A program made the position numbers and the translations under genes. DNA of 64,000 nucleotides from a gamma proteobacterium symbiont of Ctena orbiculata (GTDB lineage: Bacteria; Pseudomonadota; Gammaproteobacteria; Chromatiales; Chromatiaceae), in the NCBI GenBank assembly GCA_003058495.1, contig QBVC01000025.1:1-64000 (forward strand). Direction: 5' to 3'. Positions 1 to 64,000 of the stretch are shown here, piece after piece. The notes beneath the pieces are model-generated. The model had not been told where the DNA came from and ran no database searches. It worked only from the letters and a program-made list of their open reading frames with translations. The stretch's first letter is position 1; every line of letters begins with the position of its first letter.

Positions 1-326
1 TCATGTACGCCAATGGCAGTAATGTCGTTAACCAACAGACATGGTCGGGTGCCGCCGGCGATGACAGCATGGACTATGCGGAGTCCCAGCCATACTTTAA
101 TGATCAACTCATGGTAGATGTCCCCTGTGGAATAAGTGGATTCAGTACCTGCCGTGAAAAGGGAGAAGATGCGCACGAAGATAGGACCCTCATGGGAGTA
201 ATCCACCTTGAAGACGAGTTGGTGCCAACACTGGAAATAGACACTTATCAGGAGTGGCTGCAGGTACATTACGGACTTGATATTCAGTTTTCAGAAGCCG
301 ATCCGTCCCGGATTAATCAGCCCTAG
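1..326 (+). CDS. C-terminal end of a toxin-like protein (5' end outside window)
   Basis: The reading frame is open to the left edge. The first two bases complete a Phe codon when compared with the second copy near 1102, so the protein very probably starts outside the window. The visible 107 residues are acidic and soluble, with motifs QQTWSGAAGDDSMDY and DVPCGISG and a short EWLQVHYGLD tail. They are nearly identical over the first 55 residues to the segment at 1105-1428 and then diverge. A small lipoprotein gene follows after 23 bp. This order, a large protein's C-terminus then a small lipoprotein, and its duplication resemble type VI secretion lipase effectors with their lipoprotein immunity genes. 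That is inference from layout; I do not recognise the family with certainty. Confidence 0.55.
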   Translation, partial: MYANGSNVVNQQTWSGAAGDDSMDYAESQPYFNDQLMVDVPCGISGFSTCREKGEDAHEDRTLMGVIHLEDELVPTLEIDTYQEWLQVHYGLDIQFSEADPSRINQP

Positions 327-349
327 TAGGTGCACAAGGATAGCAATTG

Positions 350-892
350 ATGAGAAAAATACTGTGCCTGACACTAATAGTGATTACGACCTTGGGCCAT
401 TGTGGCTGCAGCAATTTTCTGTATGTGGTGCGCGCAGCGAACTATGGAGAGTATGGTGTAATTCTGAAACAAATGGATACCACCATGAGTTATTCACGTA
501 TTCACCCCGGAATTCCCGGTGTTCGAGATGACATAGCGGTTATGAATCGTTTTGTGGGTTATGCAAAAACACTCCCTGATAAAGTGGAGATTGAGTGGCA
601 GTTAGCAGAGTTGAGCGATTGTAAAAGAATTATCAAACATAAGTCATTTGTACATAAAACAAAGGATGAAAAAATTTATACGAGAAAAGCAGGTTGTACA
701 TGGAGTCCTTTGGAAAACAAGGTCTACCGCAAAGTGATTGACCTGACTGAGGTAAGGCAAAGCGAAGATGCGAAGATGGCGAGCAAAACCATTCGTATAG
801 GTAGCAAACGAAGTTTGAGTATTTTTTTTGTTTTTCGGGATGATGACTTAACGCTAAGTTTCGACAGTCGTAGGACGAATGCGTTTAAGTGA
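350..892 (+). CDS. Small lipoprotein, candidate immunity protein (copy 1)
   Basis: 180 residues with an N-terminal hydrophobic signal ending in a Cys-containing segment (GHCGC), a weak lipobox. ATG at 350 is preferred to the overlapping TTG at 347. The mature part contains ANYGEYGVI, HPGIPGVRDDI, LPDKVEIEWQLAELSDC and RKAGCTWSPLE. The LP-x-x-VE-x-EW segment recalls small lipoproteins (DUF2931/DUF3304 type) often found beside type VI effectors. It has a paralogue at 1445-1978 sharing all of these blocks. If the upstream gene is a periplasmic toxin, this would be its envelope-anchored immunity partner. Family assignment is tentative and the function unproven. Confidence 0.6.
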   Translation: MRKILCLTLIVITTLGHCGCSNFLYVVRAANYGEYGVILKQMDTTMSYSRIHPGIPGVRDDIAVMNRFVGYAKTLPDKVEIEWQLAELSDCKRIIKHKSFVHKTKDEKIYTRKAGCTWSPLENKVYRKVIDLTEVRQSEDAKMASKTIRIGSKRSLSIFFVFRDDDLTLSFDSRRTNAFK

Positions 893-1017
893 AACACAGG
901 ATTTATGGATGAATGGTTTATTAAATTGTTACAGATTCTAGGCCAGAGTTCTAGATAATCACATAGGCTATTTTGCCAGAAACCAACTTCACCGATTAAG
1001 CTAATAATTATCTGTAG

Positions 1018-1428
1018 CACAGGTTTGCAATCCCCATCGTCCACGATAGTGTGGGTGTCTGCCAGAAATGATACAACTACTACTCCGGTCCCGACTGGGA
1101 GTTCATGTTCGCCAATGGCAGTAATGTCGTTAACCAACAGACATGGTCGGGTGCAGCCGGTGATGACAGCATGGACTATGCGGAGTCCCAGCCATTCTTT
1201 AATGATCAACTCATGGTGGATGTCCCTTGTGGGGTGAGTGGGTACAGTACCTGCCGTGAAAAGGGGGTGAGTAGAGGCGGTGACCGAACCATGGTAGGCG
1301 CAATCATCCTCGAAGACGCCAGCAACCCGACAGCAGCTATTGATACTTATGGAGAATGGTTAAGGGTGCATTATGGTTTGGACATGTCGATTGATCACTC
1401 GGAGCTTAATCAACCAAACATTCCATGA
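1018..1428 (+). pseudogene. Truncated duplicate of the toxin-like C-terminus
   Basis: Residues encoded from 1105 match the start of the window almost exactly (FANGSNVVNQQTWSGAAGD). Reading the same frame upstream gives YNYYSGPDWEF before the ATG, which looks like real coding sequence, but a TGA at 1069-1071 and a TAG at 1015-1017 interrupt it. The duplicate therefore lacks the body of the protein. A 107-residue product could still start at ATG 1105, but no ribosome binding site is evident there. This is the usual appearance of an orphan toxin tail left beside an extra immunity gene after tandem duplication. Confidence 0.6.
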
Positions 1429-1444
1429 GAAGTGGAGAGCATCA

Positions 1445-1978
1445 ATGAGAATATGCTATAGAATTATTGGACTTATGGTCATCATATTGACGCCGTCAAT
1501 CGGTGGGTGCAGCAAATTTCTCTACAATGTCTCTGTAGCTAATTATGGTGAATATGGCGTTATATTTCTAAAAATACCGACGACACGGATTAATAAATAC
1601 AGGCGCAAGAATCCGGGAATTCCCGGTGTGAGGGATGACATAGGTCATTTTGGGCGTTTTCACGATCATCCATACTCCCTGCCGGACCAGGTTGAGGTAG
1701 AGTGGCAGTTGGCGGAGTTGAGTGATTGTCGATCAGTACGAGTTTACTCTAAAGATCCGCAATATATGAGGAAGCGTGGTTGCACATGGACACCCTTGGA
1801 AGATAAGGTCTTCCGCAAAATATTTGATCTAAAAGAGGTTAAAAAGAGTGAGTACGCGAAACGCGCGGGAGAGCGTATTCGTTTTGGCAGCAAACGCGTC
1901 ATGACCATTATGTTTATATTTCGTGATGACGAGGTAGAAATGCGTGTGGGTGGCTTTGCCAGTAATTCACTCAGCTGA
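1445..1978 (+). CDS. Small lipoprotein, candidate immunity protein (copy 2)
   Basis: 177 residues. ATG 1445 has a GGAG ribosome binding site about 8 bases upstream and gives a clean lipoprotein signal (SIGGC). The mature part shares VANYGEYGVIF, NPGIPGVRDDIGHF, LP-QVEVEWQLAELSDC and RKRGCTWTPLEDKV with copy 1, with clear divergence between blocks. It follows the truncated toxin tail, as copy 1 follows the intact one. Duplicated, diverging immunity-like lipoproteins are expected where a cell protects itself against several related toxins; that reading is inference. Confidence 0.6.
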   Translation: MRICYRIIGLMVIILTPSIGGCSKFLYNVSVANYGEYGVIFLKIPTTRINKYRRKNPGIPGVRDDIGHFGRFHDHPYSLPDQVEVEWQLAELSDCRSVRVYSKDPQYMRKRGCTWTPLEDKVFRKIFDLKEVKKSEYAKRAGERIRFGSKRVMTIMFIFRDDEVEMRVGGFASNSLS

Positions 1979-2326
1979 TTGAATCGACAGTTATTTATGA
2001 TGTAAGTCAGTAAGAGTTTCTACCTATGTAACCTGAACATATCAATATGCCTACGCCATCATGTCAAGTCACAATCAATAATGCTGCATGTGGATGAAGA
2101 TACAGGCTAGGCGATGACAGTGGTAGCGTTCAGAGCTGAGAATTAATTATACAAACCAGAAAATCAACCCTCGAATAATATGTGAGGTTGTTCACATTAC
2201 CGTGTGGGTGTTTTCTGAAATGAATATCTAACTGTCTTTTCACTGTTTCATTGACTGGTTGTAGCACGATACTCTCGACGCCGGCCACAGTCGGTCTTAA
2301 AGGAATAATGAGTAGGAATAAGGGAC
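1979..2326. other. Intergenic region, no gene seen
   Basis: 348 bases, AT-rich. Short open frames on the minus strand have no ribosome binding site or recognisable content. The last 40 bases hold the leader of the next gene, with purine-rich AGGAATAAGGGAC just before its ATG. Confidence 0.5.
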
Positions 2327-3100
2327 ATGAAGAAATCCACAAAGTTATTAATGGCGCTGTTAGTTATCCAACTGCTTTTTCATGGATGCGGCGGTGGAGG
2401 TGGCGGTGGCGGAGATGATTCCGGTGACACCGGTGGCGTCGTATCGGACAACACTGACACCAATAACGATGCTGCTGATGATGTGACTGGTGGTGCGACG
2501 GGGGATTTCGATCTTGCAGCGTATCACTTTGATGCTTCACTGGGACAAGTAGGCGTCGCTATCAGTTATGAATCCCATATGCATAATTTGCAGACAGGTG
2601 ATGAAATCTTGGCTGGATTCGAGAACAGCGAACAGTGGGAAACGGTTGCTGACAACACCGTTGTTTTCAGTGTGAACAACACGGGCGAACCGTCGGATAC
2701 CTTCGTCATTCGCGATACCCAGATAGAAGACACCCAGCATGACAATGATGGCGTGATTCTTAATATGACCCGGTTTGTTTCCATAGGCGATACCTACCTG
2801 AATGAGGATGTTTCAACGCTCTTATCGCCCGACTCGAATATCAGCTGTCAGGTATTGGATCACATGGATAGTTTCGATATAAGCACGCTCACGCTGGGAA
2901 TGGCTGATGGCGTCTATAACGATGTGCTGCATGTACGTTGTTTGTTTACTGTGAATCAGGCACCGCTATCCGATGTGGAAACCTTCTATGCGAGGGGCAT
3001 TGGTCATGTGCTCGGCATTGAAAACGTAGGCTTATTCAGTGGCGGCCCATCCGTTGTTATTCCCCTGAGAAGCGGAACAATCTATTATGGATCGGGTTAG
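2327..3100 (+). CDS. Secreted lipoprotein with poly-Gly linker, unknown function
   Basis: 257 residues. The signal sequence ends in lipobox FHGC at about residue 21, followed directly by eight glycines and a D/G/T-rich flexible linker to about residue 60. The rest is a soluble, acidic, beta-rich-looking domain with only two further cysteines (SCQVLDH and VRCLF). The glycine run after the lipidated Cys is common in surface or outer-membrane lipoproteins with a tethered domain. No family recognised. It stands alone, between the duplicated lipoproteins and the PEP-CTERM gene, in AT-richer accessory DNA. Confidence 0.7.
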   Translation: MKKSTKLLMALLVIQLLFHGCGGGGGGGGDDSGDTGGVVSDNTDTNNDAADDVTGGATGDFDLAAYHFDASLGQVGVAISYESHMHNLQTGDEILAGFENSEQWETVADNTVVFSVNNTGEPSDTFVIRDTQIEDTQHDNDGVILNMTRFVSIGDTYLNEDVSTLLSPDSNISCQVLDHMDSFDISTLTLGMADGVYNDVLHVRCLFTVNQAPLSDVETFYARGIGHVLGIENVGLFSGGPSVVIPLRSGTIYYGSG

Positions 3101-3555
3101 CAGCCAATAACCGCAATCGCCCATAACCACAGACATCCGTCGCGCGAGTCAGGTTACGCGAAAATACCTCTCTGTGTGCAAGGAAAAAACGAAAAGCCAT
3201 TCGTGGATAGCAGGTAATCTGGGCTGGAAAGCGGGCACCTGGGATTCCCAACAGCACTTTTCAACCTGGGTCATGGGCCCCTGTCCGCGAGGACAGGAGC
3301 CAAACGTCGACCGGGGATATTGAGGCCTCAATATAGAGCAAAAGGGGTCTCCCATACGCCTCTGCCGAAGACCTCTTGACACTGCCATTTGATGTCCATT
3401 AATCTCCACCTGTCGGTTTTATTTACAAGCGATTTAGTCAAGATTATCTAACCCATTGATATGTAAGAGTTGGCATTATTTATGCTGATAATTGCGGATG
3501 TGCAAATAGAGAACAATTAGTCGCACCAACACAAATATGAAAGGGAACATCAACC
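3101..3555. other. Intergenic region with leader of the PEP-CTERM gene
   Basis: 455 bases. Contains a short perfect hairpin (CCTGTCC-GCGA-GGACAGG, near 3281-3298), no convincing open frame, and near its right end a sigma-54-type promoter listed separately. Confidence 0.5.
3471..3486 (+). promoter_or_regulatory. Candidate sigma-54 (-24/-12) promoter
   Basis: TGGCAT followed by ATGCT keeps the diagnostic GG-N10-GC spacing (GG at 3472, GC at 3484). It lies about 70 bases before the start codon of the PEP-CTERM gene, leaving a leader of roughly 60 bases. PEP-CTERM genes are known in several bacteria to be controlled by the PrsK/PrsR system through RpoN, which fits. The match is by eye. Confidence 0.5.
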
Positions 3556-4224
3556 ATGAAGCAACTGATTTGGAAGATCTTGTTAGCCACCCTCTTGCTG
3601 CTTCCTCTAACCTCACTCCATGCCCTTTTGATCGAAGAGGATTGGAGCTATTACGCGGGCGATAACAATCTACTGACCTTCGACACGGATACCGGCCTTT
3701 ACTGGCTGGACCTGAGCGTAACCTACGGCATGACCGTCACAGAGGTCGAAAGCTTGATCATGGACGGTCCCTTTACTGATTTCGCCTATGCCGATTATTC
3801 GACTGTTATGCAATTTCACGCCAACGGCGGTGTTGGAGCCAGTGGAAGTGGCGCGGATGTGGCTGTTGCCGCTGATTTTGCGGAAATGCTCGGCGCGTCA
3901 CCAATCGTTGGCAGGCCACGCATTGTGGCGAGCGGTGTGACCAGCACCAATTGGTACGATTTTATGGGCCGTCCGCGACCAGCCAACAATGACGATCTTA
4001 TAATCAACACCCTGATAGTTGATATAGCTGAATATTTTCCCGAGTCACTTTGGTATTACTGGCATGATCCGGTGTACGACACCGTGTATGAGCCGGATAG
4101 CTATTCCAGTCCCAGCGTTGGGCATTACCTGGTATCGGCATCCGTCCCGGAACCCTCCACTCTGCTGCTTATGGGGGCCGGCATCGTCGGGATAGGCGTT
4201 ACGCGGATACGGAAAAGGAAATAG
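3556..4224 (+). CDS. PEP-CTERM sorting-domain protein
   Basis: 222 residues. Signal peptide at residues 1-23, then an exported domain with FDTDTGLYWLDLSVTYG near residue 40. That stretch is typical of short PEP-CTERM exoproteins that often belong to biofilm or exopolysaccharide loci. The C-terminus has the full tripartite signal: VPEPST, a hydrophobic helix (LLLMGAGIVGIGV), then basic RIRKRK. Such proteins are cut and sorted by an exosortase (EpsH-type), which is not in this window. The gene has its own sigma-54-like promoter and a strong terminator, so it is monocistronic. Confidence 0.9.
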   Translation: MKQLIWKILLATLLLLPLTSLHALLIEEDWSYYAGDNNLLTFDTDTGLYWLDLSVTYGMTVTEVESLIMDGPFTDFAYADYSTVMQFHANGGVGASGSGADVAVAADFAEMLGASPIVGRPRIVASGVTSTNWYDFMGRPRPANNDDLIINTLIVDIAEYFPESLWYYWHDPVYDTVYEPDSYSSPSVGHYLVSASVPEPSTLLLMGAGIVGIGVTRIRKRK

Positions 4225-4234
4225 TTATTAAAAC

Positions 4235-4261
4235 AAGGGGCTTAGGCCCCTTCACTTTTTT
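4235..4261 (+). terminator. Rho-independent terminator after the PEP-CTERM gene
   Basis: Stem AAGGGGC/GCCCCTT with loop TTAG, followed by a T-rich tail (CACTTTTTT). Confidence 0.85.
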
Positions 4262-4500
4262 GACAGTTGCATAATTTGTGTTCTGATTTTCAAGCAATCT
4301 GCTTGTATCTTATAGATAGATAGAGAACGGATAATAGGGAGCCATCAACCCGACAAGGGGGGTTGGGATTGGGCGAGCCCGTAAAGCCTGGCCTCTGACT
4401 CAAAGCCACTCATTTTTACCCACTGCGCCTTTTTAATCTCGTGCATAGCGCCCGATTGTGCAGTGAAATGCCGTGCTGTGAAAAGCTTTCCGAAAAGAAG

Positions 4501-6570
4501 TTACCGCATCAAATCAAGCAGGCCGCCACTGCCCTTGTTTTCATCGATATAGTTGGCCACCGCTTTGTGGCCGCTGCGACGGGCAAGTGTTTCCGCGTTT
4601 TCCCGGCGCAAGTTGAGATGGTGGGCATCGGCCTTCACTTGCAGCAGGCGCTTCACGATCTCCATCTTGCCCTGCTCGGCAGCCATCATCAGCGCGGTAT
4701 TGCCGGCGTTGTTGGCGTGATTCAGGTCCGGTCCATATCGAAGCAGGATATCGACGGTGGATAAGGAGCCGTTTCTGGCCGCCAGCATCAGGGCGGTATT
4801 GCCGTTGCTGCTTACCTGGTTGATATTCTTCTCATGCTGGATCAGTTCGCTGACCAGTTCGGCATGGCCGTGGAATGCCGCACGCATCAATGGCGTCAGG
4901 CCGTCTTTTGCCTTCAGGTCGATTTTTGCACCTGCGCGCAGCAGCAGGTAGAAGATATCCCTGTCTCCGGTATCGATGGCATGATAGAGGGGCGTGCGGC
5001 CTTTCTCATCGGCCTGGTTGACAGCCGCCCCCTGTTTCAGCAGCAGATTGACAATATCGGGCTGACCCTTGGCCACGGCCAGAATCAGGGGTGAGATGCC
5101 GTCTACCGTTGCCTTTCCTGCGTCCGCGCCTTTTGTCAGCAGCAGCTCGGCGAGTTGTTCGTTTTCATGTTCCACTGCCATATGCAGGGGTGTTATCCCG
5201 CTTTTCTCGGTGACGTTGACCCTGGCGTCATGATCGATCAGCAGCCGTGCCAATTCCAGGTTGTTCTCTTTACTGGCGATCATCAGCGGTGTCGGGCTCG
5301 CAGCGGTGGCGAGGTTCGGATCGGCGCCCTTGTCCAGCAGCAGGGTGGCCAATTCGCCATGGCCCTGCCAGACGCTGCGACTCAGCGGGGTGAGTCCCTC
5401 CGGATCGAGACCGTTGATTTCGGAGCCCTCCTTGAGCAACGCCTCGACAAGCGGCTTCTGACCGCGCCAGGCAGCGAGATGGAGGGTGCTCCAGCCGGCA
5501 AAGGGATTTCTCTCCTCATTGGCCTTGGTCTTCGAAGGCATCACCGATTGGCTGACTCTGGCCAGGTCGGGAAATTCGGTCCTGCGGTTCTTGGTCTGGG
5601 TTGCGATTCCCCCCGAGGCCTTGAGTTTTCTTGCGACGACGTGGTATTTGCGTAACAGGGCGATGTCCAGCGGTGTCTGTTTATTGCGGTTTTTGGCATT
5701 CACCTTGGCGCCGCTGCGGAGCAGCGCCTCGACCGTTTGCGCCTGTTGCCTGCCGGCGGCGACCAGCAGTGGGGTGTTGTTGTTGGCGTCATGGGTTTCG
5801 AGCTTGGCGCCTGCCTTGATCAGGCTGCGCACGATGGCGGCATGCCCGAGACCGGCAGCGGAGTGGAGCGGGGTATCACCCAGGCTGTCACTGGTATTCG
5901 GATTGGCGCCCGCGGCAAGCAGCATCTCCACAACCTCCTGACGGTTGTTGATGGCCGCTTCGTGGAGGGCGCTGCGGCTGAACTCGTCGCGGGTATCGGG
6001 GGATATGCCGGTTGCGAGCATGCGCTTGACGGTCACTGATCTGCCCGCCGCGGCGGCACGGTTGAGCAGTTCCGATATCTGCTGATCGTCCAGGCCCTCT
6101 ACCGGCGAGACGTTGGCCAGCCGCTGCAGCTTCTTTTCCGCCAGTTTGTGGCCGTGGAACGCCGCCCGCTGATACCAGTCAGTGGCCAGGGTGAGATCGG
6201 CCTTGACGCCCCAACCGTGTTCATACATGGTGCCGGTCGTGTATTGCGCCTCCACGTGTTCCTGGTTGGCCGCCTGCAGAAACCAGTGATAGGCCTTGGC
6301 GGGATCCTTTTCGACGCCGCGACCGGAGCGATAGAGTCCGCCCAGGGCGAACTGCGCCTCCTGATCCCCCTGTTTAGCCAGATCCTGATAGATCTCCGCC
6401 GCTTTGCTGAAGTTGCGCAGTCGGATCGCCGCCTCCGCCTCTTCGTGGGTGGATGCCTGGAGCAGAAGGGGAGAGAGTATCAGCAGCAGGCACAGCAGAC
6501 CGGCTGCCCGGTGCCGGATAGGGCTGGTCTTACCGTCTCTTCTAGGCTGTGCCATGTTTGGTTTCCACAT
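4501..6570 (-). CDS. Sel1-repeat/ankyrin-repeat periplasmic protein
   Basis: 689 residues (ATG 6570; an alternative ATG at 6555 would shorten it by five). A signal peptide (LLCLLLILSPLLLQAS) implies export. Residues about 45-150 hold Sel1-like TPR repeats (AKQGDQEAQFALGGLYRSG, KAYHWFLQAANQ). From about 160 to the end there are at least a dozen ankyrin repeats of the form G-x-TPLH-x-AA. Such proteins are protein-protein interaction scaffolds. The start overlaps the end of the upstream ferredoxin-flavoprotein gene, so the two are co-transcribed. It may assemble or regulate the electron-transfer machinery encoded next door; that link is inferred only from position. Confidence 0.85.
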   Translation of the reverse strand: MWKPNMAQPRRDGKTSPIRHRAAGLLCLLLILSPLLLQASTHEEAEAAIRLRNFSKAAEIYQDLAKQGDQEAQFALGGLYRSGRGVEKDPAKAYHWFLQAANQEHVEAQYTTGTMYEHGWGVKADLTLATDWYQRAAFHGHKLAEKKLQRLANVSPVEGLDDQQISELLNRAAAAGRSVTVKRMLATGISPDTRDEFSRSALHEAAINNRQEVVEMLLAAGANPNTSDSLGDTPLHSAAGLGHAAIVRSLIKAGAKLETHDANNNTPLLVAAGRQQAQTVEALLRSGAKVNAKNRNKQTPLDIALLRKYHVVARKLKASGGIATQTKNRRTEFPDLARVSQSVMPSKTKANEERNPFAGWSTLHLAAWRGQKPLVEALLKEGSEINGLDPEGLTPLSRSVWQGHGELATLLLDKGADPNLATAASPTPLMIASKENNLELARLLIDHDARVNVTEKSGITPLHMAVEHENEQLAELLLTKGADAGKATVDGISPLILAVAKGQPDIVNLLLKQGAAVNQADEKGRTPLYHAIDTGDRDIFYLLLRAGAKIDLKAKDGLTPLMRAAFHGHAELVSELIQHEKNINQVSSNGNTALMLAARNGSLSTVDILLRYGPDLNHANNAGNTALMMAAEQGKMEIVKRLLQVKADAHHLNLRRENAETLARRSGHKAVANYIDENKGSGGLLDLMR

Positions 6571-7861
6571 CGATTCCTGTGTCTTTTAGAAATCCTGTCG
6601 GCAGGATGCCTCCGGCGCAGATGATGGCCGCATCGTTGGGTATGACAATCTTCTCTCCTTCTTTGTCGATAGTCACCTCCTTGGAGGTGAATTCAACCAC
6701 ATTGGAACTCAGCAGCAGATTGATTCTACCCGAGTCCACGGCGGCATCCACCTTGGCCCTGTTCTTCTTTTTCGCCCGGCTGAAGGCGCCGCTCCTGTAG
6801 GAGAGCGTCACCGTGGTTCCCGGTTCGTCGGCAATGCTGTGGGCGGCCTCCAGGGCGCTGTCGCCGCCGCCGACGACCAGAACGTGCTGGTTCCTGTACT
6901 GTTCCGGATCGATGAGGCGATAGGTGATTTTACTCATGTCTTCCCCCGGCACGCCTAGTTTTCGGGGCGTGCCCCGCCTGCCGATGGTGAGCAGCACCGT
7001 GTTGGTGTGGTAGGTCTCTCTATTGGTTTTGACCTCGTAGCCCCCCTTGTCATCGGCCAGGATCTTCTCGACACGCTCGTGGTAGCTGATCTGCACGCCT
7101 GTTTTCTTCTCCACATTCTGCCAGAAGGCAAGCAGTTTCTCCTTGGTGGTCTCGGTGAACTTCACCTCGCCGACCAGCGGCATCCTGACCGGGGCGGTCA
7201 TCACCAGCTTCCCCCTGGGGAATTGAAACACGGTGCCCCCGAGGGACTCCTGCTCGACGGTCTTGTACTTCAGCTTTTTCTCCATGGCCCTCAGGGAGGC
7301 GCAGAATCCGGCCGGTCCGGCACCGACGATCAACACATCCAGGGGGGCGGAAGCCCCGTTCTTGAGGTCCTCGGCAATGCTGTCCAGGGCCTTGTAGCCC
7401 TGTTCGATGGCGTTTCTGATCAGTCCCATGCCCCCCAGTTCCCCGGCGATGTAGATACCGGGCATGCTGGTTTCGAAGTTGGGTTTCAGCAGCGGGATGT
7501 CCACACCGCGCTTTTCGGTGCCGAAAACCAGGGTGATGGCGTCGAAGGGGCAGGCGGTCTTGCAGGCGCCGTGGCCGATACAGTTGGTGGGGGCGATCAG
7601 CTCCGCCTTGTTGTCGATCAGGCCGAGAACCGGGTGATTCGCCTGTTCCGGGCAGGCCTTGACGCAGGTGCCGCAGCCCATGCATTTTCCCGGATCGATC
7701 AGGGGATGGAGGGAGGCGGGTTCGGTCAGGCCGGCCTCGAACTCCTCGGTCTTCAGCGCGAGGTTCCTTTTGCTCTTTCTCTTGGTATAGACCACGTAGA
7801 TAACCCATACCAGCAATATGGGTATGGCATAGATCATATAGAGTTCTAGGGAGTACTGCAT
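6542..7861 (-). CDS. Membrane-anchored 2[4Fe-4S] ferredoxin-NAD(P)H flavoprotein
   Basis: 439 residues: one N-terminal transmembrane helix (residues 8-25), a ferredoxin domain (60-105), then a thioredoxin-reductase-like flavoprotein with FAD motif VGAGPAG (179-185) and NAD(P) motif GGGDSALEAA (331-340). The first cluster motif is canonical (C60, C63, C66, C70). The second reads C94-x2-H97-x2-C100-x3-C104, with His in place of one Cys. No CxxC redox pair of thioredoxin reductase is present. The likely job is moving electrons between NAD(P)H and a membrane or ferredoxin partner on the cytoplasmic side. It is divergent from the cytochrome genes starting at 8135 and shares their 273-base promoter region. 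Confidence 0.85.
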   Translation of the reverse strand: MQYSLELYMIYAIPILLVWVIYVVYTKRKSKRNLALKTEEFEAGLTEPASLHPLIDPGKCMGCGTCVKACPEQANHPVLGLIDNKAELIAPTNCIGHGACKTACPFDAITLVFGTEKRGVDIPLLKPNFETSMPGIYIAGELGGMGLIRNAIEQGYKALDSIAEDLKNGASAPLDVLIVGAGPAGFCASLRAMEKKLKYKTVEQESLGGTVFQFPRGKLVMTAPVRMPLVGEVKFTETTKEKLLAFWQNVEKKTGVQISYHERVEKILADDKGGYEVKTNRETYHTNTVLLTIGRRGTPRKLGVPGEDMSKITYRLIDPEQYRNQHVLVVGGGDSALEAAHSIADEPGTTVTLSYRSGAFSRAKKKNRAKVDAAVDSGRINLLLSSNVVEFTSKEVTIDKEGEKIVIPNDAAIICAGGILPTGFLKDTGIDVETKHGTA

Positions 7862-8134
7862 CTACCTGTTTGTACTGGAAAAAATAAGAAAGAGTAAGAG
7901 GTCACATTTCGTTAATCTTAAGGCTTTAAATTCTACACGCTTATTCATCATTTCGGTCCCACTGCCGAAAACATAAGTGTTGCCAGAGTTTGTTTTTGTG
8001 AAGCCTTTCATAGATGGGAAATTTGTCCCAACATAATATAGCAGCATGAGCTAGATTGAGGCTGACTTTAGACAAATCAATTAACAATACAACTAATTAA
8101 GTGATTGAATTTATACCAAATAACAGGTGAATAT
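7862..8134. promoter_or_regulatory. Divergent promoter region of the electron-transfer locus
   Basis: AT-rich gap between the minus-strand flavoprotein and the plus-strand cytochrome genes. Both operons must start here. I see no certain operator or sigma-factor consensus. The plus-strand gene has a good ribosome binding site (AGGTGA, 4 bases before ATG 8135). Confidence 0.5.
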
Positions 8135-9046
8135 ATGAACACAGCCGCAATTCCGGCCAATGTCAATGAGACATCCATGGATGGTGTTCTATCCGCATGG
8201 CAGCGTCGTGCAGGCCTGATAACAACCATAGGTTTTACGCTGTTTTCGCTCCTCCTGCTCTACATGGGGTGGCTCAACCATACCGAGGCGGTCTGGACGG
8301 CGGAAGCGGGCTGGGGTTACTGGTTCGGTATCGTCGGTGGCAGCCTGATGCTGCTGTTGCTGCTCTATCCGATGCGCAAGCGGCTCCACTTCATGAGCAA
8401 CTGGCTGACCGTTAAGTTCTGGTTCAGGCTGCACATGGTCTTCGGGGTCATGGGACCGGTCCTGATCATGATGCACTCCAGCTTCCATATCGGCTCCCTC
8501 AATGGCCAGGTCGCACTCTACAGTATGCTGCTGGTCGCGATAAGCGGTCTCTTCGGGCGTTACTTCTACACCCGAATTCACTACGGCCTGTATGGTAGAA
8601 AGGCCACCTTCTCATCCCTGCATGCAGATTCGAAAGAGTTGAAGAAGAAGCTGGGCCCGCTGTTCGAGCTTCAGCCCAGGGCAAAGGAGATGCTGAAGCA
8701 GTATGAGAAGCAGGTCATGGAAACGCCGACCGGGCCGATCGCCAGTGCCAGACACTGGTTGAGCATGCGCCTCATGTCCGCCAGGATCTACCCGAAGGTG
8801 ATGCGTGACCTGAACAAGAAACTCCTCGCCGCCGGACATCGGAAGGGCTGGGACAGGGCCAAGGTGAGGCGTAAACAGCTCCGCATCCGGCGCATGCTGC
8901 TTGCCCATCGCGGTGTACTTCGTCAGGTTCTCGAACTACATTTCTACGAGAGGCTTTTCGCAATTTGGCATCTGCTTCACATGCCGCTGTTCATCATGAT
9001 GGTGATCACCGGCTTCGTGCATGTCTATGCGGTCCATGCATACTGA
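8135..9046 (+). CDS. Di-heme b-type transmembrane cytochrome
   Basis: 303 residues, starting at ATG 8135 behind AGGTGA. Five membrane helices are visible (about 26-47, 60-80, 96-118, 124-145, 273-300) with a basic cytoplasmic loop of about 120 residues between helices 4 and 5. Helix 3 carries His100 and His114, and helix 5 carries His282 and His296. Both pairs have the 13-residue spacing used to bind two stacked b hemes across a membrane, as in ferric reductase-type and other quinol-linked b cytochromes. It would pass electrons from quinol or the cytoplasm to the periplasmic cytochrome encoded 30 bases downstream. No flavin or NAD domain is fused to it; the divergent flavoprotein could supply that role. 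Confidence 0.8.
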   Translation: MNTAAIPANVNETSMDGVLSAWQRRAGLITTIGFTLFSLLLLYMGWLNHTEAVWTAEAGWGYWFGIVGGSLMLLLLLYPMRKRLHFMSNWLTVKFWFRLHMVFGVMGPVLIMMHSSFHIGSLNGQVALYSMLLVAISGLFGRYFYTRIHYGLYGRKATFSSLHADSKELKKKLGPLFELQPRAKEMLKQYEKQVMETPTGPIASARHWLSMRLMSARIYPKVMRDLNKKLLAAGHRKGWDRAKVRRKQLRIRRMLLAHRGVLRQVLELHFYERLFAIWHLLHMPLFIMMVITGFVHVYAVHAY

Positions 9047-9076
9047 TTAACCAGCGAGCGTTTCCTGAAGTTTGTG

Positions 9077-10651
9077 ATGATTCGAAACGGCAGTTATGCC
9101 TTTTGCTTGTGTCTGCTTATGTTCACCGCGATCTCTCCTGCCATAGCTGGGAAGCTTGACCTCATCCTGATGCCTGGACCGGTAATAGAGGGTCATGCCG
9201 AGTTCGAGGAGAAGTGCGAAAGCTGCCATGAGACCTTGAAGAAGGCGGACCAGGTTGAGCGCTGCCTCTCCTGTCATGATCATGAGGATGTCGCCAAGGA
9301 CATCGAAACAGGCAAGGGTTTTCACGGCAGACTCGATCCCGATCAGGCGAAAAACTGCAAACGCTGCCATACCGAGCACAAGGGCAGGGAGAAGGACATT
9401 GTCAATCTGGACAGTGAATCCTTCGATCACGGCCAAACCGATTTTGAACTTCGGGGATCGCATAAGGCAGTGGCTTGCCAGCTTTGCCACACCCAGGAGT
9501 ACAAAAAATACAGTCAGGCCCCCTCACTCTGTTTCGATTGCCACGAATCCGATGATGCCCACCAGGGAAAGCTTGGTGAGGAGTGTGATACCTGCCATAA
9601 CGAGGAGAGCTGGCGCAAGCAGACCTTCGACCATGATCTCGATACGGAATACCCGCTCACGGGCAAGCACAGGGATCTGGACTGCAAGCTGTGTCACGCG
9701 GACGATCACTATAAGAACACGCCGAAAGAGTGTATCGGCTGCCATCTGATCAATGATGCGCACAATGGACGTTATGGCAAGGTGTGCGCCAAGTGCCACG
9801 GCACCGAAGAGTGGAAGGAGCTGGTCTTCAATCACGGGACCGATACCGAGTTTCCGCTGCTGGGCAGGCACAAGGATGTTCCCTGCGATACTTGTCATAA
9901 AAAGGGTCCATATGAAGAGAAGCCAGGCAAGGCCTGTTTTTCATGCCATGAGAAGGACGATGTGCACAAAGGCCGGAATGGCGAGAAGTGTAAGGATTGC
10001 CACAGCGTCGATAGTTGGACCAAGGTGAAATTCGATCACGGGAAAGATGCCAATTTTCCGCTCGAGGGGAAGCACAAGGACCTGGTCTGCAGCGCCTGCC
10101 ACCGCAGCGTGGCGATGGACGATCTCGAAGAGGCTGACTGTATCACCTGTCATCGTGCGATCGACGTCCACAAGAATGAACTGGGCGAGGATTGCGGTTA
10201 TTGCCACAATGAACAGGGATGGAACGTGAAGCTCTTTTTCGAGCATGACATTACCCGTTTTCCCCTGATCGGCATCCACAGCGTTACCGCTTGTGAATCC
10301 TGCCACCTGAATGCAGAGTTTCAGCAAACCGAATCCGCCTGCCTCTCCTGCCATGAAGACGAAGAACCTCACCAGGGCCGTATGGGTGAGAAGTGCGGTG
10401 AGTGCCACAATCCCAACGCCTGGATGCTGTGGACCTTCGATCATGACAACCAGACTGACTTTCCACTGGAAGGAAAACACAGCGAGATCTATTGTGAAGA
10501 GTGCCACCGGACGGATCTGACAGTACATAAACAATCCGCAAACCATTGCTATGGCTGCCATCGGGGAGACGATATTCACCGTGGCGGCTTCGGTCGTCAC
10601 TGTGACCGCTGCCATAGCACTGAGACATTCGAGGATCCGGTCATTCGTTGA
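9077..10651 (+). CDS. Periplasmic 21-heme c-type cytochrome
   Basis: 524 residues with a signal peptide (about 1-25) and 21 CxxCH motifs by count. After an irregular first triplet, six modules of about 72 residues repeat the pattern F-x-H...FPL-x-G-x-H...CxxCH...CxxCH-x3-D-x-H-x-G...CxxCH-x4-W. Each module thus has three heme sites and three further His that can serve as distal ligands, so bis-His low-potential hemes are expected. GTG 9074 is an alternative start. It lies between the b-type cytochrome and the giant cytochrome and is the natural periplasmic relay between them. Cytochrome c maturation proteins must be encoded elsewhere. Confidence 0.9.
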   Translation: MIRNGSYAFCLCLLMFTAISPAIAGKLDLILMPGPVIEGHAEFEEKCESCHETLKKADQVERCLSCHDHEDVAKDIETGKGFHGRLDPDQAKNCKRCHTEHKGREKDIVNLDSESFDHGQTDFELRGSHKAVACQLCHTQEYKKYSQAPSLCFDCHESDDAHQGKLGEECDTCHNEESWRKQTFDHDLDTEYPLTGKHRDLDCKLCHADDHYKNTPKECIGCHLINDAHNGRYGKVCAKCHGTEEWKELVFNHGTDTEFPLLGRHKDVPCDTCHKKGPYEEKPGKACFSCHEKDDVHKGRNGEKCKDCHSVDSWTKVKFDHGKDANFPLEGKHKDLVCSACHRSVAMDDLEEADCITCHRAIDVHKNELGEDCGYCHNEQGWNVKLFFEHDITRFPLIGIHSVTACESCHLNAEFQQTESACLSCHEDEEPHQGRMGEKCGECHNPNAWMLWTFDHDNQTDFPLEGKHSEIYCEECHRTDLTVHKQSANHCYGCHRGDDIHRGGFGRHCDRCHSTETFEDPVIR

Positions 10652-10670
10652 CTGTCATTGGAACAGACAC

Positions 10671-13600
10671 ATGATGAAATTGACGCAACACGGCAAGATG
10701 GTATGCAGCAAGGGATTACTCCAGCTCTCTTGGTTGATGCTGCTTTTGGCAGTATTTGGCGGATTCTTCGCGAATCAGGCATTGGCTGTATCCACCGACT
10801 ACGATCACTTCTCCACCGGCTTTCCGCTGACAGGCGAACACAAAAACGTCGAGTGCGATCAGTGCCACATCAATGGACGCTTCGCGGGCACTCCCTTGTT
10901 GTGTGACGGTTGTCATAACGATACCGATGCCGCGGGCAAGTCGATGGACCATATCCGCAGCGATGACCAGTGCGATGATTGCCATACCACGGTGGGATGG
11001 CATGTCGCCAGGTTCGATCACGGCTCTATATCGGGTGACTGTTTTGCCTGCCACAACGGCAGTTCCGCACAAGGCAAGGGCAGCAATCACATCCTCTCGG
11101 GCAACACCTGCGAGTTCTGCCACTCCACCTTCAGCTGGGGGCGGGTAAGCCATGTCGATCACACCCAGGTGACCGGCACCTGTGAAAGCTGCCATAACGG
11201 CAATATCGCGGCGGGCAAGCATGCCAGCCATATTGCCACCAACGAACCCTGCGATACCTGCCACATCACCCAAAGCTGGCAGCTGGTCTTTTTCGACCAC
11301 TCCAGCGTGGTCAGCGGCAGCTGCGAGACCTGCCACAACGGGGTCAGCGCCACCGGCAAGTCCGCGTCCCATATCCTGACGTTCGAGGCCTGCGATGTCT
11401 GCCACACGACCAACAACTGGCAGGTTGCAAACTTCTCCCATGCCGGGGTCGACGGCAATTGCGAGAGCTGCCATAACGGGATCAGCGCCAGCGGCAAGAA
11501 CGTGGGCCACCTGGCGACCAATTCACCCTGCGAGATCTGCCATACCTCGACCAACTCCTGGCTGATCGTGAACTTCATCCATGGCGAAGAGGCCTTCGGT
11601 CGATGCTCAACCTGCCATGACGGCATCACCCAAACGGGCAAGCATGCGGAGCATATTCAAACCACCGCCGAGTGCGACCGCTGCCACACCTCCACCGAGT
11701 CGTGGGACCAGGTAGGCTTCGATCACAGCGAGGTGGTGGCCGGTACCTGCGCCTCCTGTCACGACGGGGTTCAGGCCCCGGGAAAGCACGCGACCCATAT
11801 CGTCACCAACGAGTCCTGCGACCTCTGTCATGCCACCACGGCAAATTGGAACGTGATCCGTTTCAACCACGACGGCTTCGAGACCGCCGGTGTCTGCTCG
11901 ACCTGCCACGACGGGGTGCGGGCAACCGGGAAGCACGCGACCCACATCCAGACCACCGAGCAGTGCGATACCTGTCATAACTCGACCAACAACTGGAGCG
12001 ACACCAGCTTCGATCACTCGGGTGTGGATACGGTGGGTCTCTGTTCCACCTGTCACGACGGCACCACCGCCACCGGCAAGCATGCATCTCATATCCAGAC
12101 TACCGAGCAGTGCGATACCTGCCATGGCTCCACCAATGCCTGGAATGTAGTGACCTTCAATCATCCCGCGGATGTGGCTGGCCGCTGTTCAACCTGTCAC
12201 AACGGCATCCAGGCCACCGGCAAGCACGGGAATCACCTGCAGACCAACGGGGAGTGCGACGTCTGCCATGTGACGACCGCCTGGAATGTCTCCAACTTCG
12301 ACCACACCGGGATAACCGACGGCTGCGAATCCTGCCATAACGGCGTGATCGCAACCGGAAAGCACGGCAGCCACATCCAGACGGCGTCGCCTTGCGAGGT
12401 TTGCCATACCACCGACAACTGGACCGTCAGCAGCTTCAACCATGAAGGCGTCACCGGCGACTGTGAAACCTGCCATAATGGGGATATCGCAACCGGCAAG
12501 CACGCCAACCACATCCCCACCAACGCGTCCTGCGAAAACTGCCACAACACCAACAGCTGGGCGATCGACAGCTTCAACCATGAAGGCGTGACCGGCAGCT
12601 GTCACTCCTGCCATGACGGCGTGTTGGCCACCGGCAAGAGCGATACCCATGTGGCCACCACCGCGGCCTGTGAAGGTTGCCATACCTCGACTACCAGCTG
12701 GGAGGAGGTTAGTTTCGATCACTCGATTGTGACCGGTACCTGCGAAAGCTGCCATGACGGCGTCACCGCCACGGGCAAATCGGCGGATCATATCGAAACC
12801 ACGGCGCCTTGCGACAACTGCCATATCTCGAACGAGACCTGGACCGCCGTCAGGTTCGACCACAGCGGCATCACCAGCGGCTGCGAGAGCTGCCACAACG
12901 GCGTGGATGCCATCGGCAAGCCCGGCGACCATATCCCGACCACCGAGCCTTGTGAGAACTGCCACAACACCATCACCTGGAGCACGGGCGTATTCGATCA
13001 CGCCAACGTGGCCGGCGCCTGTTCCAGCTGCCACGACGGTACCACCGCCACCGGCAAGCCGGCGCAGCATATCCCCACCGACGCCCAGTGCGACAGCTGC
13101 CATACCTCGACCATCAACTGGACACTGATCAGCTTCAATCACGAAAACTTCCCGGTGAGCGGAAGCTGTTCGGACTGCCACGACGGTATCCTGGCCACGG
13201 GCAAGCATGCCCAGCATATTGAGACCACGGCCCAGTGCGACACCTGTCATCTCTCGACCCTGGTCTGGACCGATACCAGTTTCGATCACAGCGGGGTCAA
13301 CACCACCGGCGTCTGTTCCACCTGTCATGACGGGACGACCGCAACCGGCAAGGATCCCGGCCATCTCACGACCACTGAAGAGTGCGATGTCTGCCATACA
13401 TCGACCAGCTCATGGACGCGGGTGACCTTCGATCACAATTCGGTGCCCACCGCCGGGGTCTGCTCCAGCTGCCACAACGGTGTCCAGGCCACCGGCAAAC
13501 ATGCCACCCATGTGGATACCAATTCACAGTGCGACGTCTGTCATACCACCAACAGCTGGACGGTAACGACCTTTGATCACAGCGGGATCACCGATCCCTG

Positions 13601-15629
13601 CGAGTCCTGCCATGACGGCAATACCGCCACCGGCAAGCACGCGGCCCACATCCCCACCAGCTCGGCCTGCGATGTCTGCCATACCACCAACGACTGGACC
13701 ATGGCGGGCTTTAGCCACGCCGCGGTGGTCGATCCCTGCGAGGTCTGTCACAACGGCGATATCGCAACCGGCAAGAGTCCATCCCATGTATTGACCAATG
13801 CGCCCTGCGACACCTGCCACAACACCAACAGCTGGCAGATCACCAGCTTCAATCACGATGGCGTTACCGGTAGCTGTTCATCCTGTCATGACGGCGTCCA
13901 GGCGACGGGCAAGCATGCCAACCATGTCGCCACCACGGCCTCCTGCGAGGCCTGCCATACCTCCACCAACAACTGGCTGCAGATCAACTTCGACCACTCG
14001 GTGGTCACCGGAACCTGCGCCAGCTGCCACGACGGCGTCACCGCGACCGGCAAGCCGGCCGATCATGTGCCGACCGATGCGGCCTGCGACAACTGCCATA
14101 TCTCCAATACAACCTGGTTGAACGTGCGCTTCGACCATACCGGTATCGTCGCGGGATGCGACAGCTGCCACAATGGAGTGGATGCCACCGGCAAGCCGGC
14201 GACCCATATCCCGACCACGCGGCCCTGCGAGGATTGCCATACCACGGTGACCTGGAGCACCGGCACCTTCGATCACGTCGGCGTCGTCGGCACCTGCTCC
14301 AGCTGCCACAACGGCACCACCGCCACCGGCAAACACGCGGCCCATGTGAACACCACCGGGCAGTGCGACAGCTGCCATACTTCAACCCTGACCTGGCTGC
14401 AGGTCAATTTCGATCACAGCACGGTTACCGGCAGCTGCTCGAGCTGTCACAACGGCACCATCGCCACCGGCAAGTCCGCGAGCCATGTGAACACCAACGG
14501 CGAGTGCGACATCTGCCATATCTCGCAGAACAACTGGACCGCGGTCAATTTCGACCACTCGGTGGCGATCGGCGTCTGCTCCAGCTGCCATAACGGCTCG
14601 ACGGCGACCGGGAAACCGGCGGATCACGTACCGACCGCCTCCGAGTGCGACGCCTGCCATATCTCCCAGACCAACTGGCTGCTGGTGCAGTTCGATCATA
14701 CCGGCGCCGCCGGCAACTGTTCGAACTGTCATGACGGTATCACCGCAACCGGCAAGGATCCGGGGCACGTGCCGACCACCGCGCAGTGCGATGACTGCCA
14801 TCTGTCGACGTCCAACTGGCTGAACGTGCGCTTCGTCCACGGCAACGTGGCCGGCACCTGTTCCACCTGCCACAACGGGGTGACCGCGACCGGTAAGCAC
14901 GCCAATCACATCTCGACCTCTTCGCAGTGCGATGTCTGTCATACCTCGACCTCCGACTGGAACAGCGTGAACTTCAACCATTCGGGGATCACCACGGGCT
15001 GTTCGAGCTGTCACAACGGCGTCCTTGCCACCGGCAAGCCCGGCAATCACATACCGACCACCGAGGAGTGCAATGTCTGTCACCTGTCGACCAGCAACTG
15101 GTTGAATGTCAGCTTCAGCCACAGCGGCGTCGCAGGCACCTGCTCCAACTGCCACAACGGCAACTTCGCCACCGGCATGCCGGCGGATCACATCCAGACC
15201 ACGGCCCAGTGCGACAACTGCCACACCTCAACCACCACCTGGACCGCCGTGACCTTCGATCACTCCGGGGTGACCGGCAACTGCGACTCCTGCCATAACG
15301 GCTCCACCGCGACGGGTAAGCCCAACGGTCATTTCGTGACGACTGTACAGTGCGACAATTGTCATACCACCAACAGCTGGCTGCCGGTGACCAACTACAG
15401 CCATATATCCGGCAACTACCCGGGTGATCATGGACGTAATCTGGGTTGTAACGACTGTCATACCAGCAACAGCGAGACCATACCCTGGCCAAGTCCGACC
15501 TATGCCAATACCTGCGCCGGTTGTCACGCGAATGACTACAGGACGGGAGAAGACGATCACAGGGGTCTCAGCCGAGACGCAAACTGTGGTGAGAGCGGAT
15601 GTCACAGAGTCAGTGCACGTGAGTGGTGA
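10671..15629 (+). CDS. Giant c-type cytochrome with 67 CxxCH heme motifs
   Basis: 1,652 residues from ATG 10671 (GGAAC 8 bases upstream), 19 bases after the 21-heme gene. The open frame extends further upstream but the signal peptide (residues about 13-38) fixes this start. The first module copies the 21-heme protein's style (FPLTGEHKNVECDQCH). From about residue 120, 31 two-heme modules of about 47 residues follow: CxxCH-(N/D)G-x3-TGK-x3-H-x2-T-x3-CxxCH-x4/5-W-x4-F-(D/N)-H. Each has two CxxCH and two spare His, enough for bis-His ligation throughout. I count 67 CxxCH plus one CX4CH at the C-terminus. No lipobox, membrane anchor or substrate domain is seen: it looks like a long heme wire, periplasm-spanning or extracellular. 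Confidence 0.92.
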   Translation: MMKLTQHGKMVCSKGLLQLSWLMLLLAVFGGFFANQALAVSTDYDHFSTGFPLTGEHKNVECDQCHINGRFAGTPLLCDGCHNDTDAAGKSMDHIRSDDQCDDCHTTVGWHVARFDHGSISGDCFACHNGSSAQGKGSNHILSGNTCEFCHSTFSWGRVSHVDHTQVTGTCESCHNGNIAAGKHASHIATNEPCDTCHITQSWQLVFFDHSSVVSGSCETCHNGVSATGKSASHILTFEACDVCHTTNNWQVANFSHAGVDGNCESCHNGISASGKNVGHLATNSPCEICHTSTNSWLIVNFIHGEEAFGRCSTCHDGITQTGKHAEHIQTTAECDRCHTSTESWDQVGFDHSEVVAGTCASCHDGVQAPGKHATHIVTNESCDLCHATTANWNVIRFNHDGFETAGVCSTCHDGVRATGKHATHIQTTEQCDTCHNSTNNWSDTSFDHSGVDTVGLCSTCHDGTTATGKHASHIQTTEQCDTCHGSTNAWNVVTFNHPADVAGRCSTCHNGIQATGKHGNHLQTNGECDVCHVTTAWNVSNFDHTGITDGCESCHNGVIATGKHGSHIQTASPCEVCHTTDNWTVSSFNHEGVTGDCETCHNGDIATGKHANHIPTNASCENCHNTNSWAIDSFNHEGVTGSCHSCHDGVLATGKSDTHVATTAACEGCHTSTTSWEEVSFDHSIVTGTCESCHDGVTATGKSADHIETTAPCDNCHISNETWTAVRFDHSGITSGCESCHNGVDAIGKPGDHIPTTEPCENCHNTITWSTGVFDHANVAGACSSCHDGTTATGKPAQHIPTDAQCDSCHTSTINWTLISFNHENFPVSGSCSDCHDGILATGKHAQHIETTAQCDTCHLSTLVWTDTSFDHSGVNTTGVCSTCHDGTTATGKDPGHLTTTEECDVCHTSTSSWTRVTFDHNSVPTAGVCSSCHNGVQATGKHATHVDTNSQCDVCHTTNSWTVTTFDHSGITDPCESCHDGNTATGKHAAHIPTSSACDVCHTTNDWTMAGFSHAAVVDPCEVCHNGDIATGKSPSHVLTNAPCDTCHNTNSWQITSFNHDGVTGSCSSCHDGVQATGKHANHVATTASCEACHTSTNNWLQINFDHSVVTGTCASCHDGVTATGKPADHVPTDAACDNCHISNTTWLNVRFDHTGIVAGCDSCHNGVDATGKPATHIPTTRPCEDCHTTVTWSTGTFDHVGVVGTCSSCHNGTTATGKHAAHVNTTGQCDSCHTSTLTWLQVNFDHSTVTGSCSSCHNGTIATGKSASHVNTNGECDICHISQNNWTAVNFDHSVAIGVCSSCHNGSTATGKPADHVPTASECDACHISQTNWLLVQFDHTGAAGNCSNCHDGITATGKDPGHVPTTAQCDDCHLSTSNWLNVRFVHGNVAGTCSTCHNGVTATGKHANHISTSSQCDVCHTSTSDWNSVNFNHSGITTGCSSCHNGVLATGKPGNHIPTTEECNVCHLSTSNWLNVSFSHSGVAGTCSNCHNGNFATGMPADHIQTTAQCDNCHTSTTTWTAVTFDHSGVTGNCDSCHNGSTATGKPNGHFVTTVQCDNCHTTNSWLPVTNYSHISGNYPGDHGRNLGCNDCHTSNSETIPWPSPTYANTCAGCHANDYRTGEDDHRGLSRDANCGESGCHRVSAREW
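11895..13166 (+). repeat. 18-heme super-repeat, copy A, within the giant cytochrome
   Basis: Nine two-heme modules (hemes 16-33, 1272 bases). The number of residues between the second heme His of each module and its Trp follows 6,6,6,5,5,5,6,6,5 counted from heme 15. Copy B repeats the same series. Marker phrases DTSFDHSGV, HNGDIATGK, NTNSW, ISN-x-TW and TWSTG occur at the same places in both. Confidence 0.8.
13167..14435 (+). repeat. 18-heme super-repeat, copy B, within the giant cytochrome
   Basis: Hemes 34-51, 1269 bases, offset 1269-1275 bases from copy A at every marker tested (for example Cys of heme 18 at 12042 and heme 36 at 13314; heme 28 at 12741 and heme 46 at 14016). Frame is preserved with one-codon indels. 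Confidence 0.8.
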
Positions 15630-15642
15630 TAAGTGGCTCTTT

Positions 15643-15678
15643 GCCTGGTAATCTTCGCCTATTTGGGGATTACCGGGC
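15643..15678 (+). other. Hairpin between the giant cytochrome and the barrel gene
   Basis: An 11-bp stem (GCCTGGTAATC with GATTACCGGGC, one G-U pair) with a 14-base loop, 14 bases after the stop codon. No T-tract follows, so it looks more like an mRNA-stability or attenuation element than a full terminator. It would let the cytochromes be made in excess of the barrel protein. Confidence 0.5.
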
Positions 15679-15809
15679 AGCGACCACGGCTATCCTGAGG
15701 TCTACCTTTGACCTATCTTGATCTTAGCGAGTGGATTTGACGAGTCATTGACCAAAGCGGCCTGGACATTCCATATAATTGTCCAGTATTCAATCAGGTA
15801 ACTAAACGA

Positions 15810-18308
15810 GTGCAGCGTACAAAACAACTCATGCTCAATCCCTGGCTTTTGTTGCTAGCGCTCCTTTTTTACGGCCAGGTCGAGGCCGCTACCCGGGTTC
15901 TGGACAGAATCGAATTGTCGACCGAGCGGGAAGAGAATGTCATCTCCGTCTATTTCAACATCCCGGTGCGCTATGTCTCCCATCTGACCAACGAGGTCGG
16001 CAATGAGGTCGGTGTCCAGCTGAAGCTGGGTCAGACCGCCGATATAGAGCTTGACGATCTGGTCGAGAGCGATCAGCTGACCTGGAGCCCGACTGCCGCG
16101 GTGCCTCTGGAGAAGGTGGAGTTTCAGGGCAACATCGTCGGCACATCCACCCTGTTGGTCTCCTTTGCCGCGCCGGTGGGCGATGTCCAAATCCGTCAGG
16201 GAAGAGACTTCTACGTGATGCAGTTTATCCTCCCGGAATCACCCAGGGTCTCCGGCATGGCGGACACCCTGGGCAGGGCCGTCGATATCCCGGTGCCAAG
16301 GACCCCTGCGCCGCTGAGCGTGAAATCCCTGCCCCTGGTGATCTATGTGATCAACCTCAGCGCCCAGCCGGAACCTGTCGATTTCACCCAGATCCCGCCC
16401 GTGCCGGTGGGTGAGAATCAGCTCCTCTACACCACCAAGACAAAGCTTGATGAGAGCACGGTCTACCGCTTGCGACTCGGTTTCTTTCGCACCAAGCTGG
16501 AGGCCCAGGAACAGCTGAAGGAGCTGAAGAATTTCTATCCAGATGCCTGGATCGACACCGCGGACATCCAGGAGCGGCGGCAGGCCTTTTTCGATCGCGG
16601 GATCGAGCATATCTTCAGCGATCAGTTCATGGAGGAGCCGCGGCTGGTGGATGTGGATCCGCGCCTCACCGAAATGATGGAGATGATCCGCCGCACCATT
16701 ACCGCCGGGGACTATGCAAAGGCGGTTCGCCTGCTCGAGGCCCTGCTGGAGGAGCCGGAGAATATCTACTCCAAGGAGGCCCTCGAACTGCTGGGCCTCT
16801 CCCGGGAGAGGAACAACCAGATCGCCCATGCCAAGGGCGAGTATCGCCGCTACCTGGAGAAATATCCCGAGGGGGAGGACGCCGAGCGTGTCTGGCAGCG
16901 CCTGCTGGGGCTCGAGACCGCGCCGATGCGGCCAAAGGAGCCGTTGCGCAAGAAACCGGAAGAGGAGGGCGAGGATGGACCCAAGGCGGTCTGGGATACC
17001 TATGGCAGTCTCTCCCAGAGCTACCGCCGGGACAGCATCGACAGCCCCTTCGTCGAGGACGAGGACAGCGTCACCCGGTCCGAGATCGAGACCTTCGTCG
17101 ACTTCAACGCGCGCCGCAAGAGCGAGGATTTCGACATGCGCTTTAAAGTCACAGGCAGTTATATCCACGATCTGCTGGATGACGGCGATGGCGACGACAC
17201 GACCCTCAGCGACGCCTACATCGACGTGGAGCACCTGGACAGCCGCACCAGCGCACGCTTCGGTCGTCAACGCCTGCGTTCCAGCGGTATCCTCAACCGC
17301 TTCGACGGTCTCGTGCTGGGCTATGAGTTGACCCCGGACATCACCCTGCGGGCAACCGCCGGCCTGCCGGTGGAGCGATCCCGGGATACCTTTTTACATG
17401 AACACAAGCAGTTCGCGGGACTGAGCGCCGATATCTCAAGCATCCTCCCGAACTGGGATCTCAGCCTGTTCGCGGTGGAGCAGCGCGTCGACGACCTGGT
17501 GGACAGGCGGGCGATAGGCGGTGAAGTGCGCTACTTCGATCCCAAGAAGTCCCTGTTCAGTCTGCTCGATTACGATATCTTCCATGAAGAGGTGAGCATC
17601 TTCATGCTGCAGGGGAACTGGCGGCTCGACAACGACACCCGCATGTATATGAATCTCGACTATCGCAACACCCCCATCCTGAGCACGTCCAACGCATTGA
17701 GCGGCCAGGTCGATCCCGATACCTTGCTGCCGATCGAGTCGATCGAGGAGCTGCAGAACTTCTTCACCGATGACGAGATCTACCAACTGGCCCGGGACCG
17801 GACCGCCGAGACCACCTCCTTCTCCTTCGGCATCAACCACCCGCTTTCGGAGACCCTGCAGTTGAGTGGTGATTTTACCGTCAGCAAGACCGGCGAAACC
17901 CCGGAGTCAGGGGGCGTAGCGGCCACCGAAGAGACGGACAACGAGTTTTTCTACACCTTCCAGGTGATCAAGAACGATCTGCTGAAGCGGGGGGATATCG
18001 GCATCCTCAGTCTGCGTTATTCCGATGCCAATACCTCGGATACCTTCAGGCTGGGCCTCAGCAGCCGCTATCCGATCACCAATGCCTGGCGGATCAATCC
18101 GCGTCTCGATCTCTCCTATCGTACCAATGATGACAACGATGGATCGCGGAAATCGATCAGCCCCTTTCTCCGCATGGACTACCGCTTCCGTAAGAGCATG
18201 ACCTTCGAACTGGAGACCGGACTCAACTGGTTTGAGGAAGACGACGGCACGGAAGTCACCGATTTTACCGATTACTTCTTCTATGGCGGCTATCGTTGGG
18301 ACTTTTGA
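15810..18308 (+). CDS. Large outer-membrane beta-barrel protein with SPOR-like and TPR-like parts
   Basis: 832 residues from GTG 15810 (an ATG 21 bases later lacks a ribosome binding site). Signal peptide to about residue 28. Residues 30-150 form a beta-rich AMIN-like domain. Residues 205-250 resemble a SPOR domain (VYRLRLGFFRTKLEAQEQLKEL). Residues 285-365 are helical TPR-like (GDYAKAVRLLEALLEEPE). From about 390 to the end, alternating amphipathic strands and a terminal aromatic residue (GGYRWDF) indicate an outer-membrane barrel of many strands. Its position behind the cytochromes suggests a porin sheath or docking site that lets the heme wire cross or reach the outer membrane, in the manner of MtrB-type porins, though it is not obviously homologous to MtrB. 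It could also be an unrelated cell-envelope protein. Confidence 0.75.
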   Translation: MQRTKQLMLNPWLLLLALLFYGQVEAATRVLDRIELSTEREENVISVYFNIPVRYVSHLTNEVGNEVGVQLKLGQTADIELDDLVESDQLTWSPTAAVPLEKVEFQGNIVGTSTLLVSFAAPVGDVQIRQGRDFYVMQFILPESPRVSGMADTLGRAVDIPVPRTPAPLSVKSLPLVIYVINLSAQPEPVDFTQIPPVPVGENQLLYTTKTKLDESTVYRLRLGFFRTKLEAQEQLKELKNFYPDAWIDTADIQERRQAFFDRGIEHIFSDQFMEEPRLVDVDPRLTEMMEMIRRTITAGDYAKAVRLLEALLEEPENIYSKEALELLGLSRERNNQIAHAKGEYRRYLEKYPEGEDAERVWQRLLGLETAPMRPKEPLRKKPEEEGEDGPKAVWDTYGSLSQSYRRDSIDSPFVEDEDSVTRSEIETFVDFNARRKSEDFDMRFKVTGSYIHDLLDDGDGDDTTLSDAYIDVEHLDSRTSARFGRQRLRSSGILNRFDGLVLGYELTPDITLRATAGLPVERSRDTFLHEHKQFAGLSADISSILPNWDLSLFAVEQRVDDLVDRRAIGGEVRYFDPKKSLFSLLDYDIFHEEVSIFMLQGNWRLDNDTRMYMNLDYRNTPILSTSNALSGQVDPDTLLPIESIEELQNFFTDDEIYQLARDRTAETTSFSFGINHPLSETLQLSGDFTVSKTGETPESGGVAATEETDNEFFYTFQVIKNDLLKRGDIGILSLRYSDANTSDTFRLGLSSRYPITNAWRINPRLDLSYRTNDDNDGSRKSISPFLRMDYRFRKSMTFELETGLNWFEEDDGTEVTDFTDYFFYGGYRWDF

Positions 18309-18402
18309 CGATGGCAGCGATTCCGGCCGCAAAATAGTGGTAACAGACCCCCGGTAACTCTGGTTATAATTCCGCTTTTGCATAATCGAAAAGGTCTCGA
18401 GA

Positions 18403-18777
18403 TTGTATCAGCTGATCGCCATAGCCTCCGGTGGCGCCGCTGGGGCGCTGTTCCGGTTCTGGATATCCAGTGGGGTGCATAACCTGCTCGGCCGTGGTTT
18501 TCCCTACGGCACGCTGCTGGTGAATGTGCTGGGCTCGCTGGCAATGGGCTTTCTCTATGTCCTGCTGCTGGAGCGGACCACCGTCTCCCCCGAATGGCGG
18601 GGAGCACTGCTGATCGGCTTTCTCGGCGCCTTTACCACCTTTTCCACCTTTTCCATCGAGACCCTCAACCTGCTCGAACAGGCAGAGGTGTTGAAGGCGG
18701 GACTGAACGTCCTGCTGAGTGTGGTTGCCTGCATATTGGCCTGCTGGTTCGGCCTGGTGGTCGGGAGACAGCTATGA
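18403..18777 (+). CDS. crcB: Fluoride channel CrcB/FluC
   Basis: 124 residues, four membrane helices, TTG start behind AAAGG. Family motifs are present: GGAAGALFRF near residue 10, NVLGSLAMGF in helix 2, and GFLGAFTTFSTFSIE in helix 3, whose Phe and Thr/Ser residues line the fluoride pore. It exports F- as a dual-topology dimer. The stop overlaps the start of the next gene (ATGA). I see no fluoride riboswitch upstream. Confidence 0.93.
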   Translation: MYQLIAIASGGAAGALFRFWISSGVHNLLGRGFPYGTLLVNVLGSLAMGFLYVLLLERTTVSPEWRGALLIGFLGAFTTFSTFSIETLNLLEQAEVLKAGLNVLLSVVACILACWFGLVVGRQL

Positions 18778-19085
18778 AACTGACTGAAGTGACCATGGTG
18801 AGGGTCTATCTCACCGAGGGCGACCATCAGCTGCAAAAACTGCTCGATTTTCTGCATCGGGATGAGCAGGTGCGAGGGGTCACGGCGTTTCGCGGCATCG
18901 CCGGTTTCGGCCGATCGGGGAAGGCCCACGAGGCCTCGCTGCTGGATATCTCCATGGACCTGCCGCTGGTGGTCGAGTTCTTCGATCTGCCGCAGCAGGT
19001 GGAGCGGGTGCTCGAGGATTTGAATCAATGGGTTGAACCGGGCCATGTGGTGAGCTGGTCCGCACATGTCAATATGGGTGAATGA
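18774..19085 (+). CDS. DUF190 family protein
   Basis: 103 residues. Starts inside the crcB stop codon (ATGA overlap), a sign of translational coupling. Motifs VRVYLTEGD, GVTAFRGIAGFG and LPLVVEFFD are those of the DUF190 family, small PII-like alpha/beta proteins regularly paired with CrcB. It is presumed to modulate or sense something related to fluoride export, but the role is not established. serS follows after 3 bases, giving a three-gene operon. Confidence 0.9.
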   Translation: MKLTEVTMVRVYLTEGDHQLQKLLDFLHRDEQVRGVTAFRGIAGFGRSGKAHEASLLDISMDLPLVVEFFDLPQQVERVLEDLNQWVEPGHVVSWSAHVNMGE

Positions 19086-20363
<1,278 letters not shown>

Positions 20364-20395
20364 GGGATTCCCTGCCTGGCCTTCCGCCGCGCGGT

Positions 20396-20575
20396 TCAGA
20401 CCATCATGATAAGCAGGACGACAAAGCCGACGACGAAGGCCAAGGGCAGCAGCACCGCCTGCCAATCCCCTTTCTCCGCCTTCGGGCTGTGTTTCAGCAT
20501 CTGCTTTGCACGGGGCCAGAGGAAGAGGATCATTGCGCCCAGCAGCAGGGCCCAGATGATCTTGGTCCAATCCAT
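20396..20575 (-). CDS. Small two-helix membrane protein
   Basis: 59 residues from ATG 20575, chosen because GGGAGGA lies 7 bases upstream. Two hydrophobic helices (residues about 5-18 and 37-57) flank a short basic loop (PRAKQMLKHSPKAEKGDW). Similar small proteins of unknown function are common in gammaproteobacteria. It is convergent with serS and its own leader sits next to the terminator of the yccA-like gene. Confidence 0.75.
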   Translation of the reverse strand: MDWTKIIWALLLGAMILFLWPRAKQMLKHSPKAEKGDWQAVLLPLAFVVGFVVLLIMMV

Positions 20576-20596
20576 ACGGCTGTCCTCCCTATAAAA

Positions 20597-20621
20597 AAAC
20601 CCCGGCACAGAGCCGGGGTTT
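20597..20621 (-). terminator. Rho-independent terminator of the Bax-inhibitor-1 gene
   Basis: Stem AAACCCCGGC/GCCGGGGTTT with loop ACAGA. Read on the minus strand it is followed by a run of seven T, so it ends transcripts of the gene at 20644-21315. Confidence 0.88.
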
Positions 20622-20643
20622 CGCTATCACTCTCTATCCGCCA

Positions 20644-21315
20644 TCAATCTTCGCCGGAGAGGGCCCCGAGCAGCGCCAGGAGATGGACGAACAGGTTGTA
20701 GATGTTGAGATAGAGGCCGATGGTGGCCATGATGTAGTTGGTCTCGCCGCCATGCACCATGCGGCTTGTGTCATAGAGGATCAATCCGCTCATCAGCATG
20801 ATGACGACCGCGGAGATCGCCAGGTGCAGTGCGGGCATATCGATAAACAGCCCCGCCAGCATGGCGACAAAGACGACGATCAGACCCGCCATCAGAAAAC
20901 CGCCCATGAAGCTGAAATCCCGCTTGCTGGTCAAGGCGTAGCCGGAGAGGCCAAGGAAGATGATACCGGTGCCGGCCATGGCGGTACCGACCAGCTGCGG
21001 ACCGTTCGCCAGGCTCAGGTAGGCATTGAGAATCGGCCCGAGGCCGAATCCCATCAGGCCGGTGATGCCGAAGATCACCCATAACCCGGTGGAGGAGTTG
21101 GCCGTGCGCGGCAATACAAACCAGATCAGCACGATGGAGCCGATCAGGGATGCCATGTAGGTCCATCCGGGAACGGCGAGGAAGACGGATGCAGTCGCCG
21201 TGAGCGCGCTGAACAGCAGCGTCATGGAGAGCAGCATATAGGTGTTTTTAATCAGTTTATTGGTCGACAGCACCGATTCAACGGAGCGTGCTGCGCTAAT
21301 GTCTAGACGATTCAT
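20644..21315 (-). CDS. Bax inhibitor-1/YccA family membrane protein
   Basis: 223 residues with seven membrane helices. Family features include an N-terminal NKLIKNTYMLLSMTLLFSALTA segment split around helix 1, GLMGFGLGPILNAYL in helix 3, and the C-terminal LYDTSRMVHGGETNYIMATIGLYLNIYNLF block with the conserved Asp residues. Bacterial YccA modulates FtsH proteolysis; BI-1 homologues leak Ca2+/H+. AGGAG lies 11 bases before the start. It has its own terminator. Confidence 0.92.
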   Translation of the reverse strand: MNRLDISAARSVESVLSTNKLIKNTYMLLSMTLLFSALTATASVFLAVPGWTYMASLIGSIVLIWFVLPRTANSSTGLWVIFGITGLMGFGLGPILNAYLSLANGPQLVGTAMAGTGIIFLGLSGYALTSKRDFSFMGGFLMAGLIVVFVAMLAGLFIDMPALHLAISAVVIMLMSGLILYDTSRMVHGGETNYIMATIGLYLNIYNLFVHLLALLGALSGED

Positions 21316-21485
21316 GATGGCTTAATCTCCTGATTACTTCCCTAAAATCAATCTTATTGGTGAGACAATCATTGGCTCTGTTCGTTCAGCACAGGATACC
21401 CATCCTGGCGGAAAGATCAATATCCATTAATTGGGGGTAAATACTGGAATTTTCAAGGTTAGTTAGTGTATCCTAGCGCCCCTTC

Positions 21486-21576
21486 GGAGAGGTGGCAGAG
21501 CGGTTGAATGCGGCGGTCTTGAAAACCGTTGAGGGTTAGTAGCCCTCCCAGGGTTCGAATCCCTGCCTCTCCGCCA
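21486..21576 (+). tRNA. tRNA-Ser (anticodon UGA)
   Basis: 91 bases with encoded CCA. Acceptor stem GGAGAGG/CCTCTCC, anticodon loop CTTGAAA (UGA, reads UCA/UCG codons), long variable arm (GAGGGTTAGTAGCCCTC) typical of tRNA-Ser, and T arm AGGGTTCGAATCCCT. Confidence 0.97.
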
Positions 21577-21611
21577 AATAATAAGGGGGCCAAACGGCCC
21601 CCTTATTATTT
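21576..21611 (+). terminator. Terminator of tRNA-Ser
   Basis: A perfect 16-bp stem (AAATAATAAGGGGGCC with its complement) and AAAC loop beginning at the last base of the tRNA CCA. The 3' arm supplies the T-rich end. Its right arm is copied again at 21768. Confidence 0.9.
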
Positions 21612-21696
21612 GGCTGCACGGCAGGTCATGATTCGAACCCTTCGTTCGACCAGGCGCGCAGCGCCGCAGGACGCCTGAGTGTAGCGAAGGCGCCCC
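21590..21696 (+). repeat. 107-bp direct repeat, copy 1
   Basis: Begins inside the tRNA terminator (CCAAACGGCCCCC) and ends GGCGCCCC. Identical by eye to 21768-21874, offset 178 bases. The 71 bases between the copies are unique. Contains GATTCGAACC, the reverse complement of a tRNA T loop. Confidence 0.9.
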
Positions 21697-21767
21697 GAAG
21701 GGGCGAGCCTGCACAGCAGGCGAGTCAATCCCTGCCCATCCGTCGGCACCCATTTATCGCGGGCATG

Positions 21768-21874
21768 CCAAACGGCCCCCTTATTATTTGGCTGCACGGC
21801 AGGTCATGATTCGAACCCTTCGTTCGACCAGGCGCGCAGCGCCGCAGGACGCCTGAGTGTAGCGAAGGCGCCCC
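21768..21874 (+). repeat. 107-bp direct repeat, copy 2
   Basis: Second copy of the unit at 21590-21696, carrying only the right arm of the tRNA terminator. It ends about 85 bases before htpX. The remaining bases to 21960 hold the htpX leader. Confidence 0.9.
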
Positions 21875-21960
21875 TACCCAATATCGGGAACTTCTGTTGA
21901 AATCGGCCATCAATGCACCAATATCCTAAATCAATGGAATTTCCCGATGGGTGAACAAAA

Positions 21961-22833
21961 ATGATGAGAATCGCGCTGTTTCTGGGTACGAATCTGGCCA
22001 TTATGATGCTGATCAGCATCACTTTCAGGCTCCTGGGTATCGAGGGTCTGCTGTTGGAGAACGGGGTTGATCTCAACCTCAACGCGCTGCTGGTCTACTC
22101 CGCGGTGATCGGCTTCTCGGGTTCTCTGATATCCCTCTTCATCTCCAAGTGGATGGCGAAACGCAGCATGGGTGTCAAGGTCATTGAGACACCGGCAAGC
22201 GAGATCGAGCGCTGGTTGGTGGGCACGGTCGAGAGACAGGCGCAACAGGCCGGAATCGGCATGCCGGAAGTGGGATTGTTCAATCATGCCTCACCCAATG
22301 CCTTCGCCACGGGCTGGAATAAGAACAGCGCCCTGGTGGCGGTCAGCAGCGGCCTGCTGCAGCAGATGAACAGGGACGAGGTCGAAGCGGTGCTGGCGCA
22401 CGAGGTCAGCCATGTGGCGAATGGGGATATGGTCACCCTGTCGCTGATTCAGGGGGTGGTCAACACCTTCGTTGTTTTCCTCTCCCGGGTCATCGGGCAT
22501 ACGGTCGATCGTCTGGTGTTCAAGACCGAGCGGGGATACGGTCCCGCATATTTCATCGTCTCGATGATTGCCGAGTTTGTACTTGGCATCCTGGCGATGA
22601 CCATTGTGATGTGGTTTTCCCGCTGGCGCGAGTTTCGGGCCGACAGAGGGGGGGCAGAGCTTGCCGGCAGGGGCAAGATGATCGCCGCCCTGCAGCGCCT
22701 GCAGCAGGCCCATGAACCGGAGTCCCTCCCGGAAGAGATGGCGGCATTCGCGATCAGCGCCGGTAAGGTGCAAAAACTGTTTGCCAGCCATCCGCCTTTG
22801 GAATCGAGGATAGCGGCACTCCAGGCGCTGTAG
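21961..22833 (+). CDS. htpX: Membrane zinc protease HtpX
   Basis: 290 residues, normal length. Two N-terminal membrane helices, a zinc-protease motif HEVSH at about residue 141 on the cytoplasmic face, a second pair of helices, and the third ligand in WREFRADRGGAEL. HtpX degrades damaged membrane proteins alongside FtsH. ATG codons at 21961 and 21964 are both possible starts. It is usually induced by envelope stress (CpxR), but I see no clear CpxR box. Confidence 0.95.
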   Translation: MMRIALFLGTNLAIMMLISITFRLLGIEGLLLENGVDLNLNALLVYSAVIGFSGSLISLFISKWMAKRSMGVKVIETPASEIERWLVGTVERQAQQAGIGMPEVGLFNHASPNAFATGWNKNSALVAVSSGLLQQMNRDEVEAVLAHEVSHVANGDMVTLSLIQGVVNTFVVFLSRVIGHTVDRLVFKTERGYGPAYFIVSMIAEFVLGILAMTIVMWFSRWREFRADRGGAELAGRGKMIAALQRLQQAHEPESLPEEMAAFAISAGKVQKLFASHPPLESRIAALQAL

Positions 22834-22948
22834 GTAAGTTACTGATATGGAAGGACTTATTTGTGCTGAACCGGCCTGGAGCCGGCAAACACAGAACTTG
22901 CCCTACACTGTATAAGGATGGTGCAGGGTCGATTATTCTTAGTTTTTG

Positions 22949-22986
22949 GACAACGGCCAGGCGGGATGACCGCACTGGCCGTTGTC
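22949..22986. other. 12-bp inverted repeat between htpX and the RRM gene
   Basis: GACAACGGCCAG paired with CTGGCCGTTGTC around a 14-base loop. The flanks have no T-run in the exit direction of either convergent gene, so it is a possible Rho-independent stop of weak type or a protein site. Confidence 0.5.
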
Positions 22987-23038
22987 TATGAATCAGTGGA
23001 TTGGACAGCCTGTCATCGCTGGGACGACAGCTTGGCTG

Positions 23039-23317
23039 TCACCAGCGGCCACCGCCTCCACCAGAACTACGTTTTGGCTTTTCCATAGCTTCGTTAATTC
23101 TCAAGTCACGGCCCTGAAAATCCTTGCCATTGAGCTGAGAGATGGCTTTTTCAGCATCGCCTTGGCTCATCTCCACAAAGGCAAATCCCCTTGAACGACG
23201 GGTTTCCCGATCGAGAATCAGGTTTGCCGACTGCACCTCACCAACGCCCGAAAAAAGCTCCCGGACATCATCTTCTGTGGCAGACCAGGGAAGGTTGCCA
23301 ACATACAATTTAGTCAT
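23039..23317 (-). CDS. RNA-binding protein with one RRM domain
   Basis: 92 residues: a single RRM with RNP2 (LYVGNL, residues 4-9) and RNP1 (RGFAFVEM), then a short Gly-rich tail (SSGGGGGRW). This is the bacterial glycine-rich RNA-binding (Rbp) type, often cold-induced and thought to act as an RNA chaperone. The long gene-free region upstream (about 500 bases) may hold a structured leader, as cold-shock genes often have. Confidence 0.92.
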   Translation of the reverse strand: MTKLYVGNLPWSATEDDVRELFSGVGEVQSANLILDRETRRSRGFAFVEMSQGDAEKAISQLNGKDFQGRDLRINEAMEKPKRSSGGGGGRW

Positions 23318-23817
23318 CTATCTACATTCCTAACAAAAAAGATACTTAATGTTCAGAGTCTGACGGTCCCATGCACACCTGCCAGACAGACTGTGAACGT
23401 TTTTTGGCGCGGCTTCTATCTGCCTTGCCTGTATGCCTGGAAACCGAAGGATGCCGATTCTCGACCTGAAGAAAATCAAATGGGGAAGCGGGTATGGGTC
23501 TGTTTCTTAGCGTATCCCCGATGATACCCCTGAATAAGGCGATATGCTAATGAATTTTTAATAAAAAACGGTATGCAATTATGTGTTAATTTTGTCCCAA
23601 ATTGGTATAAATTTAGGCACTGAGTCGTGGGATCGTGCAAGGCGGGCCGTACCCGGTCTGGTTCAAAGCCACAGTTATGACCCTTAACCGCTTTGGCTGG
23701 TGAATCGGGGGCGGAGATCAGGCTCCTTCCTCAGACAGGTTTCGGGGGATTGAATCGGTTCAGTTAATCTGCGGCATTGAATAGACCGGTGAGACAGGAA
23801 TCGGCTTCGATGAGAAC
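23318..23817. other. Intergenic region between divergent RRM and response-regulator genes
   Basis: 500 bases with no convincing gene. Contains an AT-rich stretch (about 23545-23620) suited to promoters for either direction. No consensus operator recognised. Confidence 0.5.
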
Positions 23818-24489
23818 GTGATGATGCGAATTCTGTTGGCGGAAGACGATCGACATCTGGGCGAAGGCCTGAGCTTGGGCCTGAAGCAGCTGGGGCACAC
23901 CGTGGACTGGGTCATGGATGGCGTGGCGGCTGAACAGGCCCTGCTTGACGAGAACCTGGACGCCCTGATACTTGACCTGGGTCTGCCGAAGCGGGATGGA
24001 TTGCTTCTCCTGCGGAAATTGCGCGAACAGGGCAAGGATCTGCCGGTGCTTGTTCTGACCGCCCGTGATACGGTTGAACAACGGATTCAAGGGCTCGATC
24101 TGGGAGCCGATGACTATGTGGTCAAACCCTTCGACCTGATGGAGGTGAATGCCCGACTGCGCGCGATATCCCGGCGTCGCGAAGGGCGTGCGGCCTCGGT
24201 CATCACCTACGGCGACCTGGTTTTGGACCCGGCAGCCCGCACACTCTCCAAGGCAGGGGTGGATATAAAATTGGGGGGCAGCGAATTTGCCGTCCTGGAA
24301 TCCCTGCTCACCCATCAGGGGCGTGTTTTATCTCGCCAGGCATTGGAGGAGTCACTCTATGGCTGGGACGAGGGTGTGGAAAGTAACGCCGTTGAGGTCT
24401 ATATACACCATATACGCAAAAAGCTCGGCAAAGATTTGATCAGGACCATCCGCGGTGTCGGATACACAATCCAGAAGTTGACCCAGTAA
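23818..24489 (+). CDS. OmpR/QseB-type response regulator
   Basis: 223 residues. A receiver domain (ILLAEDDRHLG, phospho-acceptor Asp in LILDLGLPKRDG, Thr in VLTARD, Lys in VVKPFD) is followed by a winged-helix DNA-binding domain (VEVYIHHIRKKLG, IRTIRGVGY). ATG codons at 23818 and 23821 are both usable. The histidine kinase starts 12 bases downstream. The sequence is closest in style to the QseB/PmrA subgroup. Targets are unknown; the divergent RRM gene or nearby loci are possible. Confidence 0.93.
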   Translation: MMMRILLAEDDRHLGEGLSLGLKQLGHTVDWVMDGVAAEQALLDENLDALILDLGLPKRDGLLLLRKLREQGKDLPVLVLTARDTVEQRIQGLDLGADDYVVKPFDLMEVNARLRAISRRREGRAASVITYGDLVLDPAARTLSKAGVDIKLGGSEFAVLESLLTHQGRVLSRQALEESLYGWDEGVESNAVEVYIHHIRKKLGKDLIRTIRGVGYTIQKLTQ

Positions 24490-24501
24490 TGAGGTCTAGG
24501 C

Positions 24502-25983
24502 GTGCAGCAGACCAATAATCCTTCAATCCGCAGACGGCTCCTGATCAGTCTTATTACGACCATTGTCATCCTTTGGCTGATCTCGGCCTACTTTGTCTAC
24601 CTTGCCGCCTATCATGAGGTCGAGGAGATCTATGATGCAACCCTGGCCCAAGAGTCCCGAATCCTCGCAACCTTGATGGTGCATGAGATCGAGGAAGACA
24701 GCGAAGCCAGGGAAAACCTGCAGAGACTGGTACAGGAACTGGGTCAGGATGTTATCGACGGCTCCGCCTCGTTCAAACATTTCATCAGCGAGTTCATGGC
24801 GGATGAGAGTGAAAAGGACTACCTGACAATGGTGCCGCGGGATCGGGATTTCGGCCATCGTTACGAGGCCAAGCTGGCGTTCCTCATCAAAGGGGTAGAT
24901 GGCCGAACCTATTTACGATCGAACCTGCCGACCTCGTTCAATACCTTTACAGAGGGCTATAACAATCAGATCGTGGACGGAAAGCTGTGGCGTATGTACG
25001 GCTTGAAGGAACCCAGTGGTCAGTTCCATGTACAGATCGGCGAGTTGATGTCGGTGCGCCAGGAGACGGTGTCGGAAATCGTCTTCAGCAGCTTATGGCC
25101 GATCATCATCTCCCTGCCGATGTTCGGCATCTTCATCTGGATCGTCGTGGGGAGCGGCCTCAAACCCTTGCAAAGCATCGCCGACAAGGTCAAACATAGG
25201 GACCCAAGCGAACTGGATGCCATCTCTACCCAGGGCGTGCCGAGCGAGGTCGTGCCGATGGTTGTCTCATTGAACACCCTTTTTCACCGGGTGCAGAGGG
25301 TGTTGGAGAACGAGCGCAGGTTTACCGCGGACGCTGCGCATGAATTGCGCACCCCGCTGGCCGCCTTGAAGACTCTGGCCCAGGCCAAATCCCTGGCCGA
25401 TGAGGGCGACGGCCATCAGATTTTCCTGGATCAGGTGATGCGGGGTGTGGATCGTGCCACCCATCTGCTCGAACAGCTATTGACCCTGGCACGCATGGAT
25501 AGCCACGCCATGGATCAATCCCATATGGAAGAGGTGAATCTGCATGGTGAAACCATCAACATCCTCGCCTCGCTCGGTTCATTGGCGCTGGCAAAGGATA
25601 TCGAACTCGCCTACGAAGGCGTTGATCATTCCCTTAAGATCCCCGGGTATACGCCAGGCATACAGATCTTGTTGAGAAACATAGTCGACAACGCAATCCG
25701 CTATACGCCTGAGAATGGAGAGGTCTGGGTGAAGTTGCAGGAGGGAGACAGGGATATAACTTTACATGTCCTGGATACCGGTCCCGGTATCCCGGAAGAG
25801 AAACAGCAGGGTCTGTATCAGCGATTCAGGCGGGGAGAGGGTACCACCAGCCAGGGAAGTGGACTGGGGCTGTCCATCGTCAAGCGCATCGTCGACCTGC
25901 ATCACGCCACCATCGACATGGAGAATCGGACCGACCGGAGCGGGCTGCGGGTGTCAGTTTCTTTTCCCAAGCATCAGCTGTGA
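24502..25983 (+). CDS. Sensor histidine kinase (partner of the QseB-type regulator)
   Basis: 493 residues, GTG start. Helix 1 at residues about 12-33, a periplasmic sensor region of about 150 residues rich in acidic stretches, helix 2 near 195-215, then HAMP. H box FTADAAHELRTPLAALK, N box NIVDNAIRYTPENG, G1 DTGPGIP and G2 GSGLGLSI are all intact, so it should be an active kinase. QseC/PmrB-like layout. The signal cannot be told from sequence; the sensor domain has no recognisable ligand motif. Confidence 0.93.
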   Translation: MQQTNNPSIRRRLLISLITTIVILWLISAYFVYLAAYHEVEEIYDATLAQESRILATLMVHEIEEDSEARENLQRLVQELGQDVIDGSASFKHFISEFMADESEKDYLTMVPRDRDFGHRYEAKLAFLIKGVDGRTYLRSNLPTSFNTFTEGYNNQIVDGKLWRMYGLKEPSGQFHVQIGELMSVRQETVSEIVFSSLWPIIISLPMFGIFIWIVVGSGLKPLQSIADKVKHRDPSELDAISTQGVPSEVVPMVVSLNTLFHRVQRVLENERRFTADAAHELRTPLAALKTLAQAKSLADEGDGHQIFLDQVMRGVDRATHLLEQLLTLARMDSHAMDQSHMEEVNLHGETINILASLGSLALAKDIELAYEGVDHSLKIPGYTPGIQILLRNIVDNAIRYTPENGEVWVKLQEGDRDITLHVLDTGPGIPEEKQQGLYQRFRRGEGTTSQGSGLGLSIVKRIVDLHHATIDMENRTDRSGLRVSVSFPKHQL

Positions 25984-26006
25984 GGGACGCTCATCCTCCC
26001 CCCCAA

Positions 26007-26723
26007 TCAAGCTGATTGCTGTTGTTGATCGCAGTTCTCCTTCGCCATTTGCAGCAGGTGCTCGAGGTAGCGAAGACGCTTTACCGAGAGTTCGACTTTG
26101 TCTTTCAATTCCGAGTCTTCCTCGCTGCCGTCGATAATGTGGAAGGTGTCTTCAAAGAAAAACACAAAGAAACTGTCAAGAAAACGTATCTCGCGATTGG
26201 TATCCATGATCAAGTTATCAATGCCGAAGAGATCGATCATCTTCGGATTATCAGAGGTTCGCCAGGCCTGCGCGGCCTTCACGAACCTGGCCAGCTGGAT
26301 ACGTGCCTTCGGATAGGCACATAGAAGTTTCATGGCCTCCTCTTCGTTTTGCTGGTTGGCGATGTTGAACCAGATGTTTACCGCCCTCGCCAGGACGAAG
26401 AGACTCGGCTTTCCATCGATATTGCTTACCACGAACAGCGCATCCGGGATGATTTCATCAAGGGTATCTTTCAATTGGCGATAGTGGCGAGCGAGCAGGA
26501 TCGCTTCACTTATGGTGTGCTCGGTGAAGGGTCGTTTGATGACGAATTCGGTATACACGACCTCGTCTTCATTCTCGGTTTCGATTTCGTGGCGCTTGTT
26601 GCTGCGCCATACCTCGCAGTGGCTGCCGATGGTTGAGACCAGGGTCGGTCTCAGCTTTTCTTGGTCGAGACATGCTATGCCGACTGAAATCGGGTCATCC
26701 TCTCTATCATCAATCTCTTGCAT
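26007..26723 (-). CDS. Unknown protein with faint kinase-like motifs
   Basis: 238 residues, cytoplasmic, acidic. I do not recognise the family. Several features recall small protein/lipopolysaccharide kinases: Lys63 in EFVIKRP, a helix (SEAILLARHYRQLKD), a hinge-like IPDALFVVSN, and LFGIDNLIMD at 165-174 followed by FLDS (Asp183). Asn170 and Asp183 are 13 apart, the same spacing as the catalytic Asn and Mg-binding Asp in protein kinases. No glycine-rich loop is evident. Convergent with the histidine kinase gene. The kinase idea is speculative. Confidence 0.6.
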   Translation of the reverse strand: MQEIDDREDDPISVGIACLDQEKLRPTLVSTIGSHCEVWRSNKRHEIETENEDEVVYTEFVIKRPFTEHTISEAILLARHYRQLKDTLDEIIPDALFVVSNIDGKPSLFVLARAVNIWFNIANQQNEEEAMKLLCAYPKARIQLARFVKAAQAWRTSDNPKMIDLFGIDNLIMDTNREIRFLDSFFVFFFEDTFHIIDGSEEDSELKDKVELSVKRLRYLEHLLQMAKENCDQQQQSA

Positions 26724-26809
26724 CTGCCGGCCACCTTACCCGTCCCGGCTGCCAGGTCAGGTGTTCCTGCTGCGGGATCGGTTTGCTCATGAACATAGAG
26801 TCAACAGTG

Positions 26810-27775
26810 TCAATCTCGGGCAAACGCTTGCTTCAGAAATGCCGGAATTCGAAAATCCAGCCAGTAGACAGGCCGCCAGGGAAGGCTGCCCTGGACAAAT
26901 CCCACATGACCGCCTCTATTTGAGAGTTCTAGTGAAACACCCGGGCCGAGATCTTGCAAGCCCGGCACGTCATCCGGCTGCATGAAGGGATCGTCTTGTG
27001 CATGCAGAATGAGCGTGGGGGTGGTAATCCGTTGTAAATATTGCGCGCAGCTGCAGCGGGTGTAGTAGTCATCGGCGTCGAGAAAACCATTCTGTACCGA
27101 GGTGATACGGTCATCGAATTCATAGATTGAGCGAATTGAAGAGTAACCCTCGATACCAGGGATGGCGTGGGTGCGACACTTGTTTGAATAGGATTTGAGC
27201 AGCTTGCGCAGCAGGTGCCGGCCATAGATACGGGAAAAGCCCCGCTCCAGGCGCATTGCGGCGCTTTTCAGGTTAAAGGGCACCGAGACCGCGACAGCAG
27301 CCTCGATGCCCGAATCGCGATCGGACTCGCCAAGGTACTTGAGCAGAAGATTGCCGCCAAGAGAGATCCCCACCACCGCCCTGGGCGGTTCTCCTCGCAT
27401 GCGCAGAACCTCAACTATCTCCCTCAGATCCTCCGTGGCGCCGGAGTGATAACTGCGCAGCAGCCGGTTGGGTTCACCGCTGCAACCCCGGAAATGCATG
27501 AACAGGGGACGAAATCCGGCGCTGCGCAATGCCGAGATGAGTGGCACTGCATAGTGCGACTCGAGGGAGCCTTCGAGTCCGTGTAACAACAACACCAGAG
27601 GGCCTTCGGCATCCTGCCAGGCGAGGTCGATGAAATCCCCATCGCGCAGTTCAACCCTCTCCCAGCGGAGATCCGGGAGGGGATGCGACCTGAGAAGGCT
27701 GGGCCAAATTGTCTGCAGGTGAGGTGAAACGAGCCACCAGGGTGGCTTGAATTCGCTTGGGATCAGCTGCGCCAT
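26810..27775 (-). CDS. YheT-type alpha/beta hydrolase
   Basis: 321 residues. N-terminal PPWWLVSPHLQTIWPSL is the signature of the YheT/ABHD1-3 group. LLLHGLEGS provides the oxyanion region, GISLGGN the nucleophile elbow (Ser), LHAQDDPF the acid and GGHVGF the His. E. coli YheT has no well-defined substrate; eukaryotic relatives act on phospholipids or medium-chain esters. Single gene. Confidence 0.9.
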   Translation of the reverse strand: MAQLIPSEFKPPWWLVSPHLQTIWPSLLRSHPLPDLRWERVELRDGDFIDLAWQDAEGPLVLLLHGLEGSLESHYAVPLISALRSAGFRPLFMHFRGCSGEPNRLLRSYHSGATEDLREIVEVLRMRGEPPRAVVGISLGGNLLLKYLGESDRDSGIEAAVAVSVPFNLKSAAMRLERGFSRIYGRHLLRKLLKSYSNKCRTHAIPGIEGYSSIRSIYEFDDRITSVQNGFLDADDYYTRCSCAQYLQRITTPTLILHAQDDPFMQPDDVPGLQDLGPGVSLELSNRGGHVGFVQGSLPWRPVYWLDFRIPAFLKQAFARD

Positions 27776-27839
27776 GGATTTTTTGTCAAGCGAGGATTGG
27801 TGTTAACAGGCCATTCGGCAATGAATGGAATGGCTTGGA

Positions 27840-28493
27840 TCAATGTGTCAAATGACTGGATGTGCTACTGCTCGCAATCTCCATTTTTGCCATAAGTAAC
27901 TGAAAACGCTCATTAAACGAAACGGTATCGAGGATCGACTGTTTGTCGGCCTGGGATAATGGTAAAGCCGTTGTCAAGACATTGACAAGTTGAGGTGCGG
28001 TCAGTTTCTTGAGCAGATCGGTGTCTGTCTTCAGCTCATTGAACTGCAGATACCGATCCAGCGCGGAGTGGATCATATTCCGTTTCTCTTCAGTCGCCGG
28101 CAGGTTGAGATCATAATCGGATCTGAAACGCTCCCAATTGGGCTCGATCAATCGGTAGCCACGCTCTGACGCCAGTTCATTCAGAATATCGAATCGGCAG
28201 ATGCCAGTGAGGATGAGCTCGATGCGCCCATCAACGGTTTCATTGTAGAAGGAGATCCGCCCGGCGCAGCCCGTGGTATGCAGCCGGGGGGGTGCCAACT
28301 GATCGCCCTCCTCGGGTTGTATCATACCGATGAGATGGTGGCTGGCCAGCGCATCCTGCACCATGTCCAGGTAGCGGGGCTCGAAGATGTTGAGCGGCAA
28401 TTGCGCGCCGGGCATGACAACGGCGCCGGGGAGGGGAAAGATAGGCAGGGTTGCAGGCAACTGCTGATAGCCGGGGATAAACGGGTTTTGCAT
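27840..28493 (-). CDS. LON substrate-binding-domain protein
   Basis: 217 residues. N-terminal LPIFPLPGAVVMPGAQLPLNIFEPRYLDMV is the hallmark of the Lon N-terminal (PUA-like) domain. There is no ATPase or protease domain, so it is the stand-alone type found in many proteobacteria. It presumably binds proteins or peptides. Function unknown. It is monocistronic and divergent from the aldolase gene. Confidence 0.9.
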   Translation of the reverse strand: MQNPFIPGYQQLPATLPIFPLPGAVVMPGAQLPLNIFEPRYLDMVQDALASHHLIGMIQPEEGDQLAPPRLHTTGCAGRISFYNETVDGRIELILTGICRFDILNELASERGYRLIEPNWERFRSDYDLNLPATEEKRNMIHSALDRYLQFNELKTDTDLLKKLTAPQLVNVLTTALPLSQADKQSILDTVSFNERFQLLMAKMEIASSSTSSHLTH

Positions 28494-28728
28494 GAATTCA
28501 CTCCTTTAGCCAGTAAGAGTTGTCTTGGGGTAAGAATGTTCCTCGCCGTTGGTTGGAATCGGCGCCTGCCCAGCCACTAACATATCGCTGGCATGAATCT
28601 ATAATCCAATAGGAGAATCGTCCCTAGAAAATTCATGTATATCCGCCTTCTGTCGTTCTCAATTGGCAGCGGTTGACCGGTCGACATCCGTCGAGGACTT
28701 TCCTTTTGTAACCTATGAGGAGAATTAA

Positions 28729-29781
28729 ATGAGTACTATCGAATCCCTGCTTGGCGACGAGGCTGAAAGTTTGCTGGCTCACAGCTGCGGCACGATCGAT
28801 AAATCGATGATCCATCTCCCCGGTAGTGACTACGTCGATAGGGTCTTAGGCGAAAAAGATCTCAAGCCGGGTGTCCTTCGGGGCATGCAGACGCTGTTCG
28901 ACACGGGTCGTCTGAGCGGTAGTGGATACCTCTCAATACTACCGGTCGACCAGGGGGTGGAGCATTCAGGGGGCGCCTCGTTTGCGGCCAACCCGATCTA
29001 CTTCGATCCGGCGAACATCGTCGAACTCGCCATTGAAGGAGGCTGCAATGCCGTGGCATCGACACTGGGCGTACTGGGGTCGGTGGCACGCCGATACGCA
29101 CACAAGATCCCATTTCTGGTGAAAATCAACCACAACGAAATACTAAGTTACCCCAATTTTTACGACCAAACCCTGTTTGCATCGGTTGAACAGGCCTTTG
29201 ATATGGGGGCGGTCGCCATTGGCGCGACAATCTACTACGGCTCGGAAGCGTCCAGGCGACAGATTCAGGAGGTGTCGGAAGCCTTCCAGCATGCGCATGA
29301 ATTGGGCATGGTTACCGTTCTTTGGGCCTATCTGAGAAACAGCTCTTTCAAGGTAGACGGGGTCGACTACCATACAGCCGCCGACCTGACCGGCCAGGCC
29401 AATCATCTGGCGGCGACCATTGAGGCCGATATCATCAAACAGAAACAGGCAGTTGGAAATGGCGGCTACAAGGCAATTAAATTTGGCAAAACAGACAAAA
29501 AAGTCTATACAGAACTGACCAGTCAGCATCCGATCGATCTGGTGCGATATCAGATAGCCAACTGTTACATGGGGAGGGCAGGGCTTATCAATTCGGGGGG
29601 CGCCTCTTCCGGTGAGGGTGATTTCGCTCAGGCGGTGCGTACTGCCGTCATCAATAAGCGCGCGGGCGGCATGGGGATGATCTCCGGACGCAAAGCGTTT
29701 CAAAGACCCATGGTTGAAGGGGTTGAGCTTTTACAGGCGATTCAGGATGTCTATTTAGACGATCAGGTGACAATTGCTTGA
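28729..29781 (+). CDS. fbaB: Class I fructose-bisphosphate aldolase (FbaB/DhnA type)
   Basis: 350 residues, the length of E. coli FbaB. Conserved segments include [11 protein letters not shown] (phosphate-binding loop Asp), [20 protein letters not shown], the Schiff-base Lys region [10 protein letters not shown], and the C-terminal [11 protein letters not shown] phosphate site. Cleaves fructose-1,6-bisphosphate in glycolysis or condenses triose phosphates in gluconeogenesis. A strong AGGAGA ribosome binding site lies before ATG 28729. Confidence 0.95.
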
Positions 29782-29859
29782 TTTATCAAATAGTTAGGGT
29801 CATAATATTTTTCATTCCGGGAACTTGAGCAGATTGAGTATCTTACGTTGGGGCAGATA

Positions 29860-30264
29860 ATGTGGGTGTTTATCAAAGGGATTCCCATTGCGATCACGGG
29901 CAAGGAGCTTCACAAGCTAATAACTCGCCGGTTCAATCCGGTCTGGTCTATGATGCCGATCAAGGGTGTAAAGATCGAAGACTGCAAAATCCTTAAAATC
30001 ATGCGTACCAACTCCAGGATCTGGGAGCATTACGGGCTTGTCTATATCAGCCCATCGAGATTGGCGCATGCTGCCATTGGTAGATTGAATACCGCCAGCC
30101 TCAACGGAAAACGAGTACGATCACACCCTTATATTAGACGCGACCGGAACCGGGATCGTCGCCAGCAAGCAGTCGTGGGAGCGGAGCCTTACCCGGGGGA
30201 ACGCAGAAGATATGACCGCCGGCGCACTGTCCTGGTGAGCCAGGTCAGTGGCCCAAATGACTGA
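29860..30264 (+). CDS. RRM-like RNA-binding protein with basic tail
   Basis: 134 residues from ATG 29860 (a TTG 12 bases earlier is possible). Residues 1-85 have RRM-like order (VFIKGIP as RNP2, YGLVYISP as a degenerate RNP1). The tail is very basic (RRDRNRDRRQQ, ERRRYDRRR), suited to RNA binding. It is a more divergent relative of the RRM gene at 23039-23317. Confidence 0.7.
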   Translation: MWVFIKGIPIAITGKELHKLITRRFNPVWSMMPIKGVKIEDCKILKIMRTNSRIWEHYGLVYISPSRLAHAAIGRLNTASLNGKRVRSHPYIRRDRNRDRRQQAVVGAEPYPGERRRYDRRRTVLVSQVSGPND

Positions 30265-30405
30265 TATGATAGGGTGAAGGATTCATTCAGCGAGAGCGCA
30301 GTAAGGAGAGTTGTAAATTTACATTTTTTTTAAAATCTCAGCTTCAAGTAGGGTTTTGCTGACCCTAGAGTGATAGTACCTAAAACCAACTACAGAGAGA
30401 CAACA

Positions 30406-30810
30406 ATGACAAAGTTAGTCGATATTGAAGGAATCGGTGATACCTATGCCGCAAAGCTGACCGCTGCAGGCGTCACCAGTCTTGAAAATCTGTTGGAAAA
30501 GGGAAGTACCAAGAAAGGCCGCAAGGAGATCGAGGATGCAACTTCGATAAGCGGAAAACTGATATTACGATGGATAAATATGGCGGACCTGTTCCGTATC
30601 AAGGGCATCGGTGAACAGTACTCTGACCTGTTAGAGGCAGCCGGCGTCGATACGGTGCCGGAGCTGGCGCAGCGTAAAGCGGAAAACCTGCACCAGAAGA
30701 TGATAGAGGTCAATGAGGCTAAAAACCTTGTGCGGGCAACACCCAGCCTCTCTTCGGTGGAAAAGTGGGTGGCCGAGGCCAAACAGCTGCCGCGCGTGGT
30801 TACTTACTGA
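30406..30810 (+). CDS. DUF4332 helix-hairpin-helix protein
   Basis: 134 residues from ATG 30406 with GAGAG upstream. Two helix-hairpin-helix units (DIEGIGDTYAAKLTAAGV and FRIKGIGEQYSDLLEAAGV) at residues 4-25 and 62-82 are typical of DUF4332. Such folds bind DNA or RNA backbones non-specifically. Function unknown. Strong terminator downstream. Confidence 0.9.
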   Translation: MTKLVDIEGIGDTYAAKLTAAGVTSLENLLEKGSTKKGRKEIEDATSISGKLILRWINMADLFRIKGIGEQYSDLLEAAGVDTVPELAQRKAENLHQKMIEVNEAKNLVRATPSLSSVEKWVAEAKQLPRVVTY

Positions 30811-30857
30811 TGCCGGGATTGCAATAGGTCGCCAAGCCTCGTTGCCCGGTTCAAGCG

Positions 30858-30889
30858 AAAAGGCCACTGCCGCAGGGCAGTGGCCTTTT
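30858..30889 (+). terminator. Rho-independent terminator after the DUF4332 gene
   Basis: A 13-bp perfect stem (AAAAGGCCACTGC with its complement), loop CGCAGG, ending in TTTT. Confidence 0.9.
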
Positions 30890-31004
30890 GATTTCAGGTC
30901 TGTTTGTGCAACGGGTCGCCAACCCTACTCAAAATGCGTATCTGGATGAGGGTTTATTCGCTAAAATAGCAGTAATGATATTGAGGGAAATTGGAGTCCG
31001 AAGC

Positions 31005-31262
31005 ATGCCAACCTATGACTACTATTGTGAAGCGAACGGCGAGAAGATAGAGGTCTTTCATCCCATGAATGAGACAATCAGCAATTGGGGTGAACTCTGT
31101 GACAAAGCCAACCGGCCGCTGGGTGATACGGGAAAAGATGAGCCGGTGCGGAAACTGATCGGCGGTGCAGCGGTAATCAGCAGTACAAACCGGGTTGATG
31201 CTGAACCCGCCTGCCCGGCGGGAGCGTGCTGTCAGGGCGGCAGTTGCGGATTCAATGAGTAG
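31005..31262 (+). CDS. FmdB-like small protein with Cys-rich tail
   Basis: 85 residues from ATG 31005 (GGAG 8 bases upstream). It begins MPTYDYYCEANGEKIEV, like FmdB-type zinc ribbons (MPxYxYxC), but the first CxxC is reduced to a single Cys. The C-terminus is CPAGACCQGGSCGFNE, which could hold a metal or disulfides. Role unknown. It is followed by a metallopeptidase gene 18 bases on, so probably co-transcribed. Confidence 0.8.
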   Translation: MPTYDYYCEANGEKIEVFHPMNETISNWGELCDKANRPLGDTGKDEPVRKLIGGAAVISSTNRVDAEPACPAGACCQGGSCGFNE

Positions 31263-31280
31263 GCGTTTATACACAGGGAG

Positions 31281-31964
31281 ATGATCTACCTGCTTCTGCT
31301 AGGGATTCTGTTACTGTTGATTTTAGGGCCACAGCTGTGGGTGCGACAGGTCATGGCGAGATATAATCGCCACCCCGAAGATAATTTTCCCGGCAATGGC
31401 GGGGAGTTGGCCAGGCATCTTCTGGATCGCTTCGACCTCCACCAGGTCCAGGTCGAAAAGGCTGAATCTGTCGATCACTACGACCCCGGGGACAAGGCGG
31501 TTCGGCTTTCTAAGGATAAACTGGACGGGAAGACGCTAACCGCCATTACAACAGCAGCCCATGAAGTCGGCCATGCGCTGCAGGATGCCGCGCAAGAGCC
31601 GCTCTTCCGATGGCGCACAAGGCTTGGGTCGATCGCTGTAGGCGCACAGCGTCTTGGCTCTTTCCTGCTGTTCGCCGCACCCATACTGTCCATCGTCACT
31701 CGTGCCCCCGCAGCGGGCCTGTTGAGCGCCATGGCGGCTTTCCTGGTAATGGGATCAAACGTGGTGCTCCAATTGGCGACGCTGCCGGTAGAGCTCGATG
31801 CCAGTTTTAAAAAGGCTCTGCCGTTACTCAAAAACGGTTATTTAAGACCGGAGCAATATCGTGGAGCGGAGAAAATCCTGAGGGCCGCGGCGTTTACCTA
31901 TCTCTCCGCGTCATTGGCTGGATTGCTCAATTTCTGGCAATGGATGAGAGTGCTAAAACGATAA
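31281..31964 (+). CDS. YugP-like membrane zinc metallopeptidase
   Basis: 227 residues. N-terminal membrane helix (residues 1-18), zinc motif HEVGH at about residue 94, a third ligand candidate in LPVELDASFK, and two or three more helices (about 116-155 and near the C-terminus). This is the layout of the YugP/DUF1212-like neutral zinc peptidase family. Presumed membrane-protein quality control. The GGGAG motif is directly next to ATG, an unusually tight ribosome binding site, which may mean weak translation or coupling to the gene before. Confidence 0.9.
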   Translation: MIYLLLLGILLLLILGPQLWVRQVMARYNRHPEDNFPGNGGELARHLLDRFDLHQVQVEKAESVDHYDPGDKAVRLSKDKLDGKTLTAITTAAHEVGHALQDAAQEPLFRWRTRLGSIAVGAQRLGSFLLFAAPILSIVTRAPAAGLLSAMAAFLVMGSNVVLQLATLPVELDASFKKALPLLKNGYLRPEQYRGAEKILRAAAFTYLSASLAGLLNFWQWMRVLKR

Positions 31965-32000
31965 CAAGGTGCGGCAGCCTGCTGGGTAACGGAGGGACGT

Positions 32001-32444
32001 ATGTCGGATGATTTGCTGAGAAATTGCGCCGTGCAGGCGTTTTGCGCACTGCAGTTATTTCAACTCCATGCGGTTGATTTGCGCGCTGATGAATTGCGCC
32101 AGTCACCGGTCCCCGATGCCATTGTGGCCAGGGCCCAATTCACTACTGAAATTGTCAACAGAGAGCCGGTCGATCAAGTCGTCAAGCTGGATAGCCAGGT
32201 CACGAGGGTTTTCTTCTTTACCGATCTGAGGAACCTGCAGGGGCGGACAATAATCCATCGCTGGGAGTTTGAAGGGGAGGTAGTCAGTGAGGTTGAGTTT
32301 AATGTTGCCGGACCCCGCTGGCGCGTCTATTCAGCGAAAAGCTTGAATCCGGGCGAGTCGGGAAAATGGACTGTTTTCGTCATCGATGAATCCGGTTGGC
32401 CTCTGCATGCAAGTATATTCGAGCATGGAGTGACCGGGGAATGA
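32001..32444 (+). CDS. DUF2914 domain protein
   Basis: 147 residues. Motifs VTRVFFFTDLRNLQGRTI, IHRWEFEGEVVSEVEFNV and GPRWRVYSAKSL match the DUF2914 beta-sandwich domain. No signal peptide is evident. The same domain often sits at the periplasmic C-terminus of membrane proteins with an N-terminal receiver or coiled-coil region. Here a receiver/coiled-coil membrane protein lies convergently next to it (32485-35094), so the two may work together. Ligand unknown. Confidence 0.88.
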   Translation: MSDDLLRNCAVQAFCALQLFQLHAVDLRADELRQSPVPDAIVARAQFTTEIVNREPVDQVVKLDSQVTRVFFFTDLRNLQGRTIIHRWEFEGEVVSEVEFNVAGPRWRVYSAKSLNPGESGKWTVFVIDESGWPLHASIFEHGVTGE

Positions 32445-32484
32445 GAGTGCGATTTGCGCGGCCGGATTCAGGCAGAAGCTGTTA

Positions 32485-35094
32485 CTATTCTATAACGCTG
32501 CTGATCGGATGTGAGCTTTCCATGGGACCCGGAGCTTGGCTATCGCCGATGACTGCCTGTTGAGATTTTAATCTGAACTCCTCTTCTGCAATCTTGCGCA
32601 GCGTCAGCTCTTTTTCCAATCTGACCTCATCCGCTACTGTCCGGTTGCTGATTTTAACGACTTTGGCCGATCTGGCGGTTTCCACTGATTCGGCAATCGA
32701 TGTCCGCTCAATGGCTTTTGATAACCCGTTGTTCGATAAGCCTTGAGTTTGATCCTGTTTTGCCGGGGCCTCCTCGGATTTGACTTCAACTCTAGGTTCT
32801 TCGATGAAAACCTTATAGACGTAGACACCGCCGGCAATGAGCATCACAGCAAATATGATACTTGCTATGGTGAATGAGGATGGATTGAAGCCATTTTTAA
32901 AGAGTAGCGGTTCGGGCTCGACGCGAAATGGAGGAATGCTGCCCTTGGCATTGGCCTGTTGTTTGGACCTGATCTGGTCTTGGTCGGGGAACAGATGGAC
33001 ACTGGAAGGTTCACTCGCCACTCCATAGGGTTCACTATCCTCCCTGTTGGGTTCGCTCTCCACTCGATCGGGTATGTTCTCAGGCAAAGGATTCAGAAGC
33101 AGATCTGAATTCCGGGTGTTGCCGGAACCAGCCGCTTGGGATTGTGCCTGAATGCTCGAATCAAAGCTGCTGCTATCTGTATCCACTCTCCTCTCTTTGG
33201 TTACAGTGGGTAGTTTTTTCTGCTTTTCTTCTGTCAATTCCTGCTGCAGTTGATCGAGCTGCATATGCAGTAACTTGATGTTGTCCTCAAGACTGCTCAC
33301 CAATTGATTGGACTTGAAAATCTCTGCCTCTGCCTTTTCGGCGCGCCCCATCAGTTCTACAGCCTGACTCTCGAGGCGCCTATTCTCTTCCTCAAAAAAG
33401 TGTTGCGCTTCGCTGCCGGTGCCGAGGGGCGACTCCTGTTCCACGACCAGGGCCTGATTTAGACTCTCGGCGGTGTCGACTCGATGCAGGAGTTCCTTGT
33501 TTTCACTCTCGGCCGATTCAGCGCGCTGCAGGAGGAGGTTGTTTTCGCGCTCGACGGCTTCGACCCGTTGCCGAAGCTCCTTGCTATCACTCTCTGCTGT
33601 TTCAGCCCGCTGCAGCAGGAAATTGTTCTCATTCTCGATGAATTCAATCCGCTGGAGAGATTCTTTTTTGTCGTCCTCGATCGCTGCCGCTTGCTGCGCA
33701 AGGCCGTTGTGTTCATTTTGCAGTTCAGCGAACTTGACCTGCATCTGTTGCAGCTGGCTTTCCACTTCGAATAGATGGCGGCGCAGGTTGTCCGATTCGG
33801 CAGACTGCCTTTTCCAGTGAGCGATCTCATTGATCAGCTGGCGGTTTTCGTTTGTCAAACGCTCAATCGTCTGCTGTTGTTCAATCAGCGCGCTATCCGC
33901 ATCATCATCCTGCCCGCCAAGGTTATTGCCATACCTGGCCTTGATCTCGGCGACTTGTTCAGCCGCCAGACGCTGGATCTCAGTGGTGCTTCTAGTAAGT
34001 TGCGATTGTGAATATGTTGGATTGCTTGCTGACGGGACGGATTGATTCGCCAGCTCTGACGTATCCGTTACCAGGTTGACTGGGCTGAGGCCCTCGTTGC
34101 CTTTATCAACAACCTTGTTGCCGCCATTATCAATCGCTGTTCTCAATCGACCTTCAGCAAGGGACAGCAGTTCGTTAAGACGGGTCCCGGGTTTTATGTC
34201 GGGTGCCGAGATGGCGATACTCGCACTGATGACCTGTTCTGATTCGCCAAGATAGAACTGTTTCGATGCCAGGTCTTCGAGGATTCTCCTGCCGAGATAT
34301 CGCGTGCCAATGGCATTCGAAGCCGGGCGCAACATGGCAAACAATCCCTTGCCAAAATAGGCGAGGGTGTCGTCGGGGTGTATATGCTGGTTTATGATCT
34401 CTGCCAAAGAATGCAGTATGTGATCAATAGCCGGTTCGCTGTAGTGAGCGGAGATTTCATCAATCTGATCAATCCTCACCAGGGCGATGGCAAGTTCGTT
34501 TTTATTGCGAATGGCAAAGGCAAGCTCCCGGCTCGAGGTTACCAAGAATTGTTCTCTGTCGGCAATTCCCTCGAGATAGTCTGATTGTGGCTCCAGCGGC
34601 GGCGGCTGGGAGGCGCCATCTTCGCTTGGTGCGGTTTCTTGATCCGCTGAGCGATTCCCCAGCCTGCTCAAATAGCTTTTTATATTTTCAGGATCAAAGG
34701 GTTTGCAGATGACCTCATCCGCACCCAATTGAGCCAGTTCCCGACGGATCTCCTCGCTCTCCTCGTTGCCGGTGACAACGATAAATGGGGTTTTGGCGAG
34801 CGCTGTGGAATCTGCCGATCTGACCCTGGACAACAGGCCCCTGCCGTCGAGCTCCGGCATCGAAAGATCACTGAAAACCAAGGCGACCGATGGCGTATCG
34901 TTGAGAATGTTCCAGGCTTCCTGGCCGTTTTCAGCCTCTATGACCTGGCAGTCGTCCTTCAGTATGTTTTTCAGTGAAACCCGTACCACACGAGAGTCAT
35001 CAGCGATAAGCACGACTGGCTTATCGCCGGTATGATGAGAAAAGCTATTTAACGCCTGTTCCGCCATTCCGTCTGGGTCTTGTTGTTTGAGCAT
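32485..35094 (-). CDS. Receiver, degenerate GGDEF and coiled-coil membrane protein
   Basis: 869 residues from ATG 35094 (no strong ribosome binding site). A receiver domain (residues about 25-140; phospho-acceptor in VFSDLSMPELDG, Lys in CKPFD) precedes a GGDEF-fold domain (about 175-330) whose active-site motif is FGKGLF in place of GGDEF, so it should not make c-di-GMP. Next comes a long Glu/Gln-rich coiled coil (about 400-620) with repeats AESxxKEL..RVE/RAE, a low-complexity linker, one membrane helix (FTIASIIFAVMLIAGG, about 735-755) and a periplasmic tail of about 110 residues. It could transmit a phosphorelay signal mechanically to the envelope or organise a polar complex. Confidence 0.85.
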   Translation of the reverse strand: MLKQQDPDGMAEQALNSFSHHTGDKPVVLIADDSRVVRVSLKNILKDDCQVIEAENGQEAWNILNDTPSVALVFSDLSMPELDGRGLLSRVRSADSTALAKTPFIVVTGNEESEEIRRELAQLGADEVICKPFDPENIKSYLSRLGNRSADQETAPSEDGASQPPPLEPQSDYLEGIADREQFLVTSSRELAFAIRNKNELAIALVRIDQIDEISAHYSEPAIDHILHSLAEIINQHIHPDDTLAYFGKGLFAMLRPASNAIGTRYLGRRILEDLASKQFYLGESEQVISASIAISAPDIKPGTRLNELLSLAEGRLRTAIDNGGNKVVDKGNEGLSPVNLVTDTSELANQSVPSASNPTYSQSQLTRSTTEIQRLAAEQVAEIKARYGNNLGGQDDDADSALIEQQQTIERLTNENRQLINEIAHWKRQSAESDNLRRHLFEVESQLQQMQVKFAELQNEHNGLAQQAAAIEDDKKESLQRIEFIENENNFLLQRAETAESDSKELRQRVEAVERENNLLLQRAESAESENKELLHRVDTAESLNQALVVEQESPLGTGSEAQHFFEEENRRLESQAVELMGRAEKAEAEIFKSNQLVSSLEDNIKLLHMQLDQLQQELTEEKQKKLPTVTKERRVDTDSSSFDSSIQAQSQAAGSGNTRNSDLLLNPLPENIPDRVESEPNREDSEPYGVASEPSSVHLFPDQDQIRSKQQANAKGSIPPFRVEPEPLLFKNGFNPSSFTIASIIFAVMLIAGGVYVYKVFIEEPRVEVKSEEAPAKQDQTQGLSNNGLSKAIERTSIAESVETARSAKVVKISNRTVADEVRLEKELTLRKIAEEEFRLKSQQAVIGDSQAPGPMESSHPISSVIE

Positions 35095-35100
35095 GGACAA

Positions 35101-35638
35101 TAGATTTCTACCATTTGCTTCGACTATTTATAGAAAAACTTTAGATGAAGGCAGTTAAAGCAGATAGTAAGAAAATATCCTTAAGAAATTGAAAAATAAA
35201 TAAAATTACTTTTAATCCTATTGTGTCAAACTGCAAAATGAGAGTTGTATCACCAACAGGCAAGGATCCTTTCAAGCGCGCCGTCAGCACGGATCAGAGA
35301 GAATCCCAAACCGGAGGCGATTTCAGCTGATCCTGGCGTACAGTGAATGGTCACTTCCTGTGAGGGGCAGATCCGAGCATACTCTCAAATGATGAGATGG
35401 TTTTGGAACAAGTTCATACTTTATAAATTCCTGCCAAACCATGGGTTTAATCCATCTGCCTATCCCCATCCGGGACAGGATCCCCGCTTCCAGGGGGGCA
35501 GGCAGCCGATGGTTTATGTGAACCTTGACGCACTCTTACCCCTCAGCTAGCTTGAAGTTGGAGTAGACCTTGAGATATTACCCAACCGGCCGATAGCCAG
35601 TTTGATTACCACACTATAACGAGTCAACGCGGCAAAAG
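35101..35638. other. Intergenic region between divergent signalling genes
   Basis: About 540 bases between the receiver/coiled-coil gene and the HDOD gene. The left part is very AT-rich and can hold promoters. A 67-codon frame at 35347-35550 has no ribosome binding site or recognisable content and was not called. Confidence 0.5.
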
Positions 35639-36547
35639 ATGACAAAATCAGTCTTTTATCTTTCAGATGGTGAGGTTGTAGAATCCTCGGAAGAAAAGGA
35701 GGCTAAAGACAAGGAGCGTGAGTCGGTAGTCGTTAAATCATTTGTCGACTCGGTCAAGGAGGACCTCCTCGCCAATAAGATTTATCTTCCTACGCTGCCC
35801 TCGCTGGCGCTCGAAGCACTCGTGGTGATCAATGACGCCGATAGTTCGGCCCACGACCTGGAAAAGGTGATCTCCAGGGACGCGGCACTTACCGCAAGAT
35901 TGATTCGTTACGCCAACAGTCCGCTCTACCGGGGACTGAATACCATTGCCTCCATCCGCCCCGCGATTACGCGAATTGGATTTCAACGGGTGAAAAACGC
36001 CGTCTATGCCGTTTCGATGAAGGAGGTGTTTCGCACCTCGGAGAAGGAGATCGAGAGGCGTATGAACAAGTTATGGACCCATTCGGTGAAGGTCGGCGCA
36101 CAGGCGGCGATTCTCGCCAAGGGGCAACCCAATCTCGATCCCGATATCGCACTGGTTGCGGGATTGGTCCACGATATCGGACAGATTCCGCTCCTGATCA
36201 AGGCGTGTCGCTACCCCGAGTTGATCGCCAATCCGGCCTTTTTGGATAAGGTCTTGCTGAAAATGCACACTCAGTTGGGTGGCAGCATTTTGAAATTGTG
36301 GAAATTCGATCAGCATGTCATCGATGCGGCTGCCGAACATGAAGATCTGGTACGCGATCCGGGAGATGCCCCGGTCGATTATGTGGATGTGGTTCAGGTG
36401 GCGAATATCATGAGCTACGAAGGTACAGGCCATCCCCTGGCAAGTATTGACCGATCCGGCATCAAGGCGTTCGCCCGTCTGCAGAAGGCCGAAAATAACG
36501 ACTCCCTGGATGAGGAGACAAAAAAGGTCGAGGATGTCTTATTCTGA
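35639..36547 (+). CDS. HDOD domain signalling protein
   Basis: 302 residues. An acidic/lysine-rich N-terminal 35 residues precede the HDOD domain (about 45-245): IYLPTLPSLALEAL, ISRDAALTARLIRYANSP and LVAGLVHDIGQIPLL. Most HDOD proteins lack the full HD-hydrolase site and act as regulators of motility, biofilm or c-di-GMP signalling. Here HD is kept but the other metal ligands are not obvious. Adjacent to the receiver/coiled-coil gene, so possibly one pathway. Confidence 0.9.
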   Translation: MTKSVFYLSDGEVVESSEEKEAKDKERESVVVKSFVDSVKEDLLANKIYLPTLPSLALEALVVINDADSSAHDLEKVISRDAALTARLIRYANSPLYRGLNTIASIRPAITRIGFQRVKNAVYAVSMKEVFRTSEKEIERRMNKLWTHSVKVGAQAAILAKGQPNLDPDIALVAGLVHDIGQIPLLIKACRYPELIANPAFLDKVLLKMHTQLGGSILKLWKFDQHVIDAAAEHEDLVRDPGDAPVDYVDVVQVANIMSYEGTGHPLASIDRSGIKAFARLQKAENNDSLDEETKKVEDVLF

Positions 36548-36601
36548 AGCAAAGGCAGGCTGCACTGTCAGCTGGTGTTAACTGGCCCGATTGCAGCGAG
36601 G

Positions 36602-37210
36602 CTATTTGGTCAGAACGTCAATCCCTTCATTGCGCAGCATGGCGATCAGCCGTATCAGCGGTAGCCCGATCAAGGCATTTGGGTCATCTCCCTCCAGGCG
36701 TTCAAAAAGTGAGATGCCCAAACCCTCCGATTTAAAGGCACCGGCACAGTTGTAGGGCTCCTCTTTGTGAAGATAGTTCTCAATCTCCCGCTTCTGCAAT
36801 ACCCGAAAAATGACATGAAAGGGTTCGCAACACACCTGAGTCCGGCCTGTCTCGCTGTTCAGCAGGCAGAGTCCGGTCAAAAAACTGACCCGCTTTCCGG
36901 ATGCCTGCATCAATTGTTCGATCGCTTTTTCATGACCACCCGGTTTTCCGAGGATCATGCCATCGACAACCGCTACCTGATCGGAACCTATGATGAGTGC
37001 CGCAGGATGCTCCTTTGCCACCTCCCTGGCCTTGTTTTCAGCGAGACGGATGACCAATCTCTCCGGCGATTCATCCGCCTGCCCGGATTCATCGATATCG
37101 GGGGAGACAGTACTGAACTCGACACCCAGACGGCTCAATAACTCGCGGCGAAAGGGTGAACTGGAGGCGAGGATCAGTTGTTGCTGGGACGAGGGATCAG
37201 AGTAGGGCAT
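36602..37210 (-). CDS. yceF: Maf-family nucleotide pyrophosphatase (YceF type)
   Basis: 202 residues from ATG 37210. Family motifs are LILASSSPFRRELLSRLG (residues about 11-28), IIGSDQVAVVDG (catalytic Asp, SDQ form) and GKPGGHEKA. The YceF subgroup hydrolyses 7-methyl-GTP and similar modified nucleotides as house-cleaning. In gammaproteobacteria yceF is usually divergent from yceD-rpmF-plsX; here the oadGAB operon sits between them, an insertion or rearrangement worth noting. Confidence 0.93.
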   Translation of the reverse strand: MPYSDPSSQQQLILASSSPFRRELLSRLGVEFSTVSPDIDESGQADESPERLVIRLAENKAREVAKEHPAALIIGSDQVAVVDGMILGKPGGHEKAIEQLMQASGKRVSFLTGLCLLNSETGRTQVCCEPFHVIFRVLQKREIENYLHKEEPYNCAGAFKSEGLGISLFERLEGDDPNALIGLPLIRLIAMLRNEGIDVLTK

Positions 37211-37511
37211 GGAGGACACAATTTGGCTGGATAGATTTGCGCCACATAGTAGCAAAATTGCAGCCGGGGCTTCATTTCTTTTAAACCGGTAGACGTTTAT
37301 ATTACATGCGGTTTGCAGTATTGCTGTTGCACGGGGAATCGGGGTCCAATCATTAATATAACCAATGATAATTATATATATTCTAAATAGAAAGCTATTT
37401 TTCTAAAAAAAACATGTCGATAGGCCTCCCCAGGATTTAAAGCACAGCTTGACAAGTGATGTAGACCCAACGTAGAAATGGGCCTCCACTCTTTGGGGGT
37501 TCAGATCTGCT

Positions 37512-37781
37512 ATGCCAACCAGTGACTTGCTGATGTCGGGTGTCAATCTCATGGTCCTCGGAATGGGGATCGTGTTCACCTTTTTACTGATTCTTGTTTT
37601 CGCCATGAAAGGCATGTCCAAATTGGCGCTCTACCTTACTGCACGACACGGGGGCTCTGACGAGGTATCATCACAACCTTCGATTTCGGGGCAGGACCAG
37701 GCCGGTACGAGGGGAGATCTGGTAGCGGTCATAACGGCTGCCATCAGCAACTATCGAGCCACCCATTACAAGATCAATTAA
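37512..37781 (+). CDS. oadG: Oxaloacetate decarboxylase Na+ pump, gamma subunit
   Basis: 89 residues: one N-terminal membrane helix (VNLMVLGMGIVFTFLLILVFAM) and a soluble tail, the usual OadG layout and length. It anchors the alpha subunit to the membrane beta subunit and helps assembly. First gene of oadGAB; 60 bases to oadA. Confidence 0.9.
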   Translation: MPTSDLLMSGVNLMVLGMGIVFTFLLILVFAMKGMSKLALYLTARHGGSDEVSSQPSISGQDQAGTRGDLVAVITAAISNYRATHYKIN

Positions 37782-37840
37782 AACTCCCTTTTTTTTATAA
37801 GATTGAGTTTGCCTGTTTACCAATCAACGGCGGCTAGTTT

Positions 37841-39652
37841 ATGAGCGAAAAGAAACCACTTGGAATCACTGATCTCGTGCTGCGAGACGCACCTCAGTCC
37901 CTGTTTGCAACCAGAATGCGTATCGAGGATATGCTGCCGATTGCCGAAAAACTGGACAATATCGGCTTTTGGTCCCTGGAGACCTGGGGCGGCGCCACCT
38001 TCGATGCCTGTATTCGTTACCTGGGAGAGGATCCCTGGGAGCGGATCCGCACGCTCAAGGCAGCGATGCCAAAAACGCCCATGCAGATGCTCTTCCGTGG
38101 GCAGAATATACTCGGCTATCGTCACTATGCAGACGATGTGGTCAATAAGTTCGTCGAACGGGCTGCCACCAATGGTGTCGATGTATTCCGCATATTCGAC
38201 GCCATGAACGACCTGCGCAATCTTGAGACCGCCATCAAGGCCACCCTCAATGTGGACAAACATGCCCAGGGGGCCATGTCCTATACGGTCAGTCCGGTGC
38301 ACAACATCGACTACTGGATCGATCTGGGAAAACGCTTTGAAGACATGGGCTGTCACTCGCTCTGTATCAAGGATATGGCCGGTTTGCTGAATCCCTATGT
38401 CGGCTATGAGTTGGTAACCCGCCTCAAGGAGGAGGTTTCCATCCCCATTGCCATGCACAGCCATGCCACTACCGGTATGAGTACAACAAGCGTAATCAAG
38501 GTGGCTGAAGCCGGTGTCGATATGGTCGACACCTCGATTTCGTCGATGAGCATGACCTATGGACATTCGGCGACGGAGTCCGTGGTGGCCATTTTGAAGG
38601 AGAGCGATCGCGATACCGGGCTCGATCTGAACCTGCTGCAGGAGGTCGCCATCTATTTCCGCGAGGTGCGCAAGAAATACGCCAAGTTTGAAGGTTCGCT
38701 CAAGGGCGTCGATTCCCGCATCCTGGTGGCACAGGTGCCAGGAGGCATGCTGACCAACATGGAGAACCAGCTTCGGGAGCAGGGCGCCTCGGATAAGTTG
38801 GATCAGGTGCTCGAAGAGATTCCCCGGGTGCGTGAGGATCTGGGTTATATTCCTCTGGTGACCCCGACCTCGCAGATCGTCGGAACCCAGTCGGTTATCA
38901 ATGTCCTGATGGGTAATCGCTACAAGAGCATCACCAAAGAGACGGAAGGCGTGCTCAAGGGTGAATATGGCGCTACCCCGGCCCCGGTAAACAACGAGCT
39001 GCAGATGAAGGTCCTTGACGGGGAGGAGCCCATTACCTGTCGTCCCGCGGATCTGCTGGATGACGAGATGGACAAACTCACCGCGGAGTTTCACGGTCTG
39101 GTTGAAGAGCATGGTATCAAGGTGGCCGCCGATGAAGTGGACGATGTGCTGATCTATGCGCTGTTCCCCCAGGTCGGACTGAAATTCCTCAGGAATCGCG
39201 ACAATCCGAGCGCCTTCGAACCAGCGCCAGGCACTGAGCCGGTTTTACCTGTGCAGGCGACTGCACCCGCGGCGGCGGCCGCCAGTTCGGGCGGACCTGA
39301 ATCCTATCAGGTCGAGGTCAACGGCGTTGCCTACAATGTCAAGGTCACGCCAAGCGGCGCCGTAACCGAAGTGGCGCCGGCAGCCGCCCCTGCAGCGACC
39401 CAGAGTGCCGAGCCACCGGCTGCCCCCAGCGCTGCGCAAGGGGAGACCATCAATGCGCCCCTCTCCGGCAACATCCACTCCATCAAGGTCGCTGCAGGCG
39501 ACAGGGTTGGTCCCGGGGATGTGGTGATGGTCCTCGAAGCAATGAAAATGGAGACGGAGGTTCGCGCCACAACGGCGGGGACAGTTGCCCGGATCCTGGT
39601 GAAAGAGGGTGATGCCGTCCAGGTTGGATCACCTCTTTTGAGTCTCTCCTGA
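37841..39652 (+). CDS. oadA: Oxaloacetate decarboxylase Na+ pump, alpha subunit
   Basis: 603 residues. The carboxyltransferase TIM barrel shows [13 protein letters not shown] (metal and substrate site near the N-terminus), RIFDAMND and CIKDMAGLL (carbamylated or catalytic Lys region). A conserved PYC_OADA domain follows, then a Pro/Ala-rich flexible linker (about 465-530) and a biotinyl domain with EAMKMETE near residue 568. It transfers CO2 from oxaloacetate to biotin, and the carboxybiotin is decarboxylated by OadB with Na+ export. Role: anaerobic use of oxaloacetate or citrate, or a Na+ gradient coupled to reversible C4 metabolism. Confidence 0.96.
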
Positions 39653-39653
39653 C

Positions 39654-40793
39654 ATGATCGAGATAGGCATACAACCGCTTTGGCAGTCCACCGGACTGGC
39701 CAATCTGGAGTGGGGCCAGGTACTGATGATGGCAGTCGGCTGTCTCTTGGTATACCTGGCGGTGGTAAAAAAATTCGAACCTCTGCTGCTGGTCCCGATC
39801 GGCTTCGGCGCCATCCTGAGCAATATCCCGCTCGCCGGCATCAGTGGTCCCGATGGCATCTTGGGTTATATCTATACAGTCGGCATAGAGACCGGCGTCT
39901 TTCCCCTGCTGATCTTCATGGGGGTCGGTGCATTGACCGATTTCGGCGCCCTCATCGCCATGCCCTGGACACTGCTGCTGGGCGCCGCCGCCCAGTTTGG
40001 CATTTTTGTCACCCTGCTGGGGGCGCTGGCTTTGAATTTCGTGCCGGGTTTCGAGTTCACCCTGGCCGATGCATCCGCGATTGCGATCATCGGCGGTGCC
40101 GACGGGCCGACCGCCATCTTTCTCGCCTCCCGGCTCTCCCCCGACCTGTTGGGTGCGATTGCCGTCGCGGCCTACTCCTACATGGCCCTGGTGCCGATCA
40201 TTCAACCGCCGATCATGCGCCTGTTGACCACCGACACGGAACGCAATGTGGAGATGCAGCAGCTGCGCCACGTCACCAAGCTGGAGAAGATTCTGTTCCC
40301 CTTTGCGGTGTTGCTGCTGTGCGCGATCTTTCTGCCATCCGCCGCGCCGCTGATAGGCATGTTGACATTCGGCAATCTGCTCAGAGAGTGCGGCGTCGTT
40401 GAACGCCTGAGCCATGCCTCGCAGAACGAGATCATCAATGTGGTGACGATATTTCTGGGCCTGGCTGTCGGCTCCAAGCTTTCTGCGGACAAGTTCCTTA
40501 CCGTCGAAACCCTGGGCATACTGGCCCTCGGAGCCTTCGCCTTCTGTATCGGCACGGCGACCGGTGTCATCATGGGAAAGATCATGTACCGGGTGACGGG
40601 AGGCAAAGTGAACCCCCTGATCGGTGCCGCAGGGGTGTCGGCGGTGCCGATGGCGGCCCGTGTTGTCAACAAGGTCGGCCTGGAGACCAATCACCACAAT
40701 TTCCTGCTGATGCACGCCATGGGACCGAATGTGGCGGGTGTCATCGGCTCGGCGGTGGCCGCCGGCATCCTGCTGGCGCTGGTCGGCGTCTGA
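39654..40793 (+). CDS. oadB: Oxaloacetate decarboxylase Na+ pump, beta subunit
   Basis: 379 residues with about nine membrane helices. Start is 1 base after the oadA stop. Conserved blocks include [25 protein letters not shown] (the Na+/Asp site region), PPIMRLLTT and [11 protein letters not shown]. It decarboxylates carboxybiotin and pumps Na+ out. Last gene of oadGAB; a strong hairpin follows. Confidence 0.96.
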
Positions 40794-40800
40794 ACCCGGC

Positions 40801-40829
40801 GGCGCCCATGTCATTTTGACACGGGCGCC
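40801..40829 (+). terminator. Hairpin after oadB, probable terminator
   Basis: A 12-bp stem with one mismatch (GGCGCCCATGTC/GACACGGGCGCC), loop ATTTT. No T-tract, so efficiency is uncertain. Confidence 0.55.
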
Positions 40830-40854
40830 GTACTCATAATATTATTGCCCGCTT

Positions 40855-41382
40855 ATGTTGAAGCGCTTTCCTGATCGGTTGGATCCGTGGCGCTTCGCCG
40901 ATCTTGGCAAAGAGATCGACGGAGAGCTTCCATTGGATACCTTTTCCAGGCTGAGCGCTTGCTTGCTGGGGCCTGCGGGTGATGTCAGTTTCAAGCTGGT
41001 GTTCGGCCGTGACCGTGAGCGGCGGGCAACGCTCGGCGGTTGGCTCAAGGCAGTATTGCCGCTGCAGTGTCAGCGCTGTCTCGAGGAGGTGGATCTGCCG
41101 GTCGATATTCGTCTGTCCATGGTCTTCGTCCAAGGATTGGATGAGGCTGAGATGCTGCCGGAAGAGGTGGATCCATGGCTGGTCGAGGAGGATCAAGTGG
41201 TCTTCAGGGAGTTGATAGAAGACGAGCTTCTTCTGGCCCTGCCGCAGGTGGCAATGCATGAACCGGGTGCCTGCCATACGCCCGCGGCGGAGACGAGCGA
41301 AGAGAGACCGAAAGAGAGCAGTAAGCAAGAACGAGAAAACCCGTTTGCGGCTCTCGCCGAGTACAAACGGGATAAACAGTAG
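40855..41382 (+). CDS. yceD: YceD/DUF177 ribosome-biogenesis protein
   Basis: 175 residues. Conserved LPLQCQRCLEEVDLPV with the CxxC pair near residue 66, acidic middle, and C-terminal NPFAALAEYKRDK, all typical of YceD. It is always next to rpmF, as here (35 bases), and is linked to 23S rRNA or ribosome assembly. First gene of the rpmF-plsX-fab cluster. Confidence 0.93.
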   Translation: MLKRFPDRLDPWRFADLGKEIDGELPLDTFSRLSACLLGPAGDVSFKLVFGRDRERRATLGGWLKAVLPLQCQRCLEEVDLPVDIRLSMVFVQGLDEAEMLPEEVDPWLVEEDQVVFRELIEDELLLALPQVAMHEPGACHTPAAETSEERPKESSKQERENPFAALAEYKRDKQ

Positions 41383-41417
41383 ATTGATTAACAGACAGAA
41401 TATTCAGGAGATCAGCC

Positions 41418-41597
41418 ATGGCTGTTCAACAAAACAGAAAGACTCCCTCCAAGCGTGGTATGCGTCGTGCGCATGATGCGCTGAAAGGGGAAACGCTCTC
41501 AATCGATTCCACCTCGGGTGAAACCCACCTCCGTCACCATGTTACTGCTGACGGCTTCTACAAAGGCCGTAAGGTAGTCAACACCAAGGGCGAGTGA
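41418..41597 (+). CDS. rpmF: Ribosomal protein bL32
   Basis: 59 residues: starts [20 protein letters not shown], the family signature, and ends [18 protein letters not shown] lies 7 bases before ATG 41418. This is the Cys-free form of bL32, with no zinc knuckle. Confidence 0.95.
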
Positions 41598-41625
41598 CCT
41601 CCCGGTCCACACAGCTCATTATTGA

Positions 41626-41660
41626 AACCCATCAAGGGGGTTCCCTTGCTGGGTTCTTTA
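41626..41660 (+). terminator. Hairpin terminator after rpmF
   Basis: Imperfect stem AACCCATCAAGGG/CCCTTGCTGGGTT followed by CTTTAATT. It separates yceD-rpmF from plsX, probably giving partial readthrough. Confidence 0.65.
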
Positions 41661-41807
41661 ATTGATAGGCATGATCTTCACCTCAGCGATCTCTTTGCGA
41701 GAAGGGATTTCAGGGTGCGGTCATCGATACCGATCGACTCTGCTCAATAATGATTAAAAAAATGAGTGATCCAATGAGTCTTTAATGGATGGGTGAATCG
41801 TTAATTC

Positions 41808-42830
41808 ATGAGTAAGCCAGTTACAATCGCATTGGATGCCATGGGAGGGGATGTCGGCGCAGACGCGGTGATTCCGGCTGCCAGGGAATACCTCCGTCGC
41901 GATCGAGAGACCGCGCTTATTCTGGTTGGCGACGAAAAGCTTCTGACGAAAAAGCTCGGGCCTCATCCGTTTGGGGAAAGACTGCAGATCAGGCATGCAT
42001 CCGAAACGGTCGCCATGGACGAGCTGCCATCAAAAGCCCTGCGCAATAAAAAGGACTCATCGATGCGCGTGGCCATTGACCTGGTCAAGAGCGGCGATGC
42101 GAATGCCTGTGTCAGCGCCGGCAATACCGGTGCCCTGATGGCCACATCGCGCTTCGTTTTGAAGATGCTGCCGAATATCGACCGGCCGGCGATCATCACC
42201 GCGCTGCCGTCGATCAGCGGCCAGACGTTCATGCTCGATCTCGGGGCCAATGTGGACTGCAGCGCCGATCATCTGTTTCAGTTTGCCGTCATGGGCAGTG
42301 AGACAGTGGCCGCGGTAACGGACATAGCGAATCCGAAAATCGGCCTGTTGAACATCGGGCAGGAGGAGATCAAGGGCAACGAGCAGGTCAAAGAGGCGCA
42401 CGAGCTGTTGCTGCACAGTTCGCTCAACTATGTCGGTTATGTAGAGGGCGACGACATCTACAAAGGGGGTACGGATGTTATCGTATCCGATGGTTTTGTC
42501 GGCAACATTGCACTAAAGAGCAGCGAAGGTGTGGCGAACATGATCCGCCACTTCATGACTCTTGAGTTCAAGAAGAATCCAGTGACGAAGCTGGCGGGCT
42601 TGATCGCCATGCCGGTATTGAGAGCCTTTCGCAAACGGATCGACCACAGACGCTATAACGGCGCCAGCCTGTTGGGATTGCGTGGGATTGTCATCAAGAG
42701 TCATGGCAGTGCCGACAAACTGGCCTTCATGAATGCAATAAGCATTGCCCGTAAAGAGGTCTCTTGCGATATCCCGCACCGCATCGCGGAACAGGTCAAA
42801 ACTCATCTGGAAAAAAGGGAAATCGCGTGA
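41808..42830 (+). CDS. plsX: Phosphate acyltransferase PlsX
   Basis: 340 residues. Begins [12 protein letters not shown]-like ([17 protein letters not shown]), with [19 protein letters not shown] and [11 protein letters not shown] motifs of the family. Converts acyl-ACP to acyl-phosphate for phospholipid synthesis. Its TGA stop overlaps the GTG start of fabH, so the two are translationally coupled. Confidence 0.96.
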
Positions 42831-43795
42831 CCTATTCGCGTATCACAGGCACCGGCGGTTATCTTCCCGAGAAGATACTCACCAACCATGACCTTGAAAA
42901 GATCGTCGATACCACGGATCAGTGGATCGTCGAGCGAACCGGTATCCGTAAGCGTCATATTGCCGAGGATGGTGAATATACCTGCGATCTGGCGGAGAAG
43001 GCCTCGCGCAATGCACTGGAGATGGCCGGTCTCGATCCCAGCGACATCGACCTGATCGTGGTGGCGACGACAACCGCCGATCAGGTGTTTCCCAGTACCG
43101 CCTGTCTGCTGCAGGCGCGTCTAGGTATACGGGGGCCGGCCGCCTTTGATGTTCAGGCGGTGTGCACCGGTTTTGTCTACGCGCTCGGTGTCGCCGATAA
43201 CTTTATCCGCGCCGGAGCCGCGAAAAGAGCGCTCGTGGTGGGCGCCGAGACCTTCTCCCGGATTCTCGACTGGAGCGATAGAAATACCTGTGTACTGTTC
43301 GGCGACGGTGCGGGCGCGGTTGTGATCGAGGCGAGTGACGAGCCGGGCATCGTCTCAACCCACCTGCATGCGGATGGCGCCTACGAGAGCCTGCTGCGGG
43401 TTCCAAGCGGAATCTCAAAAGGTTACGACGAATTGCAACAGGGATCGGCCTATGTCGAGATGCGGGGTAACGAGGTATTCAAGGTCGCGGTGACCACCCT
43501 GGGCCGGATCGTCGATGAGACGCTGGCCGCCAACAATATGGAAAAGTCCGATATCGACTGGCTGATTCCGCATCAGGCCAACATGAGAATCATCAATGCC
43601 ACGGCGAGAAAGCTGCAGACTCCGATGGACCGGGTGGTGGTTACCGTGGATGAACATGGCAATACTTCAGCGGCGTCAGTGCCCCTGGCGCTGGATGTCG
43701 CGGTCAGAGACGGCCGAATAAAGCGCGGTGAAACTATCCTCATGGAGGCGTTTGGCGGCGGTTTCACCTGGGGTTCGGTATTGGCGAAGTTCTAG
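42827..43795 (+). CDS. fabH: Beta-ketoacyl-ACP synthase III
   Basis: 322 residues from GTG 42827 (overlaps plsX by 4 bases). Catalytic Cys in AVCTGF (about residue 112), His in LIPHQAN, Asn in [10 protein letters not shown], and the C-terminal GGGFTWGS, all intact. Starts fatty-acid synthesis by condensing acetyl-CoA with malonyl-ACP. Confidence 0.97.
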
Positions 43796-43815
43796 CGGGT
43801 TGAAACATTATATCT

Positions 43816-44757
43816 ATGAGCAATTCATCTTTCGGTATCGTATTTCCGGGGCAGGGATCTCAGTCCGTCGGGATGTTGAGTGAACTGGCTGCGGTCCATC
43901 CCATCGTCAACGACACCTATGCAGAGGCGTCGGAGGCACTGGGCTACGACCTTTGGGACCTGGTACAGCAAGGTCCCGAGGCGCAGCTCAACCAGACCAT
44001 GAAGACCCAGCCGGCGATGCTGGCGGCCGGTGTCTCTGTATGGCGGATCTGGTTGGATCAGGGCGGTGCCGTGCCGCAGCTCATGGCCGGGCACAGTCTC
44101 GGAGAGTATACCGCCCTGGTATGCGCGGATGCGATAGGGTTTTCCGATGCCGTCAAACTGGTGGCTGAGCGGGGTCGTTTCATGCAGGAGGCCGTGCCCG
44201 AGGGGAGCGGCGGCATGGCGGCGATCCTGGGGCTCGATGATGATCGGGTCAAGGCAGTCTGTTCCCAAGCCGCTTCCGGCGATGTGATTGAAGCCGTGAA
44301 CTTCAACTCTCCCGGACAGGTTGTCATCGCCGGTCACAAGGAGGCAGTGGATCGGGCCTGTGGACTCGCCAAGGAGGCCGGAGCGAAACGGGCGCTGCCG
44401 CTGCCGGTCAGTGTACCCTCGCACTGTGCATTGATGAGGCCGGCCGCTGAACGTCTGGGACAACTGTTGCGTGAGATTTCCATCGCGCCTCCCTCGATTC
44501 CTGTCATTCACAATGCCAGTGTCGAATTGGCGGCTGATCCCGAGTCGATACGAGAGCAGCTCGAGGCCCAGCTCCACAGCCCGGTACGTTGGGTGGAGAC
44601 GGTGCAGAAGATGGCGGCCTCGGGAATCTCGAACCTGGTTGAGGCGGGACCCGGAAAGGTGCTTGCCGGATTGACCAAGAGAATCGATCGCGAACTTGTC
44701 GGGCTGCCGCTGTTTGATACTAAAACCTTGTCCCAAGCCCTGGAGGGATTGAAATGA
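43816..44757 (+). CDS. fabD: Malonyl-CoA:ACP transacylase
   Basis: 313 residues. FPGQGSQSVGM near the N-terminus, catalytic GHSLGEY (Ser about 92), Gln/Arg loop SERGRFMQEAVP-like (AERGRFMQEAVP), and VSVPSHCALMRPA with the catalytic His. Stop overlaps the fabG start by 4 bases. Confidence 0.97.
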   Translation: MSNSSFGIVFPGQGSQSVGMLSELAAVHPIVNDTYAEASEALGYDLWDLVQQGPEAQLNQTMKTQPAMLAAGVSVWRIWLDQGGAVPQLMAGHSLGEYTALVCADAIGFSDAVKLVAERGRFMQEAVPEGSGGMAAILGLDDDRVKAVCSQAASGDVIEAVNFNSPGQVVIAGHKEAVDRACGLAKEAGAKRALPLPVSVPSHCALMRPAAERLGQLLREISIAPPSIPVIHNASVELAADPESIREQLEAQLHSPVRWVETVQKMAASGISNLVEAGPGKVLAGLTKRIDRELVGLPLFDTKTLSQALEGLK

Positions 44758-45497
44758 GCCTGGAAAACGAGATTGCACTGGTGACAGGAGCCAGTCGCGG
44801 CATAGGCGCGGCCATCGCCGATGCCATCGCAACGGCGGGTGCGACGGTGATCGGAACGGCGACCTCGGAAGCGGGGGCGCAGGGGATTACGGAACGCTTT
44901 CAATCAGCCGGCCGCTCGGGCAGCGGCAGGGTGTTGAATGTGACCGAGGCCGGATCCATCGATGCTCTCATCGAGGCGGTGAGCAAGGATTACGGCGCAC
45001 CCACAATTTTGGTGAACAATGCCGGTATTACCCGCGACAATCTGCTTATGCGCATGAAGGATGAGGAGTGGGAGAGCATCATCGATACCAACTTGAGCTC
45101 CGTGTTTCGCCTCAGCAAGGCGGTATTGCGAGGCATGATGAAGGCGCGCAAAGGTCGTATCATCAACATCTCATCCGTGGTTGGTGCGATGGGGAATGCA
45201 GGTCAGACCAACTATGCCGCCGCCAAGGCCGGCATCCACGGATTTACCCGTTCGTTGGCCAGGGAGGTAGGATCGAGAGGGATCACGGTCAATTCCGTGG
45301 CCCCCGGTTTTATCGAGACCGATATGACCAGGGAGCTGCCTGAGGCTCAGCGCAAGAGTCTCGAAGAGAATATCCCGTTGCAAAGACTGGGTTCACCGGA
45401 GGATATCGCCAGCGCCGTGTTGTTCCTGGCGGGAGAGTCAGGACGATATATTACCGGTGAAACACTCCATGTGAATGGCGGAATGTACATGAGTTGA
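44754..45497 (+). CDS. fabG: 3-oxoacyl-ACP reductase
   Basis: 247 residues. Short-chain dehydrogenase with TGASRGIG (NADPH site, residues 11-18), NNAGITRDNL, catalytic Ser in INISSVVG, YAAAK (Tyr-x3-Lys) and PGFIETDMT. Second reduction step of each fatty-acid elongation cycle. Confidence 0.97.
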   Translation: MSLENEIALVTGASRGIGAAIADAIATAGATVIGTATSEAGAQGITERFQSAGRSGSGRVLNVTEAGSIDALIEAVSKDYGAPTILVNNAGITRDNLLMRMKDEEWESIIDTNLSSVFRLSKAVLRGMMKARKGRIINISSVVGAMGNAGQTNYAAAKAGIHGFTRSLAREVGSRGITVNSVAPGFIETDMTRELPEAQRKSLEENIPLQRLGSPEDIASAVLFLAGESGRYITGETLHVNGGMYMS

Positions 45498-45693
45498 TGG
45501 GGCAGAGCCCGGAGTCAATTCTAATAATTAACATAAATAAACATCAATAACTAACTGTTAATATTATAAAATATGCTCGAATGATAATGCGGTCGCTTTC
45601 AGAGGATTGCGCTTTTCTCGAGTGTGGTTTGTTACTACAATACCGCATCGGTCCTTTTCGAGGCCGTCGGATAATGCAGAGGAAATTAATAAC

Positions 45694-45927
45694 ATGAGCG
45701 ATGTCGTAGAACGAGTTCGTAAAATTGTCGTAGAACAACTAGGCGTGAAAGAAGAAGAGGTTACCTTGGAGGCCTCATTTGTCGATGATCTTGGCGCTGA
45801 CTCTCTCGACACAGTGGAATTGGTAATGGCCCTCGAAGAGGAATTTGAAACCGAGATTCCCGATGAAGAGGCTGAAAAGATCACGACTGTTCAGCTTGCT
45901 GTCGAGTACATCAACGAACACAGTTAA
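45694..45927 (+). CDS. acpP: Acyl carrier protein
   Basis: 77 residues from ATG 45694 with GAGGA 9 bases upstream. Phosphopantetheine Ser in [20 protein letters not shown] (Ser about 37). The roughly 200-base gap before it is very AT-rich (TATTATAAAATATG near 45560) and probably holds a separate strong promoter, as is usual for acpP. Confidence 0.97.
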
Positions 45928-45955
45928 TCTTAACGCCAAGATTTTCCACTTCCAT

Positions 45956-46003
45956 AGGCCGCCAAGCTCTATCAGTTGAAAGGGGCGCGGCCTTTTGCTT
46001 TTT
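45956..46003 (+). terminator. Attenuating terminator between acpP and fabF
   Basis: Stem AGGCCGC/GCGGCCT with a 24-base loop, followed by TTTGCTTTTT. Would let acpP be expressed above fabF. Confidence 0.7.
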
Positions 46004-46037
46004 CAGCAACACCATTGATTTTTGGGGGTAGTCATAT

Positions 46038-47279
46038 ATGACTGCAAGAAGGGTTGCCGTTACGGGTTTAGGCATGGTATCGCCTGTAGGACTGGATATA
46101 CCCACTTCCTGGGATAATATTCAGGCCGGCAAGAGCGGGATTCAACCCATTACCCATTTCGATGTCGAGTCATTCTCGACCCAGTTCGGTGGCCCCATCT
46201 ACGGCTTCGAGATAACCGACTATATCGCGAAGAAAGAAGCCAAGAAAATGGATAAGTTCATCCATTACGGCATCGCCGCAGGCATCCAGGCGATCAAGGA
46301 TGCGGCGCTCGAGGTGACTGAGGAGAACGCCGACCGCATCGGCGTTCTGATCGGTTCGGGAATCGGCGGCATCACCGGTATCGAAAACAGTTATCAGTCC
46401 TACCTGGATGGGGGTCCGCGCAAGATCTCGCCCTTTTTCGTACCCTCGAGCATCATCAACATGGTCTCCGGAAACCTCTCCATCATGTATGGATTGAAGG
46501 GGCCGAACTACTCGATCGTTTCCGCTTGCAGCAGCGGTGCCCACAGCATTGCCGAGGCCGCGATGATGATACGCTACGGCCGCACCGATGTGATGATCGC
46601 CGGCGGTGCGGAGATGGCCACCTCGCCGGTGGGTCTGGGCGGGTTTGCCGCTGCCAGGGCACTCTCCCGCCGCAACGACGATCCCCAGGGGGCCAGTCGT
46701 CCCTGGGACAGGGATCGGGACGGCTTTGTGCTGAGCGACGGTGCCGGTGTCGTGGTCCTGGAAGAGTATGAACAGGCCAAGGCGCGGGGCGCCAGGATCT
46801 ATGCGGAACTGGCCGGAATCGGTATGAACTCCGATGCCTACCACATGACCGCCCCCTCCGTTGACGGCTCCGGGGCCGCCAAATGCATGCTGCTGGCGCT
46901 TGAGGATGGCGGGATCAATGTGGATGAGGTCGACTATATCAATGCCCACGGAACCTCCACACCGGCCGGTGACGTGGCGGAGACCCTGGCGGTCAAGCGC
47001 GCTTTCGGCGATCACGCCCACAAGTTGTGCGTCAGTTCCACCAAGTCGATGACAGGCCATATGTTGGGTGCGGCGGGTGGCGCGGAAGCGGTCTATACCA
47101 TCCTGGCGCTGCACAACCAGGTCGTGCCGCCCACCATCAATCTGGAGAACCAGGATCCCGAGTGCGACCTGGATTATGTGCCCAACACCGCGAGGGAGAC
47201 GAAGCTGGATGTGGTGATATCCAACTCCTTTGGATTCGGCGGCACCAACGGCACCCTGGCATTTCGTCGCGTGACCTGA
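46038..47279 (+). CDS. fabF: Beta-ketoacyl-ACP synthase II
   Basis: 413 residues. Catalytic Cys in [14 protein letters not shown] (about residue 164), His in [11 protein letters not shown] and in [16 protein letters not shown] (with the catalytic Lys), and C-terminal NSFGFGGTN. Elongates acyl-ACP; thermal control of cis-vaccenate in E. coli. Confidence 0.97.
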
Positions 47280-47292
47280 GGTCGGTGGCTCA

Positions 47293-48108
47293 TTGCTGAT
47301 TAACGGCAAACCCGATGATCGCATAGCCTGCTCTGATCGTGGCCTGCAATACGGCGATGGTCTGTTCGAAACTTTGGCGGTCAACCAGGGACGTCCCTGT
47401 CTATGGCGGCGGCATATGGCAAGGCTCGGCCGCGGCGAATCGGTTCTGGGTATGCCGGCTAGCGATAAACAGCTGCTCGAACAGGAGGCGCTGTCCCTCT
47501 GCGAGGGGCGGGATCAGGCTGTATTGAAGATCATTCTGACCCGGGGCAGCGGTGGCAGGGGTTATGCCAGGCCAAGCCCCTGCGCGCCAAGGCGTATTCT
47601 CAGCATCCATCCCTGGCCCGACTATCCCCGGACCTGGTACACCGAAGGACTGCGTCTGGGCATCTGCCAGACCAGGATCGGCCGCAACAGCCAGCTTGCC
47701 GGTTTGAAACACCTGAACCGACTTGAACAGGTGCTGGCCCGCAGCGAGTGCCAGGAAGCGCGATTGGATGAGTGTCTGATGATGGATGAAGGGAAGCGGG
47801 TGATATGCGGCAGTCAAAGCAACTTCTTCATGGTGCGTGACGATACCCTGTATACCCCCGACCTGACCCATTCGGGCATAACCGGTGTGGTCCGGGAGCT
47901 GGTGATCGAGCTTGCACGACAGCTCTCAATCCCATTGCTGATCACCGATTTGGACTTACAGAGTCTGTTGGATGCCGACGCCCTTTTTGTCACCAGTTCA
48001 GTGATGGGCATTTGTCCGGTCGCGGTGTTGGACAAGCGTCGTTATGACTTGGAAAGAATTCCGATCGAGTTGCGTCGACGAGCGGAACAAGCCTGCATGG
48101 CATCCTAG
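47293..48108 (+). CDS. pabC: Aminodeoxychorismate lyase
   Basis: 271 residues, TTG start. Fold-type IV PLP enzyme: LINGKPDD...RGLQYGDGLFETLAV at the N-terminus, PLP Lys in LKHLNRLEQVLAR (about residue 140), and DECLMMDEGKRVICGSQSNFF. Makes p-aminobenzoate for folate. Standing between fabF and mltG is its normal place. Confidence 0.95.
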   Translation: MLINGKPDDRIACSDRGLQYGDGLFETLAVNQGRPCLWRRHMARLGRGESVLGMPASDKQLLEQEALSLCEGRDQAVLKIILTRGSGGRGYARPSPCAPRRILSIHPWPDYPRTWYTEGLRLGICQTRIGRNSQLAGLKHLNRLEQVLARSECQEARLDECLMMDEGKRVICGSQSNFFMVRDDTLYTPDLTHSGITGVVRELVIELARQLSIPLLITDLDLQSLLDADALFVTSSVMGICPVAVLDKRRYDLERIPIELRRRAEQACMAS

Positions 48109-48188
48109 CCAGTATCATCTGCACCGCCAATAGCGACGCTATCCGGCTTCACCCGAGAACAGTACTTACTTAAGGCAAATTTCAGGAA

Positions 48189-48270
48189 TGTCGTCAATCC
48201 GGCGCAGGCCGGAATCCTGGAACACCGTCGCCATCAAGCATTCTGGATCCCGGCCTGTGACGGGATGACG
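48189..48270. repeat. REP-like palindromic intergenic element
   Basis: Two imperfect palindromes: TCCGGCGCAGGCCGGAATCC and, inverted, GGATCCCGGCCTGTGACGGGA. This is the widespread proteobacterial element of the 'GTCATTCCGGC...' type, in the 278-base gap between pabC and mltG. Probably a mobile REP/RAYT-type relic; no transposase nearby. Confidence 0.75.
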
Positions 48271-48386
48271 CTGGTTCTTGGCTCAAGTAAGTGTCATTCG
48301 CTTCACCCCAGATTTTTTTCCAGTAGAATGGCGTTATGTCAAAGGACCACGTTTTATTTCAATTTGCGCGCTCGGCCTGGTGAGAG

Positions 48387-49388
48387 ATGCGGATTAATCG
48401 TCTCCTCGGAACCCTGATCTTCGTTGTCAGCATCCTGCTCGCCTGGGGTTGGATGGAGTATGAAGGCTTCATCGACAAGCGACTCGTTATACCGGAGGAG
48501 GGTGTCAACTATGTGCTGCAGCCGGGGATGACGGTGAGAAGCCTGGCGGCCGATCTGCAGCAGCGAGGTATGCTCGAAAAGCCCCTGCTGCTGCGATTCC
48601 TCGCCCGCTGGCAGGGGCAGGCGAGCAAGCTGAAGGCCGGTGAGTATTTCCTCCCCGCGGATACGACGCCGCCGAAGCTGCTCGAAATCCTCAGCTCCTC
48701 CCAGGTGGTTCAATATGCGCTCACCGTCATTGAGGGATGGACCTTCGAACAGATGATGGCGGCGGTCAGAAGTGATCCTATCCTGGAACCGACCATGGAA
48801 GGGATTGCCAACGATCAGGTTATGCAGCATCTGGGGTTTGGCGACCAGCATCCCGAGGGGCTTTTCTATCCGGATACCTACCATTTTCCACGAGGAACAA
48901 CCGATGCTGCGTTTCTCAAACGCGCCTACAAACGCATGGAATCGGTACTGGAACAGGCCTGGCGGCAGCGGCAAAAAGAGCTGCCGTTGAAGAGTCCCTA
49001 CGAGGCCCTCATCCTGGCCTCGATTATCGAGCGTGAGACCGGCCTGCCGGAGGAGCGCGGCAAGATAGCGGGTGTCTTTACCAGGCGGCTCGAACGCGGC
49101 ATGCTGCTACAGACCGACCCAACGGTGATCTACGGCATGGGTGAGCGTTTCGACGGCAATATACGCAAACGGGATCTAACCCGCGACACACCCTACAACA
49201 CCTATCTGCGCAAGGGCCTGACACCCACCCCCATTGCCATGCCGAGCGGTGCGGCGATCCAGGCGGCGCTGCATCCGGAGGATGGAAAAACGCTCTATTT
49301 CGTTGCAACCGGGGATGGCGGGCACCACTTCTCTTCAACGCTCGAGGAGCACAACAAGGCGGTACGCAAGTATCAGTTGAAGAGGTGA
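48387..49388 (+). CDS. mltG: Endolytic murein transglycosylase
   Basis: 333 residues. N-terminal membrane helix (residues 6-23), LysM-like subdomain, then the YceG domain with catalytic Glu in ASIIERETG and TDPTVIYG, TPYNTYLRKGLTPTPIAMPSGAAIQAAL. Cuts nascent glycan strands to stop their growth. Overlaps the tmk start by 4 bases. Confidence 0.96.
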   Translation: MRINRLLGTLIFVVSILLAWGWMEYEGFIDKRLVIPEEGVNYVLQPGMTVRSLAADLQQRGMLEKPLLLRFLARWQGQASKLKAGEYFLPADTTPPKLLEILSSSQVVQYALTVIEGWTFEQMMAAVRSDPILEPTMEGIANDQVMQHLGFGDQHPEGLFYPDTYHFPRGTTDAAFLKRAYKRMESVLEQAWRQRQKELPLKSPYEALILASIIERETGLPEERGKIAGVFTRRLERGMLLQTDPTVIYGMGERFDGNIRKRDLTRDTPYNTYLRKGLTPTPIAMPSGAAIQAALHPEDGKTLYFVATGDGGHHFSSTLEEHNKAVRKYQLKR

Positions 49389-50038
49389 GCGACAGCGACA
49401 TGATGGCAAGAGGACGTTTCATTACCGTGGAGGGCGGGGAGGGCGCCGGAAAGAGCAGCAATCTGGCGTTTATTCAATCCCTGCTCGAAGCCGCCGGCAA
49501 GCGGGTGCTGTTTACCCGGGAACCGGGAGGAACCCCCTTGGGGGAGGCGATTCGCGACTTGCTCCTGGGACACCAGCACACCGGCATGGCGGATGATACG
49601 GAGCTGCTGCTGATGTTCGCCGCCCGGGCCGAGCATCTGCAGCAGAAGATCCTGCCGGCCCTGGAACAGGGGATCTGGGTATTGTGCGATCGCTTCACCG
49701 ACGCCAGTTTTGCCTATCAGGGGGCCGGACGGGGGCTCTCCCATGAGAGGATCGCCAAACTGCAGCAGTTTGTTCAGGGCTCGCTGCGCCCCGATCTGAC
49801 CCTGTTGCTCGACCTGCCGGTGGAGACGGGCCTGCAGCGTGCCGGAAAACGCTCTCAACCCGATCGGTTCGAGCGTGAAGCGCAAGACTTTTTCGAGCGG
49901 GTGAGAAGCGGTTACCTGCGGATCGCAAGCGATGAGCCGGAGCGCGTGCGTGTCATCGACGCGTCTCCGGGGCTGCCACAGGTTCAGGCGCAGATATCAG
50001 CGACGATCCAGCGCTATCTGGAGAGTCTGGATGAGTGA
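49385..50038 (+). CDS. tmk: Thymidylate kinase
   Basis: 217 residues. GTG 49385 overlaps the mltG stop; ATG 49400 is an alternative. P-loop EGGEGAGKSS, the DR motif LCDRFTDASFAYQG and LID Arg residues are present. dTMP to dTDP. Confidence 0.96.
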   Translation: MSDSDMMARGRFITVEGGEGAGKSSNLAFIQSLLEAAGKRVLFTREPGGTPLGEAIRDLLLGHQHTGMADDTELLLMFAARAEHLQQKILPALEQGIWVLCDRFTDASFAYQGAGRGLSHERIAKLQQFVQGSLRPDLTLLLDLPVETGLQRAGKRSQPDRFEREAQDFFERVRSGYLRIASDEPERVRVIDASPGLPQVQAQISATIQRYLESLDE

Positions 50039-51035
50039 ATTTCGCTACCAGCGCCTGCCCTGGCAAGATCCCCAGTGGCAGTTGTTGCAACAGAGCCTGG
50101 CGCAGGGGCGGCTGCCTCACGCGCTCCTGCTCTGCGGTCCTCCCGGCCTGGGTAAGGAGTCGTTCGTGCTCAGTTTTGCCCAGTCCCTGCTCTGTACACG
50201 GCGAGCGCAAGACGGTCTCGCCTGTGGGGTCTGCCGCCATTGCCAGCTGCTTGAGAGCGGCAACCATCCCGACCTGCGATGGCTGAAACCGGATGAACAG
50301 GGCAAGAGCGGCGAGATCACGATCGAGGCGATACGCAGCCTCACCGCCAGCGCCTCTTTGACGGCCCATGGAGGCGCCTATAAGGTCGTCGCCGTGCAAC
50401 CGGCCCACCGCATGAACAGTGCCGCGGCCAACAGTCTCCTCAAGACCCTGGAGGAGCCTACGCCGCGGACAGTGATCATGCTCCTCACCGATCAGCCCGG
50501 AAGGCTTCTTCCCACCATTCGCAGTCGCTGCCAGAGGGTCCAGTTTCTGCCCCCGGACAGGGCCGAGGCGATCACATGGCTGGCGGAAAAGGTGACCCAT
50601 GAGGATCCGGAGTTGCTGCTGACATTGGCAAACGGCGCCCCGCTCCGGGCCCTTCAGCTCGATGACAGCGAACTGCTGAAGGCGCGTGGTGAGATGTTGA
50701 GCGGTTTCTTGCAGCTTCCCGGGGGAAGGCGGGATCCGGTCGGTCTGGCCAGGGGGTGGGGGGGGTTCGACAGGAAACTGCTTTTGGAGTGGTTGGCGGG
50801 ATGGGTGATCGACATGATCCGCCTTAGGGAGGGCGTCGATAGCGGGCTCCTCTTCAACCGGGACCTCGCTCAAGCTTTGCAGAAAACGGCCGACAAGTTA
50901 AACTCGAAGGCTCTGCATGGTTATCTGCTCCAGGTTTATACGGCCAGGAGAAGCGTGGAGAGCAACCTAAATCCGCAATTGGCCTTGGAAAATTTACTGA
51001 TTTCCTGGCGTGACTGCGGTACAGAGGCAAGTTAG
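50031..51035 (+). CDS. holB: DNA polymerase III delta' subunit
   Basis: 334 residues from ATG 50031, overlapping the tmk stop by 8 bases. P-loop GPPGLGKES (about 39-47), zinc Cys set in LLCTRRAQDGLACGVCRHC, sensor motif VIMLLTDQP and SRCQR. Part of the clamp loader. Placed between tmk and pilZ as in most gammaproteobacteria. Confidence 0.95.
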   Translation: MSEFRYQRLPWQDPQWQLLQQSLAQGRLPHALLLCGPPGLGKESFVLSFAQSLLCTRRAQDGLACGVCRHCQLLESGNHPDLRWLKPDEQGKSGEITIEAIRSLTASASLTAHGGAYKVVAVQPAHRMNSAAANSLLKTLEEPTPRTVIMLLTDQPGRLLPTIRSRCQRVQFLPPDRAEAITWLAEKVTHEDPELLLTLANGAPLRALQLDDSELLKARGEMLSGFLQLPGGRRDPVGLARGWGGFDRKLLLEWLAGWVIDMIRLREGVDSGLLFNRDLAQALQKTADKLNSKALHGYLLQVYTARRSVESNLNPQLALENLLISWRDCGTEAS

Positions 51036-51052
51036 ACAGGACCGATAACCCT

Positions 51053-51400
51053 ATGGCTGGTGGACCCAAACAAGGCATTCTCTCGCTGACCATCAAGGAT
51101 AAAAACGCCTTGTACGCAGCTTATATGCAATTTGTTGAATTTGGGGGGCTTTTTATCCCCACCACCAAACAGTACCGGTTGGGTGACGAGGTCTTCATGC
51201 TGCTGACGCTGATGGATGAGACAGAGCGCCTGCCGGTCGCCGGAAAGATTATCTGGATCACCCCGGTGGGCGCGGAAGGCAACAGGGCAGCCGGAATCGG
51301 GGTCCAGTTCAGCGACCAGGACGGCGGCGCCGCCCGTAACAAGATCGAGACCTATCTTGCCGGCGCCTTGAAATCGGATCGGCCCACCCATACGCTCTAA
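51053..51400 (+). CDS. pilZ: PilZ-family type IV pilus assembly protein
   Basis: 115 residues. Canonical motif YAAYMQFVEFGGLFIPT and IIWITPVG are those of the original PilZ (PA2960-like). It lacks the RxxxR c-di-GMP loop, also normal for this subtype. Needed for type IV pilus biogenesis with FimX/PilB. 17 bases after holB. Confidence 0.94.
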   Translation: MAGGPKQGILSLTIKDKNALYAAYMQFVEFGGLFIPTTKQYRLGDEVFMLLTLMDETERLPVAGKIIWITPVGAEGNRAAGIGVQFSDQDGGAARNKIETYLAGALKSDRPTHTL

Positions 51401-51613
51401 GCTCCACCAGTCTGGTATATTCACCTGGTTTTCCAATCAAAGGCCGGGTGCCTAGCTTTTACTCGACACAGCCGGATCGCAGACTGATCTCAGCGCCACC
51501 GATAGCGCCGCTGACGGGTCTGCTGCACATGCTGATGCGGCCGGAGCTGAAATCGAAGAAGCGGTTGCGGCCCATGCCGCAGATCCGGCAACTGACAACG
51601 ACAGGAATACTGC

Positions 51614-52405
51614 ATGCTAGTCGACTCACACTGTCATCTCGATCGCGTCGGACTCGCCCCCTACGAGGGGGATTTCGCACGCCTCATGAGCGATACCCTG
51701 GCACAGGGAATCGATCATCTGTTGTGCGTCTCCATCGATCTCGAGTCCTGGCCGGCGATGGTGGCGCTGGTGGCGGACTATCCCCAGGTCTCCGTTTCGG
51801 TGGGCGTGCATCCCAATGACAAGGAGCGTCGCGAGCCGGAAGTTGACGAGCTGCTGAGGCTCTCCCGTAGTGAAAAGGTGGTTGCCATCGGTGAGACAGG
51901 CCTGGACTACTATCATGGCGAGGGGGAGCTCGATTGGCAGCGGGAACGCTTCCGCCGGCACATCCGTGCTGCCAGGGCAGCCGCCATGCCGCTCATCATC
52001 CACACCCGGGACGCCCGCACCGATACGATCCGCATCATGCAGGAGGAGGGCGCTGCTGAAACGGGCGGGGTGATGCACTGTTTTACCGAGAACCGGTGGA
52101 TGGCGGAGCAGGCCCTGGCGATGGGTTTCTATATCTCCTTCTCCGGCATCATCACCTTCAAGAATGCCGCTGAATTGCGTGATGTGGCAAGGCAGGTGCC
52201 GATGGATCGCCTGTTGGTGGAGACGGACTCGCCCTATCTGGCGCCCGTGCCTCACCGGGGAAAGCCCAATCAGCCCATCCATGTACGCCATGTCGCCGAA
52301 TGCGTGGCCGAGCTCAAAGGGACAAGTCTCGAGGCCATTGCCGATCAGACGACAGCCAATTTCTACAGCTGTTTTCCATTGGCGCAGCGATCACCATCCA
52401 ATTGA
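51614..52405 (+). CDS. tatD: TatD-type metal-dependent hydrolase
   Basis: 263 residues. Begins LVDSHCHLDRV (HxH metal site), with GETGLDYYHG, IIHTRDA, MHCFT and ETDSPYLAPVPHRGKPN, all the family's metal ligands. This is the YcfH group, found after holB/pilZ. Probable 3'-5' nuclease. The 213 bases before it hold no gene. Confidence 0.95.
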   Translation: MLVDSHCHLDRVGLAPYEGDFARLMSDTLAQGIDHLLCVSIDLESWPAMVALVADYPQVSVSVGVHPNDKERREPEVDELLRLSRSEKVVAIGETGLDYYHGEGELDWQRERFRRHIRAARAAAMPLIIHTRDARTDTIRIMQEEGAAETGGVMHCFTENRWMAEQALAMGFYISFSGIITFKNAAELRDVARQVPMDRLLVETDSPYLAPVPHRGKPNQPIHVRHVAECVAELKGTSLEAIADQTTANFYSCFPLAQRSPSN

Positions 52406-52417
52406 AGCAGGCTGTCT

Positions 52418-53635
52418 ATGAAAACACTGTATGTCCTATTGTCTCTCGCTACTATCTCGACCTCTGTCGCTTTGGCGGCCCCTGAAATGCCTGCCGGCGA
52501 TACGCCGGATCCCTATCGGGATCTGGTAATCAAGACCGAGGGCGGATTGGAGGTGACCACGACCGATGGGGAGTTCTCCCTGGAGCTGGGGGGAAGGATT
52601 CTGGCCGATGCCGCAATCTATGATGAGGATAAGAATGCGTTGGGCAATGGCAGTGAACTGCGTGATTTGAGGCTCGACCTGGAAGGGCGGCTGTATGCCG
52701 ATTTCATCTATGAGTTCAGTGTCGATTTCGCCGATGGAGAGGCCGACGTCAAGGATGCCTGGTTTGCCTACGATGCGGTTTATCCCTGGAAGTTTTCAGT
52801 CGGCCACTTCAAAGAGCCGTTCAGCCTCGAGGAGTTGACCAGTAAGCGTTACCTTACCTTTATGGAGCGAGCGTTGCCCAATGAGCTGGCGCCGGGAAGA
52901 AGCATCGGCATAGGGGCCCATTGGTCCGGTCAACGGGTAACCTTCGCCGCCGGTTTCTTCGGTGACGACTATAATGACGATGCGGATGACGAGGGTGATG
53001 AGGGTTGGGGCATTTCCAGCCGTCTGACCTTTGCACCCTGGGCAGAAGAGAGATCGGCACTCCACCTGGGGGTGGCTGCCGGCTTCAGAAGGTTGGACGA
53101 TGAAGAGGAGGTGCGATTCGATACCAGGCCGGAATCCCACATCACCGACATTCGCTATCTCGATACAGGCAAGCTCGAACAGAGTCGCTCGATAGCGCTG
53201 CTCGGTCTCGAGGGGGCTTGGGTGACAGGTCCGTTTTCTCTGCAGGGAGAGTGGATGCAGGCCAAGGTAGAGCGCGACACGGGTACCGAGCCTACCTTTG
53301 ATGGCTGGTACCTGCAGGCGAGCTGGTTTTTGACTGGTGAAAGCCGCCGCTATAAACAGGACGCTGCGAAGTTCGGGCGAATTCGACCGCTCTCTGAACA
53401 CGGCGCCCTGGAAGCGGCCGCCCGGTTCAGTTCTCTCGATCTTAACGACGGGGAGATAGAGGGTGGTTCCAGCGATAACCTTACCCTGGGGCTCAACTGG
53501 TACATCAATCGACAGATTCGCCTGATGGCCAACGCCATATTTGTCGACAACGACCGCTTTGCCGATGCCGATGGCGACGTGGAGGCGGAGGATGAACCCA
53601 CGATTATCCAGCTTCGGGCGCAGGTTGACTTCTAG
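52418..53635 (+). CDS. OprP/OprO-like porin
   Basis: 405 residues with signal peptide (1-21). Barrel strands throughout, LELGGRILADAAIYDED and RRLRLDLEGR-like (LRDLRLDLEGRLY) N-terminal motif, KFSVGHFKEPFSLEELTS signature of phosphate-selective porins O/P, and a C-terminal Phe. Phosphate or polyphosphate-type anion channel is the usual annotation, but many OprP-family members carry other anions. 13 bases after tatD and 15 bases before a PhnD-like binding protein gene, with which it likely works. Confidence 0.9.
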   Translation: MKTLYVLLSLATISTSVALAAPEMPAGDTPDPYRDLVIKTEGGLEVTTTDGEFSLELGGRILADAAIYDEDKNALGNGSELRDLRLDLEGRLYADFIYEFSVDFADGEADVKDAWFAYDAVYPWKFSVGHFKEPFSLEELTSKRYLTFMERALPNELAPGRSIGIGAHWSGQRVTFAAGFFGDDYNDDADDEGDEGWGISSRLTFAPWAEERSALHLGVAAGFRRLDDEEEVRFDTRPESHITDIRYLDTGKLEQSRSIALLGLEGAWVTGPFSLQGEWMQAKVERDTGTEPTFDGWYLQASWFLTGESRRYKQDAAKFGRIRPLSEHGALEAAARFSSLDLNDGEIEGGSSDNLTLGLNWYINRQIRLMANAIFVDNDRFADADGDVEAEDEPTIIQLRAQVDF

Positions 53636-53649
53636 GGATTGATATCGAG

Positions 53650-54573
53650 ATGTTCGCACCGGGCAAGACAACCCTGCTGCTGGTTCTCTCTCTCTTCTGG
53701 CTGATGCCGGCCTGGGTCGTGGCGAGCAGTAGCGACCCGCATACCCTGGTTATAGGTAAGATCAGCCACAATCCTAAAAAGCACTATCGCTATCTGAAAC
53801 CGATGCTGATCTATGCGGTGGATAAGATGCGTGATCTCGGTATACGCAGAGGCAAGATCCGGATGGTGAAAAGCAAGGAGCAGTTGGCGGACCTGGTGGC
53901 CAGAGGCGAAGTCGATTGGGTGACGGAAACCCCGATCGCCGCCGCCTATCTGCATGAGATGAGCGGTGCCGAGATTTTGCTGCGCAAATGGAAAAAGGGG
54001 ATGCCGGAGTATCATACGGTCTTCTTTTCGCGCACTGATGGTCCGGTAAAGAGACTGGAGGATCTGAAGGGAAAGATCATCGCGCTGGAGGATCCGGCAT
54101 CCACGACGGCCTACTATCTGCCACTCAACGCCATTCTGCAGAAGGGGATGATGCCGGTTAGATTGAAAAGCTTTCGCGAGAAACCGCCGCCTGACAAGGT
54201 TGGGTTCGTGTTTGTCCGGGAAGAGATCAATATTGCCACACTGGTGCACAAGGGATTGGTCGAGGCCGGCGCATTCAGCAACCTGGACTGGAGCAAGGAT
54301 GATCACCTGCCGTCCCAGTATCGCCGGGAGTTTTCGATTATCCAACGCCTTCCATCGGTGATCCGCGCGGTGGAGCTTGTACGCCGGGACCTGGATCCCG
54401 CCGTGAGGGAGCGACTTGAAGAGATTCTGTTAAAGGCAGAAGATGATCCCAAGGCAGCAGCCGTACTGAATGCCTATCAGAAGACCCGGAGATTCGACAA
54501 ATTGAGCAGGGACCAGAAGCAGTCGATATACGATATGTACGCTATCATGGAATTTGTCGATCAATCGTTATGA
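53650..54573 (+). CDS. PhnD-like periplasmic binding protein
   Basis: 307 residues with a signal peptide (to about 25). Family motifs: ETPIAAAYLHEMSGA near residue 97, LEDLKGKIIALEDPASTTAYYLP (about 137-160, the oxyanion loop of phosphonate/phosphite binding proteins). No ABC permease or ATPase is nearby, so it probably feeds a sensor rather than a transporter. The next gene is a membrane GGDEF-EAL receptor with a periplasmic domain, an attractive partner. Confidence 0.9.
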   Translation: MFAPGKTTLLLVLSLFWLMPAWVVASSSDPHTLVIGKISHNPKKHYRYLKPMLIYAVDKMRDLGIRRGKIRMVKSKEQLADLVARGEVDWVTETPIAAAYLHEMSGAEILLRKWKKGMPEYHTVFFSRTDGPVKRLEDLKGKIIALEDPASTTAYYLPLNAILQKGMMPVRLKSFREKPPPDKVGFVFVREEINIATLVHKGLVEAGAFSNLDWSKDDHLPSQYRREFSIIQRLPSVIRAVELVRRDLDPAVRERLEEILLKAEDDPKAAAVLNAYQKTRRFDKLSRDQKQSIYDMYAIMEFVDQSL

Positions 54574-54709
54574 CGCAATAGAGCAATCGACGACAAAGGT
54601 AATGAATCTCAATGCAATGCATGTAGCAGTTGATCCACACTATTTGGATGTCCTGCCCAGACATGCGAATCGACACCTGAGCATATATTTGCAGTGAACG
54701 ACTAGTTGT

Positions 54710-57157
54710 ATGGCAAGAAGTCTCCAGTTTCGATATACCGTTGCAATCGGTACAGGTATCGTCATCGTTACCCTGATTTTGGCGACGCTGTTTTTCTTTC
54801 AGTCGAAAGAGCTGTTATCGAACATCAAATCCACCACCGCCTCGACCATGAGCTCGGCGCTTCACGAAGAAGCCAAAAAACGGCTGCTGAATTTGAGCGC
54901 GATTCTCAGCGAGGATCTGGCGAATCCACTCTACAACTTCGATATGCTTGCCATCTATCAGCTGCTGCAGAGCGTGGCCAATCTCGATGACATAGCCTAT
55001 GTCATGGTGATAGATCCCGAGGGCGTCATTGTTCACGATGGGACTGAACTGCTGGTCAACTACGGCAAGCCCATCGAGGAGAGGGAAATTCTTGACTGGA
55101 TAAGAACCCGATCGACGCCGCATCTGATCAATGCAGAAGAGGTTATGGAGATCGTCACTCCCGTGCTCATCGGGGATGAGAGGCTGGGTTGGGTTCGTAT
55201 TGCACTCTTCAAAAAGGTGCAGCTGGAAAATACCGCCAATCTCACCAAGCAGCTCTCCGTTCTGACCTCGGAATCTCATCAGCGTGAACGCTATCTGCTT
55301 ATTTTCGTCACCCTGTTTCTGTTGCTGCTTGGATTGCTGTTGGCGGTATTTATCTCGAAACGATTGGTTTCACCGATTCGACAACTGACTGATTATGTCA
55401 AGCGCGTCGGCGAAGGCGCCTACGGCATCGAGTTGAAGAAGAGCCGAAGTGACGAGATTGGTCAATTGATTCAATCATTCAACCGTATGAGCAGGGACCT
55501 TTCCAATACCTCGGTATCGAGAGCGTACCTGAATGACGTGCTCAACAATTTGCGTGATGCGTTGGTTGTGGTTTCGGTCGATATGAAAATCCTCATGGTC
55601 AATGATGCCGCCTGCGAAATGATCGGTTATGACAAACAGAAACTGGAGAGCATGTCCTACTACGATCTGATCGACAGTCGCGATGGTCCACGTGTCAAGA
55701 CCTGGCTGGAGCAGCTCATGGAGGAGGAGGTGGAGAGTATAGACGCCAGGTATGTCACCGCCAGTGGATCCCATGTGTTGGTCTCCCTCTCCGGCGCCTT
55801 TCTGCGACAATCAGCCGGTCCCGGACATATCATCAGCGTTGCCCAGGACGTCAGTGAACGCAGGAAAAACGAGGAGCACATACGCTATCTTGCTCAATAT
55901 GACGGTTTGACCAACCTGCCCAATCGACAGCTGTTCCGCGATCGACTCAGGCACGCAATGGAGCAGGCGGAACGGGATGAGCATCTGATTGCCCTGATGT
56001 TTATCGATCTCGACCGATTCAAGAAGGTCAATGACAGCCTCGGCCACCATGCCGGTGATCTGTTGTTGAAAGAGACGGCGGTACGCTTGAAAAAGATGCT
56101 CCGCCTCGGTGATACGGTGGCGCGTTTGGGGGGTGATGAATTCACCGTCATCGCGGAGCAGATCAAAACGATAACCGACGGTATCAAGATCGCTAAATCG
56201 ATATTGGAAAAGATCCAGGAGCCGTTCGAAATCGACAGCAGGCAGGTACATATCAGCTGCAGCATCGGTATTATCTTCTATCCATTCGCCAAGGACGATA
56301 TCGGCAGCCTGATACAGAAGGCCGATATGGCCATGTATCATGCAAAGCGGAGCGGCCGCAGGCAGTTTTGTGTCTACGACCATACGCTGGGAGCAAACGA
56401 GGAGGGCATACTGCAGTTGGAGAGCGAATTGATGGTGGCACTGAAGTCAAAGAGCTTCCATCTGCTATACCAACCTGTGGTCAATACCAATACGGGTGAA
56501 ACGGTGGGCGTGGAGGCCTTACTGCGTTGGGATCACCCGAGACGCGGCACACTCGATCCCACCGAGTTTATACCCTTTCTTGAAAACACCGGCCTGATCA
56601 TCGAACTGGGAGACTGGGTGCTGGAGAGGGCCTGCAGGGAGATGCTGGACTACGAACGTAGCAGCGGCCGCTGTTTGCAGCTGAATGTCAATGTATCCAT
56701 GCATCAGTTCAACCAGGGCAACTTCTCCAGCCGGGTCGAGTCGATATTGACAACAGCGGGATTCGATCCAAGGCGCCTCGAGTTGGAGATCACCGAGAGC
56801 AGCCTGGTCGAAGATATCGAAATGAGCAGAAACGTGGTGCGCAATCTGAAGAAGTTCGGCGTTCGGATCGCTGTCGACGATTTCGGTACAGGGTACTCTT
56901 CCTTCTCCTATCTGAGAGACTTCAAGTTGGATACCTTGAAGCTCGATGCCAGTTTCATCAAGGGTCTGCCGGATGATAGCTACGCAATCGGCATTTGCAC
57001 CGCGCTGATAAAGATGGCGGAGATTATGGATCTGAATGTGGTTGCCGAAGGCGTGGAGGATGCGAGCCAGGTTGCATGGCTAAGCGGCGAGAAGGTACAG
57101 CAGTGTCAAGGGTACTACTTCTGCGAACCCGTTGTCTTGCACGACTTGATCAATTGA
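54710..57157 (+). CDS. Membrane receptor with HAMP, PAS, GGDEF and EAL domains
   Basis: 815 residues. Two membrane helices (about 13-35 and 194-216) enclose a periplasmic sensor of about 155 residues. HAMP (216-268), PAS (280-390), GGDEF (400-560; ARLGGDEFTV is intact) and EAL (575-815; EALLRW, ESSLVEDIE, DDFGTGYSS intact) follow. Both c-di-GMP synthesis and breakdown motifs are complete, so it can work either way depending on signal. It lies 136 bases after the PhnD-like gene; ligand-bound binding protein could dock to its periplasmic domain. Confidence 0.93.
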   Translation: MARSLQFRYTVAIGTGIVIVTLILATLFFFQSKELLSNIKSTTASTMSSALHEEAKKRLLNLSAILSEDLANPLYNFDMLAIYQLLQSVANLDDIAYVMVIDPEGVIVHDGTELLVNYGKPIEEREILDWIRTRSTPHLINAEEVMEIVTPVLIGDERLGWVRIALFKKVQLENTANLTKQLSVLTSESHQRERYLLIFVTLFLLLLGLLLAVFISKRLVSPIRQLTDYVKRVGEGAYGIELKKSRSDEIGQLIQSFNRMSRDLSNTSVSRAYLNDVLNNLRDALVVVSVDMKILMVNDAACEMIGYDKQKLESMSYYDLIDSRDGPRVKTWLEQLMEEEVESIDARYVTASGSHVLVSLSGAFLRQSAGPGHIISVAQDVSERRKNEEHIRYLAQYDGLTNLPNRQLFRDRLRHAMEQAERDEHLIALMFIDLDRFKKVNDSLGHHAGDLLLKETAVRLKKMLRLGDTVARLGGDEFTVIAEQIKTITDGIKIAKSILEKIQEPFEIDSRQVHISCSIGIIFYPFAKDDIGSLIQKADMAMYHAKRSGRRQFCVYDHTLGANEEGILQLESELMVALKSKSFHLLYQPVVNTNTGETVGVEALLRWDHPRRGTLDPTEFIPFLENTGLIIELGDWVLERACREMLDYERSSGRCLQLNVNVSMHQFNQGNFSSRVESILTTAGFDPRRLELEITESSLVEDIEMSRNVVRNLKKFGVRIAVDDFGTGYSSFSYLRDFKLDTLKLDASFIKGLPDDSYAIGICTALIKMAEIMDLNVVAEGVEDASQVAWLSGEKVQQCQGYYFCEPVVLHDLIN

Positions 57158-57228
57158 ACGATCTGTTGAACAAGCACCCAACAAGTCTTTCATAGCATCC
57201 ATCCGTTATACGCGATTCAATAACCGGC

Positions 57229-59088
57229 TTAATGCCCGACGTACATCTCGTCATACTCCCTGGCATAGCGCTCCAGGATCTTTTTACGCTTCAGCTTGAG
57301 TGTCGGCGTGATCAACCCGTTCTCGACGCTCCAGGGCTCCGCGAGCACGGTGAGCTGAATGATCTTTGCATAACCGGGAAAATTGTCCAGATGGTTGTTG
57401 ATCCGGGCCAACAGATCCTGCTGTTGTTGCTCACTGAGATTCGAGGGATCAAAGCCGAGGGATTTGGCATGCTCGGGATTGAGTACCACGATGGCGGAGA
57501 GATAGGGTTTACTCTCACCCACCACAAGCACCTGTTCGAACAGGGGGTCCATGGCGATGCACATCTCCATGTCGGCGGGGGGGACCTTCTCGCCGTTGGC
57601 CATGACGATGATCTCTTTCAGGCGCCCGGTGATGAAGATGTAGTCGTCCTCGATCTTCGCCTTGTCGCCGGTGTGGAACCAGCCCTCTGCGTCGATTACC
57701 TCGGTGGTGGCGGAGCGGTTGTTCCAGTATCCCATCATCACGTTGGGCGCCCGGCAGAGCAGCTCGTCATATTCGCTGACCTTGACCTCGACCCCGGGGA
57801 AGGGTCTGCCGACGCTTGCCGGGTAGTTGTGTTCATGGGTATTGGCGGAGATGATCGGGCTGGTCTCGGTCAAGCCGTACCCCTGCAGTATGGGTACCCC
57901 GAGACCGATGAAGACCTTGGCGATATCGGGTGACAGGGGGGCACCGCCGGAGACGGCGATACGCAGGCGGCCGCCCAGCTTCTGTTGAATCTTGCTCGCC
58001 ACGATTTTTTCCAGCAGCGGCCAGAGCAGGAGTTTTACCGACCAGGGTGCACGGCCCTGTTGATATTCGAAATGGTTCCAGCCGGTGTCGACAGCCAGCT
58101 TGAAAATCCCACGGGCAACGGCTGAGTCGCTCTCGAGTTTATCCTGGATCTTGCCATAGACCCTCTCGAATATGCGCGGTACCGCAATCAGGATGGTGGG
58201 TTTGATGATCCCGAGGTCTTCAGCCAGCTGGGGAATAGATCGCGCATAGGCGGTGGTGGCGCCGGCCACGATTGCCAGGTAGTAGCCGACGGTTCGCTCC
58301 AGGGTATGCGACAGGGGCAGGAAGGAGAGAAAGGTATCGGTCTTGTAGATGTCGATGACCTTCACCCCGCTGTCCAGGTCCCACAATATATTGTGATGGC
58401 TCAACATGACCCCTTTCGAGCGTCCCGTGGTGCCCGAGGTGTAGACGATGGTGGCCAGCTCCTTGCTGGACAGGTCGACGACCTCTAGTTCATCGTCCGG
58501 CTGATCGGGAAGCCACTCATCGAGGGAGACCAAGTGGGGCTGCAAGCCCATCGGGTCGACCGGGTGCAGGGAGACGATACGGTTCAGTCCGGCCAGCTGG
58601 TTGCGGATCTGCTGCAGGTCGTGCCACTGTTCGTTGTTTTCCACAAGCAGCAGACGCACCTCGGCGTCCTGCAGGATGTAACCGATATTTTCGGCCCGAT
58701 CGTTGGTGTAGAGGGGGACGGTGACCAGCCCCAGGCATTGCGCCGCCAGATCGAAGATGGCCCATTCACGGCAGTTGCGCATCATCAGGGCCACGCGGTC
58801 GCCGGGTTTGAGATTCTCTTTGCGGAATGCGGCTTGCCAGCGAACGACCAGCTGCGCCATCTCGCTCCAACTGGTCTCCTGCCATACCTCGCGCTCTTCG
58901 TCGAACTGGATATAGGCCGTCGCATCCGGCGTGCGATTGACCCGTTCACGAAACACCGCACCCAGGGTGTCGGCGTCTTCCAATTTTATATAATCGATGT
59001 TCGGATTGTTCATGCTGGCATCATTATTATCTTTGTCAGAACCCCGGTTTTTCGCAATCGGTTCATTCTGCTGTGGGTAGAGTAGCAT
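57229..59088 (-). CDS. Long-chain fatty acid-CoA ligase
   Basis: 619 residues from ATG 59088 (AGGGGGTG 6 bases upstream). AMP-forming enzyme: P-loop-like YTSGTTGRSKGVMLSHHN (about 215-232), GYGLTETSP, and HTGDKAKIED with the C-terminal Lys in NGEKVPP. This is the FadD15/ACSL type (AMP-dependent synthetase and ligase, long form) often next to fadE. Activates fatty acids for beta-oxidation or lipid recycling. Confidence 0.93.
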   Translation of the reverse strand: MLLYPQQNEPIAKNRGSDKDNNDASMNNPNIDYIKLEDADTLGAVFRERVNRTPDATAYIQFDEEREVWQETSWSEMAQLVVRWQAAFRKENLKPGDRVALMMRNCREWAIFDLAAQCLGLVTVPLYTNDRAENIGYILQDAEVRLLLVENNEQWHDLQQIRNQLAGLNRIVSLHPVDPMGLQPHLVSLDEWLPDQPDDELEVVDLSSKELATIVYTSGTTGRSKGVMLSHHNILWDLDSGVKVIDIYKTDTFLSFLPLSHTLERTVGYYLAIVAGATTAYARSIPQLAEDLGIIKPTILIAVPRIFERVYGKIQDKLESDSAVARGIFKLAVDTGWNHFEYQQGRAPWSVKLLLWPLLEKIVASKIQQKLGGRLRIAVSGGAPLSPDIAKVFIGLGVPILQGYGLTETSPIISANTHEHNYPASVGRPFPGVEVKVSEYDELLCRAPNVMMGYWNNRSATTEVIDAEGWFHTGDKAKIEDDYIFITGRLKEIIVMANGEKVPPADMEMCIAMDPLFEQVLVVGESKPYLSAIVVLNPEHAKSLGFDPSNLSEQQQQDLLARINNHLDNFPGYAKIIQLTVLAEPWSVENGLITPTLKLKRKKILERYAREYDEMYVGH

Positions 59089-59140
59089 TTCGCACCCCCT
59101 AACTTAGCCTATCCTGCTCTGGTATGGAACTCTTTGCTGC

Positions 59141-61624
59141 TTAAGCGGCACCCCGCTTATTGATATTCGAGAGTTTTGAAACCGCCCTTTTAGCCGTGGT
59201 TTTCACCCCGCCAAGGTCACTGAAGGCATTCACCTGTATGATCCGACCGCGCAGACGATCCGCCTCCTCCAGGGAGACTTTTTCGCTCTCGCTGAGGATG
59301 CCAAGGGAGAGGGCTTCCGCAATCAAGCTGCGAACGTCACGGGATTTGAGCTGTCCGGCGCGTCTTGCCCGGCGCAGGGTCTTTTCATGGGGGGCCGCGG
59401 CGGTTACCGCAAACAGTGCCTGTTCCAGTTGTCCGGCGCGCTGCCCTTGATCCTCCGTGATGTAGATACCCCGGGTGAGTCTGTCCCGCGCCTCGTTCGG
59501 TGTCACGAGGATGCGCGCGACCTGGTGGTCGAGCTTGTCCGTGGGTTTGTGGAAAGGGAGTCCCGTGGGAAATATGATCAGGCGCAACAGCCAGGCCAGG
59601 GGACGTATCGGCATGTTGCGCAGCAGACCCCGCAGGGCATGCTGGATGCGATAGAGCGAATCTTCCATCGCCCATCTCATCAGGGGCAGATCGTCAACCT
59701 GTTCTCCCTCTTCGATATAGCGCTTGAGTATGGCGCTGGCGATATAGAGGTTGCTGAGCATATCCCCGAGCCTGGCCGAGAGGCGCTCTTTGCGCTTTAG
59801 CGATCCGCCCAGGGTCATCAGGGCGGCATCGGCGGTCAGGGCGAAGCTGGATGACATCCAGTTCAGGCGTTGAAAGTAGCGTTTGCTGGGACCGCCTTTG
59901 GGGCTCTCGGAAAGCCTGCCGTGGGTGATGCCGTACCAGAGTGTGCGGGCGAGGTTTGTGAGCACGAACCCGATGTGGCTGAAGAGGGCGTCGTCGAACC
60001 GGTTGAGTGCGCTATCGGGATCCGGATGTTCCGCCGCCTCGAACTCTCGGAGAACATAGGGGTGGGCGCGTATCGCCCCCTGGCCGAAGATGATCATGCT
60101 GCGGGTCAGGATATTGGCGCCCTCAACGGTAATGGCGATGGGTATCGCCTGGTAGTCCCTGCCGATCAGATTGTCGGGGCCGAGACAGATGCCGCTGCCG
60201 CCCTGGATATCCATGGCGTCATTGACCGCCTGTCGGTAACGTTCGGTGAGATGGTATTTGATGATGGCCGAGATCACCGCGGGGGATTCGCCGCTGTCCA
60301 GGGCGCTGAGGGTAAGTTTGCGCGCCGCGTCCATCTGATAGGTGAGACCGCCGATCCTCGCCAGCGCCTCTTCCACGCCCTCGAAGTGGCCGATGGGTTG
60401 ACCGAACTGGGTGCGAACCGCGGCATAGGCGCCGGTATAGCGGCTGGTCTTCTTGCCCGCCGAGGTCGAGAGGGCGGGGAGCGAGATGCCGCGTCCCTCT
60501 GCAAGGGACTCCATCAGCATCTGCCAGCCCTTGCCTGCGCCCTCGACGCCGCCGATCACCCAGGTCATGGGGATGAAGACCTCCCGGCCCTCGATGGGAC
60601 CGTTCTGGAAGGGCAGGTTGAGGGGCATGTGACGCGATCCTATCTCCACCCCTGGGGTATCGCGGGGAATCAGCGCCAGGGTGATGCCGGGTTGGGGATC
60701 GTCGGAGAGGAGGCGTTGGGGATCCTCCAGTTTGAAGGCCAGGCCGATCAGGGTCGCGACCGGGGCCAGGGTGATATAGCGTTTCTCCCAGTTGAGCCTG
60801 ATGCCCAGCACCCGGGTGCCATCGAACTCACCATAGGTGACCCGGCCGATGTCGGGGATCGCGCCGGCATCGCTCCCCGCATGGGGATTGGTCAGGGCGA
60901 AGCAGGGCACCTCCTCGCCACTGGCCAGGCGATTGAGATAGCTCGTCTTCTGTTCATCGGTGCCGTACTGCAGCAGGAGTTTTGCCGGCCCCAGGGAGTT
61001 GGGCACCATGATGGTGACCGCCGCGGTGATGCTGCGGCTGGCGATCTTCATCACCACCTGGGAGTGGGCAAAGGCGGAAAAGCCGAGACCGCCATAGCTC
61101 TCTGGTATGATCAGGCCGAAAAAACCCGACTGCTTGATGAACTGCCAGACCTCGGGGGGCAGATCCTGGCGTTCATGGGTGATGTGCCAATCGTCGAGCA
61201 TTTCGCACAGCCTCTCCACGGGGCCGTCGAGAAAGGCCTGCTCCCGCGCCGTCAATTGGCATTGGGGCTGCCGCAGCAGCCTGTTCCAGTCGGGTTGTCC
61301 GGAGAAGAGTTCACCGTCCCACCAGACATTCCCCGCGTTCAAGGCCTCCTTCTCGGTGCTCGACATGGAGGGCATCACCTGTTGAAAGGCGGTGAGCAGC
61401 GGCCTGGTGATCCAGCGTCGACGCAGTTGGGGCTTGAGGTAGAAGAAGAGGGTGGCGGCGTAGACCAGCCATAGGGGAAGGGCGCCCAGCGGGGTCACCA
61501 GGTCCGCCAACTGCAGGCTGATCAGCAGGATGGGAGGCAGCAGGATCCAGACAATCGCCCGTGCGGAACCGTAGGCCAGCCCCCACAGGGTCAACAGCAG
61601 CAGTAACAGTCCCAGCAGGGTCAT
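59141..61624 (-). CDS. fadE: Acyl-CoA dehydrogenase FadE
   Basis: 827 residues, like E. coli FadE (814). N-terminal membrane segments (about 1-75), acyl-CoA dehydrogenase core with FALTNPHAGSDAGAIPD, IQGGSGICLGPDNLIGRDYQ and catalytic Glu in the C-terminal core, then a DUF1974 tail. Oxidises acyl-CoA, passing electrons to ETF or a membrane acceptor. Its start overlaps the stop of the YiiX-like gene (61621-61624, ATGA), so the three minus-strand genes 62583 to 57229 are one operon or close to it. Confidence 0.96.
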   Translation of the reverse strand: MTLLGLLLLLLTLWGLAYGSARAIVWILLPPILLISLQLADLVTPLGALPLWLVYAATLFFYLKPQLRRRWITRPLLTAFQQVMPSMSSTEKEALNAGNVWWDGELFSGQPDWNRLLRQPQCQLTAREQAFLDGPVERLCEMLDDWHITHERQDLPPEVWQFIKQSGFFGLIIPESYGGLGFSAFAHSQVVMKIASRSITAAVTIMVPNSLGPAKLLLQYGTDEQKTSYLNRLASGEEVPCFALTNPHAGSDAGAIPDIGRVTYGEFDGTRVLGIRLNWEKRYITLAPVATLIGLAFKLEDPQRLLSDDPQPGITLALIPRDTPGVEIGSRHMPLNLPFQNGPIEGREVFIPMTWVIGGVEGAGKGWQMLMESLAEGRGISLPALSTSAGKKTSRYTGAYAAVRTQFGQPIGHFEGVEEALARIGGLTYQMDAARKLTLSALDSGESPAVISAIIKYHLTERYRQAVNDAMDIQGGSGICLGPDNLIGRDYQAIPIAITVEGANILTRSMIIFGQGAIRAHPYVLREFEAAEHPDPDSALNRFDDALFSHIGFVLTNLARTLWYGITHGRLSESPKGGPSKRYFQRLNWMSSSFALTADAALMTLGGSLKRKERLSARLGDMLSNLYIASAILKRYIEEGEQVDDLPLMRWAMEDSLYRIQHALRGLLRNMPIRPLAWLLRLIIFPTGLPFHKPTDKLDHQVARILVTPNEARDRLTRGIYITEDQGQRAGQLEQALFAVTAAAPHEKTLRRARRAGQLKSRDVRSLIAEALSLGILSESEKVSLEEADRLRGRIIQVNAFSDLGGVKTTAKRAVSKLSNINKRGAA

Positions 61625-62583
61625 TGGTTGGCCTCACGCAGGCTGTTGGCGACAGGCTGGTCAGTCTCATCCCGGTCCGTTTGCGGCTGTTGGTCCCTCT
61701 CCCCTGGTCGATCGCCTCCCGCCAGGGTTTCTTCAGCGTCACAGCTCGCCTCATCGATCTTTGTCGAGGCGACGAAGGCGCGCTCGTTATCGTTGTAGAG
61801 AATGGTGTCGTCACACCAGGGCAGGCGTCGGTAGACGCCGAGGTCGTCAAGGCCCAGAAAAGGGTACTTGATGATGTCGAAATAGGGCGAGTAGTCGAAA
61901 TCCTTGGGGGTGAAGAGTCGCGGGTTGCGCTTGAAGAATCGCAGGCTGCCGTCTTCATCGCGGTCGATAAAGGGGAGGATCGGAAAATTGACATTGTTGA
62001 AGGCGGATGCCAGCAGCGAGGAGCAGACGGTGCGCGTCGGCGATCCCGCGTTGTGCTCGAACAGGCTGGAGCGCCAGCGCCTCGGGAGTATGGCCCAGGG
62101 GAAGAAGAAACGGGCCAGGTCGAGCAGGTGGCGCACGTCGTAGTCGAAGCCGATATGTTTGATGGCATGGGCGACGACCTTGTGGGCATCCTCCGGTTCA
62201 AGACCCGCGGGCCGACAGATGCGCAGATGGTCCTTGCGATACTTGGAGAGTGGGGCGATGATCGTGCCCTCGCCCAGCAGGGCCTCCACCATCAGCTGTT
62301 CGCTGAGGTCCCCCTGGTAGGCCATGCGCACCCGCTGCTGCAGCTGCGGATCGCGGATGTCGTAGATGCGGCCGATATAGAGGGCGGAGTGGGTCCAGGT
62401 GCTCTGGGTGATGGTCTTGATCACATTGCTGACCCGGCTGCGCCCCTCCACCAGCAGCACATCCGCGGGCCTGAGTTCGTAACTGAGACGATTGAAGTCG
62501 CAAAGGGGGGAGGTGGAGGGCGGGCTCTCCTTGGTCAACCACTCCGCGATCCACTGCATGATCTTCTGCCCGATCTTTTTCAT
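61621..62583 (-). CDS. YiiX/YebB-like permuted NlpC/P60 cysteine hydrolase
   Basis: 320 residues. Motifs are in permuted order: His in STWTHSALYIG (about residue 65), Gln/Lys region ICRPAG, FDYDV, and catalytic Cys in RTVCSSLLASAF (about 185). No signal peptide. The tail from about residue 285 is Asp/Glu/Gln-rich. Permuted NlpC/P60 (YiiX, LRAT-like) proteins are thought to act on lipids or lipopeptides as acyltransferases or thioesterases. Its overlap with fadE supports a lipid job here. Confidence 0.85.
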   Translation of the reverse strand: MKKIGQKIMQWIAEWLTKESPPSTSPLCDFNRLSYELRPADVLLVEGRSRVSNVIKTITQSTWTHSALYIGRIYDIRDPQLQQRVRMAYQGDLSEQLMVEALLGEGTIIAPLSKYRKDHLRICRPAGLEPEDAHKVVAHAIKHIGFDYDVRHLLDLARFFFPWAILPRRWRSSLFEHNAGSPTRTVCSSLLASAFNNVNFPILPFIDRDEDGSLRFFKRNPRLFTPKDFDYSPYFDIIKYPFLGLDDLGVYRRLPWCDDTILYNDNERAFVASTKIDEASCDAEETLAGGDRPGERDQQPQTDRDETDQPVANSLREANQ

Positions 62584-62939
62584 ACTAAAACCTAGTAAAA
62601 CAGTATGTATTATAGAGAGTATAGACCGTATTTTTCGTGGGTGAGTTTCAAGCCTCTTGTGAACGGCGCTCAGCGGGAGGGGATCGGCAGTTGTGCCGCA
62701 ACGCTCATGGGACAGCAGTGAAACGACGGCGGAATCGCCAACGGCATTGCCGCTGCAGCATCGCCATAGGTATAGAAAGCAGTATATATTTCCAATGAAT
62801 AACAGATAGTAAGATTAGTTATCTGATCTGTTTTATAACCTGAACAGGGGATTGCCGGTGCGGGTTCAGTCGACGGCCGCATCCGCTTCAAAGGGAGCCT
62901 GCCGGGTCCTCCGGATCCGGGATCCTGGCCAGAAAAAAA
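62584..62939. other. Intergenic region between hypD and the YiiX-like gene
   Basis: 356 bases, no convincing gene. The left part (62584-62640) is AT-rich and suited to the promoter of the YiiX-fadE-fadD operon. The right part carries GC-rich short palindromes (CCGGATCCGGGATCC near 62912). Confidence 0.5.
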
Positions 62940-64000
62940 TTACGCTTGTTTACGAACCCGAATACCGCCGCTCCACCAGATCCTGCAGGCGCCCTCGTCG
63001 GAGACCATGCAGGGCCCGATGGGTGTCCTCGGGGTGCAGGCCTCGCCATAGAGTCGGCACTGGTTGGGATATTTCCTTCCCAGCACCACCGCGGCGCAGT
63101 CACACCCGGGAGGCATCTCCCCACTGCGTCTGCGCCCGGGTGAGTCGTAGTCGGGAAAGCGCCTGCGTGCATCCCAGCGGGCATAGTCGCTGTTGAGGGC
63201 AAAACCGGAGTCGGGGATGACACCGATGCCGCGCCAGTTGGCGTCGACCACATCCATCGCCGTCGCCAGCTGGGCCTTGGCGCTTGGATTGCCGCCGGGC
63301 CTTACCAGCTCGGGATAGCAGTTATCGAGAAAGCGTCGATCGTCCAGGTATTGCCTGATTACGGAGTAGGTGGCGGCGAGCAGGCTTTCGGGGGTGAAGC
63401 CGGCGACAGCGGCGGGCAACCGGTGGCGCTCCACCACGAACGACCACTCCTCGGGCCCCATCACGGTGGCGACATGCCCGGGTGCGACCAGGGCGTTGAA
63501 GCCCGGTTTGTCGCCACTCAGCAGCATCGCGACGGCCGGCCAGGTGAGTCTGCCGGAGAGCAGGATGGAGAGGTTGTCGGGGATGCCTTCCACCAGCAGC
63601 GAGGCGACGGGGGCGGTGGTGGTTTCGAACCCGGCGGCAAAAAAGACCACCTCTCTTTCAGGGCTGGCCCTGGCGATCTGCAGGGCCTCCACCGGCGAGG
63701 CGATCGGTCGGATGTCGCCACCCGCGGCGTGGGCCTGGTCGAGGGAGCGGGGTTCTCCCTTGGGAACGTTCACCGGCACCCGCAGCATGTCGCCGAAGGC
63801 GACCAGGGTGATCGGTTCCCGCAGCGCCAGCTGCATCGCCTGATAGACATCCTCTTCGGGACAGACGCAGACAGGACAGCCGGGACCCGGTATCAACTCA
63901 ATCTGGGGCGGCAGGGCGCCCCGCAGCCCGGCCTGTGTGATGGAACGTTCATGGCCGCCGCAGACATTCATGATCTTGACCGGCTCCTGCAACGGCAGGT
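62940..64000 (-). CDS. hypD: Hydrogenase maturation protein HypD (5' end outside window)
   Basis: About 353 residues visible. Reading is open to the right edge, so the first 20 or so residues of the usual 365-380 are missing. MNVCGGHERSITQAGLRG (active Cys of the Fe(CN)2CO scaffold), ELIPGPGCPVCVCPEED, FFAAGFETTTAP and the C-terminal iron-sulfur Cys (PPGCDCAAVVLG, YPNQC, CGEAC-like GEAC) are all present. HypD works with HypC to build the Fe(CN)2CO unit of NiFe hydrogenases. Other hyp genes would be expected beyond 64000. Confidence 0.95.
   Translation of the reverse strand, partial: LPLQEPVKIMNVCGGHERSITQAGLRGALPPQIELIPGPGCPVCVCPEEDVYQAMQLALREPITLVAFGDMLRVPVNVPKGEPRSLDQAHAAGGDIRPIASPVEALQIARASPEREVVFFAAGFETTTAPVASLLVEGIPDNLSILLSGRLTWPAVAMLLSGDKPGFNALVAPGHVATVMGPEEWSFVVERHRLPAAVAGFTPESLLAATYSVIRQYLDDRRFLDNCYPELVRPGGNPSAKAQLATAMDVVDANWRGIGVIPDSGFALNSDYARWDARRRFPDYDSPGRRRSGEMPPGCDCAAVVLGRKYPNQCRLYGEACTPRTPIGPCMVSDEGACRIWWSGGIRVRKQA

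Follow-up and report, generated by a model that had tools for sequence, protein, structure and literature searches.

A PCC3 cluster with flavoprotein and Sel1-ankyrin companions in a probable lucinid-clam symbiont: a possible NADPH-fed route for electrons out of the cell

Introduction

Six adjacent genes for heme, flavin and barrel proteins lie within a 64-kb window (the whole stretch of DNA analysed here). Do they belong together, to which known system are they related, and which way would electrons run along their products? The initial annotation of the locus proposed an undescribed conduit for extracellular electron transfer. The idea of a conduit stands, since a trans-envelope electron conduit is the likely function of these proteins as judged from their sequences, but 'undescribed' does not hold for the core, whose four genes correspond to the PCC3 cluster of He et al. 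2017 (PMC5566968). PCC3 is a predicted porin-cytochrome conduit, named in that paper and given a four-gene definition there. According to the passages on PCC3 in a later paper (PMC12442390), it occurs in many Pseudomonadota and is expressed in iron oxidisers, its function being described as untested.

The six genes and their genomic setting

All six open reading frames (ORFs) were open and intact in the 64-kb window (Table 1). The six-gene arrangement, its coordinates, its heme numbers and the divergent region, as first read off the DNA, were borne out by the ORFs, CXXCH counts and Pfam. The starts of the flavoprotein and b cytochrome genes are separated by exactly 273 bases, and the flavoprotein and ankyrin genes overlap by 29 bases.

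Table 1. Features of the cluster, with positions in the window.
Feature	Position	Strand	Basis
Sel1 + ankyrin repeat protein, 689 aa	4501..6570	-	Pfam Sel1 and Ank; N-terminal hydrophobic segment
Membrane-anchored NAD(P)H/FAD protein, two Fe-S motifs (CxxCxxCxxxCP and CxxHxxCxxxCP), YpdA/TrxR-like	6542..7861	-	Pfam Pyr_redox and Fer4; motifs
Divergent intergenic region, 273 bases	7862..8134	.	
Palindrome TGGGA-N6-TCCCA then ACATA, possible operator	8015..8030 (with ACATA to 8035)	.	Genus conservation
Di-heme b-type inner-membrane cytochrome (PCC3 'IMP'), 303 aa	8135..9046	+	Motifs
21-heme c-type cytochrome, triheme repeats (PCC3 periplasmic cytochrome)	9077..10651	+	21 CXXCH; signal-like N-terminus
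Giant c-type cytochrome, 67 CXXCH + 1 CX4CH, diheme repeats (PCC3 'extracellular' cytochrome; predicted location)	10671..15629	+	
Probable outer-membrane beta-barrel, N-terminal SPOR + TPR region (PCC3 porin)	15810..18308	+	GTG start; SPOR in Pfam

The assembly that contains the window comes to 4.53 Mb, and its source is very probably a Candidatus Thiodiazotropha, a symbiont of lucinid clams. A strong match to the b cytochrome was found in 20 of 22 Thiodiazotropha genomes, its own included. Loss of PCC3 from the other two was considered and rejected: one assembly (G007) also lacks the neighbouring serS-like gene, in the other (G015) the contig begins just before crcB, where PCC3 would sit, and both were taken as assembly gaps. 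In one of the 20 (G001; L045 17577-18780 / L061), extra sequence splits the b cytochrome into two ORFs, which could be real or an assembly error. Wherever contigs extend, crcB (Pfam) lies 3' of the cluster across the genus, as do two further ORFs that we take to be DUF190 and serS.

Same-genus genomes keep the order of the cluster, and so do genomes of other families, within the reach of their contigs. Of 18 cluster-gene comparisons with three congeners, the 13 with unsaturated dS gave dN/dS of 0.04-0.11, ratios that are rough because synonymous sites are near saturation. Such values indicate purifying selection on the six genes and, together with the conserved order, argue that the cluster is more than a chance arrangement. 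The window's b cytochrome, searched against 72,556 plasmid records for plasmid copies of PCC3, gave no match at E 1e-10.

Within the divergent region, TGGGA-N6-TCCCA-ACATA was kept in 16/16 aligned genus sequences (one locus skipped), and the palindrome was present in 3/47 other divergent loci. The pattern TGGGA-N6-TCCCAACATA, with up to one mismatch allowed, had one other match in the genome, which was exact (G000:C21:17705-17725) and lay about 190 bases upstream of a DUF6502/DUF5666 gene pair. As the control pattern read backwards also matched once, this second site may be due to chance. The palindrome is a possible operator.

Just beyond the cluster, the window holds two tandem, similar small-gene pairs (3-1978; 107 aa plus 181 or 201 aa), and the three of their four products that were scanned matched no Pfam family. 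A gene for a PEP-CTERM protein (3556-4224) adjoins the ankyrin gene.

Core genes compared with PCC3 and other conduits

The published PCC3 IMP has about 300 aa, two WX3HX13H motifs, SGXXG and five TM helices (PMC5566968). The window's b cytochrome, at 303 aa, contains WX3HX13H twice (start 96, 278) and SGXXG at 137, so its first description as a di-heme b cytochrome is well founded. Of 80 homologous ORFs, taken from the best 80 of 360 relatives, 78 likewise contain two WX3HX13H motifs. Where five TM helices are expected for an IMP, a crude Kyte-Doolittle scan at 1.6 flagged only some, in segments near 26-47, 62-80 and 273-303. Neither Pfam (E up to 1) nor NCBIfam (E up to 0.1) gave a family for the protein. 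Its loop 146-275, with 31 K/R vs 10 D/E, is a plausible docking face. Two MAGs labelled Nitrospirota carry a b-cytochrome ORF with a long N-terminal Ala/Pro-rich extension (L085 8642-10804 and L121 4098-6407; 720 and 769 aa in total, counted from longest-ORF starts).

Pfam Cytochrome_C7 was found in both c cytochromes. The smaller has 21 CXXCH in triheme units spaced 16-18/18/33 along most of its length, and its relatives have 18, 21, 24 or 27 CXXCH in 63 of 65 cases; its signal-like N-terminus suggests a periplasmic location. The giant consists of diheme units, each 46-49 aa long, with alternating motifs along nearly its entire length, and has 24.3 aa per heme (68 motifs) and a composition rich in T (13.7%), S (9.6%), G (9.1%) and A (7.3%). 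Non-motif histidines number 86 and 26 in the two c cytochromes, enough for bis-His ligation. Published PCC3 clusters have a median of 21 hemes in the periplasmic cytochrome and of 34 in the external one, where the largest named has 85 (PMC5566968). The window's proteins thus share with PCC3 the 21-heme periplasmic cytochrome, the spacing of about 24-25 aa per heme and the T/S/G/A-rich giant, and differ in the 67 hemes of the latter.

For heme counts across loci, 15 of 80 loci without a usable cytochrome pair were set aside, which left 65; a further 14, in which the external cytochrome lay at an edge, were then omitted. The 51 complete external cytochromes had 11 to 67 CXXCH, and the number was odd in 47 of them. 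Gain or loss of whole diheme units between fixed ends would give such numbers, although the sequences, being related, are not independent. In sequences from the genus, the giant had 67 CXXCH in 11 of 14, 61 in two and 49 in one. The external cytochrome ORF of another PCC3 locus (L100; L161 and L162; JACQWY010000013.1, ~42976-55236) runs to 4086 aa from stop to stop and has 133 CXXCH, with no exact internal repeat of 40 aa; a 2020 paper gives 113 as the highest number recorded (PMC7082337).

The product of the last gene is probably an outer-membrane beta-barrel. It matched SPOR at 22.8 bits (Pfam cut-off 21) and TPR weakly; among 37 aligned members, the window's included, SPOR was found in 22 and TPR_16 in 25 (E up to 0.01). 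A C-terminal F was present in 47 of 51 complete homologues. Matches to OMP barrel families occurred in 3 and 2 of the 37 members, and none in the window's own protein, whose signal-like start is visible by eye and was unflagged by the hydropathy scan. This barrel, the cluster's own, has no CXXCH, in agreement with the statement in the initial annotation that the layout is not Cyc2-like.

The four core genes stand in the order reported for Slit_1446-1449 of Sideroxydans lithotrophicus ES-1, namely IMP, periplasmic cytochrome, extracellular cytochrome and porin (PMC12016527). One relative of the window's b cytochrome, at 38% identity, comes from Bradyrhizobium sp. STM 3843 (L123), a named PCC3 carrier (PMC5566968). 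Because motifs, heme number, composition and gene order match and a named carrier is among its kin, we assign the core to PCC3 from its sequence.

The core also shares with MtrCAB, MtoAB and PioAB a predicted periplasmic multiheme cytochrome, a probable barrel and an optional external cytochrome. It differs from them in its far larger cytochromes and in its b-type inner-membrane partner. A genome scan found no DmsE/MtrA-family gene over the family cut-off (nine weak matches, seven of them in the giant), which agrees with the earlier view that the layout is not that of MtrCAB. Scored as a whole protein, the giant reached 202.5 bits against a cut-off of 192.2, summed from 11 repeat stretches, and we read this as repeat inflation. 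An MtrAB-type cluster of Methylobacter (PMC13322032) was also compared and rejected as a counterpart, as the genes described for it differ.

The flavoprotein and the Sel1-ankyrin protein

The flavoprotein shares FAD and NAD(P)H Rossmann domains with YpdA (bacillithiol disulfide reductase) and low-MW TrxR. Unlike these, it has an N-terminal TM segment and two Fe-S motifs (CMGCGTCVKACP at 60 and CIGHGACKTACP at 94) and lacks a dithiol. Across 57 sequences, C94, H97, C100 and C104 of the second motif were invariant and the closing P was present in 56; in the first motif, the second Cys was replaced in seven (Ser in six, Ala in one). None of the 57 had a CxxC dithiol after residue 130, which suggests that the protein relays electrons and is not a thiol enzyme. 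In 53/57 a TM-like segment was present, and K/R were richer after that segment in 54/57, so the flavoprotein domain should face the cytoplasm. As judged from motifs, the likely electron donor is NADPH rather than NADH.

A further difference from YpdA concerns the order of the fold. In YpdA, one FAD segment (PGIYIAGE) is C-terminal; in the window's protein this segment precedes the FAD domain. In a profile search against the PDB, residues 171-435 matched YpdA 3-271 at 142 bits, and residues 124-140 matched YpdA 277-293 as a second, weak piece of 1.2 bits; the genome's own TrxB gave the same order swap against the flavoprotein, with a short piece at -1.3 bits. The swapped PGIxxAG motif suggests that the flavoprotein is probably circularly permuted. 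YpdA was also the best Foldseek match (TM-score 0.64 by target length) of an AlphaFold2 model (pLDDT 86.0, pTM 0.72), in an alignment that was taken to follow sequence order and so bears no information on permutation. A 777-aa protein of another genome (G173; L144 5908-8241, minus strand) opens with the same permuted layout, followed by a polyferredoxin-like membrane region as read by eye. The permuted fold may represent a wider family.

An N-terminal hydrophobic segment was found in 57 of 62 long Sel1-ankyrin homologues as well as in the window's own protein, which is likely to be exported and to serve as a periplasmic scaffold.

Linkage and co-occurrence of the two extra genes

An alignment scan of the genome collection with the b cytochrome gave 374 stretches with 360 relatives, of which the best 80, those nearest the window, were analysed; the other genes were counted at HMM matches >40 bits only. 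Among these best 80 of 360 loci, the flavoprotein was present in 76, the ankyrin gene in 68 and the barrel in 52, many loci ending before the barrel. The 64 loci from outside the genus had the flavoprotein in 61, the ankyrin gene in 54 and both in 53. As to loci without the flavoprotein, the contig of one (L053) stops about 100 bases upstream, another (L088) is a 6.4 kb contig with 3.4 kb of it upstream, and a third (L114) is, from its gene sizes, apparently the contig of genome G272, in which the flavoprotein sits just past the fetched flank. In a Curvibacter MAG (L122), the PCC3 core had neither partner within 10 kb, and so the core can exist alone.

The flavoprotein gene was divergent and upstream in 62 of 76 loci, upstream on the same strand in 12 and downstream in two. 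The ankyrin gene directly followed it on the same strand in all 67 loci with both.

Co-occurrence was examined in two samples. In the class sample of 369 genomes, 42 had the b cytochrome (at least 130 bits), 45 the flavoprotein and 41 both (Fisher p = 1e-48, relatedness ignored). The 130-bit cut was placed after a gap between 136.8 and 74.1 bits had been seen, and 12 of 54 genomes with partial matches below it were set aside as other b-type families. The sole genome with the b cytochrome only (G224) has, next to its PCC3, ankyrin genes and a 115-aa piece that resembles the flavoprotein. Of those with the flavoprotein only, three (G211, G335, G132) carry it directly beside an ankyrin gene, in short contigs or at the end of a contig; G211 has in addition a barrel and a cytochrome of the same kind, and G132 two small cytochromes; in the fourth (G173) the match is the 777-aa fusion, of another family. 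In the phylum sample of 398 genomes, the b cytochrome was found in six and a full-length flavoprotein in the same six, two of which are also in the class sample; two weaker flavoprotein matches fell in frames of 780 and 854 aa.

Pairwise distances among the flavoprotein, b cytochrome, 21-heme cytochrome and ankyrin protein correlated at 0.64-0.88, with no neutral control, the lowest value (0.64) being that of the flavoprotein vs the b cytochrome; they fit joint inheritance. A tree of 53 flavoproteins, with 18 of 50 inner branches weak, gave no firm answer on transfer between phyla.

The flavoprotein and ankyrin genes therefore usually accompany the PCC3 core, and the comparative data back their proposed place as parts of the system. 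Related genomes were checked for scattered, unlinked genes, and both linkage and co-occurrence favoured the claim that the genes belong together. With respect to PCC3 as defined, these two genes are an addition here and in most loci examined. In the main text of the PCC3 papers searched, 'ankyrin' is absent and no match for a flavoprotein concerns a PCC3 partner; figures and supplements, where the genes may appear, lay outside that search. The pair thus looks unreported as companions of PCC3, and we see the useful advance in the six-gene make-up and the NADPH reading.

Direction of electron flow

Onto the gene content, motifs, conservation, linkage and co-occurrence observed above, a path can be drawn in which the transfer steps, cofactor binding, locations, direction and role are predictions. 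With slightly better than even confidence, we suggest that the six genes form a PCC3 conduit that is fed by NADPH and exports electrons. On the cytoplasmic side, NADPH would reduce the FAD of the membrane-anchored flavoprotein, whose Fe-S clusters would pass electrons to the inner-membrane cytochrome with its two stacked b hemes. The 21-heme cytochrome, perhaps long enough to span the periplasm, would take them on and through the barrel, with the SPOR/TPR part anchoring the latter at the peptidoglycan, and they would then run along the 67-heme cytochrome to an external acceptor. In the periplasm, the Sel1-ankyrin protein would act as a scaffold or assembly factor. Net flow would be outward, as an electron sink through which a sulfur-oxidising bacterium could discharge NADPH when oxygen is short.

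NADPH lies at about -320 mV. Transfer from it to the outside would be downhill in redox and along the membrane potential, and the reverse uphill in both, so the flavoprotein, near-obligate and with its domain predicted on the cytoplasmic side, points outward. The CxxHxxCxxxC motif of the flavoprotein is typical of positive-potential [3Fe-4S] clusters, a cluster type that we read from the motif. Ferredoxins with such His-type motifs, where described, were isolated with [3Fe-4S], and one of these clusters lies near -31 mV, far above NADPH (PMC6237146). A high-potential cluster within a chain does not alone fix direction, and the flavoprotein could instead deliver electrons to quinone or to another protein.

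If it works as proposed, the path would resemble NOX/FRD, in which a cytoplasmic NADPH-FAD unit feeds two stacked b hemes bound by HX13H pairs; the likeness of the PCC3 IMP to NOX/FRD in HX13H was noted by He et al. (PMC5566968). It would differ in that the flavoprotein is of another family, has an Fe-S relay and is a separate polypeptide, and in that the acceptor is a c-heme wire rather than O2 or iron. Membership of NOX/FRD itself was rejected, as the b cytochrome has no FRD domain (no Pfam family, E up to 1) and the flavoprotein is encoded by a separate gene of another family.

Reversibility is common among cytochrome wires. In the published model, PCC3 takes up electrons, for example from Fe(II) or mineral oxidation, and passes them to the quinone pool via the b cytochrome; the flavoprotein would then be an accessory quinone- or NAD-linked enzyme. 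We consider this rather unlikely for the six-gene cluster, though it has the model of He et al. 2017 behind it (PMC5566968), as well as complete PCC3 clusters reported in 26 iron-oxidising Gallionellaceae genomes. The expression data given for Sideroxydans CL21 are mixed and include an inner-membrane gene of one PCC3 copy that was up in cells able to oxidise iron (PMC12442390). In ES-1, however, both PCC3 clusters were reported as lower on Fe(II)-citrate than on thiosulfate (PMC8788666), a poor fit with Fe(II) uptake. A near-obligate flavoprotein of NAD(P)H type also speaks against uptake, since transfer to NADP+ would be uphill in redox and against the membrane potential. A point against our own six-gene reading is that the external PCC3 cytochrome Slit_1448 scored zero in every culture listed for the ES-1 proteomes (PMC12016527).

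A role in biogenesis appears improbable. Here the flavoprotein would deliver reducing power for attaching heme or for assembly, and the ankyrin protein would be a chaperone of very long cytochromes. This would suit both the 136 cysteines in the giant's 68 heme motifs, which have to stay reduced until heme is attached, and the constant pairing of the two genes (67/67 loci with both). The lack of a CxxC dithiol in 57/57 flavoproteins argues against it, as does linkage that persists with small external cytochromes, down to 11 hemes. That the two genes are chance neighbours of the conduit is highly implausible: although the ankyrin gene is missing from 12 and the flavoprotein from four of the best 80 of 360 loci, some of them at contig ends, and flavoprotein and b cytochrome are on separate contigs in five genomes (G035, G120, G219, G303, G748), this is contradicted by linkage, with co-occurrence of 41/42 and 6/6, one-strand order in 12 loci and, in G120, two contigs that both break off inside a cytochrome ORF, as if assembly had broken one cluster.

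Returning to NADPH-fed export, we extend it more tentatively, and with less than even confidence, to PCC3 as a whole. PCC3 might be an 'extracellular NADPH oxidase' that exports electrons from NADPH to the outside in a largely one-way manner, bypassing the quinone pool, with the positive-potential His-type cluster of the permuted flavo-ferredoxin as a diode. Such a dedicated machine would then occur across Pseudomonadota and in MAGs labelled Nitrospirota and Nitrospinaceae, and chemosynthetic clam symbionts would have in it an electron sink that needs no oxygen. If the flavoprotein is the real entry point of PCC3, the published uptake-to-quinone model is backwards, and lucinid symbionts would gain an added electron sink. 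The main text of the papers searched on Thiodiazotropha or its hosts contains neither 'multiheme' nor 'extracellular electron'.

The genome also holds two more multiheme-like genes (G000:C2:110292-110513 and C2:170168-170392; L143), in open frames of 486 and 563 aa, with a weak match to the decaheme MtrA/DmsE family.
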